From contig CM068838.1 of the NCBI GenBank assembly GCA_028554795.2, positions 93,792,974 to 93,856,973 of the forward strand: a stretch of DNA of 64,000 nucleotides, in the 5' to 3' direction. The position numbers and the translations under genes are program-made. Under the pieces are notes generated by a model, which was not told the origin of the DNA, ran no database searches, and worked only from the letters and a program-made list of their open reading frames with translations. Source of the stretch: Sinohyriopsis cumingii (Eukaryota; Mollusca; Bivalvia; Unionida; Unionidae). The stretch's first letter is position 1. Each line of letters begins with the position of its first letter. Positions 1-64,000 of the stretch are shown here, piece after piece.

Positions 1-3000
1 CATACCCTCATACACACTGTTAACTAAAATATACCTTTAATTGCACTTTCTGTTGTTCTTTTCCTGGGGCTTTACATCATTTTTCTTAGAAGAATCTATA
101 TACCGAGTAATGACCCGAAGTGTTGATAAATGGGCCGTATTTAACCGGGCTTAAACTCTTTTCAACAATTCTCTCTGTTCAGTCGAATTGAAAATATGTC
201 CGCCAAAATGTTGAGTGCAATTGAAAAATGAAACAGTCCCAGTAAGCGGGATAAAGAAATGTTCCCAAGATCGCAGACAATCGTTGAAAAGAATACTGAG
301 CAAGTATTTGGCAGCGTTTTGGTCCAGCCAGAATCGCATACTGTGATAGTGAACGTATTGACATGTAAAAAATTGAAACTGCATATTCTATATATAAAGT
401 GGACCGCCTTTTTGAGAAATATAATATCAAATAGATAATTAGTGTATCAGTTCTAACCTATACTATATAGCCTGTTTTTAATAAACAAACAAACACGTGA
501 ACAAAGGTGCACAATAATCCAAATTCTTTTTCATAATACCTCAGTAAGACTCATTTCAGTGATAAATTTTCCATAGACATCAATAACATTGTTAGAGAAA
601 AAGAAATATTAGATTTGTGTTCACTCGATTGCTCAGTAAAAAACACGTTTATTTACTTAATGAATTTGCCGCAAACATTACCTAATAAACCTAATGTCTT
701 CACGATGAATGTCCAAAAAGCTGTATACCTGTAAAATACATCCTTTGCAAAGGTTGTAAACCAAAAACAACTTTGCCGTGAATAGAGGATTATTGGGTTA
801 AGTGTAAGACGGTATCTATGTGTAATTTGAAATGTGTTGATCAAAGTCCTCATAAATTTCAAAAAGGACAGTTGTCATGTTAATTGTTTTCAGAATGGTC
901 CATTCTCGAAGTATTGAGTACGGTATCAGATGTTAAGCTATTCTAAGACTGCTGGTCCTCTCAATGAACATGTAATGGTCGAAGTCCATTAAATGTGTAT
1001 CATATGTACTTGGAATGCTTACAATGAAAATTTTTAAAAGAAACGTGGTCTAAATAAAACAATAATCCATGTTATTCGTACATGAATTCAAAGATAATAT
1101 ACAACCCCAGTATTAATATTGGTACATCTCCGTGGTGTTTACATAAGTAATCGAAAATAACGAAAACGAGCACGTTTGTTACAATTCAAGAAATAATTTA
1201 TTTCCCTATAACACAAAGTGAAAATATAAAATTTACTTACGGTATCGCAATTTAAATCCTAAATAATTTAAGAATTACTAACACATATCATATTGAATAC
1301 AGCTCTGAATAAACATTAAATGTATTCAAAATAATTTCCAACGCTGAAGGTAATTATGTGACAGTAATTTCCTGTAGTATCTAATGCACTAATGTACAGA
1401 CGGCAGTAATTCGTAAAGACAAACTGGAATTCCGATGATAGATGGCTCTATATGTTCAAATTGGAGCAGCGCTATAGGAACAAGAGAAACCCTAAGCTAA
1501 ATGTTGACATAGATTTAACATTTGGGTAAATGGGAACATTGTTTTAAGTGGTTGACCTCATTTCATGAGAATGTTCGGGGATATCTTATGTCAAAATTGT
1601 TAATTGTTTAATATTGCGAGTATATATTAACATTATTTAGATGTGGTTAACCTCAAGTTGCGAACGGGATATCCTGTATTAAATTTGCCCCATAGGCTCA
1701 GGATGTGAATGGCATTATATCGATAAACGTGTCTAAAAGGACAACGTGGCATTGTTTCAGGTGTGTTAAATTTGTGTTAAAATGGCGAAGTAAGTGTCGA
1801 TATCTTATATGAAGAAACAGGAATGGTCAAAGTTTAAACAACCGTTTCAACACACAACACGTCTACAACTGAACACCCGCTTGATGACTACAATCCGGAC
1901 GTACACATATACAAACCAAGAATAGGATGTAACAGACGGTGGTGAAATAGACACATTACAATACAAATATGCTATCTCACACGATGAAGGTACAAAGTGT
2001 TTATAAAAAGCGGTACTAATCCCCCACATAAAAGCACACGATCAAACGCGAGGATATCGATGATATAAATTCACAATACTATACACAAAACACACTATAA
2101 CACAAAAGAGAGAAGTATTAAAGGAAGTATTTGTTTGTCACAAACATATACATGTATAAACAAATATATCCATAGAACATACATAAAGCAGAATTGTTTT
2201 GGCAACTAAGATTAGTATCGTTCTTTTCTAGATATTTTGATTCCCTCAGAAACGGCTGTTAGGTCTTTGTTAACCAATGAAGTTAACATAATTAGTAATG
2301 CTTGACTGGTTTTCTTTTTCTCAAACCTGGCTCCACTGTGGCTCTGTCGAGTAGGTCTCCGATACATGTATTCTTGCATCCTGGTATATTCATATTATGT
2401 TGTTCTATAATGACATATATGTGATCCTGATAATAGTCCACTATGCATTCGCATACATGGGATAGTTTGGATTAAACAGCACACCAGAAACGATGCCTGA
2501 CTGGTACAAAAGACCACGAATCGTTTGAGTTGTCTTGAGGCATTGCGAAAACATAGAGAATGCGCGTTTACTAATAGCCAATTACTAAAACGAACAGTAT
2601 TCAAATCGCAAGAGAGCGCACGCGTGACAGTTTGGCTGAGTAAATGTTCACGAGACAAGTGCATTAAACGTCTTTAAATAAACTAAACGCACGAGAAAGA
2701 GATCTTCACGTGCCACAATTTATAAACTTTCCATCACTCTCGCAGCCACTGAGATGCCAACAGCACGAACGTCTACTACTATCAAGTACAGGGCAGTCAC
2801 AGCATATGCATATGAGTTGAACATGGCCCTTCAAAGGACTAGGACATCTAAAGCTGATGATATCTAGTCGATTTTGTTTCAAAACAAACAAACATATGTC
2901 TTTTTTAGGGCCACTCATAAACTACTCAGTGACTGACTAATCAAGTAAAACATCAATCCATTTCCCCAAGATTTAATGGTGTTCGTGTATGTGTGTGTGT

Positions 3001-5866
3001 TCAAGAATCGTATTAATAGTTAAAAGGGTAAAAATAAAATATACGGAGTTTTTTCTTCTTTTGAAGCTGCATTAATCTCAATGAAAATTGTAAAATACAT
3101 CACAGTAGCCCATTTTCACTATCTCTATTTTCAATGTATACACTGGCATGAGTTCTTCGTCTTCATTGTGTCTCAGTTGTCTTGACGTCATGCATATTTT
3201 GACAGGTATGGCTTTTTCTACTTTGTCCCGAGACCTCTCGCCCTATCGCTACTCTTCCTTGTTCTATTTATATCAGGACATTCGGAAGACTAGTGCCCTT
3301 TCTACAAACATTGATAACAGGTTTCTTTACCTTTACATCTATTTTTTTTTATCTCGTTACTTTGCAGGACTCGGAACAGAAGGTTGATATGTGACTCTTC
3401 ATTCTCTTTCTTCAGAGTCTGAAAGCTGAGTGAATTGTATACTCCTAGGGTGAGACGATCTCTCTATATACAGTGAGCAAGTGTGGGTACAACTTAGTCA
3501 ATCGAAATAACGGAATCAAACTGAAACTAATATACAAAACCAGCATCAAATCAGAAGAACTCAAGAGACTAAGACAATGACTTTCGGTGACCCTTCATAT
3601 GCTAACAAAAATGTTAGCCCAATTACATTGCAGAGATTTGGAAGATGGTATGAGTGAACATGAACCAACACCCTCACCTTCTGCCACAATAACAAGAAAG
3701 TTCAGAACCGGAAACAAATTAACTCATTCAGTGAATCTAAAGATTATGTTCACACTCGTGAAACGCAAAATGTTATTTCCAAAACGTTTAGCTCATTTGA
3801 ACCAACAAGTTTGTATTTGGCCTTTCAAAAGAGTATTCGTTATGTTCATGTGTATATAGTGTTTGATGCATTTCATGAAGCAATTCATTTAATTCGTTTG
3901 TTTGTTGTTTGTTCCGCTGATAATCATCAATCTTGACGCTTTTATGAAATATCATTCCCAGATTTGTCTCTTTTTGAACTATTTGAGTTTTCTACTAGCA
4001 TGCGGAGTATTCCTTAGATCGGCTGCATCAATGTATCTGCTTCTCGGTTTGTTCCAATCTTCACCATTGCTATCTCTGCGCAATGTCTTGAGTTTTGTCG
4101 TACAATGTTCGTGCTAAATATGAAGCAAGAATTGTTGAAGAGTTTCTTAAACTTAATTTCATTTTTTTTTTAAATATCTTCAACATCAAGTTTGTTCTTT
4201 TCAAGACCTCTAGCAAGATTTACAACCTGATATATTTTGTATAATGGATTTGTTTATACACAACATCGTAACCTTCAAATGGAGGAACCTTAGCTACTCT
4301 CAGACAATTGTCTTTTATTAAATAGCAAAGAAATCACATCAGTATAAGGAAGGTTGTTAAAACGGGACAAGGATTTATCCGTGGGGGTGATTGATTTTGC
4401 ACGACAACAAAAGTCACAGGTATCTAGCAAATGAAGAATACGAACTGGAATTCAACATTTTAATTGCGAATGGAAAGTACAAAGAGATAAACGTTAGAAA
4501 TATGATTCAGTACATAGCATAAGAGACAGAAGAGAACAAAAATTGGAAAAAATATACAATTTCTCAAAATGCTAGCACTGCTAAAATATCTATGTGCAGT
4601 GTGACATTTGTGATTAGCATATTTATTACGATCCACAACTAATACACTTCATAAACTGAATTGAAAGATTGCTAACTTTTATCAAATTGACTTACATACT
4701 ACAGTTACATAAATTCATTTAAGCTAGGCACATCACAATCTGCACTGAGTGCTAGGTTGATGACATTTGATAAGTTTAACTAGAAGAGAACCGAATAAAG
4801 TGATCGGCAAAGACATGTCGAAGATCGTGCAGAAATGCTTGAAAAATATTTGACAAAAGAATATATACTAGTCACTTTCTTCTTGGTGCGTTTGTGCATT
4901 TAGTATAAAAAATTAGTTGCAGCAGTTTACTATAGAGCAGTAGCCGCTTACAATCTCATGAAAGTGTTCATATAATCTAGATTAGACACAAGTAAAGATC
5001 TCGTCACCAATGAAATAACAATCTTTGATGATGAACATATTTCCCTCTTACGTTGATACTTTAGAGTTGGAAAACATCAAGAAACATGGGTCTATCATGG
5101 TCCAATCGGGGAAGCGGGGGGGGGGGGGGCGGAAAAACTGAAATCGTAGTAACTCTGGTATTGCATGAAATTAATTTTGCAGCATGAATGCTGCGAGTTT
5201 ACACGATGATTTGAGTAATGAATTTATTCAAAGTACTGACAAATAACTGAATGCAAGACAGGTTCACATATGGTTTTCCAGTCGAGAGAATTAAATATTA
5301 TCAAATTTGAACTTTTGCCATTTATTTCTGTAAATTTGAATTTATCGATTGCATTGTATCCACGTTATGTGCTTCAGAGAACAATAACAAAGCTTTCAGA
5401 GCACTCATCATATGGCCAATGCGGAGTAAGAGTTGCGTTTTCAAAATGTAAGTGTTACTGGTGGAAATTCGATAAATGTGTAAATCGGACCTGATGCTTG
5501 GCATATATATTTTCATGCTTCTAATCCCACAGCAATAAAATCCTGGCATCTAAAAGCGTCAGTTACATTTATCTGCCATGTTAAGGGCTTGTCATGTTGT
5601 AGCCGTCTCAAGACCCAAAACTATCTCAACTTCAGAATGAGCAAACAACACTGAACATCTATCTGATGGACACGTGGTCTGCAAAACTCATTAAAAGTTG
5701 TTCATGCTGTGAAAATAGGTCCCTTTTTTCAACGATAATATGACACAATAATGGACGTACAGAGAAAACGAGGAAAGAATACAGTTAATAACTCTATATA
5801 TGGTGACAACGTGAGGAGGAAATACACAGTCGTTTATACTGAACATATAAAACAAAATGTTCGTGA
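1..5866. other. AT-rich region without a supported gene
   Basis: Only short unrelated open frames occur here, without recognisable domains or splice-consistent continuation. It lies downstream of the 3' end of the minus-strand P450 gene and probably includes its 3' UTR and intergenic DNA. A poly-G run lies near 5117..5129. I see no RNA gene or intact mobile element. Confidence 0.5.
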
Positions 5867-6063
5867 TCATGCTTCGTCATGTCTCCGAATAGCGCGGATG
5901 TAGAAAGGTTTAGGTCCATGAGTACCACCGAAAGTCCCATCCACATCTTTAATATCAAGTATCTGTCCTTCTGGTGGCATCAGCTCAAAACTCTGGACAA
6001 CAGCGCTGATGAAAAGAAGTAGCTCCATTCTTGCCAACGACTCCCCAAGACAGTTTCTTCTCC
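5867..6063 (-). CDS. P450 exon 4 (heme-ligand cysteine)
   Basis: Last exon, 197 nt. After acceptor TTTCTAG it reads RRNCLGESLAR, supplying the axial heme thiolate, then about 50 residues of C-terminal domain and a TGA stop at 5867..5869. The joined motif fits the P450 signature F-x-x-G-x-R-x-C-x-G. Confidence 0.92.
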
Positions 6064-9000
6064 CTAGAAATTTAGAAAGTTTTAAAAGGCTTATTAGTAA
6101 AATGAATGCTGTTCAACGCAAAACGTTAATTTAGACAGTGTAGAACCTAATCTGTTTGCCCAGCAAAGCGACTAAAGCATTTTACAGCGAAACTTTCAAC
6201 ACATGCAAATAAAGATATACAACAAAGTAGCGATTCCTGCAATATAAATGTGCCCTTTAAAAACAGAGTTTTCTCAAACTAGTTATTAACTTCTTACTTT
6301 TACCTCGAGTATTATTTAAGATATATAAATGTTTATGCCCAAGATTGATAAAGGTCGTTATTTTGACCATTTGAAAAGATCGATTTGTTATCGTTCTGCA
6401 TCTATGATTAGTTATGTTTGCAATAGTATTTGAATTAATTTTAATTGCAAAAATATAATGCAGACGTTTTAATATTTAATCAAATGGTTTAATGACATGA
6501 TTCAGAATGGGATGATTCAGACTTTAAAAAAAAAAAAATATAAATCAAGCCTTACCAGTGAAGAACGGAATAAATTCATCTGGTTTTAACAGAGTTCCCT
6601 TGTCACTGACGAATCTCTCAGGTCTGAAGTTCTCAGGGTCACCCCAAATTTTAGGGTCCGACAAAACCGAGTGTATGTCTGGAAAAAGTTGCATTCCTTT
6701 GGGAATGTGGTAACCCCGAAAGGAAACATCCGTCACAGGAGCATGGGAAACGCTTATAATAAGAATGCTGCTCATTCGCAACACTTCCATTATAAAAGCC
6801 TCGGTGTAAACCAGGTTCTGCTTATCCTGCATTGATGGAAGTCTTTCCGTTCCAACGCTTGCTTTGATTTCCTCAAAGATCCGACTTTGGATATCGGGTC
6901 TTGTTGCCAGGTAGAATGAAGCCCATGTGACTGTGGTTGATGTAGTCTCCGTTCCCGCAATAAACAGATCCATTACTATAGCCGCTAAATATTCCTCTAA
7001 AAGACAAAAATAAAAAAGAAATTATATCCCCTTTTACAAGTATTTTTTGTGTCAGAAATTACTCATCTTTTCCCAAAGACACGTGGTCCTGAAAGTATTC
7101 GAACGGTCTGGTATTTTGTTATATGTATCGAAGATAAGTTGTTCATTTTTTATTTTGATCAATTTACAACGTATAAAAATCTGATAGTGTATAAAAGAAT
7201 TGTCACACATAAATCCTGGTCTAAATCAATACGTTGAGAGGTCGACTTATTTATAAAGAAATTATTTCGCTGTTTCAAAATTAAACTGCACTGACATGTG
7301 AGATACGTTTATTGGTAGGGACCCCTCTGCGCCCTCCGCCTATGGTTAAGGTGGTAAGCATTGCTGGAACCGTTTAGTCCGAAAGATTTAAAGAATTTTA
7401 TGTCTGCATGTTTACCCCAACGGAGTCTGTACTTGGGTGTCTTACCGAACAAATCAAAATTAATGTAGAAAATTGTAACAATGTTTATGTGATTAATCAT
7501 CTAGCTGCTGTTCAGAACCATGTGTTGATTTATAAGGCTCGTACTTCCATGGGTGCTTTTCGATGCCTTGTTGCTTTACTTAGTGATCCTTACCAGTAGT
7601 TAACTTAATTACTCTGTATGCTATATGCATGCTGCTATAATGTATTGTAGTTATAACCCTTGTGAACATGTAAGGACTGACTTAAAAGAAGGGATCAAAT
7701 AAGTGTAATAGTCGTTTTTATTTGTTTATTCAGAGACCTGTCTAAAAAATGTAAAAATAAATCTTGCTAGATGGGCCCATGATCCAAATGTGGTAGAGAC
7801 TGATAGCAAATCTGCAAGCTCCATAGTGACAGTTACACCAGTTTTTTTTACTCAGTGATGTATTTTGGTCAGAACTAAAAATGTAAACATAGTTTATTTT
7901 ACAGCTTACTTGAAATTCGGCCTTTGATAGTGTAGAATTCAAAACTTTAGTCTTTATTTTAACAATTAAATGATATATAGTATCAATTGGCCATGGAAAT
8001 ATGTACGTCTAAACACTACATAGTTATAACTTCTGTAAACCATTCATTGTGCTGAAAAATGGCTCCCTTGTGCGGAAAAATAGTGTTAAACCCTACAACA
8101 ATAACAACATTCATTGAAAATGTTTTATATATTCATAATGATTAGTACACTCTTTTCCGGCAATGCAGGTTTTGATAGGATTATCACGTGATTAAAGATT
8201 AATAAAGAGGAGAAAAAATCAATGTAGTAATAAATAATGTTGTTGTTCTAATAGTGTTTAACGCCATTTTTCAGCACAAGACAAGCTATACCTGGCGGCC
8301 AGTATTAATGGTGGAGGAAGAACCCGGGAAAACCCCGAAAAAAAACGCACCGGCCTTCGAGAAGCTACCGGTAAGCTTTCTCACATATCCACATTTGCTG
8401 AGCCCGAGACTCGAACCCACACAGACAGAGGTGCGACAGGAGTGATACGTGACGGAGAACGCTCCGGTTATTAATATGATTTGCATTTTAATGTTAAAAA
8501 TAAAACGTTGTTAAACATTCTCCTTGTTGTATCAGTGGCTAATTCATTGCGACTGATCACTGAAATAAAAAGGAACAAAATCGCATCTTTCGATTGTTTT
8601 GTCAACTGTGTACTCTTGGATTGAATTAATGTGTGTTAACTATGTCTTGTAGGCGCATGTACTTAGATTAAATTAAATAATACTTGTTGTTCTAAAATGA
8701 AAAATATTTACATCTTTGCCAAATTAATTCCATCCAGATTGTTGAATGCTTGGCACCTTAAAAATCATCAGAAAAATGTCGAGACGAAAACTGTTCAACC
8801 GATGGACATGTACAGCACCTTATTTTGGGTCAAGGAAAAGAGTTCGTCGACTACTTACGGCTAATATTTAATTTACATAAATCGGATGGTAAGTGCGACA
8901 TTAATCATATACTCGCATGTGAACACCTGTTTACAATCACAAGAAGACGAGGAGACACACGTTACATTCTACTCAGTTAACAACAAGCATATCGACAGGA

Positions 9001-12000
9001 AAAGCGAAGTTTCAAACTTTTCATTATACAAAATATAAATTAATTGATCTGGTTCAATTTTGGTAGGCTGCGTTCGTTATTGACTTAGCAGGTGAATGTG
9101 CCGACTCGTCAATGCACCGAGCAGTCCCGAATTGTTATAATACAATTCCTCAGAATACGTATGAATATTCATTAAGCCAGAGTCAATCTCAAAAGAACAA
9201 CGATAAGTTATTGTAAGAGCTAAAACTGTTGGTGAGCTAAAGCACAGATATCTGATGCTGTGGGACCTTAGTAAGAAGTGATCACAGTTGCATGCCACTA
9301 GTATTCACGACATATTAATTTACCCTATCACAGTTTGCTGACGTTGTCGAATGTGACTTGCAATTAATGGAACTGTTTGAAACGGACCATAATGTTTCCT
9401 TTGAGAGAACAGTATTACTATGGATAAAAATGAATCCAATAACTTTTCTAACATTAGAGACTGAAATGATGACTGCTTTTTACATTAGTTTGGAAACAGT
9501 AGTGACAAAAGAACAGGGTGTGGGAAACCGTTATTAATTCAACATGGTCATTTATTGTTTAAATCAATAAGTACGAAACCTTTTTTCCGAGTATGAATTT
9601 GACATCATATTGTCATAGTTTGGAAGAATAATGCAGCACAGGTGTTTAGTGCAATAGTTCCAAACAGGGTGCCTATTCTAGCAGTTAAATAACGTGGGAC
9701 TAGATATAACGTATTTTGGCCATAAAAGGTTTAAGAGTATGAAAGTGTAAAGATGTATGATACAACAAATATCTACGCTTGTGTTCGAGTGTGGGACTTT
9801 GGGCTCGAGCCAATGTACTGAGTTTGTGAGTAATTCACTGATAGACGAATTAATTAATGGCGTGGAAAACATGGATACCCAGATTACGAGACTATAAGCA
9901 TACTCAACGTCGGCAGAACAGAGGGGGACTACAGATTTACTGCAGAAATAATGTACTATTTTGGAAATGAGAGAAATTGGAGTTGATGATATAAAAAATT
10001 GGACAGTTCTTTGTTGAAGCACGTTGAGACAATTGAGAAATATATCCAATGGAAACATTTTTGGAACATTTTGGATTACTACCTTATCTTTTTCATTGGA
10101 GGGCTGCGGACATATCTGTATAACATTTACAAATATTTAACATGTACATGGGCTCCAGCAGCATTCAGATAGGTTTCGTCATGCAGATAAAGCTGGAAAT
10201 AAGTCACAAGATTCTGCTCAAAACGCTTCGTCAATATTAGCTTTAGTTTCAGACTGCTTACTATACTGACTATGCAAATAACTCTCCCGGCCATGATTGA
10301 GTGACCCACCCACCCCGCAAAAAAATCCTTCTGGCGCCCATGCACATGCATGAAAGATATAACATGTATCATTAATGGATTTGACACCAGATTGTTCTTC
10401 TTCATGCACAGCCATATATAATTATTCTTTCAATTATACCTCCATCCCCGAAAGGGAAATGTTTCTCCTAATATGGGCAACTACTAGCAAAGGATACCAC
10501 CTCCTAATAAAGACCACCTACTGATGAAGGACGATGTTCTGGCAATCCAACTATTCTGGTACATAACTGGTATTGTTCCTACTGAGAAGTACACCTGCTC
10601 GTATAGGACAAAAGTTATTAGTTTATTCTGTTATTTTTATTCTTTTTAAATTGACAGTAATATTTTTTTGATTGAAGATTAAATATTTCCTTACTTGTAA
10701 AAATATTCTTTTCTCCGTCGCTCTGTTTCTTCATTTCTGATATAAAAGCATCGATAAAATCATCGATATTTCCTTCATCGAATTCGTTCATGTGTTCCTC
10801 AATGAGTTCATTCACAAAATCTTTGACCACTTGCATTTTTCGACTTATGTTTTTGATCCCAAAAAAATCGCCTGGGACGAATCTTAATACAGGCATGAAC
10901 ATAACCGGAGATCCAACTGAGGCGTAATGTAGAAAGGAATTGAATCCATCCATAAGTGTTTTAAACCTAGGATCATCGTGGCTAAAATGGCCACCGAAAA
11001 CGAGATGCGAAATCACATTTCCGACACTTGTCTGAATAGGGGCCATCATTTGGAACGGCTCTTGCTTGAATCCTTCTATTTCAGATAGAAAGAGCTTCAC
11101 TTCCATTTGAATTTTCTCTTCAAGCTTGGACTTTCCAAGTCCAAAATTTCTAAGTGTCACGAGAATGAATTTCCTTTGGTTCTTCCATACGTCTCCAGAA
11201 ACTGCTGTGATACCTGTAAAAAAGAAAATTAAGCAATAGCAGATGTTTCAGCTTTTGTTTGATAAACAAATGTATATGTCTGTAAAGACGACAACCATAT
11301 CTGACAACGCGAAATATTTCTTCTCCTCGGGTTTCCTTGCGAAGGTTTAAAATATGCAAACATACTAATTTACTGCTTACATTACCTGATAATTATCTGT
11401 ATATTTTTGTTAAGGTTATAAAAGCTGGATAGTAATCTCAATAGACTGAAGAATTACCCCAATTACCCGAAATAACTCATATTGCCAAGATATAAAAGCT
11501 ATGTATAGGATATTCGCAAGAAGTCATCGTATATGAATGAAATGTTTGCAAAAATAAAGAAGCGAATAAAAAAAGCCAAAAATTACACATATTCTGGTTA
11601 ACTTAAGTACTTTGGATGTGAAATATTTTTCCACACGGAGTACACGAGCGTCATATTTTTTGTACTTCATTGGTTTCCTAAGGACGTAAGAGAGTATTCT
11701 CACTTTTATTTACTTAAAAATTTATTTCTACATTTACATTTACTGCATATACTCGCTTATAGATCGGGCCTAATCTTACACTGCTCAGAACCAGACCTGC
11801 GGTCAAGTATTGCGCCAACAGAGAGGGATATGTGCACTTTTTAGAAGTGCAAGATCAAGAAGCAACATAGATCCTTATATACCGGTGAGCTTTGCGACGG
11901 CAGTTCGGGATCTAGGCTACTTGCAGGTTGTCCGATTTATATGTGAGCAAATACGGTAATATATGCTGAATACTTTTCAGTATCCCTTCGTACAGAAGAG

Positions 12001-13480
12001 AGACAATAACGTGAACGGTCAACATAAACATTGGGATTTATTTGCTTCATGATATTTCTGGAAAATGTAATACAAAAGTCACATCAATATTTTAAACATG
12101 TCCATAATACATCTTAATTAATTACTGCTGTTTCATACAAGATCAATGGCCCATCATTTATTCGTTATAAACACATTTGATTTTATTGCTGATCTGGTGA
12201 TCGATAAGCATGTTCAATCCATTTTTCCACATCGCATACCCAAACCTGAAGTTTTGTAGGATTTCACCGTCGTCTGTACATCGATATTTTTCAATTTACA
12301 GAATCGAACAGGTATAACTCCTAGTTTCTTTTGAATTTAATTTATACGGTATACTGTACATGTTAAACATCGGGAAAGCACAAAGGAGGGGGTGCATAAT
12401 AAGTACAAAACACACAAGCGTTTTGTTCGGAGTCTGGGTAAATAATCCGATTGATATGGAGTATGAATACATATTGGTCTAAGGGTCTGTACGTAAATCT
12501 ACATTATGTCTATTGTGTTCACTCCGTTGACTTGAAATAATAGAAGATCTTCACGTGAGAAATTACACTTTAACGCAATACAAGGTCGTGGCGTTGAATC
12601 CGATGCATGCTATTGTATTTTACAATCACTTCAGTACATTATTTTGGAGATTTATTAAATAAATATTGTGTTGAATCTTCGTTTGATATAAATACATTTG
12701 TGCTATTTTCGAATACAATTGATGAAATTTGTTGAATAATGGATAGCTTTTCTTTCCAAAACTCAATTGTCGAATACTTTCTATTTTTCCTGTCAAATCT
12801 ACCTAAAACATTATATGCGTTGTTCTCAAATGGTTCCATTACTATATTTTGTTGCTCGCCAAGGTTCCCAAAAGGTATAAAAAATTTACTCCTTATTTTG
12901 TCCATTAATATAATTCACTATTCCTATATATACAATGTTGATGAAAAACCTTGTGCATCACTGAATAATAACTTTTAATTCAGGTTACGAACTAAAACGG
13001 TCCTTTAAGATTTATTATAAGTTTAGTCGCTGTTGCATTATAGGTTTATATGTTTAGACACTGTTGCATTATTTCTATCTGCATTAGTCTCCAGACACTT
13101 AAAAATGTTAATATTTCCACCTGACCTAACAATTCTCAAAAGGATAGATTAGAAATCGTAATTTTTTTCACGTAAAAAGAATTATAAAATGAACCTAACC
13201 GGTACGAAGAATCTGCGTCCACAGCATGAGTATGATTTTGTCTCTCTTAATAATGTAAACGTACCCGGCCGTGTGGTCTAATCGTTAAGCCCAAGTTGTC
13301 GATATATATGAATGTAATAAGTTGGAAGGAACAGTGCAAAACTAGTATCTAACTGGTTTTGCACTGTTCGTTGTCATTTTTTTTTTTTTTACATTTTCAT
13401 TAATCAATCTCTGACACACGAGATCCTGTGCTTGATCCCGTGCACTTTAAAGGACTGTAGTTCGCCATATATTTTGTATT

Positions 13481-13560
<80 letters not shown>

Positions 13561-16500
13561 AGAGAGAGAGAAGAAATAGGACGAAAGGTGCTAACCCTGG
13601 ATTTTACAGGTATGTGCTGAATAATACTATAGTACAAGTCACACGGTTCATGTAGGCATTCAACACCAATTATTTCTGTAATGGGGGTTACATTTTACAA
13701 TTTAATTCTTCATACCTTTAAGTTGCAGGTATTCACTTCATTTGGACTGGTTTTTGTCCATATTCCTTTGGATAGTCACTATTTAGTTGCCCCGATAGGT
13801 GCATACGGGAAACATAATATTAAACTGCGTAGACATTTTTCGACGAAAATAAACCAGAAGGTGTGATCTAGTACAATCCGGATCGAAAGTCGCGCGCTGT
13901 GATGTCAGTAGTTAATGGGGGCAATATAGAGACAATGAGACATAATTAAAATACCCACCCTGGGGCGATATAGGGACAGTATTTATAGAGATAATGGGAC
14001 TTACAAGTAAAATATACCATAGGGCCATATAGGGACAAGATGCATAGGGACAATGGGAATTGAACATTGAGAATTCTAACATGAATGGAACAATATAGGG
14101 ACAACTTATTTTATTATTGGGCAATATAATTAGCTGAACGGAGTGGATATCCGCCTGAGACTGAATCGTAGCAGTGCCGCTATCCATTTGATAGACGAGT
14201 CTGCCTATTACAAAACAGTCACTCAAGAAGCCAGACTCTACGTACGATGTGTAGAAGAATTACCTGACGTCTGAAATGACGTTTGCAAAGCCAACACCCG
14301 TAAACATCACCATCAAAGTCATTTTTCATGCCGAATTCGATAATAACATAGAAATCAACAGTTTAAGAGAATTCATTATATGTTATTAGAAGCAATGGGA
14401 GACTGTAATCCCTCTTTGAATGTTAAATAACCTATGGATATGGAATGAGAGTATACCGTGGAAGCGGAACTCCAAGACAAAGACGAAGAGGTCAGTGATG
14501 AGGTCCAGATGGCCAGAACAATAACAACATTTTGTCTCCTGTTTTGCCAAAAAAAACCCCAAAATAATAAGGCATAAATATTATGCAAATGATCAAGAAA
14601 AATTGATATGGATGTCAAAACAATCATCCCAGTCAAATTCAACATTATATATATCTGATGACGAGTCAAGAAAAATAACTGGACGAGTATCTGGACGAAG
14701 CTTCGAGTCTCATCGCGGAAGAAGCAGTGTTGCATCAGTGGTATAAAGACTTGCGTAATCATTTCTCTCCATTGATGCTTTTAGAGATCCATCATATCGA
14801 ACCTCTCTTGTGCAGAGACGAATCAAAGAAACGGTTACTTGTCATATATTTTCAAGCGAATGGTTCGGATTCAATTGATGAATTACCATTACCTGTATAT
14901 AATATTTTTTTAAATGCATACCTGGGAACTTTATTACCCTTTGAACCACAGTTCGGGCTATGCTTCTTGAAATCATGTAATGTGTGATAAAGATGAACGT
15001 CCTCATCGCAAACCTCAGGACGACAGTCATCTCCCAGGAACCTACTAGATAGCCGTATACGTTCCCCGTGATGGTTGTGTGGAGTATTAGGATTCGTATG
15101 GTTTGCCACCTTTCGAAGACGACATCATAGACTTTATGATACAAATGTCCATACGACACGATTCAATAATATTAAATTAAAAGGCACATATCACATAGTG
15201 TGTCTACAATATTGTGTGTATTTTCTTCATCAACGCAGTCTTGGATATTCATTAGATCATTTAGTGACTTATTTTTATAGTCATCCTTCTAGAAACGATG
15301 ACAAAGTAGATCGATGGATTTGTGACCATGTTGTCTTTATTTAGAAACGTAGTGTACATCGATGACCCAATGACTTTCATTCGTGGAAATCTCACTTCAT
15401 TTCACAACATTGTCAGCCTTGCACGAACTAATTTGTTTGTTTTATTGTTAATTTGTAATTTTTTGTTATTTGAACACAAATTTTTTTTTTGTTTTTTTTT
15501 TAAAGATGTCTGTAGTTTGATTTCAGTTTGTTTTAAACATACATGATCTTTAACTTCTTTCTATCCCTCACCCTAAAATCAACTATCATAGCGTTCCGAC
15601 CGAACACAAAAAATCGTAGGGATTTTTATATCGCGTCCTCGCTTGAACGATATAAAGCGAAGCAGTCTCCAGTCTGACGATCCATTGTTGACTCATCCTC
15701 CTATGAAGATGTGTTCAACACTAGCCAAGCTGAACGAAGCTTACGTCAATTTACATCGTGTCAGGCAAATCCTGATACCCAAGCCTGAAGAGATAGAGAA
15801 TGTCAGAATGTTGAAAGTGACCAAAAATCTGATTGAAGAGCTCTTCAGAGAGAAAAAAAAAAGAAAGAGAATGTTGTTGTTGTTGTTCTAGGGTTAAACG
15901 CCATGTTTCAGCACAAGATAGGCTACGCATGGCGGCCAGTATAACTGGTGGAGGAAAAACCCTGGAAAACCCAAGGAAGAACCACCGACCCACGAGAAGC
16001 TACTGGCAGGTTTTCCCACGTACCCAAGTTAGCCGAGACTTGGATTCGAACCCACGCAGACAGAGGTGAGATGCCAGTGATCCGGAACAGTGAGCGCTTT
16101 AGACCACTCGACAACTCGGGGCCCCAAGAAAAAGAACGAAGAATGGACGCGTAAGTACAGACTTCAGAAGCAAAGAGAACAGTGAGAACAACAGCAGCAA
16201 CAACATATCCAGACAGAGGATTTGTCGACTGCCGTGTAGACGCGAAAGAGTTAGCCTTCTCTTTCCTAAGAAGCAAGCCCTATCCTGTGGGAAAGCCTGC
16301 CGCCTGACGTAGAAGCAATCTTAGACGACACAAAATTGCCATAATTTCCCGTTGACAAAAAACTGCCTTTTTCAGGCTACCCCAGTACTCTAGAAAAGAG
16401 ATACTAGTTCAATTGCCAATTGTATATTAGTAAATTAAAAACAGAAGTGTGTCTATAAGCAATTCAATATTTTGTTTTATGTTTAAAATGTAGAAGTGTG

Positions 16501-19500
16501 TAAACAAGCACTTCATTTCTTTGTTTACTGTAAACATATAAGTGTGTCAATAAGCAGTTCGTTTACATAGCTTGTCAAATTATAGTCTGTCAGGTTTTGT
16601 TTGTAGTTAGTGTTTGTAACTACAAAAGTGAGTGAGTGATTCTTATGGTCAGCGCATTCCATGTTTTTGTGACAATATAGGTGTTGTACATTTTTCTAAC
16701 ATGGTTTGTTTTCCTTCACGTTCACGCTTCACAAATATACATCGAAAGCATTGGTCAGTCTGGCTACCCGTCGTTGATTCGTGAACTACAAAGAACGAGT
16801 AACATATTTGCAAAATTGCTTGAACTCCAAATCCACATGGAATATGCCAAGCGCCTCCTGGATGTGCTGGCCATGTAGGCAATCCAGGAAAGCGCAAGAT
16901 TCGAGGAGGGAGGAGAAGGAGAGGAAAAAGAAGAAAAAAGGAAAACATAATCCTTCTTCACATCATGTTGAGGCCTCGGTGTGACGTCAAGCCTGAAGTG
17001 AAGACGCCTCCACAACCAATACAACGTCAGCTTTAGCCACATCCACAACTTCCACAGCAGCAACTACAACCACTACATCTAGTACCAGCACCGCCGCCAC
17101 TAATGCACCACCACCTCATCGTCCACGGATGTGGCATGGGACAAGGAGGACAGTCTTCACTATTCTACAAAGTCACATTCGGACGATGAGGCCACTCATC
17201 CCCCTTCTGCACTTCCAACTGCTAAAATCAACTGGAACAGCGATTGGAGCCGTTGATATGTCTGTGGTGTCCGGCCTGGCATGTGCAACAATTAATCACG
17301 TACACCTGGAGCTCAAAACAACAATCTTTCTCAGGGCTACACAAATACTCTGGAATAGAGACTATTCAGGATGCCAATTTGTGTGAATGTGGATAATTGT
17401 GACTATAAACACTCACTCCATTCCTGATGTGATTATGTGGGTGTTGATGTCTGTGTATGTGTTTGTTTGTTTGTATGCGTTCGAGTACGGTTGTGTGGAA
17501 AGTAGATATTGTGTTTTTTCCATCTTCCCTTGTGTGGATAGCAGATTTTGGGGTATGTAGATAGTATATAATTTTTCTTCTTCATGTGTGTGGATAATAT
17601 TTGTGGGATTGATTTTTCTTCTTCTTCCCGTGTGTGGATATTATATTTTAGGGTTTGTGAATAGTTAATACTAGTTTGTCTTCTTACCGGGTGTGGATAG
17701 TTTATTTGTAATTGTTTTTTCTTCTTCTTCCGGTGCGTGGATAGTATATTTTGGGTTTGTATGAATTCTCGTACGTTTGCGTGGATAGTAGTTAATATGC
17801 GATGTGAGTGTAAGGGATGTTTTCGTTCACGTCCGTGCTTGACAAAAATAAAGTCAAGCGCTGAGTAATTATCTTCATTCAACATTGAATACTCAAAGAA
17901 AATGGGAAGTAATAATTTGGAGAAAATGATCAAGCTGCAAGAAATGGTTTGTTATATTGGGATGGTGAAAGAAATGTTGGTGAGATTGGAGGATGGTTAT
18001 GGCTATACTCACATCGTCTCAAATTGGAGATACATAATATAGGGAAGGCAAAGGAAAGGTTAAGATAAATGATAAAGGAGGAAAAAAGAAGAAAAGGAGG
18101 ATGGAGAGGACATAAAACTAATGAGGAAGTGGAATGAAAAAATAGAAAAGGTACAGGAAAATGAAAAGAGGAAGAAAGAGGAGGACGAAAATGAAAAGCA
18201 GAAAGAGGAAAATAATTAGAAGAAGAAGACTAAGAGTGTTCTGCAGAAATTAAGGAGCTGGTGGGGTAATATAAGGAATTAGAAGAAGAAAACCATAAGC
18301 TCTTTTCTGTGCCATTGATATGCCTCATAAAGATTTGCTTTCTTGCCAATTTTGTTTCTAATTTATTTTAGTGTTATACATATGTTTACCTAAGACACCA
18401 CGCATTCAGGTCAGCCACTGACCACATTGTTGCCAAAAGTCAGTACCGTGACGTCACCCGCCTAATCGCTTTTCCTTTGTCCCTACAAATGGCCAATATT
18501 TAATTTTGTTTCTCTATCGTTCCAACCATGTTAAAATTCCCCATGTTCAATTCCCATTGTCCCTATACATCCTGTCCCTATATCGCGTCATGGTATATTT
18601 TAATCATAAGTCACATTGTCCCTATAAATCTTGTCCCTATATCGCCCCGTGTGTGTGTGTGTATTTGAATGGTCAATCACCTCGTCCCAATATCGCCCCC
18701 ACTGACTACTGATATCACCATGAAAGCTATGCATATTGATTAACAAATTCGTAATACACTCGATTGTGACGATTATGATCGACGCGCTCTTTTGTTGACC
18801 AAAGTTTAGTTTATGGCTAACGTTGTAAAGGTTCATAGCGAAATACGATTTTCGTCTGGAAGAAGCGTGGTGAAAGTTCATGTGCATAACATTCAATAAT
18901 CTGGATCAAATAGATTTTGTTCACATAAAATTATTGCTAAATTTTAAAAGAACAATTTATATTTAATTTAAAATGAGTACATGTGCATACATTACCCATG
19001 TGACTTGTATTATAGGCATAATCAATATTTAATACCAATACTATTATCGTACAGATTAGATACCTTTCAATTCGTACTATACGGATATTTGAATCCAGGT
19101 CCGCCGGTAAACGGCACCCACCTACTTGCCTCCACGCACCAGTCCATATTCCATTACGTCTACGCATGCATCAAAACACAAGGAAGCAACACCAGTCGGT
19201 GGTACATGCACTCGTGCGTGTCAGACACACTGTCATGGCAACCTAGTAATAATTCTCATCTATCTACACAATCATTCCGGAAAAATACGAAATAAATCGA
19301 GATATATAAGAATAATTACATTGAATTACAAATATATTTTGAACTCATCCGTGAATTACCGGACATTCCAAACAAAATATTTATAATATTTCACTGGAGA
19401 GAAATAATTTCATTACCGCGCTGATCACAAGACAATCGTGAAAATCGAAGTTATTCTTAGATGCTGACTTGGCCAAAATGTACAAATGCCCATTTCCCGA

Positions 19501-22500
19501 TACAGACGAATCCAGTCCAACTCCAATAAAACACGAATTGTTGTTTTTTCTTTAAGTTCTATTTTACTTTGAATTGGGAAAGAGATTTATCTGTAAGTAT
19601 TTCCTGTGGCACCAATTGATTTATATGCAGTTCAAATCCAACAAAGCTCGAATTGTTTGTTCTTGACGCGGAAAACATAAACGGCAAACCGCGGACATAA
19701 CTCGTGATCCCAAAGAAAATGCCATTTCAGTATGTTAGAAAGAATAAACTTTCCTTGCCCCTCGTGAAAATACAGTTTTCACCCACTCGATGAAATATAT
19801 CAGTTATTCAGTCGTTACAAGCAACTATTCTCTCTCCCTCTCTATGTCTGTCTCTCTCTCGCACACACACACACACAACACACACACACATGTGTGTGTG
19901 TGTGCGTGTGTTCTGTAGAAAGTGGGGTCTTTATTTAACACTCTCCCCCTTAACTGGGGTCTCATCATGCAAAGACCCCAGTTACAAAAGACCCCAGTTC
20001 CGAAAACCATAAAAATAAAATCTACTATCCCTATTTTATTATAAAAAATAGTTATTAAAACTGACCCCAATTTCACCTTTTACTTCGCTATGATCTGACA
20101 CCGAAAAAAAGCGTACCGTCTTCTGACCACAAAATTGGAAATCCCGTCTTCGCGCATGCGTGTCTTTTGTTTCCGGCACCATGCTATGGGACTAGGCAAG
20201 AAGAAAATTTCGGAAATTTAGGTGCAGGTAGGTGCTTCTAAAGTCTTTTGTTAATAGGCCTTCATTTAAAAAATAATCTGACTATGTCTGTGTTATTTTT
20301 TAATCAGGCTGATGCTCATTCAAGCGGAAGAAATTATATTTTGATATTGATTTTGAACGGTTCATACTTTTACCGGCTAAAAACATTTGCCGGGCGCAAT
20401 ATTATTTGAATTTGAATAATTTCGTCGTTTTCGATCTGAAGAATAATAAAACATAATAAAAAAATGGTGGGTCAAATATTATTAATATTGCTTTTGCAGC
20501 AAAAGAAATGCTATATTATATGCTGTTCATACAAAGAGAACAGTCATAAATATTTGTGTTTAAGTGTGTCTGTTAAGTGTTATACAGCGGTTCCTAACCT
20601 GAGGTAGCGACCTTTTCTGGAGGGTCACGGAGGGTTGCAATAATTGTATTTCTGAGGGTAGCAGAACTTATGAACATGTGGAGACGGGGTCGTGAGACTC
20701 ATAAACATATTTTAGATTCACAGACAAAAATGGTTTTGATCCACTGTGTGTATAGCCTACTTTTCTTCTTTTCTTGAAAATATTCACGCCGGCCTGCTCC
20801 ATGGCAACCAGTGAAAATTGGAATTGAATCGGGCTTACGTCAATTCTCCCAAATCTGAGTTTCTTCTGACCCTTCCTAGCTACGATACCCTCGGTGAGGC
20901 TAAAGGTTATATGTTAGTTCTGCACAGCATAGCGAATGATATCTGCATCTGTTTCTGATTGAATCTTCACGTCATTGTCTGGCATGTCTTGTTACTCAAA
21001 TCACTCCAGTATATCCTCCGGTATGTTTCTGAGCCCTAAACAAATCGCGGAATACTTCATAAACAATGTTAAGTGTGATTAAAAGCTCATTTACACTTTG
21101 AAGTATCATTATACCTATACCAACAGGGCTGAGCAAATTTTTTTTTTAACCTCTAGTCCAGGACAAGTGGTTTCAGAAAATTCACTGTCCCACCTTTCTC
21201 TTCACTAGTCCCACCTTACTCGTCACTAGCCCCACTTTATTTTTCACTGTTCCCAAAATGGTAATCACTTGCCGAGATTTGATGAGATGTATGTGCTTAA
21301 TCCATAGAAAAAGAAAAAAAAAAACATATAGAACATAATTATTTCTTAAAAGAATTTAATTTTTCAAAAACATTGGTTGTTATACATTTGGTTTCTTCAG
21401 GTTCATGTATGTATGTTTTAGCTGATGGATTTGAAAATATGTCAATGTATATGTCTGCCACCTGCACCAGTATTAAGCCAGCAGTTGATAGCTGTGTCTG
21501 GGTTAAAGTCCCCAAGCTCTGGTTCATTTGCAGAAATGGTCATTAGCATTTGTAAACTCTTTTAGTTTAAGGAATTTCTTAAAGAAGTCTTGGTTAAGTT
21601 CATTGAACTAAATCCTCGATCACACTCAGAAATAGGTACCGCACACTCAGTATCTGTCGTACGTTTTATCCCTCCCATTTTCAAACAAATTTACCTTCGC
21701 CGAATCGCCGTTGTTACCTTACTTGCGAAAATAATTTAGCAAACTCATTTTATCCACAGAGTAAGTATCAGCTTGCGTGACAACTACTTCTAAAGTGATC
21801 ATAACATCAATTTTCTCTTTTAAATACGAACTGAAACAGCTCATTAATTAGCATAATTGTTTTGCTTCAAACACAATATCGCACATGGAAGTTAATCATC
21901 TGTATAATCAATTTTAATCAAAAGATCATTACTATCATGTAATCAGTTCATAAAGGAAACCAACACTGATGTCGGTAAAGTACCTTTCGTTAATTTAGTT
22001 ACACCGACTCGCTGGATTAAAATCATAGTGAGGCATGCATTGCGATCTAGATTGAGTAAACTCATTGCAACAAAACCGCTTACAACATTGCTAATTGATC
22101 ATACTGGCTTTCTTTTGTTTGACATGTTTTGATTTGCCGATAATTTGGTTGCTTAGCCCAATATGCAGTCAAGCGGTAACAGGATGTAAATGTATACACG
22201 AAGAGGGGTAGAATCAAGTATTCAGTATGCCCAGAGGGCATGATTGGCCAAATAAAGGCAGATATAGTGATTAAAGCACGAACATAAAGACTAGCTTGAC
22301 TTTTTTAAAAAGCACTTGTCCCGGACTAGCGACTTGGAAAATTTTACTTGTCCGACTTCAAAAATGACTAGTCCAGGACGTCGGGCTATGGGATTTGCTC
22401 AGCCCTGTTGGTATTTCTAAATTTTTAATTTTCATTGCTGCAGACATTGTTCTGTGAGTTTATTTATGGGTACCGCGTTTCGCTTTCCTTGTTTATAACA

Positions 22501-25500
22501 TCTGTTTCGGAGTGGTTGATCACAGCACCACTTGTGGCCATCATTGATATGAGATAAGAAATGTACGACCACAGGAAATGGCAACAATGGCGATTATTAC
22601 AATAAATAATTTTAATATGAATCAGTATTTCCTTCTCCTTAACATCGTTGTATGTTTTTGTTAAAGATTCTTGGTCATAGCAACTACACCTCTCCCTCGA
22701 TAACTTGCGCCCGGATAACTCGCGATCCCGCTTATAACGCGGTGTCCGTCTTGGCTCCCCAATTTTTTCCAGACAAAATGTATTTAAAATATCTTTAAAA
22801 TATGCTGAACATGAAAAAAATTACGATAAGAATTGATAAATTAAACCTTGATACACTGCTCGTTTTATCATCGAAAATGGTGATTAATGCCCGTAAAAAT
22901 ATAATCCATATTTTGCAATTTGCAAGTTCTTGAGAAGAATTAATTTCAGAGATCTCGAAAACGCTTAATTACGCGTATTTGGACGCCAATTTTTGATCTG
23001 GGACGCAGAAAATCACTGAGGCAGGAGTCCTCCGTACGCATGTAATAGGTGCGCGGGAAAATTCAAAGATTTGCCGGTCCTGTTTCAGCCACCTGCTTTG
23101 TGGGAAAATGTGCTGATCAGTTTACTGTGCTGATATTTACAATGACAGAATTCAGTGACTGAAAGACTCTTTGATGTACTGTTGCTATTTCATAAGAGTA
23201 CTTTTAAAAAAAAAAAGAACATGATGCAACAGCTAGGCGGCTAGTTCAAAGGCTTTGACTTTAAGGCCGAGTGAGAAAATATACTGATATTTAGTGATTG
23301 AATTCAGAGGCAGAAAGACCCAGTTTTAAAATCCTAGCGAGACCTCTGTTTAAAGATATCATATATTATGTAAGTTTTTAGGATAAATAGTTGTCATTAT
23401 ACTGTAAATAAACAGTCTGGTGAAATAGCGATCAATGAAAACTTCTGGTAAATGTTAACAGGTGGCAACAGAGAATGAAATAAACACCAATTAAACGACT
23501 TCCTGTGTGAAAGTCACGTTCTAATCCTTTAATTCCGTTTCAGTGTAAACATTATAATCACAACATAGTCTGTTCATTGAAAACATGAAAAGAGTCAATC
23601 GACCGTCACATTGAAACCCGTGAGTACTTCTGTGAGAACTTAATTACATGTACATGCCGGTTTTGTTTTGATCAACAACTTGGGGAAGTGTTTGTTGCAT
23701 TAAAAAAAAAAATCGATTACAAGAGACCTCGGGTGCTGGATTAAGGGTCTTGGAGCTGCCTTTGACCCCAATTTTAAGTTTTGATGGGACCTCAGTTTCA
23801 ACCTTGTGTGGCTGGGATGATGGGACCCCATTTTCCAGTTGGAACACTTTTTACACGCATCTAGCATCTGTTTGATTTACCTTTTTTAGGTTGTTCCATT
23901 TTGTGACCTTTTTTGCCTGTGCAAAATTAGCACAGTGGGATCACCCACTAGTCTTTAAATGCACCACATTAGCTATTGTGAACCAGTTAAGTAAATCATG
24001 CAATAGTGGTTTATACCTGACCTTTCTGCCTTTTAATTGCCTTATTTAAACTGCCAGAAGGAGCCTTACATCAAATTTAGTCATGACTGCTTACCATTTA
24101 TATATGCTACATGTAATGGGCATATGCTGAAGTATTTATTTTTGTTCTATTTTCGAAGCTTACTTAAAATCATATTTTTTTAAACATAAAGTGTCAGGGG
24201 TTTTGGGAATAGAAATCCTGGTTTTAGCATGACATGCTATGTTATGGCAGGTCAACATCTTAAAAATAAATTTCTACATTTCATCAGCATAATTGGAGCT
24301 TTGTCAGGTAGAATTAAATTTTTTCAATAAGCCTGACGAGCTCCTCACTTATCTGAAATTGGAGAGGTCCCGGGTGTCAGGCTATCAGATTTTTGAACTA
24401 TGTATAACATGCTTATAAAATAATGCTTCATTTTATTATACAAGATATATCCTCGTACAATTCTAGTTTTAAGCTTTGGTTCTTAGGAACACCTTTGCAT
24501 GCTTATTTTAATTTTTAATTTATTGCTTTTGCCTTTTGCCCATTATAGGTTATGGTGTCTTTGCAAATGTGGCATTCAGCAGAGGTGATTTTCTACTTGA
24601 GTATGTAGGGGAAAGGATTGACACAGAGGCTGAGAGAAGGGAGAAAAGATATTGCAGGAAACAACGAAATCATAAATACAACAGATGTTATCTCTTTGGC
24701 TTTAAATATCATCAGAAGACACATTAGTAAGTTTCAGCTAATATAATTATTATATGTCTAAGATTTAATACAATTATCAGGGCTGAAACTGCAAGGATTT
24801 ATGGGCTAAAAAGTCTACAATTAAAACCTCATGCAGCGAGTACAGAGAGAAATTCAAATAGAAGAAAATTGCTGATAACACCAAAAAATACTCTATGTGA
24901 GAGTAAATTGTTCCTTGAATCAGAACATAGCTTCAACCTTGAAATTGCATGATAATATAAGTGCTATATGTGGGAATATTTTTTTGTATATATTATTTAG
25001 TGTTTAGCATAAAACAGGCTTTTTTTTGTCTGTTTTATGTTGCAAATGAGAAATGAATCAATGTACAAATTCCAATTTCTGCAATTAGTTTAGTGAAAGT
25101 TGTATCGCTAGCTGGAAATTTGAATGGAAATGGAACCTGTAATCAGCAATTAAGTTTTGATTCATTAGTGTTTGCTATAAACTGCCACACTGCAGACATT
25201 GTAGCGATATGACTGAAAAATTGTTAAAGCTACGTTAAAAATTGTCATTAGTGTTTGCTTACAATGAATACACGTTTTCACTAGCAGATTTGCTCCATTA
25301 ACCTGTGCAACCAATCAGGTGAAAGTGGCTTCTTCCCTGCATGCCATTCAAAACATGGTATAGAGTAGAGGTCATATCAGAGACAAAAAACAAATCCTTT
25401 CAGCCAAGTAAATTGTTTGGGAATTGTGTACTATTTGTTGTATATAATAGTTGCAATCCTTTAATTCAGTCAAAATTAGATTTTTTGGGGCATGTTTAAA

Positions 25501-28500
25501 TTAACTGGCTGTGTACATGATGTTGGACACCTTTCAAGTTACACTGGAAGTCTCTTTGTGTAATTTTCTTATAGCTAAAATTTTATACAATTTATTTATA
25601 CATAATCCCCAAATTTAGCTGAACATGAGTTACTGTCCTTTTTCACTCATAGTAGATCTTCAGCACTTAACATTTGGTCATAATGAGTTTGAAAATAAAC
25701 AGAGAATAGCATCTAGTGGTACATTCATTTGATTTTTAGTCAGAATTCAAAAGAACACTTTTTCAGGACCACTTTAATTAAGATGACTGAGATCACAGAC
25801 TGATTTCAGTTTATCAGGGTTGTGGGTGTTGGCAATAATAGACCCCCTTCTCCACCAAATATTGAACTTGGAAGACAAGATCATGGGCTTATTATAGCTG
25901 ATGAATATTCAGATTTTCTCTAGATACATGCCATAGACTAAGAAAATTTTGTATTCATTCTGCGGTGTAGAAAATTCCCTATTAACACTGGAAAGGATGA
26001 TAATGAAGTATTTTTACAGCCCATTCTGCATATATTAGGATTATTTAGGCAAATGTAGATGAAAGTGAAATAAGACTAAATTATAAGGACCATTCAGATG
26101 TTCTGAATTCAGTAAACAAACTCACCACCTTGCAGTGATCCATAGCATCATTGAGGTGTAAAGCCCAACACTCTAAGACTTGCATTGTAAAGACATCTGC
26201 ACCGAGACATAATTATGCATGTACTAAATTGAACTATTTCAATGCATTAAAGATCAGACAAAAGGCCACTAGTGTCTTGCAAATCTGTCCCTTAAAATTT
26301 GATGTAGACATGTGGGCATTGTAATTATAATTTAAGAACTTGTTTATATGTCATGGGGTGGCTGGTATTCCCTTCATCTCCTATTCAGGTCTAGGATCTA
26401 GGTTAATCTGACTTGACAGTTTTGTTTTAGTAGATAGCATGGACAGATCTTTGCTACGATTGTTGATCTATTTAAAGGATTGGAAGATGTAGCTTTTTGT
26501 AAGTTGCATTTTCTTTTACTTTAGTATAGATGTAACATCTACAAGAGGACACGTGTGCCAATTTGTGAATGATGCTGCAGACCGCAAAAAATCGTGCAGT
26601 GCACGAATGGAATTGGAGGTGTACAATTCTTACCCAAGGCTTTGTCTCTTTGCAACCAGAAATATTGACAGTGGTGAGGAGTTTAGACATGACTATGGAG
26701 ATGGAAAGAACTTGTACTGACGGAGTAAGGTAGCGCATTCATATTCATTTTATCCCCATCCCGCAAATCTTTGAGTGATATATATTAGGAAACTTCTTCA
26801 AAAGTTCATCATGTCTCTATAATTTCTTGATACAATTATGGCATTCCAATGCTGATCCCTTCAGTTATGACCCATGTCCCTGTGGATGAGATGAGGGAAA
26901 GAAATTTAATGGCCCATGGTGGCAGATAAGTCTAAAGTTATACCGGCTGCCATGTATAGCCTATCTTATGCTGAGAAATAGCATTAAACCCCAAAGCAAC
27001 AACACACCTTTAACTGATCGACTGACCCACGTTTTAATTTTGTGTTTGCATGAAAAGGAAACAATTTTTTTAGTCTTATGAACATTACAAAAATGAAACC
27101 AGATGTTTATAAATTAACATAGCTTCTCTATGAGTGTTGCAGGTAGAATTTAAATTACAATGATCCCCCAGGGGGCCGAGTGGTCTAAAGTGCTCTCCTT
27201 TACTGATCCCAGCCACCACACGTCTGTCCACATGCAATCAAGTATCGACCTTGGCCAATGAGAGTCAGTGAGAAAGCTTTTCATTAGCTTCTCATGGGGT
27301 ATGTGGTTCTTACAGGGGTTTTCCCAGGTTCCTCCTCCACCAGTTATACTGGCCACCATGTATAGTCTATCATGTGCTGAAAATGGTACTCAACCCGCCC
27401 CCAACAAAAAAAAAACTCCCATTATCAAGAATGATCCTTATTTTTAAGGTCACCGTGGGATATTTTAATTCATACCAATCATAATTTAATAGTAACAAGA
27501 AGAATTAAATAATGCAAGTCTGTCATTTGTATCTTATCTCATGAAAATTATTTTGTCAGATATTATTGTGCCAGAAGAAGAAAATGGAGATATTGCAAAA
27601 GAAGAAATTAAAACAGGAAATGGGCCAACGGAGCAAGGGGAGATCTCAGATGAACTTAAAGAGAATGTAGAAATTCCAGGTAAAATGTGATGATAATATA
27701 CAAATATTGACATTGATAATTTTTAAACTCATTGATAAGGATAGAACTTTATGATGTCATGGTTAAGGGTTTGGCGATAGACATACTTGAAGATTGATCG
27801 GTAAAATCAGATGAGCAAATCATGGATTGCAGTTTTCATAATCTGTTACGAATGATTGTGGTAATATTGTTCCTTGGGATATACTGTTCAGATTTGCCAT
27901 TAGTTTTCAATGTGTACACAGCAAAGAAGTGAAATTGATGTTAATTTTTTGCATTAAAAATGTAATTAAAAATATGTAGCTTCTGTCACTAAAATCAACC
28001 AATAGATTTGTTAGATATTGTTGACTGGATAAACTTCAGATATCATTAAAAGCTGATGACTTTAATAATGTGTGTAATGTGTTTCTATTTTTGTACACTA
28101 TTATTTAATGAAATTTCTCCAGGGTATATATGTAGATAAATACTTTCTCCATTTATCAATTTATGTTTATGTATACTTCAAAGTTACAAAAAGCGGGGCA
28201 GATGACATATCCAACAAAACAGCTAGTTTACACTTTATCAGCCCTAATTTCACAATCTATTTTTAAATAAATATGAATTTATAAAATTATTAGGGTTTTT
28301 GTAATGTACAGCCATTACCAAAGTCTCTGTACTGAGAAGACGTTTGTGAAATGTCACATGCCTCTAATGCATGTATTGTTTTGGTAATGAGGATTGTTTT
28401 CCTTCCATTCTATTGTACATTTGTTGTTTGGGGTCTGATGCCAATTTTTGATGCATGATATGCTATACATGGCAGTAATTATAACTGCTAGAGGAAGAGC

Positions 28501-31500
28501 CCCAAAAACCCCTGGTAAGAACCACCAACTCACTGGAAACAACTGACATTGGCTGGACTTCAGACTCAAACCCACTCAGAGGTGAGATGGCAGTGATTGT
28601 TAAAGTTGAGTGCTTTAGACCCCAGGCCCCACTTGCATTCTGCATTTTGTTACTTAAAATAGAGAAGCTGCGAGGGTGCATGAGTGTGCAAATTGTGCAA
28701 AAATTTTGTGAATTTGAGCCCTTAGAAAGCAGTGAAGCGCAAGAACTCCCGCAAATTAGCTCAACGGTCATGTGTATACTCAGCATGGTATGGAATTTTA
28801 TTCATCTTCTAACCCTTGAAGCATTCCACAAAATATAAGTTGTGCTGCTGGTCAAGATCTTGTATGCTTACTACAATGTTGTTTTCGAGGTAGGTAACTA
28901 TTACACATCTGGGTACTTCAGCTTGACATGAAGGGTGTTAAGCTTAATTTAATAGGTTCATTGGGCTTTGGAACAAGCATTTTGCTATAGTTTTAACTTT
29001 GCGTTCATCAAGGCAGTTATACAGATTCTTGTTTAAAATATGGGCCACCTAGACAACCCCACATGGTGGACTATCAACATGGTTCATCATTAGGTGATGA
29101 TTTCTTTTTTGCAAATAGTGGCTGAAGTTGGTGATGATGACAATGATTTTGAAAGTTTGAAGTATTTCATTACAGAGAATGTGTTACTGGAAATGATGTT
29201 GAATACAAGACAAATGTACGTTTGGTTTTGGTGTTGTTGGTTTTAACACCATTTCTAGCATATGATAGGATATACATGGCAGTCAGTATATTTGGTGGAA
29301 GAAGAACCACCAACCCATGGAAAGCTACTGCCAAGCTTTGTTACACACTCATGTTGGTCAAGCCAAAAGATGAACTCATGCGAACAGATATGGGTGAGCT
29401 GTAAAGAGGAGCATTTAGGTCACTGATTTGGATCCATCTGGAGCTCCCAAGTCCATTGTACATGCTGGATGGACAAAAACAGGTTGAATAATGGCCATTC
29501 CCACCTATACCGCAGTAATTGAAATTAAGTGTAGAAATGAATAATACCAAGCCTAGTTAAAATAAAAGTAATGCACAGTTTTCGTTTCTTTTCTCAAGCA
29601 ATTCAGCACTGAGTGATCTTGTGCTTTAACCTTTTACCTCATATAATGTATGGCTTTGTAAGCAGTTGATACCCGAGTTGCACAGTGCAGTGTGCTATAA
29701 ATAGAACATCTGTTACCTATTGGACTCCATACGTTCAACATCAGTTTTAACCATTTTCCAGTTTTGGTATACATCTATTATGTATAGAAAGATTTAAGAG
29801 TAAAATCGGATCGTTATAGTTGTATAATTAATTTTCACAGAATAATTTTTTATGTGCTTTTAGAGAACTCATTTACTGTCAAGCATTTGAAGCTATGTAA
29901 CAAACTGTAGCTGCAGTTTCTCATACTCTAAATCTATCAGTTCTTTGTCTATGTCTCCATGACTAAATCACCTGAAGCTGATAAATTATAAATACTCACT
30001 GATGCGTACATAAACATCAGTGCCCTTACCCGTGTTATTGAAGCTTCAACAGTCGTGATTCTGATCATGCAAACTCCAGAAAGTACTGAACAAAATCCGC
30101 AGCTTCTGCTTTGGAGAGTTGAAAATCTGAGCCAGTTACTTTAAATATCAGATTAGGACTAGAGCTTAAACATTGACCGTGTGATCTGACATAATGGTCA
30201 TTCACATCAATGAATGTTGTATCTAATGGGGGGTTTTCCATGAAGGTGGCACTGTGAAAACCAGCCCAAAATGGTTGCCGTTTACAGCAGGCAACCAAAT
30301 GTGCTTCCATGAGAATGGTGTAGAGGTATCAAAACAGGTCCATGTTAGTTGTTGTATTACTTACTGATATTTTAAAACTCCTATCCAGTATTACTTTAAT
30401 ATTACCTTTTTGAGCCGATTGTGATGGTTAAAGTTAAAATAAATTAGTTTGTCCATTTAGTTAAACTTGCCCCCGCCCGCCCCCCCCCCCCCATTATCTT
30501 CTGCAGATATTTGTTGTGGCACGTATGGCACCAGTTGTAAAGGATATGAATCTTAGTTGCTGTTTCCTCTGGTTAGTAGAGCATCAGTCCCTTGGTGGAA
30601 TTTTGTTTAAAGTTTTTCCTTAGTCTTATCAACATAATTATTTTGTTATCTCAGAAATCATCTTATAATTTTCAGTTCTTGAATCTAGAAAGATATGTAC
30701 CAGCACTATACCAGTTGCAGTATCAACAAAGAGACATGAAAGCACCAAATCTAAAACTAAGACCTTGGACAAGTCAAGAAAGGAATGCTGTGCTCCAGCA
30801 CTTGGGTTGTTTCATCATGATGCTCAAAGTGGCTAGGCAAGAAGATGTACTTAACGTTCTTGCAAAAGAACCATGCCTTGGATCAAGATCATGGCGAAAT
30901 ATTAAGGACTTTGTTTACTATCAGATACAAAGGACCAAAATAAATATGAAGTTGTAATGTCATTTGCACAACAAGTAATTATTTGTCTTTTAAGTTAAAA
31001 ATGGCATTGTGCTTAGTTTTCACACAAGCACACACATAAAAACTTGTTTCTTTTTAGCTTTACTCGAGTTTGCCTCAGGTCCATTGTGAATTGTACCATA
31101 CATCCTGTCTTCAAAAGCATTTGCCAAAGCACAATTACAATTTAGCTCAGTATTATTTAATTCATTTATACCATACAAATTTCAAACTAAACCTTGTTCT
31201 GTCGGCACAAACAGTTTTAATTTGGAAACATAAAGTCATCAACAGTAAGTGCAATGTTAAAAAAATGCCTTTTTTAGTAGATGGAGTTGCCTCATATGCA
31301 TGATTTTGATATGGATGCTAGCATAGTAACAAAGTTGGCACATACAAGATACCAGCTGCTATATCCAGTAAAATTAAGATAAAGGGTATGAGAATACAGT
31401 AAAGGAATTACCTGAATCATAAAAATGTAGTGCAGGTAGAATATAGAATTTAGCACTTTTTTTACATGCCAAACATTCCAGATTTTTTAATGCAGTTTGA

Positions 31501-34500
31501 ACAAAAAATTGCTTTGTAATATTTGTTTAAAATTCATAATTGTCATTTAAAATATCCATGCCTTGACTACGTTTAATAGAGCAAGCAATTTAGATATTAG
31601 TATTATCATCATCATTATTATTACTATAGAAAAGATGAAGAACAATATGCATATGCATGCAGAAAAAATTCAAAGTAGTAATTAAAATATAAAGATTGCA
31701 GTAAAAACAATATTAAGATCAATGATGAATACAAAATAAAAATGGAAATAATAGTGTAAAACAATGGCTGATATGTTTATCACAATTTTATAAACAAGAT
31801 ACTTAAACAGATTTTTTAAAATATAGAAATTTTCAGAATTTGTTTATCAGACATTTACACATGTATTTAGGACTTTGTATTTGCAACAAAAATTATAACA
31901 ATAATGTCTACATTATCATCAGGAACTCGGATGAGTTTGATAATGAACAAAAAATCCACACATACTAATTAGGTGATCTTGAATCCGATTTACTAAACTA
32001 TTTCTTATCTGACCTTGATCAAACTTGAAACATTATTTTATATCATAAAGATGTTTGATGTTGATAATGAGCGAGATGTATGCAACTTAATGAAGTGATT
32101 TGCATTTGATTGGCTAACCTTGTTGCCACGATGGACGCCATATTTCTGCTCTATGTTTGATCCAACTTTGAAGATAAAATTATATCAATAAGACCTCGAA
32201 CAAGTTCAGTAATAAGATCGATGCATATTATTGAGGAAGCATCTTGCATCTGATTAGTCAGGCTTGTTGTTATTCTAACAACCATATTTCTGGTCCTATT
32301 TTGAACAAACTTGAAATTTCAGCTTATATCATGCAGATCTTTGATGAAGATCAAAAGCTTGGACTGTACAGTAATAAGCGAGATCTATGCGTATTTATGA
32401 GGCAGTCTTGTGTGTGATTGGCTGAGATTGTTACCATTCTGGAGACCATGACTTTCATCGTAACTAGAATAATGGGTTTATATTGTCAAGATCTGCAGAG
32501 TTTTTTAAAATAAGATCCAAGCATAGATGGTTTCTTTTATCAGATTGCACTTGTGAAGCCATAGTTATGACCTGTTTGGTTTATTATCATCAAGGTATAA
32601 ATGACTTCGATTATGAGAAAGAGACTCCCAGTGCATATAAATTGTGCCTTTATGTTTTGAAATAACCTCTGAGGATATCATACATTAGGTAAAATCAGCA
32701 TGATAGAAAGTTTGGGAGACAGTTTACATTGAATTTGTTCTCATATTACTACATAAACTTGATTGGTGAAATGGTTACATAAGCCAGATGAGCGACAACA
32801 GGCCCACTTGAGCCTTTTGTTAAATCTTGGTATATGCTATCTTAATATCAAAAATAAAGGTAGTAACTGACTTTTTATGTTAGGATTATTTTCACCAGCT
32901 TTTGCAGCATAAGCAAGTGATTATTTAGACTATGTAATGCATTAATTTTTGCTGGTTTTTTTTTTTCTACTTTCTTCCGTTTTATGAGTTGTCTGGTGCA
33001 ATTTCAATATATCATTTTCAAGTGTATGAATTGAAATGATGATTTTGTTTAACATTATTCCTTTAAAGCTACTTAAAAGCAATGTAATATAATATTATGG
33101 TAATAAAGGGGTATACATTTTTTTCTCATAATCATCTATCCATACATAATAGAAAACAGCAACATCTAGATAGCTTATATGAAAGTGCCTTGTCCATAAA
33201 TCTTTATTTGCTACTTGTCTTGCTCCAAGTCTGGGTCCTTGTGGTCTCTTTGCACAGTCCGTGATTTTATATCACCTATGCAACATACAGAATAGCTTAG
33301 TGATATAGTAACCCTGGTATCGTAAGCAACATTTACAGGCAGGTTAACCAAATTGTAAGAATTTTTTGCTTTCCTCCCATCCTGTCAAGATATATGCTTT
33401 TGAGTCTTCATGAACTCTGGTCAGTCTTATAATTGTAAGATTCTGAACCTTCCAAAGTTAGAATAGATTACAGTGATCAACATTTTTGCAATTATTACTT
33501 TGTTGCTTCAAGGTTTTGCTGAGATTTTGTGACCTGGATTAGTAGCTGCAGTTGTGGATATGATACCTCCAGGGAACTAGGTCAAGGGGTACCTTGCATC
33601 AGACAAAACCTCACCAGAATATGATCACAATGACCTATTTTTCTTGGATAACCTGTGCATTATAGTTGAATGGCATAATTTGAGTTGCATACATGATACC
33701 TTCATCTTACTGAGTTGGGAACAGTGTTCATCACATTATTAAAAACTAATGCAGGGGAGAGTAAGTCACATTCATATTTATTTAAAAACCTATTTGTTGC
33801 TGCATGTTAACTTGGCTGTTAGTTTTTAAAACTCTTTTAAAAAAATGTGGAAATCTTGTATATAATTAGAGACATCATTTTAGGTTCTATTGATATGTGA
33901 GCTTTTTGAGAATTTGGCAGCAGTTTTGAATGAGGTTTGTTACTGACATTTTTATATCAGTTTGTAAACAAAATAAAATCACTAGCAATGGATCTAAAAC
34001 TTGTTTTGTCAAAGTTTATCCATCTTGAAAAGTAATTGCACCACCATCACTGCAATGATGTGCCTGGCAGCTGAAGCAAAAGTTTAGTTTTGACATAATC
34101 TAAGGTGGTTCCCATGATGATGAAGACGTAGGCCATTACATAATATGTATGGCAAACATGACAACGCTGTAGATCAAAACACATATACACACATACAATC
34201 AGATTTTGGGGATTTTTTTATGCTGTTCATTTTAATTTTGTCTGTGGGAGATGGGATGTCCAGCACAACCATATTAATGTTTCTGCAACTGTGTAGCTGT
34301 GTATATTTGAAATCATTAAAATCTATGTTGGACATTAAAAATTTAGAAAATTAATCCATAAACAACAAGATGAAATATTTGTATTTATACTAAGTAGTTT
34401 GTATATATTTATAATACAGGTATTTAGATTTTAGCTCTACTAGTCATAGACCAAGAGAGCTAACTAGATGGTCTGTTATCTTCTGTCTGTCTGTTAAGCA

Positions 34501-37500
34501 CAAGTTTGTCAACAAGATTCCTAAACGTGTAATAGCCATGAAAGAGCTAACTAGATGGTCTGTTATCTTCTGTCTGTCTGTTAAGCACAAGTTTGTCAAC
34601 AAGATTCCTAAACGTGTAATAGCCATGAAACATTACATGCAGTCATCCATAAGTCTAGTTGGTCCTAAATGAAAATGGTACTGCTGAGGCATGACCATCT
34701 TGAAAATCTTGTTGCAACTTATCCTGAATGAATGGTAATATCAATACGGGGTTTTCACAAAAAAAACTCACGTCCTGAATGAAAATCATGCATGGCTGCT
34801 GTCCCATTGGCAGTCATCTTGAAAATCTTGTTGCTACTCAAGGAACAAAAATTGACATAAACTTTTGACATAAAAAACTTTGTATGATGTCTAGGTGGTC
34901 CTACCTAAACGAAGACAGTTCTGTTTCTTTTTATTGCTACTTCTGAATATCACCATGGGGTTTTTACTATAGGACATTGTATGATGTTGACTTGGTCCTA
35001 AATCTAAATTGCGTCGAACTGACATCCAATTTAGCCACAACATGAGCCATCTTTAGTCGTATCAACATGGTATTTTCACAAAAGGAATTGTTTTGGTATC
35101 TAGTTGCATTGTTAAGAAAATTTTGAAGATCTGACATACATTGTGTAGCCCAACACAGTGGCCAGTTTGAAAATATTTGTGTCCCTATTACTCCTTGATA
35201 CAAAGCCATGCAAACATTTGGTTATTACCAGGTCATTTTGTGTATGGTGCTAACTGAAAATGGTGCATATCTGTTATCCACTATCTTGTTATCGCGACTC
35301 CTCCGTAAATAGAAAGTCATTTTGACTGGGGGTGTGTGTGACAAGATTAATTATGATATCCATTTGTCCTTATTGAAAATGTGCTGATCTGGCTTCAAAT
35401 ATGGCCATCATGATAGCCATCTTGAAAATCTTATCCTTACTCCTCCTAAATGGAATCTCTTATGGGGTTTCTCATCAGAAGAAATCTTATAAAATTTAGT
35501 TAGGCCTGAATGTAAATTATATTGGTATGATATCAATATGAAAACCAGTGTGTCAACTTTGGAAATACTGTTATCACTACTACAGAAGAATTGATATCCA
35601 CATAGGGTTTTCATCAAAAGACTTCTTACAATATCCATACATGCCAACCATTACATGCTTGCTTGTATATGGGTTATGCTTTTTATATTCATTAGAAAAT
35701 AAAATAAAAGTAAAGCAATAAAAAGTTGTTTTTATCATTTTTATTATCATCTTTTTAATTCCATTCATATATTATTTGGAATTTGTCACGACGGCACAAA
35801 GCAGTCTCAATAGAATAAGTAAAATGTACTAGGTGACAATCGCCGATAAATATATTAGAATGGCTGCGTTTGAAATTGTGCAAGTCAAAATGGAAAACCA
35901 TCAGCTCAGAGCATAGACACGGAACCGGGGCATTAGCGACCGAAAACAAGTACAATACTTTTAAATGGCTGTACTGAAGCTCCTTATAAGAATTTCACTT
36001 ACAAGACTACACTAGTATAGTTGTGGGATTTGGAAAAATAATCATCAATTGTATGGTTTCGTAATTGTTTGTTTGGTTACTGAATTAGGTTAATGTCTTC
36101 CATCCCACACAACTTAGTATGGGGACCTCTTGGTAACATTACTTCGCGGGCTCGCACACACTCCTGTAAATCATGCAGTCGAGTGTGATTCGAGGGTAAA
36201 GTTGTGGGATACAGAAGACTCAGCTATATCAGTAACAAAGGTTCAAAAGCCCCATAATGATGCAACTCATGCAAACTTATGGGTGGTTTAGAACTAGTGC
36301 TTGACAAGAGAAAAGGTACATTATTGATATGCATTGTGAAGTATCTTCATATCTTGCCTTGTCTGACCCTTTGTTGATCATAGGAACAAAAGGGTTGCAT
36401 TTTGCAACTGTTCTGGCTTTTGAGGAAGGTATATATTCGTTACATCTCGTATGGTCCACAAGTCCTGACTTTAACACAAATTGTACAACTTTGATTACAG
36501 AAGTGTTCTTTGACTCGTGCTTGTGAAATAGCGTGCAAAAGATCACATTTGATGTTTTCTCACTATATCTGAGCAATGAGAACAGATTCGATCATATACA
36601 GTTGAAATATTTTGACATCAGGTTCAACTTTTCATCCCAATCACATTTCTTTCCCATATCCATGATGGTTAATGCTGTTTTGAATGTTATTAATTGCTAA
36701 ATAGTTAATCAGTCACAATTTACAACTATCAGATTTATTTTATTGGACTTTTTTCGTTTGTTTTACTACTGAATAATAAATGAACAAACTCGTGTGTTTT
36801 GGTTACTTGACTGAATTTTACATTCTTATTGTTCTATCCGTAAATACTTTCTATTTTAATCAAAGCTGCAATGGTATTTATTGTTATAACTGTATAATAT
36901 AAAGCTAGATATGCATCGTCAATGGATTTAGTTGATAAAAGACGATTGATGACTTTTGGCTAGGTAGGATATGCCAGCAGTTTAAAATAGAGACTGATGC
37001 CTGAAATAGTTTGTATGCGTGTAGATGGGATCACTTGGGCATGGCAGTGTAATCTTTAACCAGGTTTCGTGATGGAAGGACTAAACTAGGATTAGAGTGC
37101 TTTGTTGCTGAGGGTTTAATGCCATTTTTCAGTACACGATTGGTAGCACATGGCAGTCAGTATAACTTAGTATAAGTAGTGGAGGAAAGCCTGGTAAAAA
37201 CCAACAACCTACGGGAAGCTACTGGCAAGCTTTCTCACAGAACATGATTGAGACAAACCCACAAGAATGGAGTTGAGATGAACAAACTGTAAAAGGTGAG
37301 CCCTTTATCCAAATCGTCCACCTAGAGCCCCGATTAGAGTGCAGTTAGGACAGACACTCAAGACAATCTGACACCTGTGATACAAACATTTGCTTTAACA
37401 TGCTTGTTTTGCCAGACAAATGGTTTGAAATTATTTGATTTTACAGTTGTTAAGTTAAATATAAACAAAGGAATAATTTACGTATTTTGCAGTTGGTTAA

Positions 37501-40202
37501 AATAATAAATATCTTCAAATCACAAAATAACTAAATAACTTTAGACACATGAATCCGATTATGTATCATTATAATATTTGAATATGTGTTAATGGCCACA
37601 AATGAACTAACAAACTGGAGAAAACGAGAAAAGAATCAAAAATACAATCACATCAAAAGAAAACAAAAAGTGAGTACATTATTAGCAACAATCAGCTAAA
37701 GCAAAAAATTAAAAATATTGAATTATAATTTTTATGGAAATGTATTGAAACTGGGTAAGAAAGGGTATTTTTTTTAAAAAAAATTTAAGTAAATTCATTG
37801 AAGAATGTTGGTGCAGACTTCAAAATAATTTGTTGAGATATTGAAAAGATCTTAAAATAAAAGACTAAATTTGATATGATCTTCTGATTAATACTTGAAA
37901 AACCTATAAATGTTGCCATATTTGGCTGTCTCTTGTAATCCCATGTAGCACTGATATTTGAGTAGAAAGTGAAATTTATTATCGTATTACAAAACGCCAG
38001 GTTCAATTTTCTAATTGTATTGCATGCGCATCTTTCTGTTTCAACATGGCGTATACGAGATGATGCTCTGAATTTAGTTCACAGGCTTACCCAGAAATAA
38101 AATGGTGGGTGGGTGGGGTTATAAAAACAAGTAGGCAAACTCACTGGGACAGAACTGTCACATTCTGACGGTTTTTAGGGCATAATTTGAACCATCTAAT
38201 TGTAATGAAAACCTGTTCTTCGGGAAGAAAGGCACATAGGCTCTGCCCCGCATCTGGTTCTTGTTGCATGTTCCGCATTATTTACTATAAGATGTAATAT
38301 TTTAGGCCTTGTTAATAGATCAGGATCCTGAACAGAGCTGATCGTAACTAGGAAGCTGACTTTTGTACTGCAGGTTGTCTAGTGAGTCCCTGCTCGCAAT
38401 TTTAAACTTTATTTTTATTGGTTGGTTGGTTTAGTAGCACTATTAACACATTATGGCAGCCAAGTGCAGCCGACTTTTGATATCGGAAACAGCCGACCTT
38501 TGGATTACGAGTATGACGTTCTACCAGCTGATCTGCCGATAAATATTTGTATTATGTGTGAGTGAGCATGGGCATCTTTAGGGGCTCTACAGTAATTTAT
38601 GTAATTGTGATAGACACGAAAACTTCTTACTATAGCACTTAACCGTCATTTGTAGCTATGACTATTAATCTAGAAGTAATGGGTTTGGTTTGTGACATGT
38701 AGCCTAGAGGTAATACATTTCTGGGTAAACTTTCAAAAATCTTTATCATTTCAAAACTTGGACACAAAATATATAAAACCGCAAGTTGTGAAAAAATTTG
38801 CTTGGATAAGTGATAGTGACTGTAGCTGTATGCCAAACAATCATATTAGGTAACGAATAAAACATGAGATTTTTATGCAGTTTCTAGATGTCTGTCAACA
38901 TTTTTGGCTTAAATATGGAGACAAAATTTCCACGTGAGAGAGAGAGAGAGAGAGAGAGCAAGGTTCTTCTTTTCTTTTCCATGATAGTTCTATACTCTAA
39001 TGTGTCATACAATTGGAACTTCATGTACATGTTTTTTCGTGTTTGGTGTTATATTGGATATGTGAAAAAGACGTGTTTGTATTATTCTATTACGTAATGT
39101 AGGTATAATAGTTAAAATTAAAAAAAAATACATTCTTGGCACTTATGACGCTTTAAAATACCGTTAAACAGTCGGTTGAAATGGCATCCGCTATCGCGGA
39201 CTGATCGGTGTGTTCCAGTATGAATTTTTCTGAAACAAGGCTTGAAACTTAGTTACTTTATCAATATGTTACGACCTTCATTCAAAAACGGCAAGAAAAT
39301 GTCAGCCCAGCTTTTTAACACGAAAATATACAAATGGATGAGAGAAAAAAAAAAAAAAAAAAACAACTGACCTTTACAACCGTCAGCAAAGTGGTTAACA
39401 TTTTAGCTAGTCCGATAAATCAACCCCACCCCCGATCTGCTGATACTGATGGACAATATTTTGGTCTGATTTCACCTGGTCATTAAAATGTGCAAAAATG
39501 CATACACTTTAGACACATATCAATAATTGGTAACAACTATATTCCATATCTAGTGCGAAATTCAAAATGGACAGAGGGTTGTACTATTGCACATGAATTT
39601 ACAAGTCACCAAAGATAAGATTTGCTCCGGAAATATCATTGACATGTCACCAAAAGAACTCTTCAGCCGACGGTAGCTCCACAGCCGTGAGAAATGCCGA
39701 TAAGTCTAGGTTGCAGGTTTTAATGAATAGCCTATATCAGCCTCTAAACCACCAACCATTATCATCTAGGGAGAGGGGCTGATTTATCGGCGTACATTTT
39801 AGCGTGGCCCTTATTAAGGTAATACATATATAAGAACGAACCAATTCAATCATCTTTCATTTCATTCTACACTATAAATTGATTATTTATTGCATTATAT
39901 TGTTGTTTTCTAAGATGATTTGCTTCATGACCCCAGTTTCAAGTGAGTGTTTTCGGACCCCATTTCGGGTGCAAGAGTATATCACATGATTAGTGACTTC
40001 CGGGTCCCCAATTTCCAGGACTACTGTCAAAATTGTCAAGAGCTATTATTTTAAAAATACAAATAATATCTTTAAATTTAAGTGTGTGTCTAATTTCAGA
40101 AGGCCAGGTTTTTGTTATTTTTGACGGCATTTAGCAGATACGGCAATAAGAAACATGGGACCCCAGTTTCAGAGATATGTCAAAGACCCCACTTTGACGT
40201 TA

Positions 40203-40253
<51 letters not shown>

Positions 40254-40653
40254 GGACATGTTAGTGTATCTATCTATCTATCTATCGAGAGATACCTTTC
40301 CCGCCATTAAGAATCATTATCGGAAGTATGGTAGCTGGTCTGTCCGAAAATTCTATCCCACGTTTGATGAAGAGCTCTCTTATGGCGTCATAACCACAGA
40401 CGACAATCGTTGGAATGGGTCCCAGGTACAATTTGTATATGTCACCATATCTCTTTTGTAGCCTTCTTAGACATATTCTTAAATCGGGGTCGGCAGTCAG
40501 CTCCATCACATTACCCACCAGAGGTATCCAGGAGGGCCCCGGGAGCATTTTGCCATGATAGCGATTTCTAAAGAATAGGATTGCCAGCAAACTAACAACA
40601 AGGAATCCAAGTGATGTGGAAAGTATATCAAGTCCAAAGAGAAGTGAAGACAT
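5867..40653 (-). CDS. Cytochrome P450, CYP2 clan, four-exon gene
   Basis: Heme-thiolate monooxygenase, expected to be anchored in the endoplasmic reticulum. The coding exons are 40296..40653, 10695..11213, 6556..6996 and 5867..6063. Each has AG/GT borders and every junction is phase 1. They total 1515 nt, or 504 residues plus stop, the usual microsomal P450 length. In order the protein shows an N-terminal membrane helix, a proline-rich hinge (LPGPSWIPLVGN), a helix-C motif (GDVWKNQRKF), an I-helix motif (AGTETT), a K-helix ExxR (EVLR), the PERF motif, and a heme loop split by the last intron (FFTG then RRNCLGESLAR). The single-base G ending exon 1 and the GT opening exon 2 rebuild the conserved GIT motif, so exon 1 belongs to this gene despite the 29-kb intron. 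CYP2 clan follows from the heme loop and helix-C motif; substrate and subfamily are unknown. Confidence 0.88.
6556..6996 (-). CDS. P450 exon 3 (I-helix, K-helix, PERF)
   Basis: 441 nt between a TTTTAG acceptor and a GTAAGG donor. It contains the I-helix AGTETT oxygen-binding motif, the K-helix ExxR pair and the PERF region, ending at FFTG just before the heme-binding cysteine. Confidence 0.92.
8045..8110 (+). mobile_element. SINE 3' tail fragment
   Basis: It contains the GTGCTGAAAAATGG block and the GTGTTAAACCCTACAACAA tail typical of the SINE family seen repeatedly in this window. The 5' tRNA-like head is missing. Confidence 0.55.
8239..8470 (-). mobile_element. tRNA-derived SINE copy, minus orientation
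   Basis: On the plus strand it reads from a (GTT)n tail through TTTAACGCCATTTTTCAGCA, GGCGGCCAGTATTAATGG and a GGTGGAGGAAGAACC block to a tRNA-like B box (RC of ACTCGAACCC). The same order recurs at 15.9, 28.4, 29.2, 37.1, 42.6 and 63.5 kb. It lies in P450 intron 2. Confidence 0.75.
10695..11213 (-). CDS. P450 exon 2
   Basis: 519 nt, from an acceptor after TTTTTTACAG to a donor GTAAGG. It opens with the helix-C region (conserved W and R) and contains the variable substrate-recognition middle of the protein. No in-frame stop occurs. It joins exon 1 and exon 3 in phase 1. Confidence 0.87.
11214..13900. other. Start of P450 intron 1, no gene seen
   Basis: AT-rich intronic DNA. Short open frames near 12640..12980 have no recognisable domain. 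A tRNA-like head fragment (CCGTGTGGTCTAATC) is at about 13268..13282 and a long (TA)n tract follows. Confidence 0.5.
13484..13571. repeat. (TA)n then (GA)n microsatellite
   Basis: An uninterrupted TA dinucleotide run of about 70 bp, followed by a short GA run. Open frames through it encode only Tyr-Ile repeats and are artefacts. Confidence 0.95.
13901..13906. repeat. Left target-site duplication (GATGTC)
   Basis: Matches GATATC at 18711..18716 at five of six positions. Six-base duplications are characteristic of Polinton integration. Confidence 0.7.
13907..14104 (+). repeat. Left terminal inverted repeat of the decayed Polinton
   Basis: About 200 bp that matches, inverted, the right end (about 18470..18710). 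It is built of short iterations containing ATATAGGGACA and AATGGGA(C/A)TT. The right copy also carries a (GT)n expansion near 18648..18662. Confidence 0.75.
14150..14389 (+). pseudogene. Major capsid protein 3' remnant
   Basis: Two short stretches resemble the major capsid gene of the intact element (59125..59830): GAGACTGAATCGTAGCAGTG early on, and the last 25 codons up to a matching TAG. The sequence between is deleted or scrambled, and the frame is not maintained. Clearly non-functional. Confidence 0.7.
14395..14905 (+). pseudogene. Remnant of the Cys-rich Polinton ORF
   Basis: Collinear with 59836..60340 of the intact element, including the stretch that begins ATCTGGACGAAGCTT and the GTTGCATCAGTGGTATAAAG block. 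Multiple stops and frame changes occur. Confidence 0.65.
14914..15420 (+). pseudogene. Remnant of adenain-type cysteine protease
   Basis: It matches the intact protease gene at 60361..60921 in order (start region, GGGAACTTTATTACC, the region after the catalytic aspartate, and the C-terminal GATCGATGGATTTGTGACCA). There are internal deletions and frame changes. The catalytic His segment is destroyed. Confidence 0.65.
15640..16315 (+). pseudogene. Remnant of right-arm small gene 1, split by a SINE
   Basis: It matches the 61258..61617 gene (start ATGTGTTCAACACTAGCC, then the same LAKLNEAYVNLHRVR helix). It is interrupted after the ELFR codons by a SINE at 15872..16125 and resumes at CAGACTTCAGA with the CAACAGCAGCAAC tract. 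Upstream, 15613..15656 keeps a worn promoter motif and ATATAAAG. Confidence 0.75.
15872..16125 (-). mobile_element. Full-length SINE inside the decayed Polinton
   Basis: (GTT)n tail at left, GCGGCCAGTATAACTGG core, tRNA-like head at right. It is flanked by AAGAAAGAGAA (15861..15871) and AAGAAAAAGAA (16126..16136), a target duplication with one change. It therefore inserted after the Polinton. Confidence 0.85.
16363..16379 (+). terminator. Worn histone-like stem-loop after gene 1 remnant
   Basis: GCCTTTTTCAGGC followed by TACCCCA and, downstream, TCTAGAAAAGAGA. This corresponds to the intact hairpin at 61644..61659 with one base pair lost. Confidence 0.6.
16681..17386 (+). pseudogene. Remnant of right-arm small gene 2
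   Basis: The segment 16798..16878 matches the N-terminal helix of the 62107 gene (LLELQIHMEYAKRLL). It stops at a TAG, then continues as Thr/Pro/Ala-rich sequence not present in the intact copy, and ends near a very worn hairpin at 17325..17338. The promoter motif at about 16709..16730 keeps TTTTCCTTCACGTTCACGC. Confidence 0.6.
17490..17795 (+). repeat. Tandem GTGTGGATAGTA-type repeats
   Basis: About seven diverged units of about 40..60 bp, each with GTGTGGATAG followed by a TATTTTGGGTTTG-like segment and TTCTTCTTC tracts. Similar units lie upstream of the right-arm promoters in the intact element (61800..61905 and 62600..62760). A minus-strand open frame across them is a repeat artefact. 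Confidence 0.65.
17817..18290 (+). pseudogene. Remnant of right-arm small gene 3 with promoter motif
   Basis: It starts with AGGGATGTTTTCGTTCACG, then a start region and helix resembling the 62936 gene (EMVxxIGMVKEMLVRLEDGY pattern), then a Lys/Glu-rich tract and a C-terminal RSWW-like end. Frames are broken. A worn hairpin CTCTTTTCTGTGCC follows at about 18299. Confidence 0.65.
18470..18710 (-). repeat. Right terminal inverted repeat of the decayed Polinton
   Basis: Inverted partner of 13907..14104. It contains several copies of TGTCCCTATA and CATTGTCCCTAT, and CATGTTCAATTCCCATTGTC matches the left copy closely. Confidence 0.75.
18711..18716. repeat. Right target-site duplication (GATATC)
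   Basis: Partner of GATGTC at 13901..13906, directly after the right terminus ACTACT. Confidence 0.7.
18717..20150. other. Intronic DNA, no gene seen
   Basis: AT-rich P450 intron 1 sequence with a (CA)n/(TG)n tract at about 19860..19912 and a cluster of GACCCCAGTT motifs at 19926..20060. No coding or RNA gene recognised. Confidence 0.5.
20151..20227 (+). promoter_or_regulatory. Candidate TATA-less promoter and 5' UTR exon of the SET gene
   Basis: CGCGCATGCG (NRF-1-like palindrome) and TTTCCGG (ETS-like) are followed by a short segment ending GTGCAG with donor GTAGGT at 20228. This looks like a housekeeping promoter with a non-coding first exon on the same strand as the SET gene, just before the CpG-poor block begins. 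The link to the SET gene is inferred. Confidence 0.4.
21117..22414 (-). mobile_element. hAT-like DNA transposon remnant, about 1.3 kb
   Basis: Ends are inverted copies of ATACCAACAGGGCTGAGC; CAGGG-type ends fit hAT elements. On the minus strand 21660..21540 reads a recognisable hAT C-terminal dimerisation motif (SECDRGFSSMN), followed by an eroded tail (21339..21527). The rest of the transposase is missing. The 8-bp target duplication expected of hAT was not resolved because the flanks are palindromic. Confidence 0.6.
24549..24726 (+). CDS. SET gene, exon encoding first half of the SET domain
   Basis: 178 nt, acceptor CATTATAG, donor GTAAGT. It carries the N-SET strands GYGVFA and FLLEYVGE. 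It begins in phase 1, so at least one coding exon is expected upstream and is not identified. Confidence 0.8.
24549..30957 (+). CDS. SETD8/KMT5A-like SET-domain gene, five coding exons, one in-frame stop
   Basis: Coding exons are 24549..24726, 26525..26724, 27560..27679, 29119..29219 and 30676..30957. All borders are AG/GT and all phases agree, ending at TAA 30955. Exons 1 and 2 encode a SET domain (start GYGVFA, SRGDFLLEYVGE, end GEEFRHDYGD). Tyrosine of the DYG motif is present; the usual NHS cofactor-contact motif reads VND. An in-frame TGA at 26718..26720 sits two codons before the exon 2 donor, where relatives have a conserved Trp. Exons 3 and 4 are acidic. Exon 5 has a helical domain (RPWTSQERNAVLQHLG, then SRSWRNIKDFVYYQI) that I associate with SETD8-like proteins of invertebrates and fish. 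The upstream exon completing the N terminus was not found. The gene lies wholly in P450 intron 1, opposite strand. Histone or non-histone lysine methylation is inferred. Confidence 0.75.
26525..26724 (+). CDS. SET gene, exon with catalytic tyrosine and in-frame TGA
   Basis: 200 nt, acceptor TTTACTTTAG, donor GTAAGG. It encodes the VND segment and the DYGD end of the SET domain. TGA at 26718..26720 precedes the last four bases of the exon. Phase to the next exon is correct only if the exon continues to 26724. Confidence 0.75.
26925..27005 (+). mobile_element. SINE 3' fragment
   Basis: GGCTGCCATGTATAGCCTAT then a GCTGAGAAATAGCATTAAAC block and CAACAACAC tail, matching the 3' half of the SINE family. 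It lies in a SET gene intron. Confidence 0.6.
27165..27412 (+). mobile_element. Full-length tRNA-derived SINE
   Basis: It starts with GGGGGCCGAGTGGTCTAAAG, resembling the A box of Leu/Ser-type tRNAs. Central GTATGTGGTTCTTACAGGGG and CCTCCTCCACCAGTTATACT blocks follow, then GGCCACCATGTATAG and an A-rich tail. It lies in a SET gene intron. Confidence 0.8.
27560..27679 (+). CDS. SET gene, acidic linker exon
   Basis: 120 nt, acceptor TTTTGTCAG, donor GTAAAA, open in the phase set by the preceding exon. It encodes Glu/Asp/Lys-rich sequence without a domain. Confidence 0.6.
28440..28632 (-). mobile_element. Diverged SINE copy, minus orientation
   Basis: Reads TGCTATACATGGCAGTAATT, a GGAAGAGCC block, CAACTCACTGGAAACAACTG, and a tRNA-like head ending TTTAGACCCCAGGCCCC. 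Same order as other copies. Confidence 0.7.
29119..29219 (+). CDS. SET gene, second linker exon
   Basis: 101 nt after acceptor GCAAATAG, open in phase, acidic start (GDDDNDFESL). The donor GTTTGG is weak, and a SINE begins immediately after it, so the natural donor may have been altered. Confidence 0.5.
29222..29458 (-). mobile_element. SINE copy next to a SET gene donor
   Basis: GTTGTTGGTTTTAACACCA tail and ATACATGGCAGTCAGTAT core on the plus strand, then the tRNA-like head up to GGAGCTCCC. It abuts the exon ending at 29219. Confidence 0.75.
30676..30957 (+). CDS. SET gene, C-terminal helical domain exon
   Basis: 282 nt after acceptor ATTTTCAG. It encodes 93 residues and TAA. It has a Trp-anchored helical module repeated as two W-containing segments, followed by a basic end. 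Confidence 0.7.
   Translation, partial: FLNLERYVPALYQLQYQQRDMKAPNLKLRPWTSQERNAVLQHLGCFIMMLKVARQEDVLNVLAKEPCLGSRSWRNIKDFVYYQIQRTKINMKL
31985..32470. repeat. Three diverged tandem units of about 150 bp
   Basis: Each unit has a CTTGATCAAACTTGAA-like start, TATCATAAAGATCTTTGAT-like centre and GATTGGCTAACCTTGTT...CCATATTTCTG-like end. The last is truncated by GGAGACCATGACTTTC. Confidence 0.6.
34456..34629. repeat. Two perfect 87-bp tandem copies
   Basis: The unit beginning AGAGCTAACTAGATGGTCTG and ending GTAATAGCCATGA occurs twice back to back (34456..34542 and 34543..34629) without visible differences. This implies a recent duplication. It lies in P450 intron 1. Confidence 0.85.
34640..35640. 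repeat. Diverged repeat array with CATCTTGAAAATCTT motif
   Basis: The phrases CATCTTGAAAATCTTGTT, GGTCCTAAATG and GGGGTTTTCAC recur at irregular spacing (about 100..200 bp) through about 1 kb. The units are too diverged for exact borders. Confidence 0.5.
37105..37335 (-). mobile_element. Diverged SINE copy, minus orientation
   Basis: GGGTTTAATGCCATTTTTCA and ACATGGCAGTCAGTATAAC blocks, then GGGAAGCTACTGGCAAGC and a worn tRNA-like head ending AGAGCCCCG. Confidence 0.7.
38935..38958. repeat. (GA)n microsatellite
   Basis: A pure GA run of about 24 bp. Confidence 0.9.
40207..40254. repeat. (GT)n then (GA)n microsatellite
   Basis: About 38 bp of GT followed by GA, about 40 bp inside the intron from the P450 exon 1 donor. 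Confidence 0.95.
40296..40653 (-). CDS. P450 exon 1 (N-terminal anchor and hinge)
   Basis: It encodes residues 1..119 plus one base. The start ATG is at 40653..40651, followed by a hydrophobic stretch over about residues 5..30, basic residues and the LPGP hinge. The donor GTATCT follows base 40296. Next to the donor, inside the intron, is a (GATA)n tract and then (GT)n repeats at 40207..40244. Confidence 0.88.
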
Positions 40654-40878
40654 TGCACTGATAATCCAATGTTATTTTAGAACCAAGACAAACAGTCGAA
40701 AAGATCCGAGTTACACAATTAATTAAATAGGTGAGGTTTGTATTATTTAAGCTGTATATATCTTCACAATCTTAAATTCACAACATATATCTCTAATGAC
40801 TTTCACCATTACATCGAACTGAACAACTGGACTAATTCGAAGGTCCAAATCGTCTGCTGCGTACCGTAGCAACACTGG

Positions 40879-40886
40879 TTTATATA
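40879..40886 (-). promoter_or_regulatory. TATA box upstream of P450 exon 1
   Basis: TATATAAA on the minus strand about 230 bp upstream of the P450 ATG. This would put transcription start near 40850 and leave a 5' UTR of about 200 nt. No other element was recognised. Confidence 0.5.
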
Positions 40887-41225
40887 CGAAATGGTAACGT
40901 ATAGTCGACAATTCAGGTCAATCCATGACATTAGTTGTACCTATGTGCGCATGCCTGTCGAAAAAAAGGTGGGGCACATTCCTGTTGGAATGTTTATATT
41001 TTTATATTTTAGATTAGTTGTTAACGCCAGTCTTTAGTAAAACAAATTAAGAAACAGAATTAATAAACCGTGCATTCTTGATGATATTATTCAACTTTAA
41101 AAAAACGATTTATTTTAGGAAGGTAGAATGGTCAACATTGCTGTTCTTTGCTTTTTTTCTTCAAAATATCTAAGTAACTATTATAAACTAAATAAAACGG
41201 CTATGTTTCATTGTTTCGTAACACT

Positions 41226-41228
<3 letters not shown>

Positions 41229-41256
<28 letters not shown>

Positions 41257-41665
41257 GAAGAAGAAGAAGAAGAAGAATGACTTTATTTTTAGAAGGTAAC
41301 ACAATTAGCTGAAGTACTAATCTACCCTGAGGCCCTCATACAAAGGAATTTATTTATTCTAAACGCATCTCTCTAGCCACTGGGTATATTGGGTTTGAAA
41401 GAAAGAAATAGTGTGGGCATTTCTAATATCAGCTGGAATACCATTCCAGAGCAAAGTTCCTGAGTATTGGAAACTGTTTTTGAATAATCTCTTATATGGT
41501 TTGAAAATTTTATAATGTTTGGTAGACATGGATCGCAGATGTGGAGTATTACCAGTTAGCCTATAATGGAATAGCGATTCTAAATATTCAGGATCACAAT
41601 AACTGGATATCCTGCACATTAAATTTTGGCTTTTCTCAACCAGATTCGGTCTCTTATATAATATT
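41229..41665 (-). mobile_element. 3' end of a non-LTR retrotransposon
   Basis: On the minus strand, 41665..41359 encodes the C-terminal end of a reverse-transcriptase ORF (about 100 residues, ending SGTLLWNGIPADIR... and a short tail to a stop at 41359). This pattern is shared by CR1/L2/Jockey-type elements. A short 3' UTR with AATAAAGTC follows, ending in a (CTT)n(ATT)n microsatellite tail at 41229..41276. The 5' part is missing, as in typical truncated insertions. Confidence 0.7.
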
Positions 41666-41803
41666 AAATATTCTAATTATTATTGTAATACTTTAATTTA
41701 TATCATATTAAATATTCTACTTCATCTACTTTGTTACAGTAATTAATAATTGCCTGTCCTGTTTTAAGTGATGATTGAGTACGAACATGCATATTGTACA
41801 ATA

Positions 41804-41869
<66 letters not shown>
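41804..41869. repeat. (TA)n microsatellite
   Basis: Pure TA tract of about 66 bp. Confidence 0.95.
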
Positions 41870-41872
<3 letters not shown>

Positions 41873-42227
41873 TGAACGCCTCACATCCCCAATTGTGTCT
41901 GATACAAAATGTAGCTATATGCTTGTTATGGCTATTCACAATCACCTTTGCATATTGATAAGTTGATTGTTTTCAGTTTTTAGTTTCTATCTGTCTTCAC
42001 AACGATTAAGTCGATATGATAAACACTTACGATTTAAACATGAACGATGGTTTTAATGATAAACGTAGAGCACTACAAACACATGGTTAGCTACTACATT
42101 CATATGAAAGTTTAGCAATTCACGTACAGTTGATCTAAGTCATTATTCTCTTTTAATAAAAAAAACAATGATCATAAATTCTGTTTTTGTCTCTATCTGT
42201 CTTTCTCTGTGGTCGGTTTGCTTTACA

Positions 42228-42229
42228 AT

Positions 42230-42263
<34 letters not shown>

Positions 42264-42408
42264 CACATACACACACACATATCCTTTAAATCGGTTTGAC
42301 TTAACTTTAACCATCGTTCATAAAAATCATCTAATATAGTCATTTTATAGCTTTCAGCCCATATCTTGCTACGATAGTGGACACACACACACACATATAT
42401 ATACACAC

Positions 42409-42492
<84 letters not shown>
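42228..42492. repeat. Compound (CT)n(TA)n...(TA)n(GA)n microsatellite
   Basis: Starts CTCTCT then TATATA and ACACAC, an ordinary stretch, then ACACAC, TATATA and GAGAGA. The two halves are inverted relative to one another and could form a hairpin. Confidence 0.9.
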
Positions 42493-42493
<1 letters not shown>

Positions 42494-42554
42494 CAGTCGT
42501 TTGAACATTTTCAAATTTAATTAATAATAATCGATTTTTAGAAGATTATGCTAT

Positions 42555-42785
42555 GTTTATTGTTGTAGGGTTTAACGCCATTTTTCAGCACACGATGGCG
42601 GCCAGTATTAATGGTGGAGGAAAAACCAGAAGAAGAAAAAACTGGAAAGAACCATCGACCCACGAGAAGCTACTGGCAAGCTTTTTCACATACCCACATT
42701 GGCCAAATCAGATAACTAAACCCACGCAGACATGGGTGAGATGGCAGTGATCCGTAACGCAGCGCGTTAGACCACTCGGGGCCCA
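42555..42785 (-). mobile_element. SINE copy with intact tRNA-like head
   Basis: GGGTTTAACGCCATTTTTCA tail block, GATGGCGGCCAGTATTAATG core, a small local expansion of AGAAGAAAAAA, then the reverse complement of GGTCTAACGCGCTGCGTTAC, the Leu/Ser-tRNA-like A box region. Confidence 0.85.
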
Positions 42786-43275
42786 TATAGTATGTTTAAA
42801 TTACAGCAACAACAAAACTTGAAATACATTACAGTATGTGTACGTAACCGATAAATTTACCGAATAATATCGGCATGGTTTGCAATATTGTATCATTGAT
42901 AAACATTGTAGATCAATCGCAATGAAAATGCATACATATCGTTCCGACAAGGTTTTAGTCCAGCCCAAATTATTTTTCTCACTCACCCCACATTTCGGTG
43001 TAGTTTGTCCGTTATGCATGAATGACAAGGGGGGCCAGAAAGCAGAACGGATTGTGATGAAAATATATACCACATTGAATTCATTTGGAAACGGGGATTA
43101 TTAATACTTATTATATTTATTTTGCATACGTCACGAATTATTAATGGATCAACTGCAGACGTTCGAGAGAATATTTATATATCCACGGGCGGATCACAAT
43201 TTGATATACCAATAGGACTGCTGTATCAAAATGCTTTATACCAACACTTAAATGTTATGTTATTTTAATGTATGT

Positions 43276-43278
<3 letters not shown>

Positions 43279-43347
<69 letters not shown>

Positions 43348-43401
43348 CCTGTATTATTACAAAATATGCTTGAATTCGAACATGTGTGCCGTACAATATT
43401 G

Positions 43402-43453
<52 letters not shown>
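43279..43453. repeat. Two long (TA)n tracts
   Basis: Pure TA runs at 43279..43344 and 43404..43453, separated by 59 bp of unique sequence, followed by GTGT and GAGA runs. Open frames across them are artefacts. Confidence 0.95.
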
Positions 43454-43455
<2 letters not shown>

Positions 43456-44802
43456 GTGTGTCTGCGTGTGTGTGAGAGAGAGGGAGGCGGTAAATAAAGG
43501 GGGATATGATTAAACATTTTATTTTGAATAAATATATTATTGGTATTAGTTCCTTTGCAGATTTTGGAGTTATTTACTTGTCTCCAATGGTATGGTCAGG
43601 TGAATAGAACGGCTACTGATTTATTGGATGTAAATTATAGGAAAAACACGTAATTGCGCTATACGTTAAAACAATATCAATCGTTTTCGCTGAAGTAATA
43701 ACAACTCCCCTCTCCGCTTTAACAAGCACATGATATGCATGCAAACACACTCTCTGTCTGTGGAACAACAACAACAACACACACACACACACACAACAAT
43801 AGTTTCACGTTTGTTTTCTCTTGAAGATGATATAAGATCACTAATATAATTTGATTCTTTCTCATCTCCACATCATTTCTTAAATCATGTCTGATTGTGT
43901 CTTAATTTTCCTGGGTTTAGACGGACACAAATGTGGACAAATTGACAATCGGAATGAGATTGTAAACGGACGGAAGGACGCACAGACGAATGTATGGATT
44001 ATTTGTACAAAATATAGATTGTTCAACGAATAATTGGACGGTACTTCCGCTAGTCTTTCCATTAATTCTATACTAATCATTTTAAAAAGGTGAGATGCAG
44101 ATTAACATGTATATTATACAACACAAAGTTGAATGGATGAAAGAGGGTAAGACTAAATCAGAGCGAATCCTTTCGTTCCGGAATTGAAAAAACCCGACGA
44201 TTCCTACAGATCAATATTTTGTGAAGTCGGTTTAATAAAACATTGTATCATAAACATAGTACCGCGGTTCAATTGATGTAACATTTCCAACTTTACCAAC
44301 TTTTAGTCGCCTAAATCTGTTAAATGCCCATTCTCTCTCTTCCTCGCCCTCCCCCCCCCCTCCAGTTTCACCATGAAACTATATATATATTTTAAATAAC
44401 TACGTATAAGACAATGCTGCCTTAAAAGTTATAAATACAAACATCAAATACTTTGTAGAGATCGCCAGCATTATTAATTACATTATCGATGTGTACGATA
44501 AATATTGCAGTTATATTTTTTATTAAATGTTCTGGGTTTTGATTTTGTAAGTTAATACTAGTTGCTTTGTTTATCTGTTTCAACTTATTTACTCACCCCG
44601 TGTATTATTATGTAAAAGTTTAACCCATGTCTGCAACTGACTGAGGTAAAGGCGGAGGGTTTGGGTAGGTGGGGAATTACATTTTATTACAATTGGAGCA
44701 TTTTATAAATGTTACTTTCATCACAATCTGTATGGCTATAGTTAGATATAGAATCTCAAGCTGATAGACAAGGAACGGAATGACGTAGCCTATCAGGGTA
44801 TA
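43456..44802. other. Intergenic, no gene seen
   Basis: AT-rich with short (CA)n and poly-C tracts; no supported coding or RNA feature. Confidence 0.5.
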
Positions 44803-45180
44803 CTAAACTAAAACACTGCTGCCATAAATGTCGGGGCTGACAATGCCGTAGTTGATACACAGACTGATGAGGAAGTCGCTGTCGCAATGGCGAGCCACCT
44901 CAACGTGCCACATGACATCGACCTGCTTAACGATCCCATTCCAAACATACAATCCAGCTGATCCGACGGCCTTGTTGAGCTGACTTATAACGAATATGGC
45001 ATGATAATACAGAGCACGAGTAAGTGGGTGAGATGCACCACCTTTGTCAGTTCCGTGGAGTGATATATTGTGTCCAACTCGAGACTCAGAGACATCATTA
45101 TGTGGGAAATGATTATCTTTTACCACCAAGTGCTGCCCCATCGTGCAATGGTGCTGAGTAAGAGCGACTGCGAGGAACAT
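44803..45180 (-). CDS. Possible small secreted protein (125 residues), unrecognised
   Basis: On the minus strand an acceptor TTTTGCAG (just above 45197) is followed by an ATG at 45180 and an open frame to TAG at 44803. The predicted protein starts with a short hydrophobic stretch (MFLAVALTQ) that could be a signal peptide. It is rich in His and aromatic residues and includes LYVWNGIV and WHVEVARHC. I do not recognise the family. Composition and codon use look like a real exon, and a non-coding first exon upstream is plausible. Function unknown. Confidence 0.4.
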   Translation of the reverse strand: MFLAVALTQHHCTMGQHLVVKDNHFPHNDVSESRVGHNISLHGTDKGGASHPLTRALYYHAIFVISQLNKAVGSAGLYVWNGIVKQVDVMWHVEVARHCDSDFLISLCINYGIVSPDIYGSSVLV

Positions 45181-45807
45181 AAATCTGAAAACGCCTGCAA
45201 AATGCAAGAAGGTAAAAATTTATTCTTTGGGGACGCAACAAAGAAAGTTTGCGTTTGTGCGTACTACGGTGAGTTTTCAAAATCCCTTTATTAACAAGGC
45301 GTTGGTAGCGATCGATGGCATTCCAAGTCTGACCCATATCAAAAGACGGCTGATGTATCGGCAGCGGAATGATGATCAAAAGATAATGACTAGATAGTCT
45401 CAAGGGACGCGGAAGTGTCGTTGATTGATGTTGGAACCTTTAACAAAAGCAGGTTTTCCTATTGACCTCGAGATGAATATCATTCGCTCCACGGGTCAAA
45501 CAAACTCACAGAAGACGCGAACAAGTGTTGGTGGCTCTCTACAGTTTCGTATTTTGCATAGGGAATATTAAAGAAAAAGAATTTCCCCGGCTTTCCTCAC
45601 TGGTTATACAGACTATTTAAAACAATCCTTGTATATATTACGTATAATTAAAATAACCTTTAATTCCTTTAATTTTGATGTATGATTGATGGGTGTAATA
45701 TGGATTAAGGGGAAACTAATAGTGAATACTTTTTTCGTCTGTACTGTTTGTGATTGTTGCATTTATGTGTTTATTTTATTTTGTCGTTCCGGTGTTCTTT
45801 TGAATTG
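45181..45807. other. Flank of the Polinton insertion, no gene seen
   Basis: AT-rich host DNA up to the target duplication at 45808. It continues to the right of 63928. Confidence 0.6.
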
Positions 45808-45813
45808 TATTTG
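45808..45813. repeat. Left target-site duplication TATTTG
   Basis: Identical to 63923..63928; 6 bp is the size expected of Polinton integrase. Confidence 0.93.
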
Positions 45814-46224
45814 AGTAGTTAAGGGGGACGATTCAGCCTCAATGGGAATTAGCATTACAGACTCCCCCCCCCCCCCCCCCCGGGACTGTTTAGCCTCAAT
45901 GGAAATTTAACATTAACCACCCTGGGACTGTTTAGCCTCAAGGGAAATTTAACATGGACGAAAAATCGTGGGACTGTTTAGTCTCAAGGGAAATTAACAT
46001 GGGAAATAGATTTTGGGACTGTTGAGCGACAAGGGGAATTGAACATGGGAATATGGGACTGTATAGCGTCAAAGGAATTTAAACAGGGTGGGACTGTATA
46101 GCCTGAAGGGAAATTTAACATGGGATTTTTTTAATTTTTTTTTTTAAATAAAAAAGGGGTAGGCAATGGAAAGTCAATCTCTTTTCGAGACCTATGAGTG
46201 GCCCTGAAAAGGGTCTTTGGGTTT
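45814..46224 (+). repeat. Left terminal inverted repeat with iterated units
   Basis: 411 bp matching the right end inverted. After a terminal segment with a poly-C run (about 45865..45881) come six units of about 35..46 bp, each beginning GGGACTGT(T/A)TAGC and followed by a CAAGGGAAATTTAACATG-like part. The inner end holds a poly-T stretch, a purine tract and a histone-like hairpin read on the minus strand. Confidence 0.93.
46200..46215 (-). terminator. Histone-like stem-loop after the left-end gene
   Basis: Minus strand GACCCTTTTCAGGGCC, 25 nt after the stop of the leftward ORF, with AAACCCAAA before it and ACTCA after it, then TCTCGAAAAGAGATTG. One mismatch in the 6-bp stem compared with the right-end copy. 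Confidence 0.7.
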
Positions 46225-46239
46225 ATGTTAATGTATCCA

Positions 46240-46443
46240 TTAACATAAAGGGCACCACATTGGTCTTCTTCTTGTCCTTAGGCTGCGTCTCACTGTAGGA
46301 CCGTAAATCAGGACTCTTTTGAGGCATCCTTGTCTTTCTACGTAGATCCTACGTATCCACATACTGGTGTCTGTCCTGTGGACAACTGCCCACTTGGATC
46401 GGACATACATGGGTATGTCCGTCTGGAACATCATTGAAGACAC
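46240..46443 (-). CDS. Left-end small basic protein, leftward, unrecognised
   Basis: 67 residues, start ATG at 46443, stop TAA at 46240. Arg-rich (for example RRSLRTRRRP) with an N terminus MSSMMFQTDIPMYVRSKW and a Cys-rich end. No family recognised. Support for a real gene comes from its setting. A TATAAATA box lies about 75 bp upstream on the same strand (46518..46525), and a histone-like hairpin lies 25 nt past the stop. This is the same arrangement as the three right-arm genes. It diverges from the polymerase gene across a 250-bp shared promoter region. It could bind nucleic acid, but this is only inferred from charge. Confidence 0.5.
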   Translation of the reverse strand: MSSMMFQTDIPMYVRSKWAVVHRTDTSMWIRRIYVERQGCLKRVLIYGPTVRRSLRTRRRPMWCPLC

Positions 46444-46517
46444 AAGCGTAGAAGATTACACATCGGTCCACATCTTGAGGCACCGAGAACAAGTGAATCA
46501 ATGCAGTGAACTGCGTT

Positions 46518-46525
46518 TATTTATA
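46518..46525 (-). promoter_or_regulatory. TATA box of the left-end leftward gene
   Basis: TATAAATA on the minus strand. Transcription would start near 46490, leaving about a 50-nt leader before ATG 46443. Confidence 0.55.
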
Positions 46526-46623
46526 GGTAGAGGAAGGATTGAAACGGATTGAGTTCATTGACCAATCCAAACACGCGTTAAAAAATTCAGTCAGACCGCA
46601 TCCAATCCGAAGAGAACAGTCTG

Positions 46624-46645
46624 TGACGTCACGTGGTCTATATAG
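46624..46645 (+). promoter_or_regulatory. Polymerase promoter: CRE, E-box and TATA
   Basis: TGACGTCA (46624..46631, a full CRE palindrome) overlaps CACGTG (46630..46635) and is followed by TATATAG (46639..46645). The polymerase ATG is at 46693, about 50 bp downstream. The site sits between divergent genes and could serve both. Confidence 0.6.
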
Positions 46646-46959
46646 ATTCGCTAGCGCCTGTGTGCAGTCAATCTATGCGACAGTGATTCAACATGACGGA
46701 AACTCAGAAAACGATCCATTGGGGTGTACCAGCAGTGGAGACCACCCAAGGGAATCCGGACTTACTTTCAGAAGAGGTAAACTGGGATTTTGTGGATTTT
46801 CTTACCTCGCAAGAATTTGTTCCGGAACCTTTGTCACCTTCATTACCGCAATTGGAGAATTTTAGACAGAGACAGAAAGAAGAATTGGAGAAATTTATAC
46901 AACGACAAATGGAAGCGGAACAAGCTTTTCTCCTACAGCAACAGCAGCAAGAAGAAGAG

Positions 46960-47241
46960 GTAAGAAAAAAACAACAAAAAGAAGAAGTAGCAGCAAAGAA
47001 ACAAGAGGGTGAAAATCAAATTGTCACGGTACTGTTGGACATTTTAGCGGAGATAAGAAGTCTGAAACAAATGTATCAGACTTCTTTATTACGACCGAAG
47101 GTAAGAAAAAAACAACAAAAAGAAGAAGTAGCAGCAAAGAAACAAGAGGGTGAAAATCAAATTGTCACGGTACTGTTGGACATTTTAGCGGAGATAAGAA
47201 GTCTGAAACAAATGTATCAGACTTCTTTATTACGACCGAAG
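46960..47241 (+). repeat. Perfect 141-bp in-frame tandem duplication in polB
   Basis: 46960..47100 and 47101..47241 are identical and encode 47 residues each, Lys/Glu-rich followed by an amphipathic helix (ILAEIRSLKQMY). No difference is visible, so the event is recent or maintained by conversion. It lengthens a likely coiled coil. Confidence 0.97.
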
Positions 47242-50200
47242 AGAATACGACCTTCCCGACAATGTCAACCCAAAGAAGACGATCGCTTGAGACTTTCCAT
47301 ACAACACGACGGTTTGAAATCCCCTGTTTGGATCGAGTTTAGCAGACCCGCAGAACTAACTGCTTCCAAAGTCATGGACAAGATTCAGCACGTGCAACAA
47401 TCTAATGACCAGTTTGACATCACCGATGGAAAAGCCACACTGGACATGACCCACGTCTCTCCTCCTCAAGGGACTGGACAACGCAATAAGGTGTTACTGG
47501 TGAACGACCTTCGCAGCACCAAAAAGAGTCTCGTCCAAATTCACAATTCTGAAGACCAGATGTGTTTAGCCCGAGCCATCGTGGTGGGACGAACCTATGC
47601 CAACAAGAACGACACGACAGAATGGAAAAGAGCCTGGAAAACTATTCGACAATCGGACAGAGCCAAACAACGAAACGAAGCAGAACTTCTGTTGCAACAA
47701 GCTGACCTATCCAAAGACACACCCTGCGGCATTCCTGAAATGCAAAAATTGCAAGATGTCCTAGCTCCACGCTACACCTTGAAAGTGCACCCTCAAGAAG
47801 TGCGTAGGCCTCTGTTGTTTCGAGGCCAAGACTTTAAGGACGGAAAATACATTCATGTCTATTATCACGATGACCATTTCGATACCATTACCAGTATCAC
47901 TGCATTCCTAGGATACGGTTATTACTGTGAGAAATGTGACCATGGTTATAATAATCGAGAGCAACACAAACATTGCGGATGGAAATGCTCAGGATGTTTG
48001 GCCTCTCCACCCTGTCTGAGCGAAGGACAAGAAATAGTACATTGTCCTGCTTGTCTGCGCACGTTTGTCAGCCCTGCCTGTTACCAACAACATCTGAAGA
48101 AGCAAGGTTCACAGCAAAAATGTGCTTGTCAACTCCTGATATTGTGCCCTACGTGTGGACAAGGCATACGTACCAATAATGCCAAGACACACGTATGTTC
48201 AGGAAAGAAAAAATGTCACATTTGTCACCACATCGTGGACTTGGAACACCAATGCTACGTGCAAAAATACCAACACCCACCAGAGAAAGAGGACGGTCAC
48301 AAGAAGAAAAGCAATTTCATCTTTTTCGATTTCGAATGCATGCAAGAGACCGGTATTCACATTCCTAATTTCTGCGTGGCTCGTCGAGCGTGCGAGATGT
48401 GCATTCAGGAACCTATCTTCAGTCATTGCCCTCACTGCAGTAAGATTCCCGGAGGGCGTGAAAAAATCTTTCGAGGACCGAACACGTTAGCCGATTTTGC
48501 CCAATGGGTCTTAGACCCCATCGACAAGACGTGGAGCCAAGAGGACATCGAACGTTACGGAGATTGTCATCGTCATGCCACGGTGATGGCTCACAATTTT
48601 TCCGGATATGATGGACAGTTTCTTCTCAGATACTATACGGAACAAGGCACCGAGCGTCCTAAAGTGACTTTGAACGGAGCCAAAATCATTTTCATGGAAG
48701 TGGGACAAGTACAGTTTAAAGATTCGATGAGCTATTTGGCCATGCCTTTGAGCCGAATGCCTAAAACGTTTGGAATGACAGAAATGGCTAAAGGGTACTT
48801 TCCACACTTTTTCAATACGGAAGTCAATCAACACGCCGTTCTACCCCATTTACCTGAGGCTCATTATTACGACCCCGATAACATGCGTACCGAAGAACGA
48901 GAAGCTTTCTACGCTTGGTACCAGGCTCACGCCTCTGACCCTTTCGATTTTCAGGAAGAAATGCTAAAATACTGTCGTTCCGAGGTGGACATTTTACGGC
49001 GATGCTGTGGAAAATTTCGAGAACTGTTCATGGAGCACGGAGGGGTCGATCCTTTGAAAGAAGCTTGCACCATTGCCAAAGCGTGTTCCTTAGTGTATCG
49101 GCAACGGTTCATGCCTGAAAACACCGTGGCTGTCATCAGTCCTCAAATGACCAACTATGTCAAACGTCAATACTCGGTCAAAGCCCTACGCTGGTTACAT
49201 TACTTGTGCGACAAGGAAGACAAATGGATTCAGCATGGCCGCATCGGAGGAGGTGAAAAGACCATCGGAACGCATTCGGTCGATGGCTGCGACTTAGAAA
49301 ACCCCAAGATCGTGTACGAGTTTAACGGTTGCTTATTTCACGGATGTCCCGTCTGTTATCCTGACCGTAGCACTAAAAATCAGTTTTTACAACGAACCAT
49401 GGAAGACTTGTACCAGGACACTTGTCAGCGACGCCTAAAGTTAGAACAGGAAGGATACCAAGTGGTGGAAATGTGGGATCATGAGTACGATCACCGTTTG
49501 AAAACCGATCCCGAGTTTAAATGCCTCGTGGAAAGTTACCAGTTCATGGACCCCCTGAACCCGAGGGATAGTTTGTACGGAGGAAGGACCAATGCCACCT
49601 GTTTGCTGTACCAAGCCGACGAAGAGAAAGGAGAAGAAATCAAATACTTGGACGTGTGTTCGCTGTATCCCTACGTGTGCAAATATTGTCACTTTCCTGC
49701 AGGGCACCCGCAATTGCTGACGGAACACAGCGACCTGAAAAACATTCGACAATACGAAGGCTTGATCAAGTGCAAAGTCTTGCCTCTCACGGACTTGTAC
49801 CATCCCGTCTTACCTCACCATTGCCAAGGCAAACTGATGTTTCCTTTGTGCCGTACTTGTGCCGAAACGTGCAACCAAGATCAACCTTGTGAGCACACCC
49901 AGGAAGAACGGGCTTTGACGGGAACCTGGGTCAGCGTAGAATTGTTCCAAGCTTTGGACATGGGATATCAACTGTTAGAAGTGTACGAAATTTGTCACTT
50001 TCCCAAGACACAACAATATCACAAGGGTGACCCCACTCAGAAAGGCATTTTCGCCGACTACGTGGATGCCTTTTTGAAACTAAAGCAACAAGCCAGCGGC
50101 TATCCTTCCTGGTGTCACACTCCCGAAGACCAAAAGACATTCAAAGAGAAATACTATGAACAAGAAGGCATCTATTTAGACCACATCGAGAAAAACGAAG

Positions 50201-50946
50201 GCAGGCGATCGTTTGCCAAAGTGATGTTAAATTGCTTGTGGGGTAAAATGGTACAACGATCGTGTTTACCCAAGTCACAGTATTTGACAGAACCTTCCCG
50301 CTACTTCCAGATGATTCACGACAAAACCAAATACATGAAACACGTGGACGTCGTTCGTGAGGATTTGATCTTGGTCAATTACGAAGATGATCTGGACTTT
50401 GTACAAGACGACCCTTTTGGAAATGTCATCATTGCGGCTTACGTGACAGCTCATGCTCGCTTAAAATTGTACGAAGCTTTAGAACTGTTAGGGGAACGTG
50501 TCCTGTACTTTGACACGGACAGTTGCATTTACATCCATCACCCGAGTCAACAGCACCCTGACATCGAAGGAGACCGTTTAGGAGCCTGGACAGACGAGCA
50601 TCCCGACGACAAGATTCTAAGTTTCGTCAGTGGTGGTCCTTAAAATTACGGCTACGAATACGGGGACAAACAAGGAGAAGTGCACCCGCAGTGCAAAGTG
50701 AAGGGATTGACTCTGAATTATCGTACCAGTCGTGTGGTGAACTTTGGGGTATTGAAAGAAGCCTTGCAATCTGGAGAGGATGCAAACTTTAAAGTGACCA
50801 CCTACCAACCGAACAAGATTGTACGTTTACCCACTCACCACATCGTCAGTCGACCCTTGGAAAAAGTCTATCAAATCGTGTACCAGAAGCGAGTGCTACT
50901 TCCCAATCATTTCACCTTACCGTATGGACACGTCGCTATTGGTCTG

Positions 50947-50956
50947 TATATAAAAA
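50947..50956 (+). promoter_or_regulatory. TATA box of the BIR gene
   Basis: TATATAAAAA, 56 bp before ATG 51012 and inside the 3' part of the polymerase frame. Confidence 0.6.
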
Positions 50957-51011
50957 GGAACCCTAGGCAAGATCTATAGTTCATTGTGACTACCAAGACC
51001 AAGCGAACAAG

Positions 51012-52328
51012 ATGAATACTTTCAGAGAAACACAACACAAGTTTAGAAAGGCACAATTCAAGTGTGGGGCTTCGGAAGTGGAATGCGATTGTGAGCCTTG
51101 CGATGGGTACGATGCTGTACGTTGTGACCTTAGCGATGCCGTAAATCATCATGGGAACTTTGTTTTCACTACCCCTATCATGGAAAGTGATGCTGTGCGT
51201 GCCAAACCTGAGGGATGCGAAAGCGATGCCGCTCGTCCTGTTGGACACTTTACTGGTTTTCGTTTGAAAGGTGAATGTTCACCTTCACGTCTACCCCCCT
51301 ACGGATGTCATCCAGCCCTGAGCAAACTCCTGTCCATGTCACCCAACCCTCATCGAAACGAACCTGTGAAAGACGAATATTCGTTCCCTGTGCGTTTGTC
51401 GGAATACTGCGACTTTGAAAATCGTCTTCAATCGTTCAAAGGAAAATGGCCTAAGTATCTGGGAGGCCCGACCCCCGAAGAATTAGCCAGAGCCGGATTC
51501 TTCTACTTGGGCGAAGGAGATAAAATCAAGTGCTTCAGTTGTGGTGTGTCACTTCACCACTGGGAACCGCAAGATTCGGCCTACGTAGAACATGCTCGAT
51601 GGTCACCGAATTGTCATTACTTACCCTTAGTGGGACCGAGACATGAAGTAACTTACCATAATCTGTTCATGGATACTTTACACGAGAACATTCGTGCTTT
51701 GCCTGTGGAGTTGAGAGAACGCATTTACCGAGAGCTGGTCAAAATACAAGTCAAACGTAAAGAACAGTTGCATCCGTTACGTCACCAGATCTTTAACCAC
51801 TGGTACCTGAATTTTATAAGAGAACTGATTCGTCAGAAATTGTTTCAGTGGTCAGACCTTGTTCAATACTTCCAGGCCCCCGATGATCCACGTGTTGATC
51901 ATTTTGGTTACTTCGAGATTCACCTAGTACAACACACTGAGGAAGACAAGGTAAAGGATTACCGATATATTTTACGTGGAATCTACTTAGCGGAAGAGGA
52001 AACTTCTAAACAAAGTCTGACGTTTCGGTTACAGTATGCAACATTTAAATTCCCCACTGGAGAACGAAGATCTCTGGCTAGAAAGTACGTGTATTGTTTC
52101 CGAAACAAAGAGACTATAAAAACAGGCTGCCATGCCACGACTTTTATCGCATGTAATCCAACAGATTCCGTGGAAGAACTCGATGACCATATTCAAGCCG
52201 TGGATCATTACCATCGATTATTACAAGAACTGTATCCATTCAATTTGGGTGGACAAGTGGTGTGTGTCTTAGTGACTTGTTTTCTAGGATTTCGTTTACC
52301 AGCCGATTCTCTATGGACTCTTTATTAA
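51012..52328 (+). CDS. BIR-domain (IAP-like) protein carried by the Polinton
   Basis: 438 residues, intact. Residues about 135..205 form a BIR domain: an Arg/Trp-containing start (RLQSFKGKWP), AGFFYLGEGD, then the zinc set C174-x2-C177-x16-H194-x6-C201. No RING or second BIR is visible, unlike most cellular IAPs. The N-terminal 120 residues contain short Asp-Ala-Val-Arg-like repeats and several Cys. The 230-residue C-terminal region is helical and unrecognised. BIR proteins bind caspases or related partners and block apoptosis in cells and in insect viruses; an anti-death role here is inferred. It sits between polymerase and ATPase in the element orientation, with its own TATA box. Probably captured from the host or another virus. 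Confidence 0.88.
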   Translation: MNTFRETQHKFRKAQFKCGASEVECDCEPCDGYDAVRCDLSDAVNHHGNFVFTTPIMESDAVRAKPEGCESDAARPVGHFTGFRLKGECSPSRLPPYGCHPALSKLLSMSPNPHRNEPVKDEYSFPVRLSEYCDFENRLQSFKGKWPKYLGGPTPEELARAGFFYLGEGDKIKCFSCGVSLHHWEPQDSAYVEHARWSPNCHYLPLVGPRHEVTYHNLFMDTLHENIRALPVELRERIYRELVKIQVKRKEQLHPLRHQIFNHWYLNFIRELIRQKLFQWSDLVQYFQAPDDPRVDHFGYFEIHLVQHTEEDKVKDYRYILRGIYLAEEETSKQSLTFRLQYATFKFPTGERRSLARKYVYCFRNKETIKTGCHATTFIACNPTDSVEELDDHIQAVDHYHRLLQELYPFNLGGQVVCVLVTCFLGFRLPADSLWTLY

Positions 52329-52347
52329 CAGTACTTACCACACCCCC

Positions 52348-52852
52348 ATGGCCTTAAATGGTCACGAAAGACTCCTTTTGCTCAAAGCCTTGCGGTTTCA
52401 TCTGGATACTTCTCGACCTTTACGGGAAAAAAAGATTCCTCAACTTTTAGCTACCCAAGACGTGTATGACGATGTGTGTGTAGCTTGTGACTTACACCCC
52501 CATTGGACAGATGTCCGTGCCTGGAAAGAATGGGATTTTGAGGCTTGGACCCAAGAAGTGGTCCAGTATGCACGAGAGTTGTTCAAGGAAAAAAGTTACT
52601 TTTCAACCAGTGTTAGTGACGGTGCCAGAAGAACCCGTCACCCAGGACAGGACTGTCGTGGACAGGCCTGAAAGACCCTTTCGGGAGGACACTTGTGTGA
52701 CCTTACCCCCTATAGAACTGGTCAGAACTTTACCCAAAACATGTTGTACAGACACTTGTTTTTATTCCACGTTGATGGTTATCATGTGCCTTTTATCCTT
52801 GTACTTAAGCCTTTGGCTTTTATGTATTTTTGTCTTTCGTATTCATGTTTAA
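52348..52852 (+). pseudogene. Membrane-protein ORF with one frame change
   Basis: ATG 52348, 20 bp after the BIR stop. The first frame is open to 52671; the next frame, open from before 52500 to 52852, carries the apparent continuation. The change of frame fits the A6 run at 52589..52594. Soluble N-terminal part with several Trp, then a Pro/Thr-rich stretch and a C-terminal hydrophobic helix (STLMVIMCLLSLYLSLWLL). Family unknown. AATAAA at 52860 would serve as its poly(A) signal. The shift could be a mutation, an assembly error or programmed slippage. Confidence 0.55.
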
Positions 52853-52859
52853 AACATTC

Positions 52860-52865
52860 AATAAA
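52860..52865 (+). terminator. AATAAA polyadenylation signal
   Basis: AATAAA directly after the membrane ORF and only 17 bp before the ATPase TATA box. The middle of the element therefore appears to use ordinary polyadenylation. Confidence 0.6.
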
Positions 52866-52881
52866 CGTGTTCTGAAAAAAG

Positions 52882-52889
52882 TATATAAA
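52882..52889 (+). promoter_or_regulatory. TATA box of the packaging ATPase
   Basis: TATATAAA, 47 bp upstream of ATG 52936. Confidence 0.65.
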
Positions 52890-52935
52890 CTCTCGTCTTG
52901 TTTGTTTTCGTGTCACAAGTGACATTCCTGACACT

Positions 52936-53650
52936 ATGGCTACTTCTGCTGTCTGTGCTCCCTCTTCCTCCACTGTCAAAGTCATCGACGAACACTTATA
53001 TCGTGCCAGTTAGGAGGCTTTATATCTTCGCCATCCCTTTGACATGCTCATTGCTGGACCTAGCGGTTCAGGCAAAACCGAATTCGTCAAACGTTTGATC
53101 GAACATAAACATCATTTGATCGATCGACTACCGCAGCGGATCGTGTGGTGTTACAATGAGTGGCAATCGGCGTACAGCCTCTTGCGAGAAAGTCAAGGCG
53201 ATTCCATCGTGTTTGTGGAAAGCATTCCTAAAGAAGACGACGGCATCGTCTCTGACTCCCGTCAAACCCATTTGGTCATTTTCGACGATATGTTAGGAGA
53301 AGACGAAGAAGAAATTAAACTGCGGTTCACGCGCAAAGGGTATCACCGTAATGCCAGTGTCGTTTACATCACCCAAAATTTGTTTCCATCGCACCATCAG
53401 TCTCAATGCGCATTACGTGGTCTTGTTTAAAAGCCCTCGAGATAAATCGCAAGTGCAAGTCTTAGCCAAACAGTTAGGAACGCCTTGGCTGACTCAGGCG
53501 TACGACGATGCCACTAAAACGCCACAAGCCTATTTACTCGTCGATTCGGAACCTACGACCCCCGAGGATTTGCGATTTCGTACCCACTTGTTTCACCACA
53601 GGTGCCAATACGGAAGGCCTGTCCTGTACACGTCTCCGTCCTCGACTTAA
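52936..53650 (+). pseudogene. DNA-packaging ATPase (FtsK/HerA, A32 type), broken
   Basis: Motor predicted to pump the genome into capsids. ATG 52936 opens a frame that meets TAG at 53011 and stays open beyond it. Walker A is GPSGSGKT (about 53059..53082) and Walker B LVIFDD (about 53270..53287), followed by the TQN sensor region. Near 53385..53397 the reading continues in the next frame to 53650 (NAHYVVLFKSPRD onward). Without the two lesions the length, about 235 residues, would be normal for Polinton ATPases. Start context and TATA box are good, so the lesions look recent. Alternative start at 53044 would lack the N-terminal strand. Confidence 0.85.
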
Positions 53651-53717
53651 TTTCACTCCACAAAAAAATCGATAAAAACCTCAGACCCGTTTCGTCTGTC
53701 TCACACACATTTTGAAC

Positions 53718-54317
53718 ATGACGTCCCTTCAGTCGCATCTTCCCGTCAAATTGATTCGTGCCTTGTATGGCATCAGTCGAGAAAAAAATCCACAAATACG
53801 AGCTCGTGTCTTAGAAGCTAGTCTCAAAGAAGTCTTACGATGGTTCACGGTGACGGCACGTCAATTACTCCAAGGAATCATTCAGGTTCCTCATCAAACC
53901 AAACGCTTTTTTGATCGAAACAAAGTCGCTTTGACCCAACTGGCCGATCCCCGCATCGACACTCAAACCAAAAAACAAATCATTTTGAAACCTGGAGGGA
54001 GCGGTACTCTAGGAGGGGTCATCATTCGCTCTCTCTTAAGATGGGATCCTAATGCCCCCAAAGTTATACCCAAGAAAAAAGTCCAACGAAGCTCCAAGAA
54101 GAAGAAAAATACCAGGTCCCCAAGGAGAACTTCTCCAGTGGTGGGACCCTCCTCTTACCAGACACCACCCCGGAAAAAGAAAAGAAGCCCCCAGAAAAAG
54201 AAACAGAGAAAACGTCCCCAGAAAAAGAAAAGCCCACAGAAGAAAACTAGTCGCAAGAGAGGCACTTCGGCCAGGACGCAACTTACACTCGCAAACCACG
54301 ACCTGCCACGGCGGTGA
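53718..54317 (+). CDS. Basic Polinton protein with helical and GG-containing core, copy 1
   Basis: 199 residues from ATG 53718. Residues 1..110: helices followed by KKQIILKPGGSGTLGG and a hydrophobic segment. Residues 115..199: very Lys/Arg/Pro/Ser-rich tail. The core has the same layout as the ORF at 54540..54911: helix, LLxGxI-like turn, KK, then a Gly-rich hydrophobic end, suggesting two related genes. The basic tail resembles virion core or DNA-condensing proteins in composition; function unproven. Confidence 0.6.
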   Translation: MTSLQSHLPVKLIRALYGISREKNPQIRARVLEASLKEVLRWFTVTARQLLQGIIQVPHQTKRFFDRNKVALTQLADPRIDTQTKKQIILKPGGSGTLGGVIIRSLLRWDPNAPKVIPKKKVQRSSKKKKNTRSPRRTSPVVGPSSYQTPPRKKKRSPQKKKQRKRPQKKKSPQKKTSRKRGTSARTQLTLANHDLPRR

Positions 54318-54751
54318 CCGCGTCTCCGGCAGGCTCACGTTCATCCACTTCTCCGTTGGTGACACCAAGCACTGAAGAGTACATGGAGACGTTGAACACA
54401 CCAAGAACATCTCCGTTGATGACCCCAAGAACTTCCCCAGTGGCAGGACCCTCCAATTTAGTGGCAGTAGCTGCTGCTCACAAAGTACCTTCTCCCAAAA
54501 TCAAAGTTCAAGAAAGATCGGGCATGTTACAGAGTTTAACAACCCCAAGGAAAGAGAAGGAAAGGACTGCCTCCTCGTTTAGTCAAACATGGGGACATGT
54601 TATCTGTCCTGTCCAAAGCTTCTCCACCCGTACTGAAAAAGCTCATTCAATCAGCCTCCAAAGAGGTCATCGATACCGTATGCGAATGCTGTTTGAACGT
54701 CTTGAAAGGCACGATCCCTTTGTCCAAACACCAGAAACAATGCTTAGGTAA
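54314..54751 (+). other. Ser/Thr/Pro-rich open frame linking the two basic genes
   Basis: Overlaps the stop of the preceding gene and is open for 145 codons, low in complexity (repeated TPRTSP). It has no ATG near its start. It may be the continuation of the basic tail after a frame change, or the upstream part of the next gene. Not a confident separate gene. Confidence 0.3.
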
Positions 54752-54911
54752 ACATCGTCACGTTCTTCGCCAAATGGTTCAAAAGAAAATTCCCATTCGT
54801 CAAAAGAAGAAGATGTTGTCCAACGTGGAGGAATTTTACCCCTCTTGTTAGGTCCCTTGCTGAAAGGAGTCTTGGGAACCATGTTGGGACGACTGGTGGG
54901 AGCAAGATAAA
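54540..54911 (+). pseudogene. Helical GG-ended Polinton protein, copy 2, frame changed
   Basis: ATG 54597 starts the clear part. The helical core (CECCLNVLKG, KHRHVLRQMVQKK) is typical of a small protein I associate with many Polintons. The frame closes at 54851, but from about 54820 another frame encodes the expected Gly/Leu-rich hydrophobic C terminus (RGGILPLLLGPLL) and stops at 54911. A single frame change near 54815..54825 explains this. Such hydrophobic ends suggest a membrane-active or capsid-associated role; not proven. Confidence 0.55.
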
Positions 54912-54959
54912 AAGGCTCTCGGAAGTCCCAAGATCTCAGTATCGACCCCTGACAACCCC

Positions 54960-55595
54960 ATGGAAGGACGAAATCTAGCTTTAATGCCTTACGAACGATG
55001 GATGGAATACCATCGGTGGCAAGAACAACGCACCCCGCATTTACCTCCCAATCCCCATTTGAGCGAGATGTCCCAGCTACAACACGAATTGCAGTCCTTG
55101 ATTGATCGCCAAGATTTGACCGAAACAGAAAAATCGCAAAAGTAAGGTCAACTCTTGCAACAACTGCAACTCTTTCACCAGAAAGCTTTAGACGAAACAG
55201 CTCTACCCACTATGAAAAATTTTAAGACCTTGATGAAAAGTCCAGCACCATCACCAGTACCAGTACCACCAGTACCAGTGACCAAGACAGAAAAAGGAGA
55301 AGAAGAAGAAGAAGAAGGGTTTCAAACTCCACCACAAAAAGTACTCAAGTTAACAACACCACCTACCTCCAGAATTGGATGGATTAAAAAGATGATGGCC
55401 ACCCCTTCTTCATCACAAGAGAAAAAGAAAGTGAAGACAGAAGTGAAGACAGAAGTGAAACAAGAACCGATATCCCCTGTTCACACATCTTCCTCCTCGA
55501 CACCTATTGCCGGTTGCACACGCAAAGCATTGCAATCCAAGAAAATACCCCAAGAGAAAAAGAATAGCATCCTCCAAGAGTGGGTGTCTTATTAA
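54960..55595 (+). pseudogene. Charged Polinton protein with one in-frame stop, unrecognised
   Basis: ATG 54960 opens 61 codons, then TAA at 55143. The same frame is open again to 55595. First part: Pro/His-rich then a helix (LQHELQSLIDRQDL). Second part: Ser/Pro linkers, poly-Glu, Lys-rich repeats KTEVKTEVK, and GWIKKMM. An ATAAAAAG box at about 54907 is a likely promoter. I know this as a position-conserved Polinton ORF upstream of the integrase but cannot name its role. Confidence 0.5.
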
Positions 55596-55614
55596 CACAC
55601 CAACAAACACAAAA

Positions 55615-56719
55615 ATGGAAAAAGTGTTAGCCAGCATTTACTACGATCCCTCCCATCCTGCAGGTTACGCAGGAGTTCAAAAATTGTATCGTGCTGCCAA
55701 AAGTCGACTGAAAAGCCTCCGTTTACCTCAAGTGCAACGATGGTTACAAGAACAAGCTACCTACACTTTACACAAACCCATTCGACGCAAATTTTCCAGA
55801 AGTCGCACCCGAGTGGAAGGCATCGATCATCAATGGCAAGCCGATTTAGCCGATGTCTCTCATTTGGCCAGCTACAATCGCGGCTACAAATATTTGTTTT
55901 GTGACATCGACGTCTTTCCCAGATTTGCCTGGGTCGTGCCCTTGACTTCCAAATCGAGCAGCGAGTTAGTGCGAGCCCTGCAACAAGTGTTGAAACAAAG
56001 CGGTCGTCACCCTCTTCGATGGCAAACGGACAAAGGCACCGAATTCCTGAACCAAGCTTTCCAAAAAGAATTAAAGAAACGTGACATTCATTTTTTTTGC
56101 CACCGAGAAAACCAAAGCCAGCATCGTGGAACGTTTTCAACTCACTTTGAAAGAACGCATGTGGAAATATTTTACGCATCACCACACTCTGAAGTACATC
56201 GACATCTTACCGCACCTGGTGAAATCGTACAACCAATCTTACCATCGAAGCATCGGACGTGCCCCGCAAGAAGTGACTCCCGACAACGAAGTGCTGGTGT
56301 TTGTGCGCCTGTTTGGTACGTCCCCGACGAGGGCTGTCCCCAAGAAAAGTGGAGAGTTGACCGTAGGAAATTGGGTGCGCATTGGCAAAACCAAACGCAC
56401 TTTCGACAAAGGTTACTTACCTAACTGGACCACCGAATTGTTTCGTGTCGCTGGACGAGTGCATGTCCGTCATCCTACCGTCTATAAATTGGAAGACATG
56501 AACGGAGAAGTGCTCAAAGGAACGTTTTATTTGCCCAAGTTACAACGTGTCACCAAAAAAGAAGACGACATGTACGACATCGAAAGCATTCTCGAACGCA
56601 GAACCCGTAAAGTAGGCAAACGACGTGTCAAAGAAGTCAAAGTACGTTGGAAAGGATATCCACCCAGTTTTGATTCTTGGATCGACGCTTCGCAAGTCAT
56701 CGACTATAAAAAGAAGTGA
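55615..56719 (+). pseudogene. Retroviral-type integrase with chromodomain, one frame change
   Basis: Inserts the element, giving the 6-bp target duplications. ATG 55615. DDE core: D77 (in WQADL), D139 (in TDKGTEF) and the Glu about 34 residues later (in SIVER), so all three are present. The frame shifts at the T8 run (56091..56098), between D139 and the Glu. After it the protein continues to 56719 with a C-terminal barrel-like region (VGNWVRIGK) and a chromodomain at about 56577..56700 (YDIESIL, VRWKGYPP, SWI). The chromodomain could steer insertion to methylated histone H3. The homopolymer position makes an assembly error or slippage as likely as a true mutation. Confidence 0.9.
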
Positions 56720-56724
56720 CCATC

Positions 56725-57141
56725 ATGCCCTTTCACACAGACGCAGCTACGTCGACCACTCCTTCACCCAGTTCTTCTCTGCAAGATTTACAAAAACAAC
56801 CCTTGTGGGTGTGGTGTGGAGAACGTGTGCCTAAAACGCAAATCATCTTTTTCTGCAAAATCTTCGTGGTGTATTGTGTCATCGGTGCAGCCATCGCCAA
56901 TTTCAGTTTGCAACAAGGAGACAAACAACTGTGGACCATTTTATTGAGCAGTTGCATCGGTTACCTGCTTCCCAATCCCTCCCTGAAATTCTCCTCGAAC
57001 GGGAACCACGGGAACCTTGTGTCCAGTGCCAGTGTCAGTCACAACTCCAACAACAACCACAACCAGAACCCCATTTTGGGCGGAGACACGCCTCTGACGT
57101 CCAGTAACCCCTCGGACAGCCACAGAAGTCTGGAATTATGA
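56725..57141 (+). CDS. Two-helix Polinton membrane protein
   Basis: 138 residues from ATG 56725. After a Ser/Thr-rich start come WVWCGERVPKTQ, then two hydrophobic helices (about residues 38..60 and 70..88, the second ending LLSSCIGYLLPNPSLK) and a Ser/Asn-rich tail. This short membrane protein directly before the minor capsid gene is, to my knowledge, usual in animal Polintons; its role is unknown. Its stop overlaps the next start (ATGA at 57138..57141), implying coupled or reinitiated translation. Confidence 0.65.
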   Translation: MPFHTDAATSTTPSPSSSLQDLQKQPLWVWCGERVPKTQIIFFCKIFVVYCVIGAAIANFSLQQGDKQLWTILLSSCIGYLLPNPSLKFSSNGNHGNLVSSASVSHNSNNNHNQNPILGGDTPLTSSNPSDSHRSLEL

Positions 57142-58518
57142 GTCACCAAAGCCAATTTTACTTAACCTTACCCAGTGACAGTTCCATGGAGGTGTTTCCC
57201 CACAACACGTTGTGCTGTTACACGGCCAAATTACCTCAGGCCATCCCATTAGATCACGAAGCCCATTGGGAAGTGGCTTTGGTAGAAATGATTCACCCAA
57301 CACAAATCAAAAACATCACTGAAACTCAGAACACTTTTGACGTCGAAATTCTGGACCCAACAGTGCAGCAAACCATGCTGACGACTTCTCAACATAAATC
57401 ACTTCCCAAGACCCCAATACCCCGCAGCAGCAGTGACAATTCTCCTCCTTTTTACGTTTATCACTTTAAAATTAACTCAGGCCATTATTTTAGTGGTCAA
57501 CATCTGGTGGAGGTCATCGCTGACAAATTCTATGCAGCATTTGACAAAGTTCTGACCGGACTAAAAAAACATTGAGTACCACAAACTGTCTCACCGTCTG
57601 CTCATCAAATTTGAAAGTGAGGAAAAAAAGTATACGTATTAAATTTTGCCCAGAATTGCATGACATTTTGGGTGGAGACCTCAATTTGGGCACGGATAAG
57701 CACTCCAAAAAGATTGAGAAAGCAGAGATTGACAACAACGGGCATTTTGCGAGGTATTTCGTTTCCCGGTAGAACTGAACCAGGGACTGAATTTGATCTT
57801 TGTGTACTCCGATGTGGTGGAGTACAACGTGGTGGGAAACACCTCCTTGCCGTTACTGCGTGTCATTCCTTTCAAAGTAAATTCTGCCACGGTCACTGAT
57901 GAGGAAGGTGGAAACACTTACCACATTCACCGCGAATTTGTACATCCTCATTATTTGCCTGTCAGCAAGTCGTATTTGGACACGGTCAACATTGCTATAA
58001 AAGGAGATTTGGGACAAAATATTCCATTCACCAAAGGAAAAGTCACGGTGAAACTCCATTTTCGAAAACGGTTCTCTCACGATTCGAAAGTCATGTATCC
58101 AGTGTGCCGAGGGGTTGCTCGACAGCGAGGACACGGTTTACGAGATATGCTAAAATCGGCCTTTCGTTCGGTGGCTCCGGTGTTTAAACCGATGGTGACA
58201 CGAGGATTGCACGCCTTGAAAGATGCGACACTGACACAAGGCAAAGAATTTCTCCAAAATGTCATCATCGACAAACAAAACCCCAAAGAAGCCTTCATGA
58301 GGGCAGGCAAAAATGTCTTGCTACAAACGGGTAAAGACCTTTTGGGCCGACGAGACACACCTATAAATGCCCTGCACGCTACCGAGTCAAGCATTCAGCA
58401 AGGACAAGGCAGAAAGAGACGACGAAGAAAACACCCTTTCACCAGACTTCACACGTCTAAAGCTAGAAAGGCCATGAAAAGAAGAACCGTTCGAGACTTA
58501 GACGTTTTCGATTATTGA
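57138..58518 (+). pseudogene. Minor capsid (penton-like) protein with frame changes, plus basic tail domain
   Basis: Single jelly-roll vertex protein of Polinton capsids. First frame 57138..57575 (SQFYLTLPSDSS, EVALVEMIHPTQIKN, GHYFS). Continuations occur in other frames from about 57565, 57620 and 57770, the last being open to 58518 (VYSDVVEYNVVGN, HPHYLPVSKSYLDTV, VTVKLHF). Three frame changes are thus needed near A-rich runs. After the jelly roll the frame runs without a stop into a Lys/Arg-rich module starting at M58093 (MYPVC, GLRDMLKSAFRSVAPVFKP). In other Polintons I would expect this as a separate pVI/pX-like gene; an internal start at 58093 is possible. Confidence 0.75.
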
Positions 58519-58531
58519 GACACAGAAAAAA

Positions 58532-59830
58532 ATGATGCACCGAGAGTCATGCGCTTGTTCCAAGTCGGAACTGGATCTGTTTGCCATGCCACCTACCATG
58601 ATGACGATGCAAGAATCCCAATGGGTGGAATTTCACCCCGTCTCCTCATTGACAGATTCCGCTCCCATCGAGTTTGAAATCAAGGGACAGCCCGAAGATT
58701 ACATCGATCTGAATAGCAGTTACTTGTACTTGAAAGTCAAAGTTCTAGATAAGGATGATGGTGGTGTAGAAGACACTGAGAATATAGCTCCCGTCAACAA
58801 TTTCATGCATTCCTTGTTCAGCTCAGTGGACTTGTACTTGAATAAGAAACTGGTCAGCAGCAGCATGGATACTTACCCTTATCGTGCCTACCTGGAAAAT
58901 CTCTTGACGTACGGAATAGATGCCAAGAATACTCATCTCAATGCCTGTGTGCTATGGGAACCTGACGAAGCGAAGGAGTTTGACAAAATAAATAAAGAAA
59001 ATGACGGCTTTGTGGAAAGACGAAGCAAAATCTTAAATAAGAAGAGTTTAGAACTGATGGATCGTTTGCATTTGGACATTTGGTTGCAAGAGAAATATTT
59101 GCTGAACGAGGTAAATGTTCGCTTGAGACTGAATCGTAGCAGTGCCGCTTTCCATTTGTTGGCTGATAGTTCTGCCAAAAGCAAAATCGAGGAGGCCAAA
59201 CTCTAAGTACGACGCGTGGAAGTGTTACCTAAAGTGGGAAACGACATCAGTCAAACGTTGAGCAGAACGACCGCCAAGTATCCCATCCGACGCGTGGAAG
59301 TGAAAACGTTCACCATTCCCCGTAACCATCATTCCATGATCGACGATCATCTGTTTCAAGGACAGTTACCCAAGCATTTAATCCTTGGTATGGTCTTGAA
59401 TTCAGCCTTCAACGGAGCCTTCGCTGAAAATCCTTTCTACTTTCAACACTTCGACGTGAAGAAAATCGAAGTCAGTCGCGATGGCAAGACCTTGTGTACC
59501 CGTCCTTTCGAACCTGACTTTGGTGACACAAAGATTAATTACATGAGATCGTACTTGTCCTTGTACGAAGCCACCGGACAATTAGGGACCAACACCAGTC
59601 ACGGCATTACGTACGAGGATTACGCAGGAGGCTATGCTTTGTGGGCTTTCGATTTCACTCTAGACCAAGGCAGCGACGAGGGACATTTCCACCCTATAAA
59701 ATCTGGCCAGATTCGTGTGGAACTTCAGTTTGCAAAGCCACTGGACGAGACAGTTAACGTCATCCTGTATGCAGAATTCGATAATACGATAGAAATCAAC
59801 AGTTTGAGAGAAGTCATTCTAGACTATTAG
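58532..59830 (+). pseudogene. Major capsid protein (double jelly roll), one in-frame stop
   Basis: Main shell protein. ATG 58532; residues 1..224 are open, TAA at 59204, then the same frame continues to TAG at 59828 (about 432 residues overall, a typical length). Motifs: KSELDLFAMPP start, WVEFHPVSSL, IEFEIKGQPEDYIDL and SVDLYLNKKLVS in the first jelly roll; NPFYFQHFDVKKIE and DFTLDQGSDEGHF in the second. The first part is preceded closely by the minor capsid stop. Apart from the stop no lesion is seen, so the gene looks recently functional. Confidence 0.9.
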
Positions 59831-59835
59831 AAGCT

Positions 59836-60340
59836 ATGGAAGACTGTTATCCGTCTTTACCTAGTGGAGAAACTTTGGAGATGGAATGTGAGGAGACTGT
59901 GGAAAAATAATCTCAAGACAAAGAAGACGAAGTTGTCATGATGAAGTCGAGATGGCCAGAACAAGAAGCGCATTTAGTCTCCTGTTTTGCCAAACACTTG
60001 GTGGAAAAAAATGACGGAATTGATCAAAAAAGAGTGTTATGGATGTCAAAACGATCATCCCAGTCAAATTCAACACGATAAATGCCTGATGTAGAGTCAA
60101 GAAGAAAAATTGGAAGAGTATCTGGACGAAGCTTGGAGTCTCATCTCGGACGAAGTCGTGTTGCATCAGTGGTATAAAGACTTGCGTGAACATTCTTGTC
60201 CACCATTAACCACTCAAGAGCTCCATCGTATCGAAGCTCTCCTGAATCAGAGTGAGGAAACGAAACGAAGAAACGATTATTTGTCAGACATTTTCAAGCA
60301 AAATGTCAGGATCGAATTCATGACTTATTATTACCTGTGA
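59836..60340 (+). pseudogene. Broken Cys-rich Polinton ORF
   Basis: ATG 59836 is 5 bp after the capsid stop and meets TAA at 59908. Later stretches in other frames encode a CYGCQNDHPSQ segment (about 60030..60075) and a helical end (LDEAWSLISDEVVLHQWYKDL) up to TGA at 60340. At least three stops or frame changes. Cys/His spacing suggests a small zinc-binding protein; I recognise the pattern from animal Polintons but know no function. Confidence 0.55.
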
Positions 60341-60360
60341 AGAAGAAAACACACAAATCA

Positions 60361-60921
60361 ATGGATACTTGGGAACTTTATTACCTTTTGAACCACAGTT
60401 CGTATACGGCTTCTTGGAATCCTGTCGTCTGTGCTAAAGATGAACTCCCTCATAGCAAACCTCAAGACCATCTAGCTTATGTCATCAACACAGACAACAG
60501 TCATCTCCCAGGAACCCACTGGGTAGCCGTCTACTTTCCTCAAGAGGGATGTGTGGAATATTTCGATTCGTACGGATTGCCCCCTTTGGAAGACGATATC
60601 ATTGACTTTATGAGAAGAAATGCTCAGACCACCCGATTCAATAATGTGAAATTACAAGGCACAGATTCCTTAGTGTGTGGACAGTACTGTGTGTATTTTC
60701 TGCATCATCGCAGCCTGGGCTATTCCTTAGAACATTTAGTGACTCATTCTGATCCTCGTTCTTCTTCAAGAAGCGATGTGAAAGTAGATCGATGGTTTTG
60801 TGACCATTATGCTTATCTTTTGTCTCAAGCTAGGAAACGTAGTGTCCATCAATGGCCTAATGACTTCCAACAGTGGAAATCACAATTTCATTCACAACGT
60901 TGTCAACCCTGTTTAAAGTAG
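60361..60921 (+). CDS. Adenain-type maturation cysteine protease
   Basis: 186 residues, intact. Ulp1/adenovirus protease (C5/C48) fold predicted to cleave capsid precursors. Catalytic H53 (GTHWVAV), D69 (YFDSYG), Q99 (LQG) and C106 (VCGQYC) occur in the expected order and spacing. I chose ATG 60361; the frame opens 24 bp earlier without an ATG. It ends at TAG 60919 and is followed by 240 bp of AT-rich non-coding DNA. Confidence 0.9.
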   Translation: MDTWELYYLLNHSSYTASWNPVVCAKDELPHSKPQDHLAYVINTDNSHLPGTHWVAVYFPQEGCVEYFDSYGLPPLEDDIIDFMRRNAQTTRFNNVKLQGTDSLVCGQYCVYFLHHRSLGYSLEHLVTHSDPRSSSRSDVKVDRWFCDHYAYLLSQARKRSVHQWPNDFQQWKSQFHSQRCQPCLK

Positions 60922-61164
60922 AGTGTGAATTGAAAAAAAATGTTTGATGTTATATTGTTGGATTATTGTTATATTGTTGGATTATTGTTAAAAATGTTAG
61001 AGTTGTTGGTTAGTGTTAAGTGATTTTGAATTAAAAAAATGTTGTGTTTTCAAAAAAAAAATGCCTTTGTCTTTTGTTTGGCTATAGGAATGCTGATTCA
61101 TGCTTTTTGACTTCTTACTATCCCTCTCATGACACTCATTGAACGTTTCGGCTCAAAAACCGTA
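60922..61164. other. AT-rich spacer with short direct repeats
   Basis: Contains two copies of TTATATTGTTGGATTATTG (60952..60989) and an ATTAAA-type poly(A) signal candidate (61030). Marks the border between the structural gene block and the right-arm gene array. Confidence 0.5.
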
Positions 61165-61194
61165 GAGGGATGTTTTCCTTCACGTCCACGCTTT
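61165..61194 (+). promoter_or_regulatory. Right-arm promoter motif, gene 1
   Basis: AGGGATGTTTTCCTTCACG followed by TCCACGCTTT, 64 bp before ATG 61258. The motif recurs before genes 2 and 3. Confidence 0.7.
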
Positions 61195-61257
61195 GACTTT
61201 AAGAAGCGGGGAAGTTTCCAGTCTAACCATCCATTGTCGACTCATCCTCCTACGAAG

Positions 61258-61461
61258 ATGTGCTCCAAACTAGCTAAGCTAAACGAAGCCTACGTGAATT
61301 TGCATAGGGTCAGACACAGTCTGATACCAAAGCCAGAAGAGATAGAGAATGTGAGAATGTTAAAAGTCAATGAAGACCTGATAGAAGAGCTCTTCAGAGT
61401 AGAAGTGAACAGGGAGAAAGAAGAATGGACAGAGAAGTACAGACTTCAGAGACAGCAGCAA

Positions 61462-61492
<31 letters not shown>

Positions 61493-61617
61493 CTGAACCT
61501 GACAGAGGCTTTGTCGATTGTCGTATCGATACCAAAGAGTTCTTCTTCTCTTTCCGAAGAAGCACACCTATCGTCAGAAAGTCTATCCTCAGAGGACGTC
61601 GCATTCTTAGAAACTAA
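61258..61617 (+). CDS. Right-arm small gene 1: coiled-coil, poly-Gln protein
   Basis: 119 residues, ATG 61258 (an upstream in-frame ATG at 61129 would precede the promoter motif and is unlikely). Starts with an amphipathic helix (LAKLNEAYVNLHRVRHSL), then a charged helix ending EEWTEKYRLQR, a run of about 13 Gln, and an Arg-rich C terminus. A histone-like hairpin lies 27 nt after the stop. The decayed Polinton at 15.6 kb holds a homologue, showing conservation between lineages. Function unknown; an oligomerising regulatory or nucleic-acid-binding protein would fit the composition. Confidence 0.65.
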
Positions 61618-61643
61618 AATATTGCCATAGCAAACAAAAAAAC

Positions 61644-61659
61644 AGCCCTTTGCAGGGCT
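61644..61659 (+). terminator. Histone-like stem-loop after gene 1
   Basis: AGCCCTTTGCAGGGCT: perfect 6-bp stem, 4-nt loop TTGC. A-rich left flank, ACCCC right flank, then TCTAGAAAAGAAATAAC, a purine-rich element. Confidence 0.72.
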
Positions 61660-61799
61660 ACCCCAAAATCTAGAAAAGAAATAACAATCGATTTGCCAAT
61701 GTGTGTAGGTAGAGTAGTGTGAATATAAACACTAACTCTTTTTTATAGTGTGAGTGTATGTGTTTGTGTATAGGATTGTGTGTTTGTAAGTGTTCACGT

Positions 61800-61910
61800 A
61801 CGTTGGTCTGGATAGTAGATTAAGATCATGCTTTTGTTTTTGCTGTTTAACGTGTGGGGAGAGTAGATTTGGGGTTTGATTGCTTTACGTATGTGGATAG
61901 TATATTGAAG
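61800..61910 (+). repeat. GTGTGGATAGTA-type repeats upstream of gene 2
   Basis: Two or three diverged units with GTCTGGATAGTAGATTAAG and GTATGGGATAG-like phrases. The same family as at 17490..17795 and 62600..62760. Confidence 0.5.
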
Positions 61911-61978
61911 TGATTAATGAAAATTATTAAATTAGTAATGGGCAGTATAAAATAAGTGAGTGAGTGTTTCTTTTAGGT

Positions 61979-62063
61979 CCGCGCGTTGTTTGGTCATGAT
62001 CTAGGTAAGATCAATTTTGTTTTAGGGGGATGTTTTCCATCACGTCCGCGCTTTCAGTATAAA
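61979..62063 (+). promoter_or_regulatory. Promoter of gene 2: doubled motif and TATA box
   Basis: A partial upstream copy (GTCCGCGCGTTGTTTGGTCA, 61979) and a full copy at 62025..62054 (GGGGGATGTTTTCCATCACG then TCCGCGCTTT), followed by TATAAA at 62058..62063. ATG is 44 bp further on. Confidence 0.72.
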
Positions 62064-62106
62064 TTGAAACTCAGTCTAGCTACCCTGTTCATTCGTTAAG
62101 AAGACA

Positions 62107-62475
62107 ATGAATACCAGAAGAAGCAAACTTCTTGAACTCCAGATACATCTGGAATATGTCAGGCGCCTGTTAAATGAACTGGCCGCGGAGGCCATAGTAG
62201 ATGAGGAAAGAATAAAGAAGGAAGAGGACGAGAGAAGACAGAGGGAAGAGGAGGAAAAGAAAATAGGAGAGAGGATGGCTTACAAGATACCAGAGACAGA
62301 GGATTGGGGTGCTGAAGCCAATCATCCTCCCTCTGCGCTTTCAAGAAAAAAAAGTAAAAGGAGACTGGGGAAGAAGATGTGTGTGTGGTGCCAGGCCTGG
62401 AAGGTGCTATCATTAACCAGGTGTCACTGGAGTTCAAAAACAAACAGCCCTTTTCAGGGCTACCCAATACTCTAG
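62107..62475 (+). CDS. Right-arm small gene 2: charged coiled-coil protein
   Basis: 122 residues in the reading frame from ATG 62107. Helix KLLELQIHLEYVRRLLNELA, then Glu/Lys/Arg-rich coiled coil (about residues 33..60), then a basic stretch SRKKSKRRLGKK. The frame as read passes through the hairpin at 62446 and stops at 62475, which is atypical. Another frame stops at 62414..62416, 30 nt before the hairpin, so one frame change after about codon 95 is likely. The remnant at 16.8 kb matches the N-terminal helix. Confidence 0.58.
   Translation: MNTRRSKLLELQIHLEYVRRLLNELAAEAIVDEERIKKEEDERRQREEEEKKIGERMAYKIPETEDWGAEANHPPSALSRKKSKRRLGKKMCVWCQAWKVLSLTRCHWSSKTNSPFQGYPIL
62446..62461 (+). terminator. 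Histone-like stem-loop after gene 2
   Basis: AGCCCTTTTCAGGGCT: perfect 6-bp stem, loop TTTC, left flank AACAAAC, right flank ACCCA, purine-rich CTCTAGAAAAGAAATAAC about 10 nt further on. The closest of the four to the animal histone consensus on both flanks. Confidence 0.78.
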
Positions 62476-62599
62476 AAAAGAAATAACAATCGATTTGCCA
62501 GTGTGTGTATGTAGAGTAGTGTGAACATAAACACTGACTCTTTTCCATAGTGTGAGTGTATAAGTTAATGTATATGATTGTGTGTTAATAAGCGCTAGC

Positions 62600-62765
62600 A
62601 TAGGTTAGTGTGAATAGTAGATTAGGGTTTCATTTTAATGCTTTGCGTGTGTGGATAGAAGATTAGGGGTTTGAATAGGATTTAATTTTGATGCTTGGTT
62701 TGTGTGAATGTTAGATTTTGGTTAGTTTATTGCTGCTTCACGTATGTGGATAGTAGATCATATGA
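62600..62765 (+). repeat. GTGTGGATAG-type repeats upstream of gene 3
   Basis: Four diverged units (GTGTGAATAGTAGATTAGGG, GTGTGTGGATAGAAGATTAG, GTGTGAATGTTAGATTTTGG, CGTATGTGGATAGTAGATCA) preceding the promoter. Confidence 0.6.
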
Positions 62766-62777
62766 AATTAGAAAAGT

Positions 62778-62883
62778 AGGGGATGTTTTCCTTCACGTCC
62801 GCGCTTTGTTTGGTCATGATCTAGGTAATATCAATTTTATGTCTTAGGGGATGTTTTCCATCACGTCCGCGCTTTCACTATAA
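62778..62883 (+). promoter_or_regulatory. Promoter of gene 3: two full motif copies and TATA-like box
   Basis: Copies at 62778..62807 and 62846..62875, each GGGGATGTTTTCC(T/A)TCACG followed by TCCGCGCTTT. Between them is TTTGGTCATGATCTAGGTAA, as upstream of gene 2. ACTATAAGA at 62877..62885 is a TATA-like box 50 bp before the ATG. Confidence 0.75.
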
Positions 62884-62935
62884 GAACCCACAGTATTCGT
62901 CGTTCAAACCATTCTACAAAGAATAAAAGAAGAAG

Positions 62936-63299
62936 ATGGCTTCGAACCAGCTTGATAAAATGAAAACATTGCAAGACGTCATGGACAATTTGGGAATGAT
63001 GGAGCAAATGTTAGTGAGGTTAAAGGAGGATCACTATTCTTATAGCCCACATCGAGTGAAGATGGAGATTATACAACTTAAGAAAAGTAAAGGAAATGAT
63101 AAGTGCTGTGATGAAAGAAATAAAGGAGGAGAAAGAGGATGAAGAGGAAAGGATAAGGATAAGAGCATGGAATGAAAAAGTTGAAAAAGAAGAAGAAAAT
63201 GAGAAGAGGAAGAAAGAAGAGGAGGAGAAGAAGAAAGAAAAGAAGAGAAAGAGTGTAGGAGAGAAAATAAGAAGTTGGTGGAGAAATAGAAGAAATTAG
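62936..63299 (+). CDS. Right-arm small gene 3: coiled-coil protein with one frame change
   Basis: ATG 62936. Helical start (MKTLQDVMDNLGMMEQMLVR) then, in this frame, a stop at 63140..63142. From about 63083 a second frame, open to TAG 63297, encodes the continuing Glu/Lys-rich coiled coil and a basic, Trp-containing end (KIRSWWRNRRN). The change of frame lies at an A4 run (63083..63086). The hairpin follows the second stop by 15 nt, which supports that stop as the natural end. A homologue remnant is at 17.9..18.3 kb. Confidence 0.6.
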
Positions 63300-63314
63300 A
63301 AGAAGAAACCCAAA

Positions 63315-63330
63315 GGCCCTTTTCAGGGCC
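63315..63330 (+). terminator. Histone-like stem-loop after gene 3, at the inner edge of the right TIR
   Basis: GGCCCTTTTCAGGGCC: perfect 6-bp stem, loop TTTC, left flank AAACCCAAA, right flank ACTCA, then TCTCGAAAAGAGATTG. The terminal inverted repeat begins exactly at the left flank. Confidence 0.78.
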
Positions 63331-63465
63331 ACTCATAGGTCTCGAAAAGAGATTGACTTTCCATTGCCTACCCCTTTTTGTATTTTTAGAAAAAAAATCC
63401 TATGTGAAATTTCCCTTGAGGCTATACAGTCCCACCCTGTTTAAATTCCTTTGACGCTATACAGT

Positions 63466-63674
63466 ACGGATCACTGCCATCTCACCTCTGTCTGCGGCGG
63501 TTCGAGTCTAAGATTCAGCCAATGTGGGCATGTGAGAAAGCTTGCCAGTAGCTTCTGGTGGGTCGGTGGTTCTTTCCGGGGTTTTCCGGGTTCTTCCTCC
63601 ACCATTAATACTGGCCGCCATGTATAGCCTATTGTGCTGAAAAATGGCGTTAAACCCCACAACAACAACAACAA
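63466..63674 (+). mobile_element. SINE inserted in the right TIR
   Basis: 209 bp flanked by perfect 11-bp direct repeats CGCTATACAGT (63455..63465 and 63675..63685). Contains a B-box-like GGTTCGAGTCT, the conserved TTCCTCCACCATTAATACTGG and CCGCCATGTATAGCC blocks, GGCGTTAAACCCC and an (AAC)n tail. The 5' head with the A box is truncated. The left TIR lacks it, so insertion followed Polinton integration. Confidence 0.92.
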
Positions 63675-63922
63675 CGCTATACAGTCCCATATTCCCATGT
63701 TCAATTCCCCTTGTCGCTCAACAGTCCCAAAATCTATTTCCCATTTTAATTTCCCTTGAGGCTACACAGTCCCACGATTTTTCGTCCATGTTAAATTTCC
63801 CTTGAGGCTAAACAGTCCCAGGGTGGTTAATGTTAAATTTCCATTGAGGCTAAACAGTCCCGGGGGGGGGGGGGTCTGTAATGCTAATTCCCATGGAGGC
63901 TGAATCGTCCCCCTTAACTACT

Positions 63923-63928
63923 TATTTG
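63923..63928. repeat. Right target-site duplication TATTTG
   Basis: Identical to 45808..45813, immediately outside the right terminus. Confidence 0.93.
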
Positions 63929-64000
63929 GAAGAGGCATGTTTTGTCTTTTTCTATGAGTTTGAATTTAATTTAATGATTTGTTGAAGAGTTTAAGTTTGG
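63929..64000. other. Host flank right of the Polinton
   Basis: 72 bp of AT-rich host sequence continuing the left flank at 45807. Nothing else seen. Confidence 0.7.

Follow-up and report, generated by a model that had tools for sequence, protein, structure and literature searches.

The Polinton and its small terminal genes

The window, by which we mean the whole stretch of 64,000 nucleotides of Sinohyriopsis cumingii DNA that was analysed, contains a Polinton/Maverick element (Table 1), identified by its polymerase B, its integrase with chromodomain, its long inverted repeats and a 6-bp target-site duplication. The termini, read from the sequence, are AG..CT, and the terminal inverted repeats span several hundred nucleotides. 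The retrovirus-like integrase (rve, PF00665) and the chromodomain (PF00385) are encoded in two overlapping frames, and a BIR-domain protein was recognized by Pfam. The packaging ATPase is A32-like with a weak score, just above the cut-off of Pox_A32, while one capsid piece and the protease, which have no Pfam family, are 30% identical to ORFs on another Polinton contig. The nearest named relatives of the polymerase are oyster proteins (47–48%). In the window, the N-terminus of the polymerase frame is continuous with a second left-end gene; among the other polymerase copies listed, the main match begins at query residue 162–188 in 33 of 34 and at residue 116 in one. An older, degenerate copy of the same family also lies in the window.

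Table 1. Positions of the Polinton, its genes and its signals, numbered from the first letter of the window
Feature	Position	Strand	Remarks
Polinton/Maverick element	45814..63922		18.1 kb; inverted repeats, polymerase, integrase, chromodomain
Target-site duplication TATTTG, 6 bp	45808-45813 and 63923-63928		read from sequence
Left terminal inverted repeat	45814..46224		inverted-repeat arms; inner edge 9 nt upstream of left hairpin
Right terminal inverted repeat	63306..63922		inverted-repeat arms; broken by SINE-like insert
SINE-like insert in right inverted repeat	about 63466-63674		same insert elsewhere in window
Left-end gene, 64 aa	46240..46434	-	stop 24 nt before its hairpin
Left hairpin GACCCT-TTTC-AGGGCC	46200..46215	-	RF00032 27.2 bits (at 46220), below cut-off
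Downstream element GAAAAGA of left hairpin	46180..46186	-	
DNA polymerase B frame	46693..50643	+	PF03175, E 9e-38; protein-primed type
H2B/H1-type promoter motif of R1	61169..61194	+	1 mismatch to 26-mer
Right-arm gene R1	61258..61617	+	in-frame ATG downstream of promoter motif; longer ORF call from 61129
R1 hairpin AGCCCT-TTGC-AGGGCT	61644..61659	+	RF00032 19.3 bits, below cut-off
Downstream element GAAAAGA of R1	61673..61679	+	
H4-type promoter motif upstream of R2	61967..61987	+	21 nt identical to host H4 promoter
H2B/H1-type promoter motif of R2	62029..62054	+	62029-62052 identical to host H2B promoter; TATA after
Right-arm gene R2	62107..62475	+	open frame runs through its hairpin
R2 hairpin AGCCCT-TTTC-AGGGCT	62446..62461	+	RF00032 31.5 bits (at 62441), below cut-off
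Downstream element GAAAAGA of R2	62475..62481	+	
Distal H2B/H1-type promoter motif of R3	62782..62807	+	
Proximal H2B/H1-type promoter motif of R3	62850..62875	+	followed by CTATAAG
Right-arm gene R3	62936..63299	+	split: frames 62936-63142 and 63096-63299
R3 hairpin GGCCCT-TTTC-AGGGCC	63315..63330	+	in right inverted repeat; RF00032 37.5 bits (at 63310), above cut-off
Downstream element of R3, GAAAAGAGA	63344..63352	+	
Older degenerate second copy of the family	14129..18333	+	protease and three right-arm cassettes

Small genes lie at both ends of the element. The left-end gene is shorter in the window than in many other copies, where it encodes about 76–77 aa, and the window copy has no hairpin belonging to the second left-end gene. 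The open R2 frame and the split R3 frames indicate that this copy is decaying. None of the small ORFs given to the Pfam search had a match over the cut-off.

The preliminary description had placed a hairpin with a 6-bp stem, followed by a purine-rich element, after each of the three right-arm genes and the left-end gene. All four sites are present, but the left stem forms five of the six pairs, with an A.C mismatch at the second. The purine-rich element was found at every site as GAAAAGA beginning exactly 13 nt past the hairpin (4/4). The hairpins had also been taken to be of the histone mRNA type, and the Rfam model Histone3 (RF00032, cut-off 34 bits) does score them, with only R3 of the four exceeding the cut-off. 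In a 20-kb search with 4,227 families, the R3, R2 and left hairpins gave E-values of 7e-8, 1e-5 and 5e-4, respectively; the hairpin at 61644 was absent from that search up to E=5 and reached E 0.0028 at its 19.3 bits in a 121-nt search. A hairpin descriptor returned three sites in the window, exactly the right-arm three, and 60 first-order Markov simulations yielded 0.5 hairpins per window, none with GAAAAGA within 30 nt. These E-values and simulations make a chance origin very unlikely. The left hairpin and the right-most one share a single sequence within the terminal inverted repeats, and the R1 and R2 hairpins sit in a 187-nt direct repeat, so that through duplication the four represent two lineages rather than four independent sites. 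In the older copy, all three corresponding stems are broken and the full stem is no longer formed.

Hairpins in copies across the genome

Searching the window's 2.9-Gb assembly with Histone3, we scored 75 sites out of 589,472 first-look candidates, and all 75 exceeded the cut-off; in the control genomes none of 14 did so, and one of the 14 gave a signal below it. All 68 of the loci that were fetched from these 75 proved to be copies of the window's Polinton family, each with 1.2–3.2 kb of summed blastn match, and no histone match was found at any of them (0/68) within the 2.7–3.0 kb fetched per locus. In many copies the left end has two divergent genes and the right end small genes in tandem, with the hairpins after them.

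Of 126 hairpins found with a strict pattern in these 68 loci, 110 are preceded on the same strand by an ORF of 50 aa or more whose stop lies -30 to 150 nt before the hairpin, with a median distance of 25 nt. A stop within -30 to 60 nt was present on the same strand for 100/126, compared with 5/126 in the antisense control. AATAAA showed no clear excess near the 126 hairpins (20/126, or 0.159, against a background of 292/2344, or 0.125). The orientation bears on the idea that the palindromes work at the DNA level, for instance by binding a protein of the element or by taking part in the replication of its ends. Two of the window hairpins do lie inside the terminal inverted repeats, as this idea would have it, but the others are internal, the sites stand in sense just past ORF stops, and conservation extends to the asymmetric 3′ flank and to GAAAAGA, which match or resemble their counterparts in host histone genes. 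We therefore regard a role as DNA as highly improbable.

Since the 68 loci had been selected by their hairpin, two fairer tests were made, one on partner hairpins and the other on copies chosen by their polymerase. A partner is the second hairpin of the same copy; partners were located with a profile of the hairpin region, and 65 of the 68 loci had one. We profiled 43 left-end and 22 right-arm partners, leaving out two further ones; because detection relied on the hairpin profile, a bias remains in these figures and badly eroded partners may be missed. In the left-end partners, identity was 98.4% in the 16-nt hairpin, 98.3% in GAAAAGA, 92% in the next 5 nt, 84% in the gap before GAAAAGA and 65–75% in the outer flanks. 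The corresponding values for the right-arm partners were 96.9%, 97.4%, 96%, 83% and 84–87%. All six stem pairs were retained in 37/43 left-end and 18/22 right-arm partners.

For the hairpin-independent sample, 14 copies were fetched among the at least 34 listed besides the window (35 scored). A profile search found a hairpin in each (14/14), at 25 sites in total, of which 22 retained six pairs and 23 the downstream element, and 12 of the 14 copies carry a further hairpin after the second left-end gene. Rfam sites over the cut-off were present in 13 of the 14 copies (20 hits). We also observed that hairpins of the end type mostly have G-C as their outermost stem pair and those of the R2 type A-T, with both sides changed.

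The duplication in the window would suit a reading in which a single capture brought in histone gene fragments that have since hitch-hiked in the repeats without function, the four hairpins there being two lineages. It fits poorly with the partner sites, where hairpin and GAAAAGA are more conserved than the flanks, with the exchange of G-C for A-T between the two hairpin classes, and with a distant Polinton that has the same layout (described below). Such passive carriage is, in our judgement, very unlikely.

Host histone genes and relatives in other sources

The host genome contains a tandem histone array, with 114 H4 matches and units of about 8.27 kb that comprise H1, H2A, H2B, H3 and H4, and three stretches of it were fetched for comparison. 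The 3′ end sequence is GGCCCTTTTNAGGGCC in the four core histone genes and GGTCCTTTTCAGGACC in H1. The Polinton-type stem GGCCCT/AGGGCC is present in four of the five host histone genes, namely the core four, and GAAAAG lies 13–14 nt past the hairpin in all five. The layout of a histone mRNA 3′ end, which had been proposed for the element from its letters, is thus found in the host's own array, with the same stem and the same element at the same distance. Host histone hairpins scored 35–39.4 bits, below most of the 75 scored sites, of which the 68 fetched are Polinton. Our data show how the Polinton 3′ ends are built and spaced, that they lie in sense orientation, that they are conserved in excess of their flanks and that they match the host histone array.

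This match also bears on a signal of another origin. A hairpin that marks the transcript end is a known rule in giant viruses, and the Polinton hairpins could in principle form transcript ends by a similar virophage- or mimivirus-like route that does not involve the histone machinery. The comparison of Polinton capsid proteins with those of a virophage in PMC4028283 lends this some plausibility, but in our family conservation concerns the sequence and not the structure alone, and this sequence, downstream element included, is that of the host histone genes; we consider this route extremely improbable.

When the whole element was compared by blastn with one histone unit, the best twelve matches (E up to 1.6e-4) consisted only of 3′ ends and promoter motifs. 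Positions 62029-62052 and 62850-62873 equal the host H2B promoter over 24/24 nt, 62027-62052 and 62848-62873 the H1 promoter over 25/26 nt, and 61967-61987 the H4 promoter over 21/21 nt. For the divergent left-end promoter, blastn against the histone unit gave nothing at E<=10. The sharing of histone promoter motifs was unexpected and goes beyond what the preliminary description had claimed. Across the 68 loci, the H2B/H1-type motif (up to 3 mismatches) occurs in 53 copies at 23 loci, and shuffled sequences gave 0; a same-strand hairpin lies 100–1300 nt downstream of 50/53, and a TATA within 50 nt of 38/53. The H4-type motif has 5 copies in the same loci, as 13 of 18 raw matches (3 mismatches) coincide with distal H2B-type copies. 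The exact 24-nt motif has 6,015 copies in the genome, a count that includes the histone array and is not sorted by place, and the reversed pattern has 0. The motif core, ACGTCCGC, resembles the presumed site of HINFP, a histone H4 factor.

Searches for the host factors were weak. For SLBP, PF15247 had 0 matches among 14 candidates, with the control genomes silent as well, and no U7 snRNA was identified by Rfam among the 65 of 801,960 candidates that were scored, the controls again being silent. A U7-like pattern gave 2 matches, as many as its reversed control; one of them reached 16.4 bits with E 0.26, and the candidate was rejected.

Relatives from other sources were compared in the same way. 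In other sources, 20 protein homologues of the second left-end gene were found, one of which (P0131, 64% identical) runs past the usual stop through QWPISGPPTSLEKR. Translated in that frame, the window's hairpin and downstream element read QRPFSGPLIGLEKR, which is close to the P0131 extension, so the signal seems to be present in the element of P0131 as well; an F-to-I change suggests that the top stem pair is altered there. Seven other Polinton-bearing contigs, which had been binned into bacterial MAGs and which we infer to be eukaryotic contamination, were scanned with Histone3. On one of them (L112), close to a contig end, a gene for an 89-aa C2H2 zinc-finger protein is followed, 28 nt past its stop, by a hairpin of 35.8 bits; gene order differs from that of the window, and polymerase identity is 37%. 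The other six had no Histone3 hairpin up to E 0.5, on contigs that may not reach the element ends. The question raised in the preliminary description, whether related elements also carry the hairpins, can thus be answered positively from the polymerase-chosen copies and this one distant Polinton among the seven contigs.

In IMG/VR viral contigs, searches with hairpin patterns, the polymerase and the left-gene alignment gave no useful relative, and two contigs with distant polymerase matches (L001 and L002) had no histone-like hairpin by descriptor. INPHARED phages had no match to the Polinton capsid piece.

A putative link to the host's replication programme

Replication-dependent histone mRNAs are cut after their hairpin by SLBP, U7 snRNP and associated factors, as described in PMC6303110. 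In the Polinton family, both 3′ signals stand at the host's spacing and in the host's dialect and the right-arm promoters match as well; on the simplest reading, the host handles these genes as if they were histone genes. On the strength of these sequence features, we consider it likely that the small genes use the host's S-phase histone programme, through histone-type 3′ ends and, in the right arm, through histone-type promoters. The host histone machinery would then transcribe the small genes in S phase, SLBP would bind the hairpin, and U7 snRNP with CPSF73 would cut after it. The hairpin would form the 3′ terminus of the mRNAs, which would lack poly(A) and decay once replication stops, and production of the element's small accessory proteins would coincide with the cell's readiness for DNA replication. 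Several observations count against this reading: the window copy is decaying, with three of its four hairpins below the cut-off, and the stems of the older copy are broken; moreover, six of the seven other Polinton contigs lack the hairpin, the left end has no promoter match, and SLBP and U7 were not found in the weak searches.

The 3′ end sequences support the use of SLBP and U7 as such, and they would equally serve a hairpin that recruits SLBP for export, stability or translation of an mRNA lacking poly(A) wherever SLBP is stored or expressed, such as in the germ line or early embryo, with S-phase timing being incidental. Against this stands the match of the right-arm promoters to histone promoters, which points to transcriptional co-regulation beyond 3′ processing, and we regard incidental timing as unlikely. 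Use of the S-phase programme may extend further, to a replication-coupled regulon run by Polintons, in which the small terminal genes would mimic host histone genes in their 3′ ends as well as their promoters, would share the transcription and processing of those genes, perhaps in histone locus bodies, and would give rise to a class of animal mRNAs that encode no histone yet end in a histone hairpin. The trait would be old in Polintons, given that it also occurs, on another terminal gene, in a lineage whose polymerase is 37% identical. We see the chances for and against this broader proposal as evenly balanced.

The element shares polymerase B, the rve integrase with chromodomain, inverted repeats, a 6-bp duplication and, putatively, relatives of the protease and capsid with Polintons/Mavericks, the relatives of adintoviruses, but differs from them in that the small terminal genes of the window's family have histone-type promoter motifs and 3′ ends. 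With the replication-dependent histone genes of the same genome it has in common the core-histone stem, the GAAAAG spacing and the H2B/H1/H4 promoter motifs, whereas its genes have no histone match and are dispersed with a mobile element. In the available text of PMC11071296, adomaviruses and tailtomaviruses, with their 'Histoid', offer a further histone theme in animal DNA viruses; those viruses encode histone-like proteins, whereas the Polinton family has non-histone genes with histone control signals, and the term 'stem-loop' does not occur in that text. The histone genes of the bivalve Lucina pectinata (PMC6210712) likewise have a palindrome near the stop codon and, in some genes, a purine-rich element, but these are cellular histone genes. 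Among open-licence PMC papers, we found no earlier report of histone stem-loops or replication-dependent histone signals in Polintons, in line with the preliminary description, which knew of none.

These findings call for caution in two kinds of analysis, since histone stem-loop searches could mis-assign Polinton genes of this type and poly(A)-selected RNA-seq could miss them. They make the small genes of this Polinton family a candidate second class with the same signals as histone genes, and suggest a way for an integrated element resembling a DNA virus to bring the expression of its genes into step with replication in the host.

Polinton features and an older copy

Within the Polinton at 45814-63922 we annotated two further features and a SINE-like repeat, which resembles the molluscan RUDI SINE. 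An older copy in the same window is split by a SINE insertion, and its hairpins are eroded, yet remnants of the promoter and downstream element are still recognisable.

Features in the window
Feature	Position	Strand
BIR (inhibitor-of-apoptosis) domain protein within Polinton	51012-52328	+
Perfect 141-nt tandem duplication, N-terminal part of polymerase frame, window copy	46958-47239	+
SINE-like repeat inside right inverted repeat of Polinton	63466-63674	
SINE-like repeat, further copies	15873-16084; 8238-8450; 42557-42756	
Older degenerate copy, same Polinton family	14129-18333	+

Left-end promoter and a distant Polinton

The divergent left-end promoter region (46440-46692) contains several CCAAT/ATTGG and TATA-like sites, as do, by eye, the host H3 and H2A upstream regions; blastn gave no match between this region and the host histone unit. 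At the end of the distant Polinton contig L112 lies a small C2H2 zinc-finger gene (8042-8311), which occupies the same hairpin-bearing end position as in the window Polinton but is itself unlike the window's small genes.

Copy number in the genome

Among the matches listed in a polymerase search of the same assembly, at least 34 further Polinton copies showed 89-95% identity, many of them without stops, and the promoter motif occurred in 6,015 exact copies (host histone array included). These numbers point to an expansion in this genome that is extensive and may be relatively recent.
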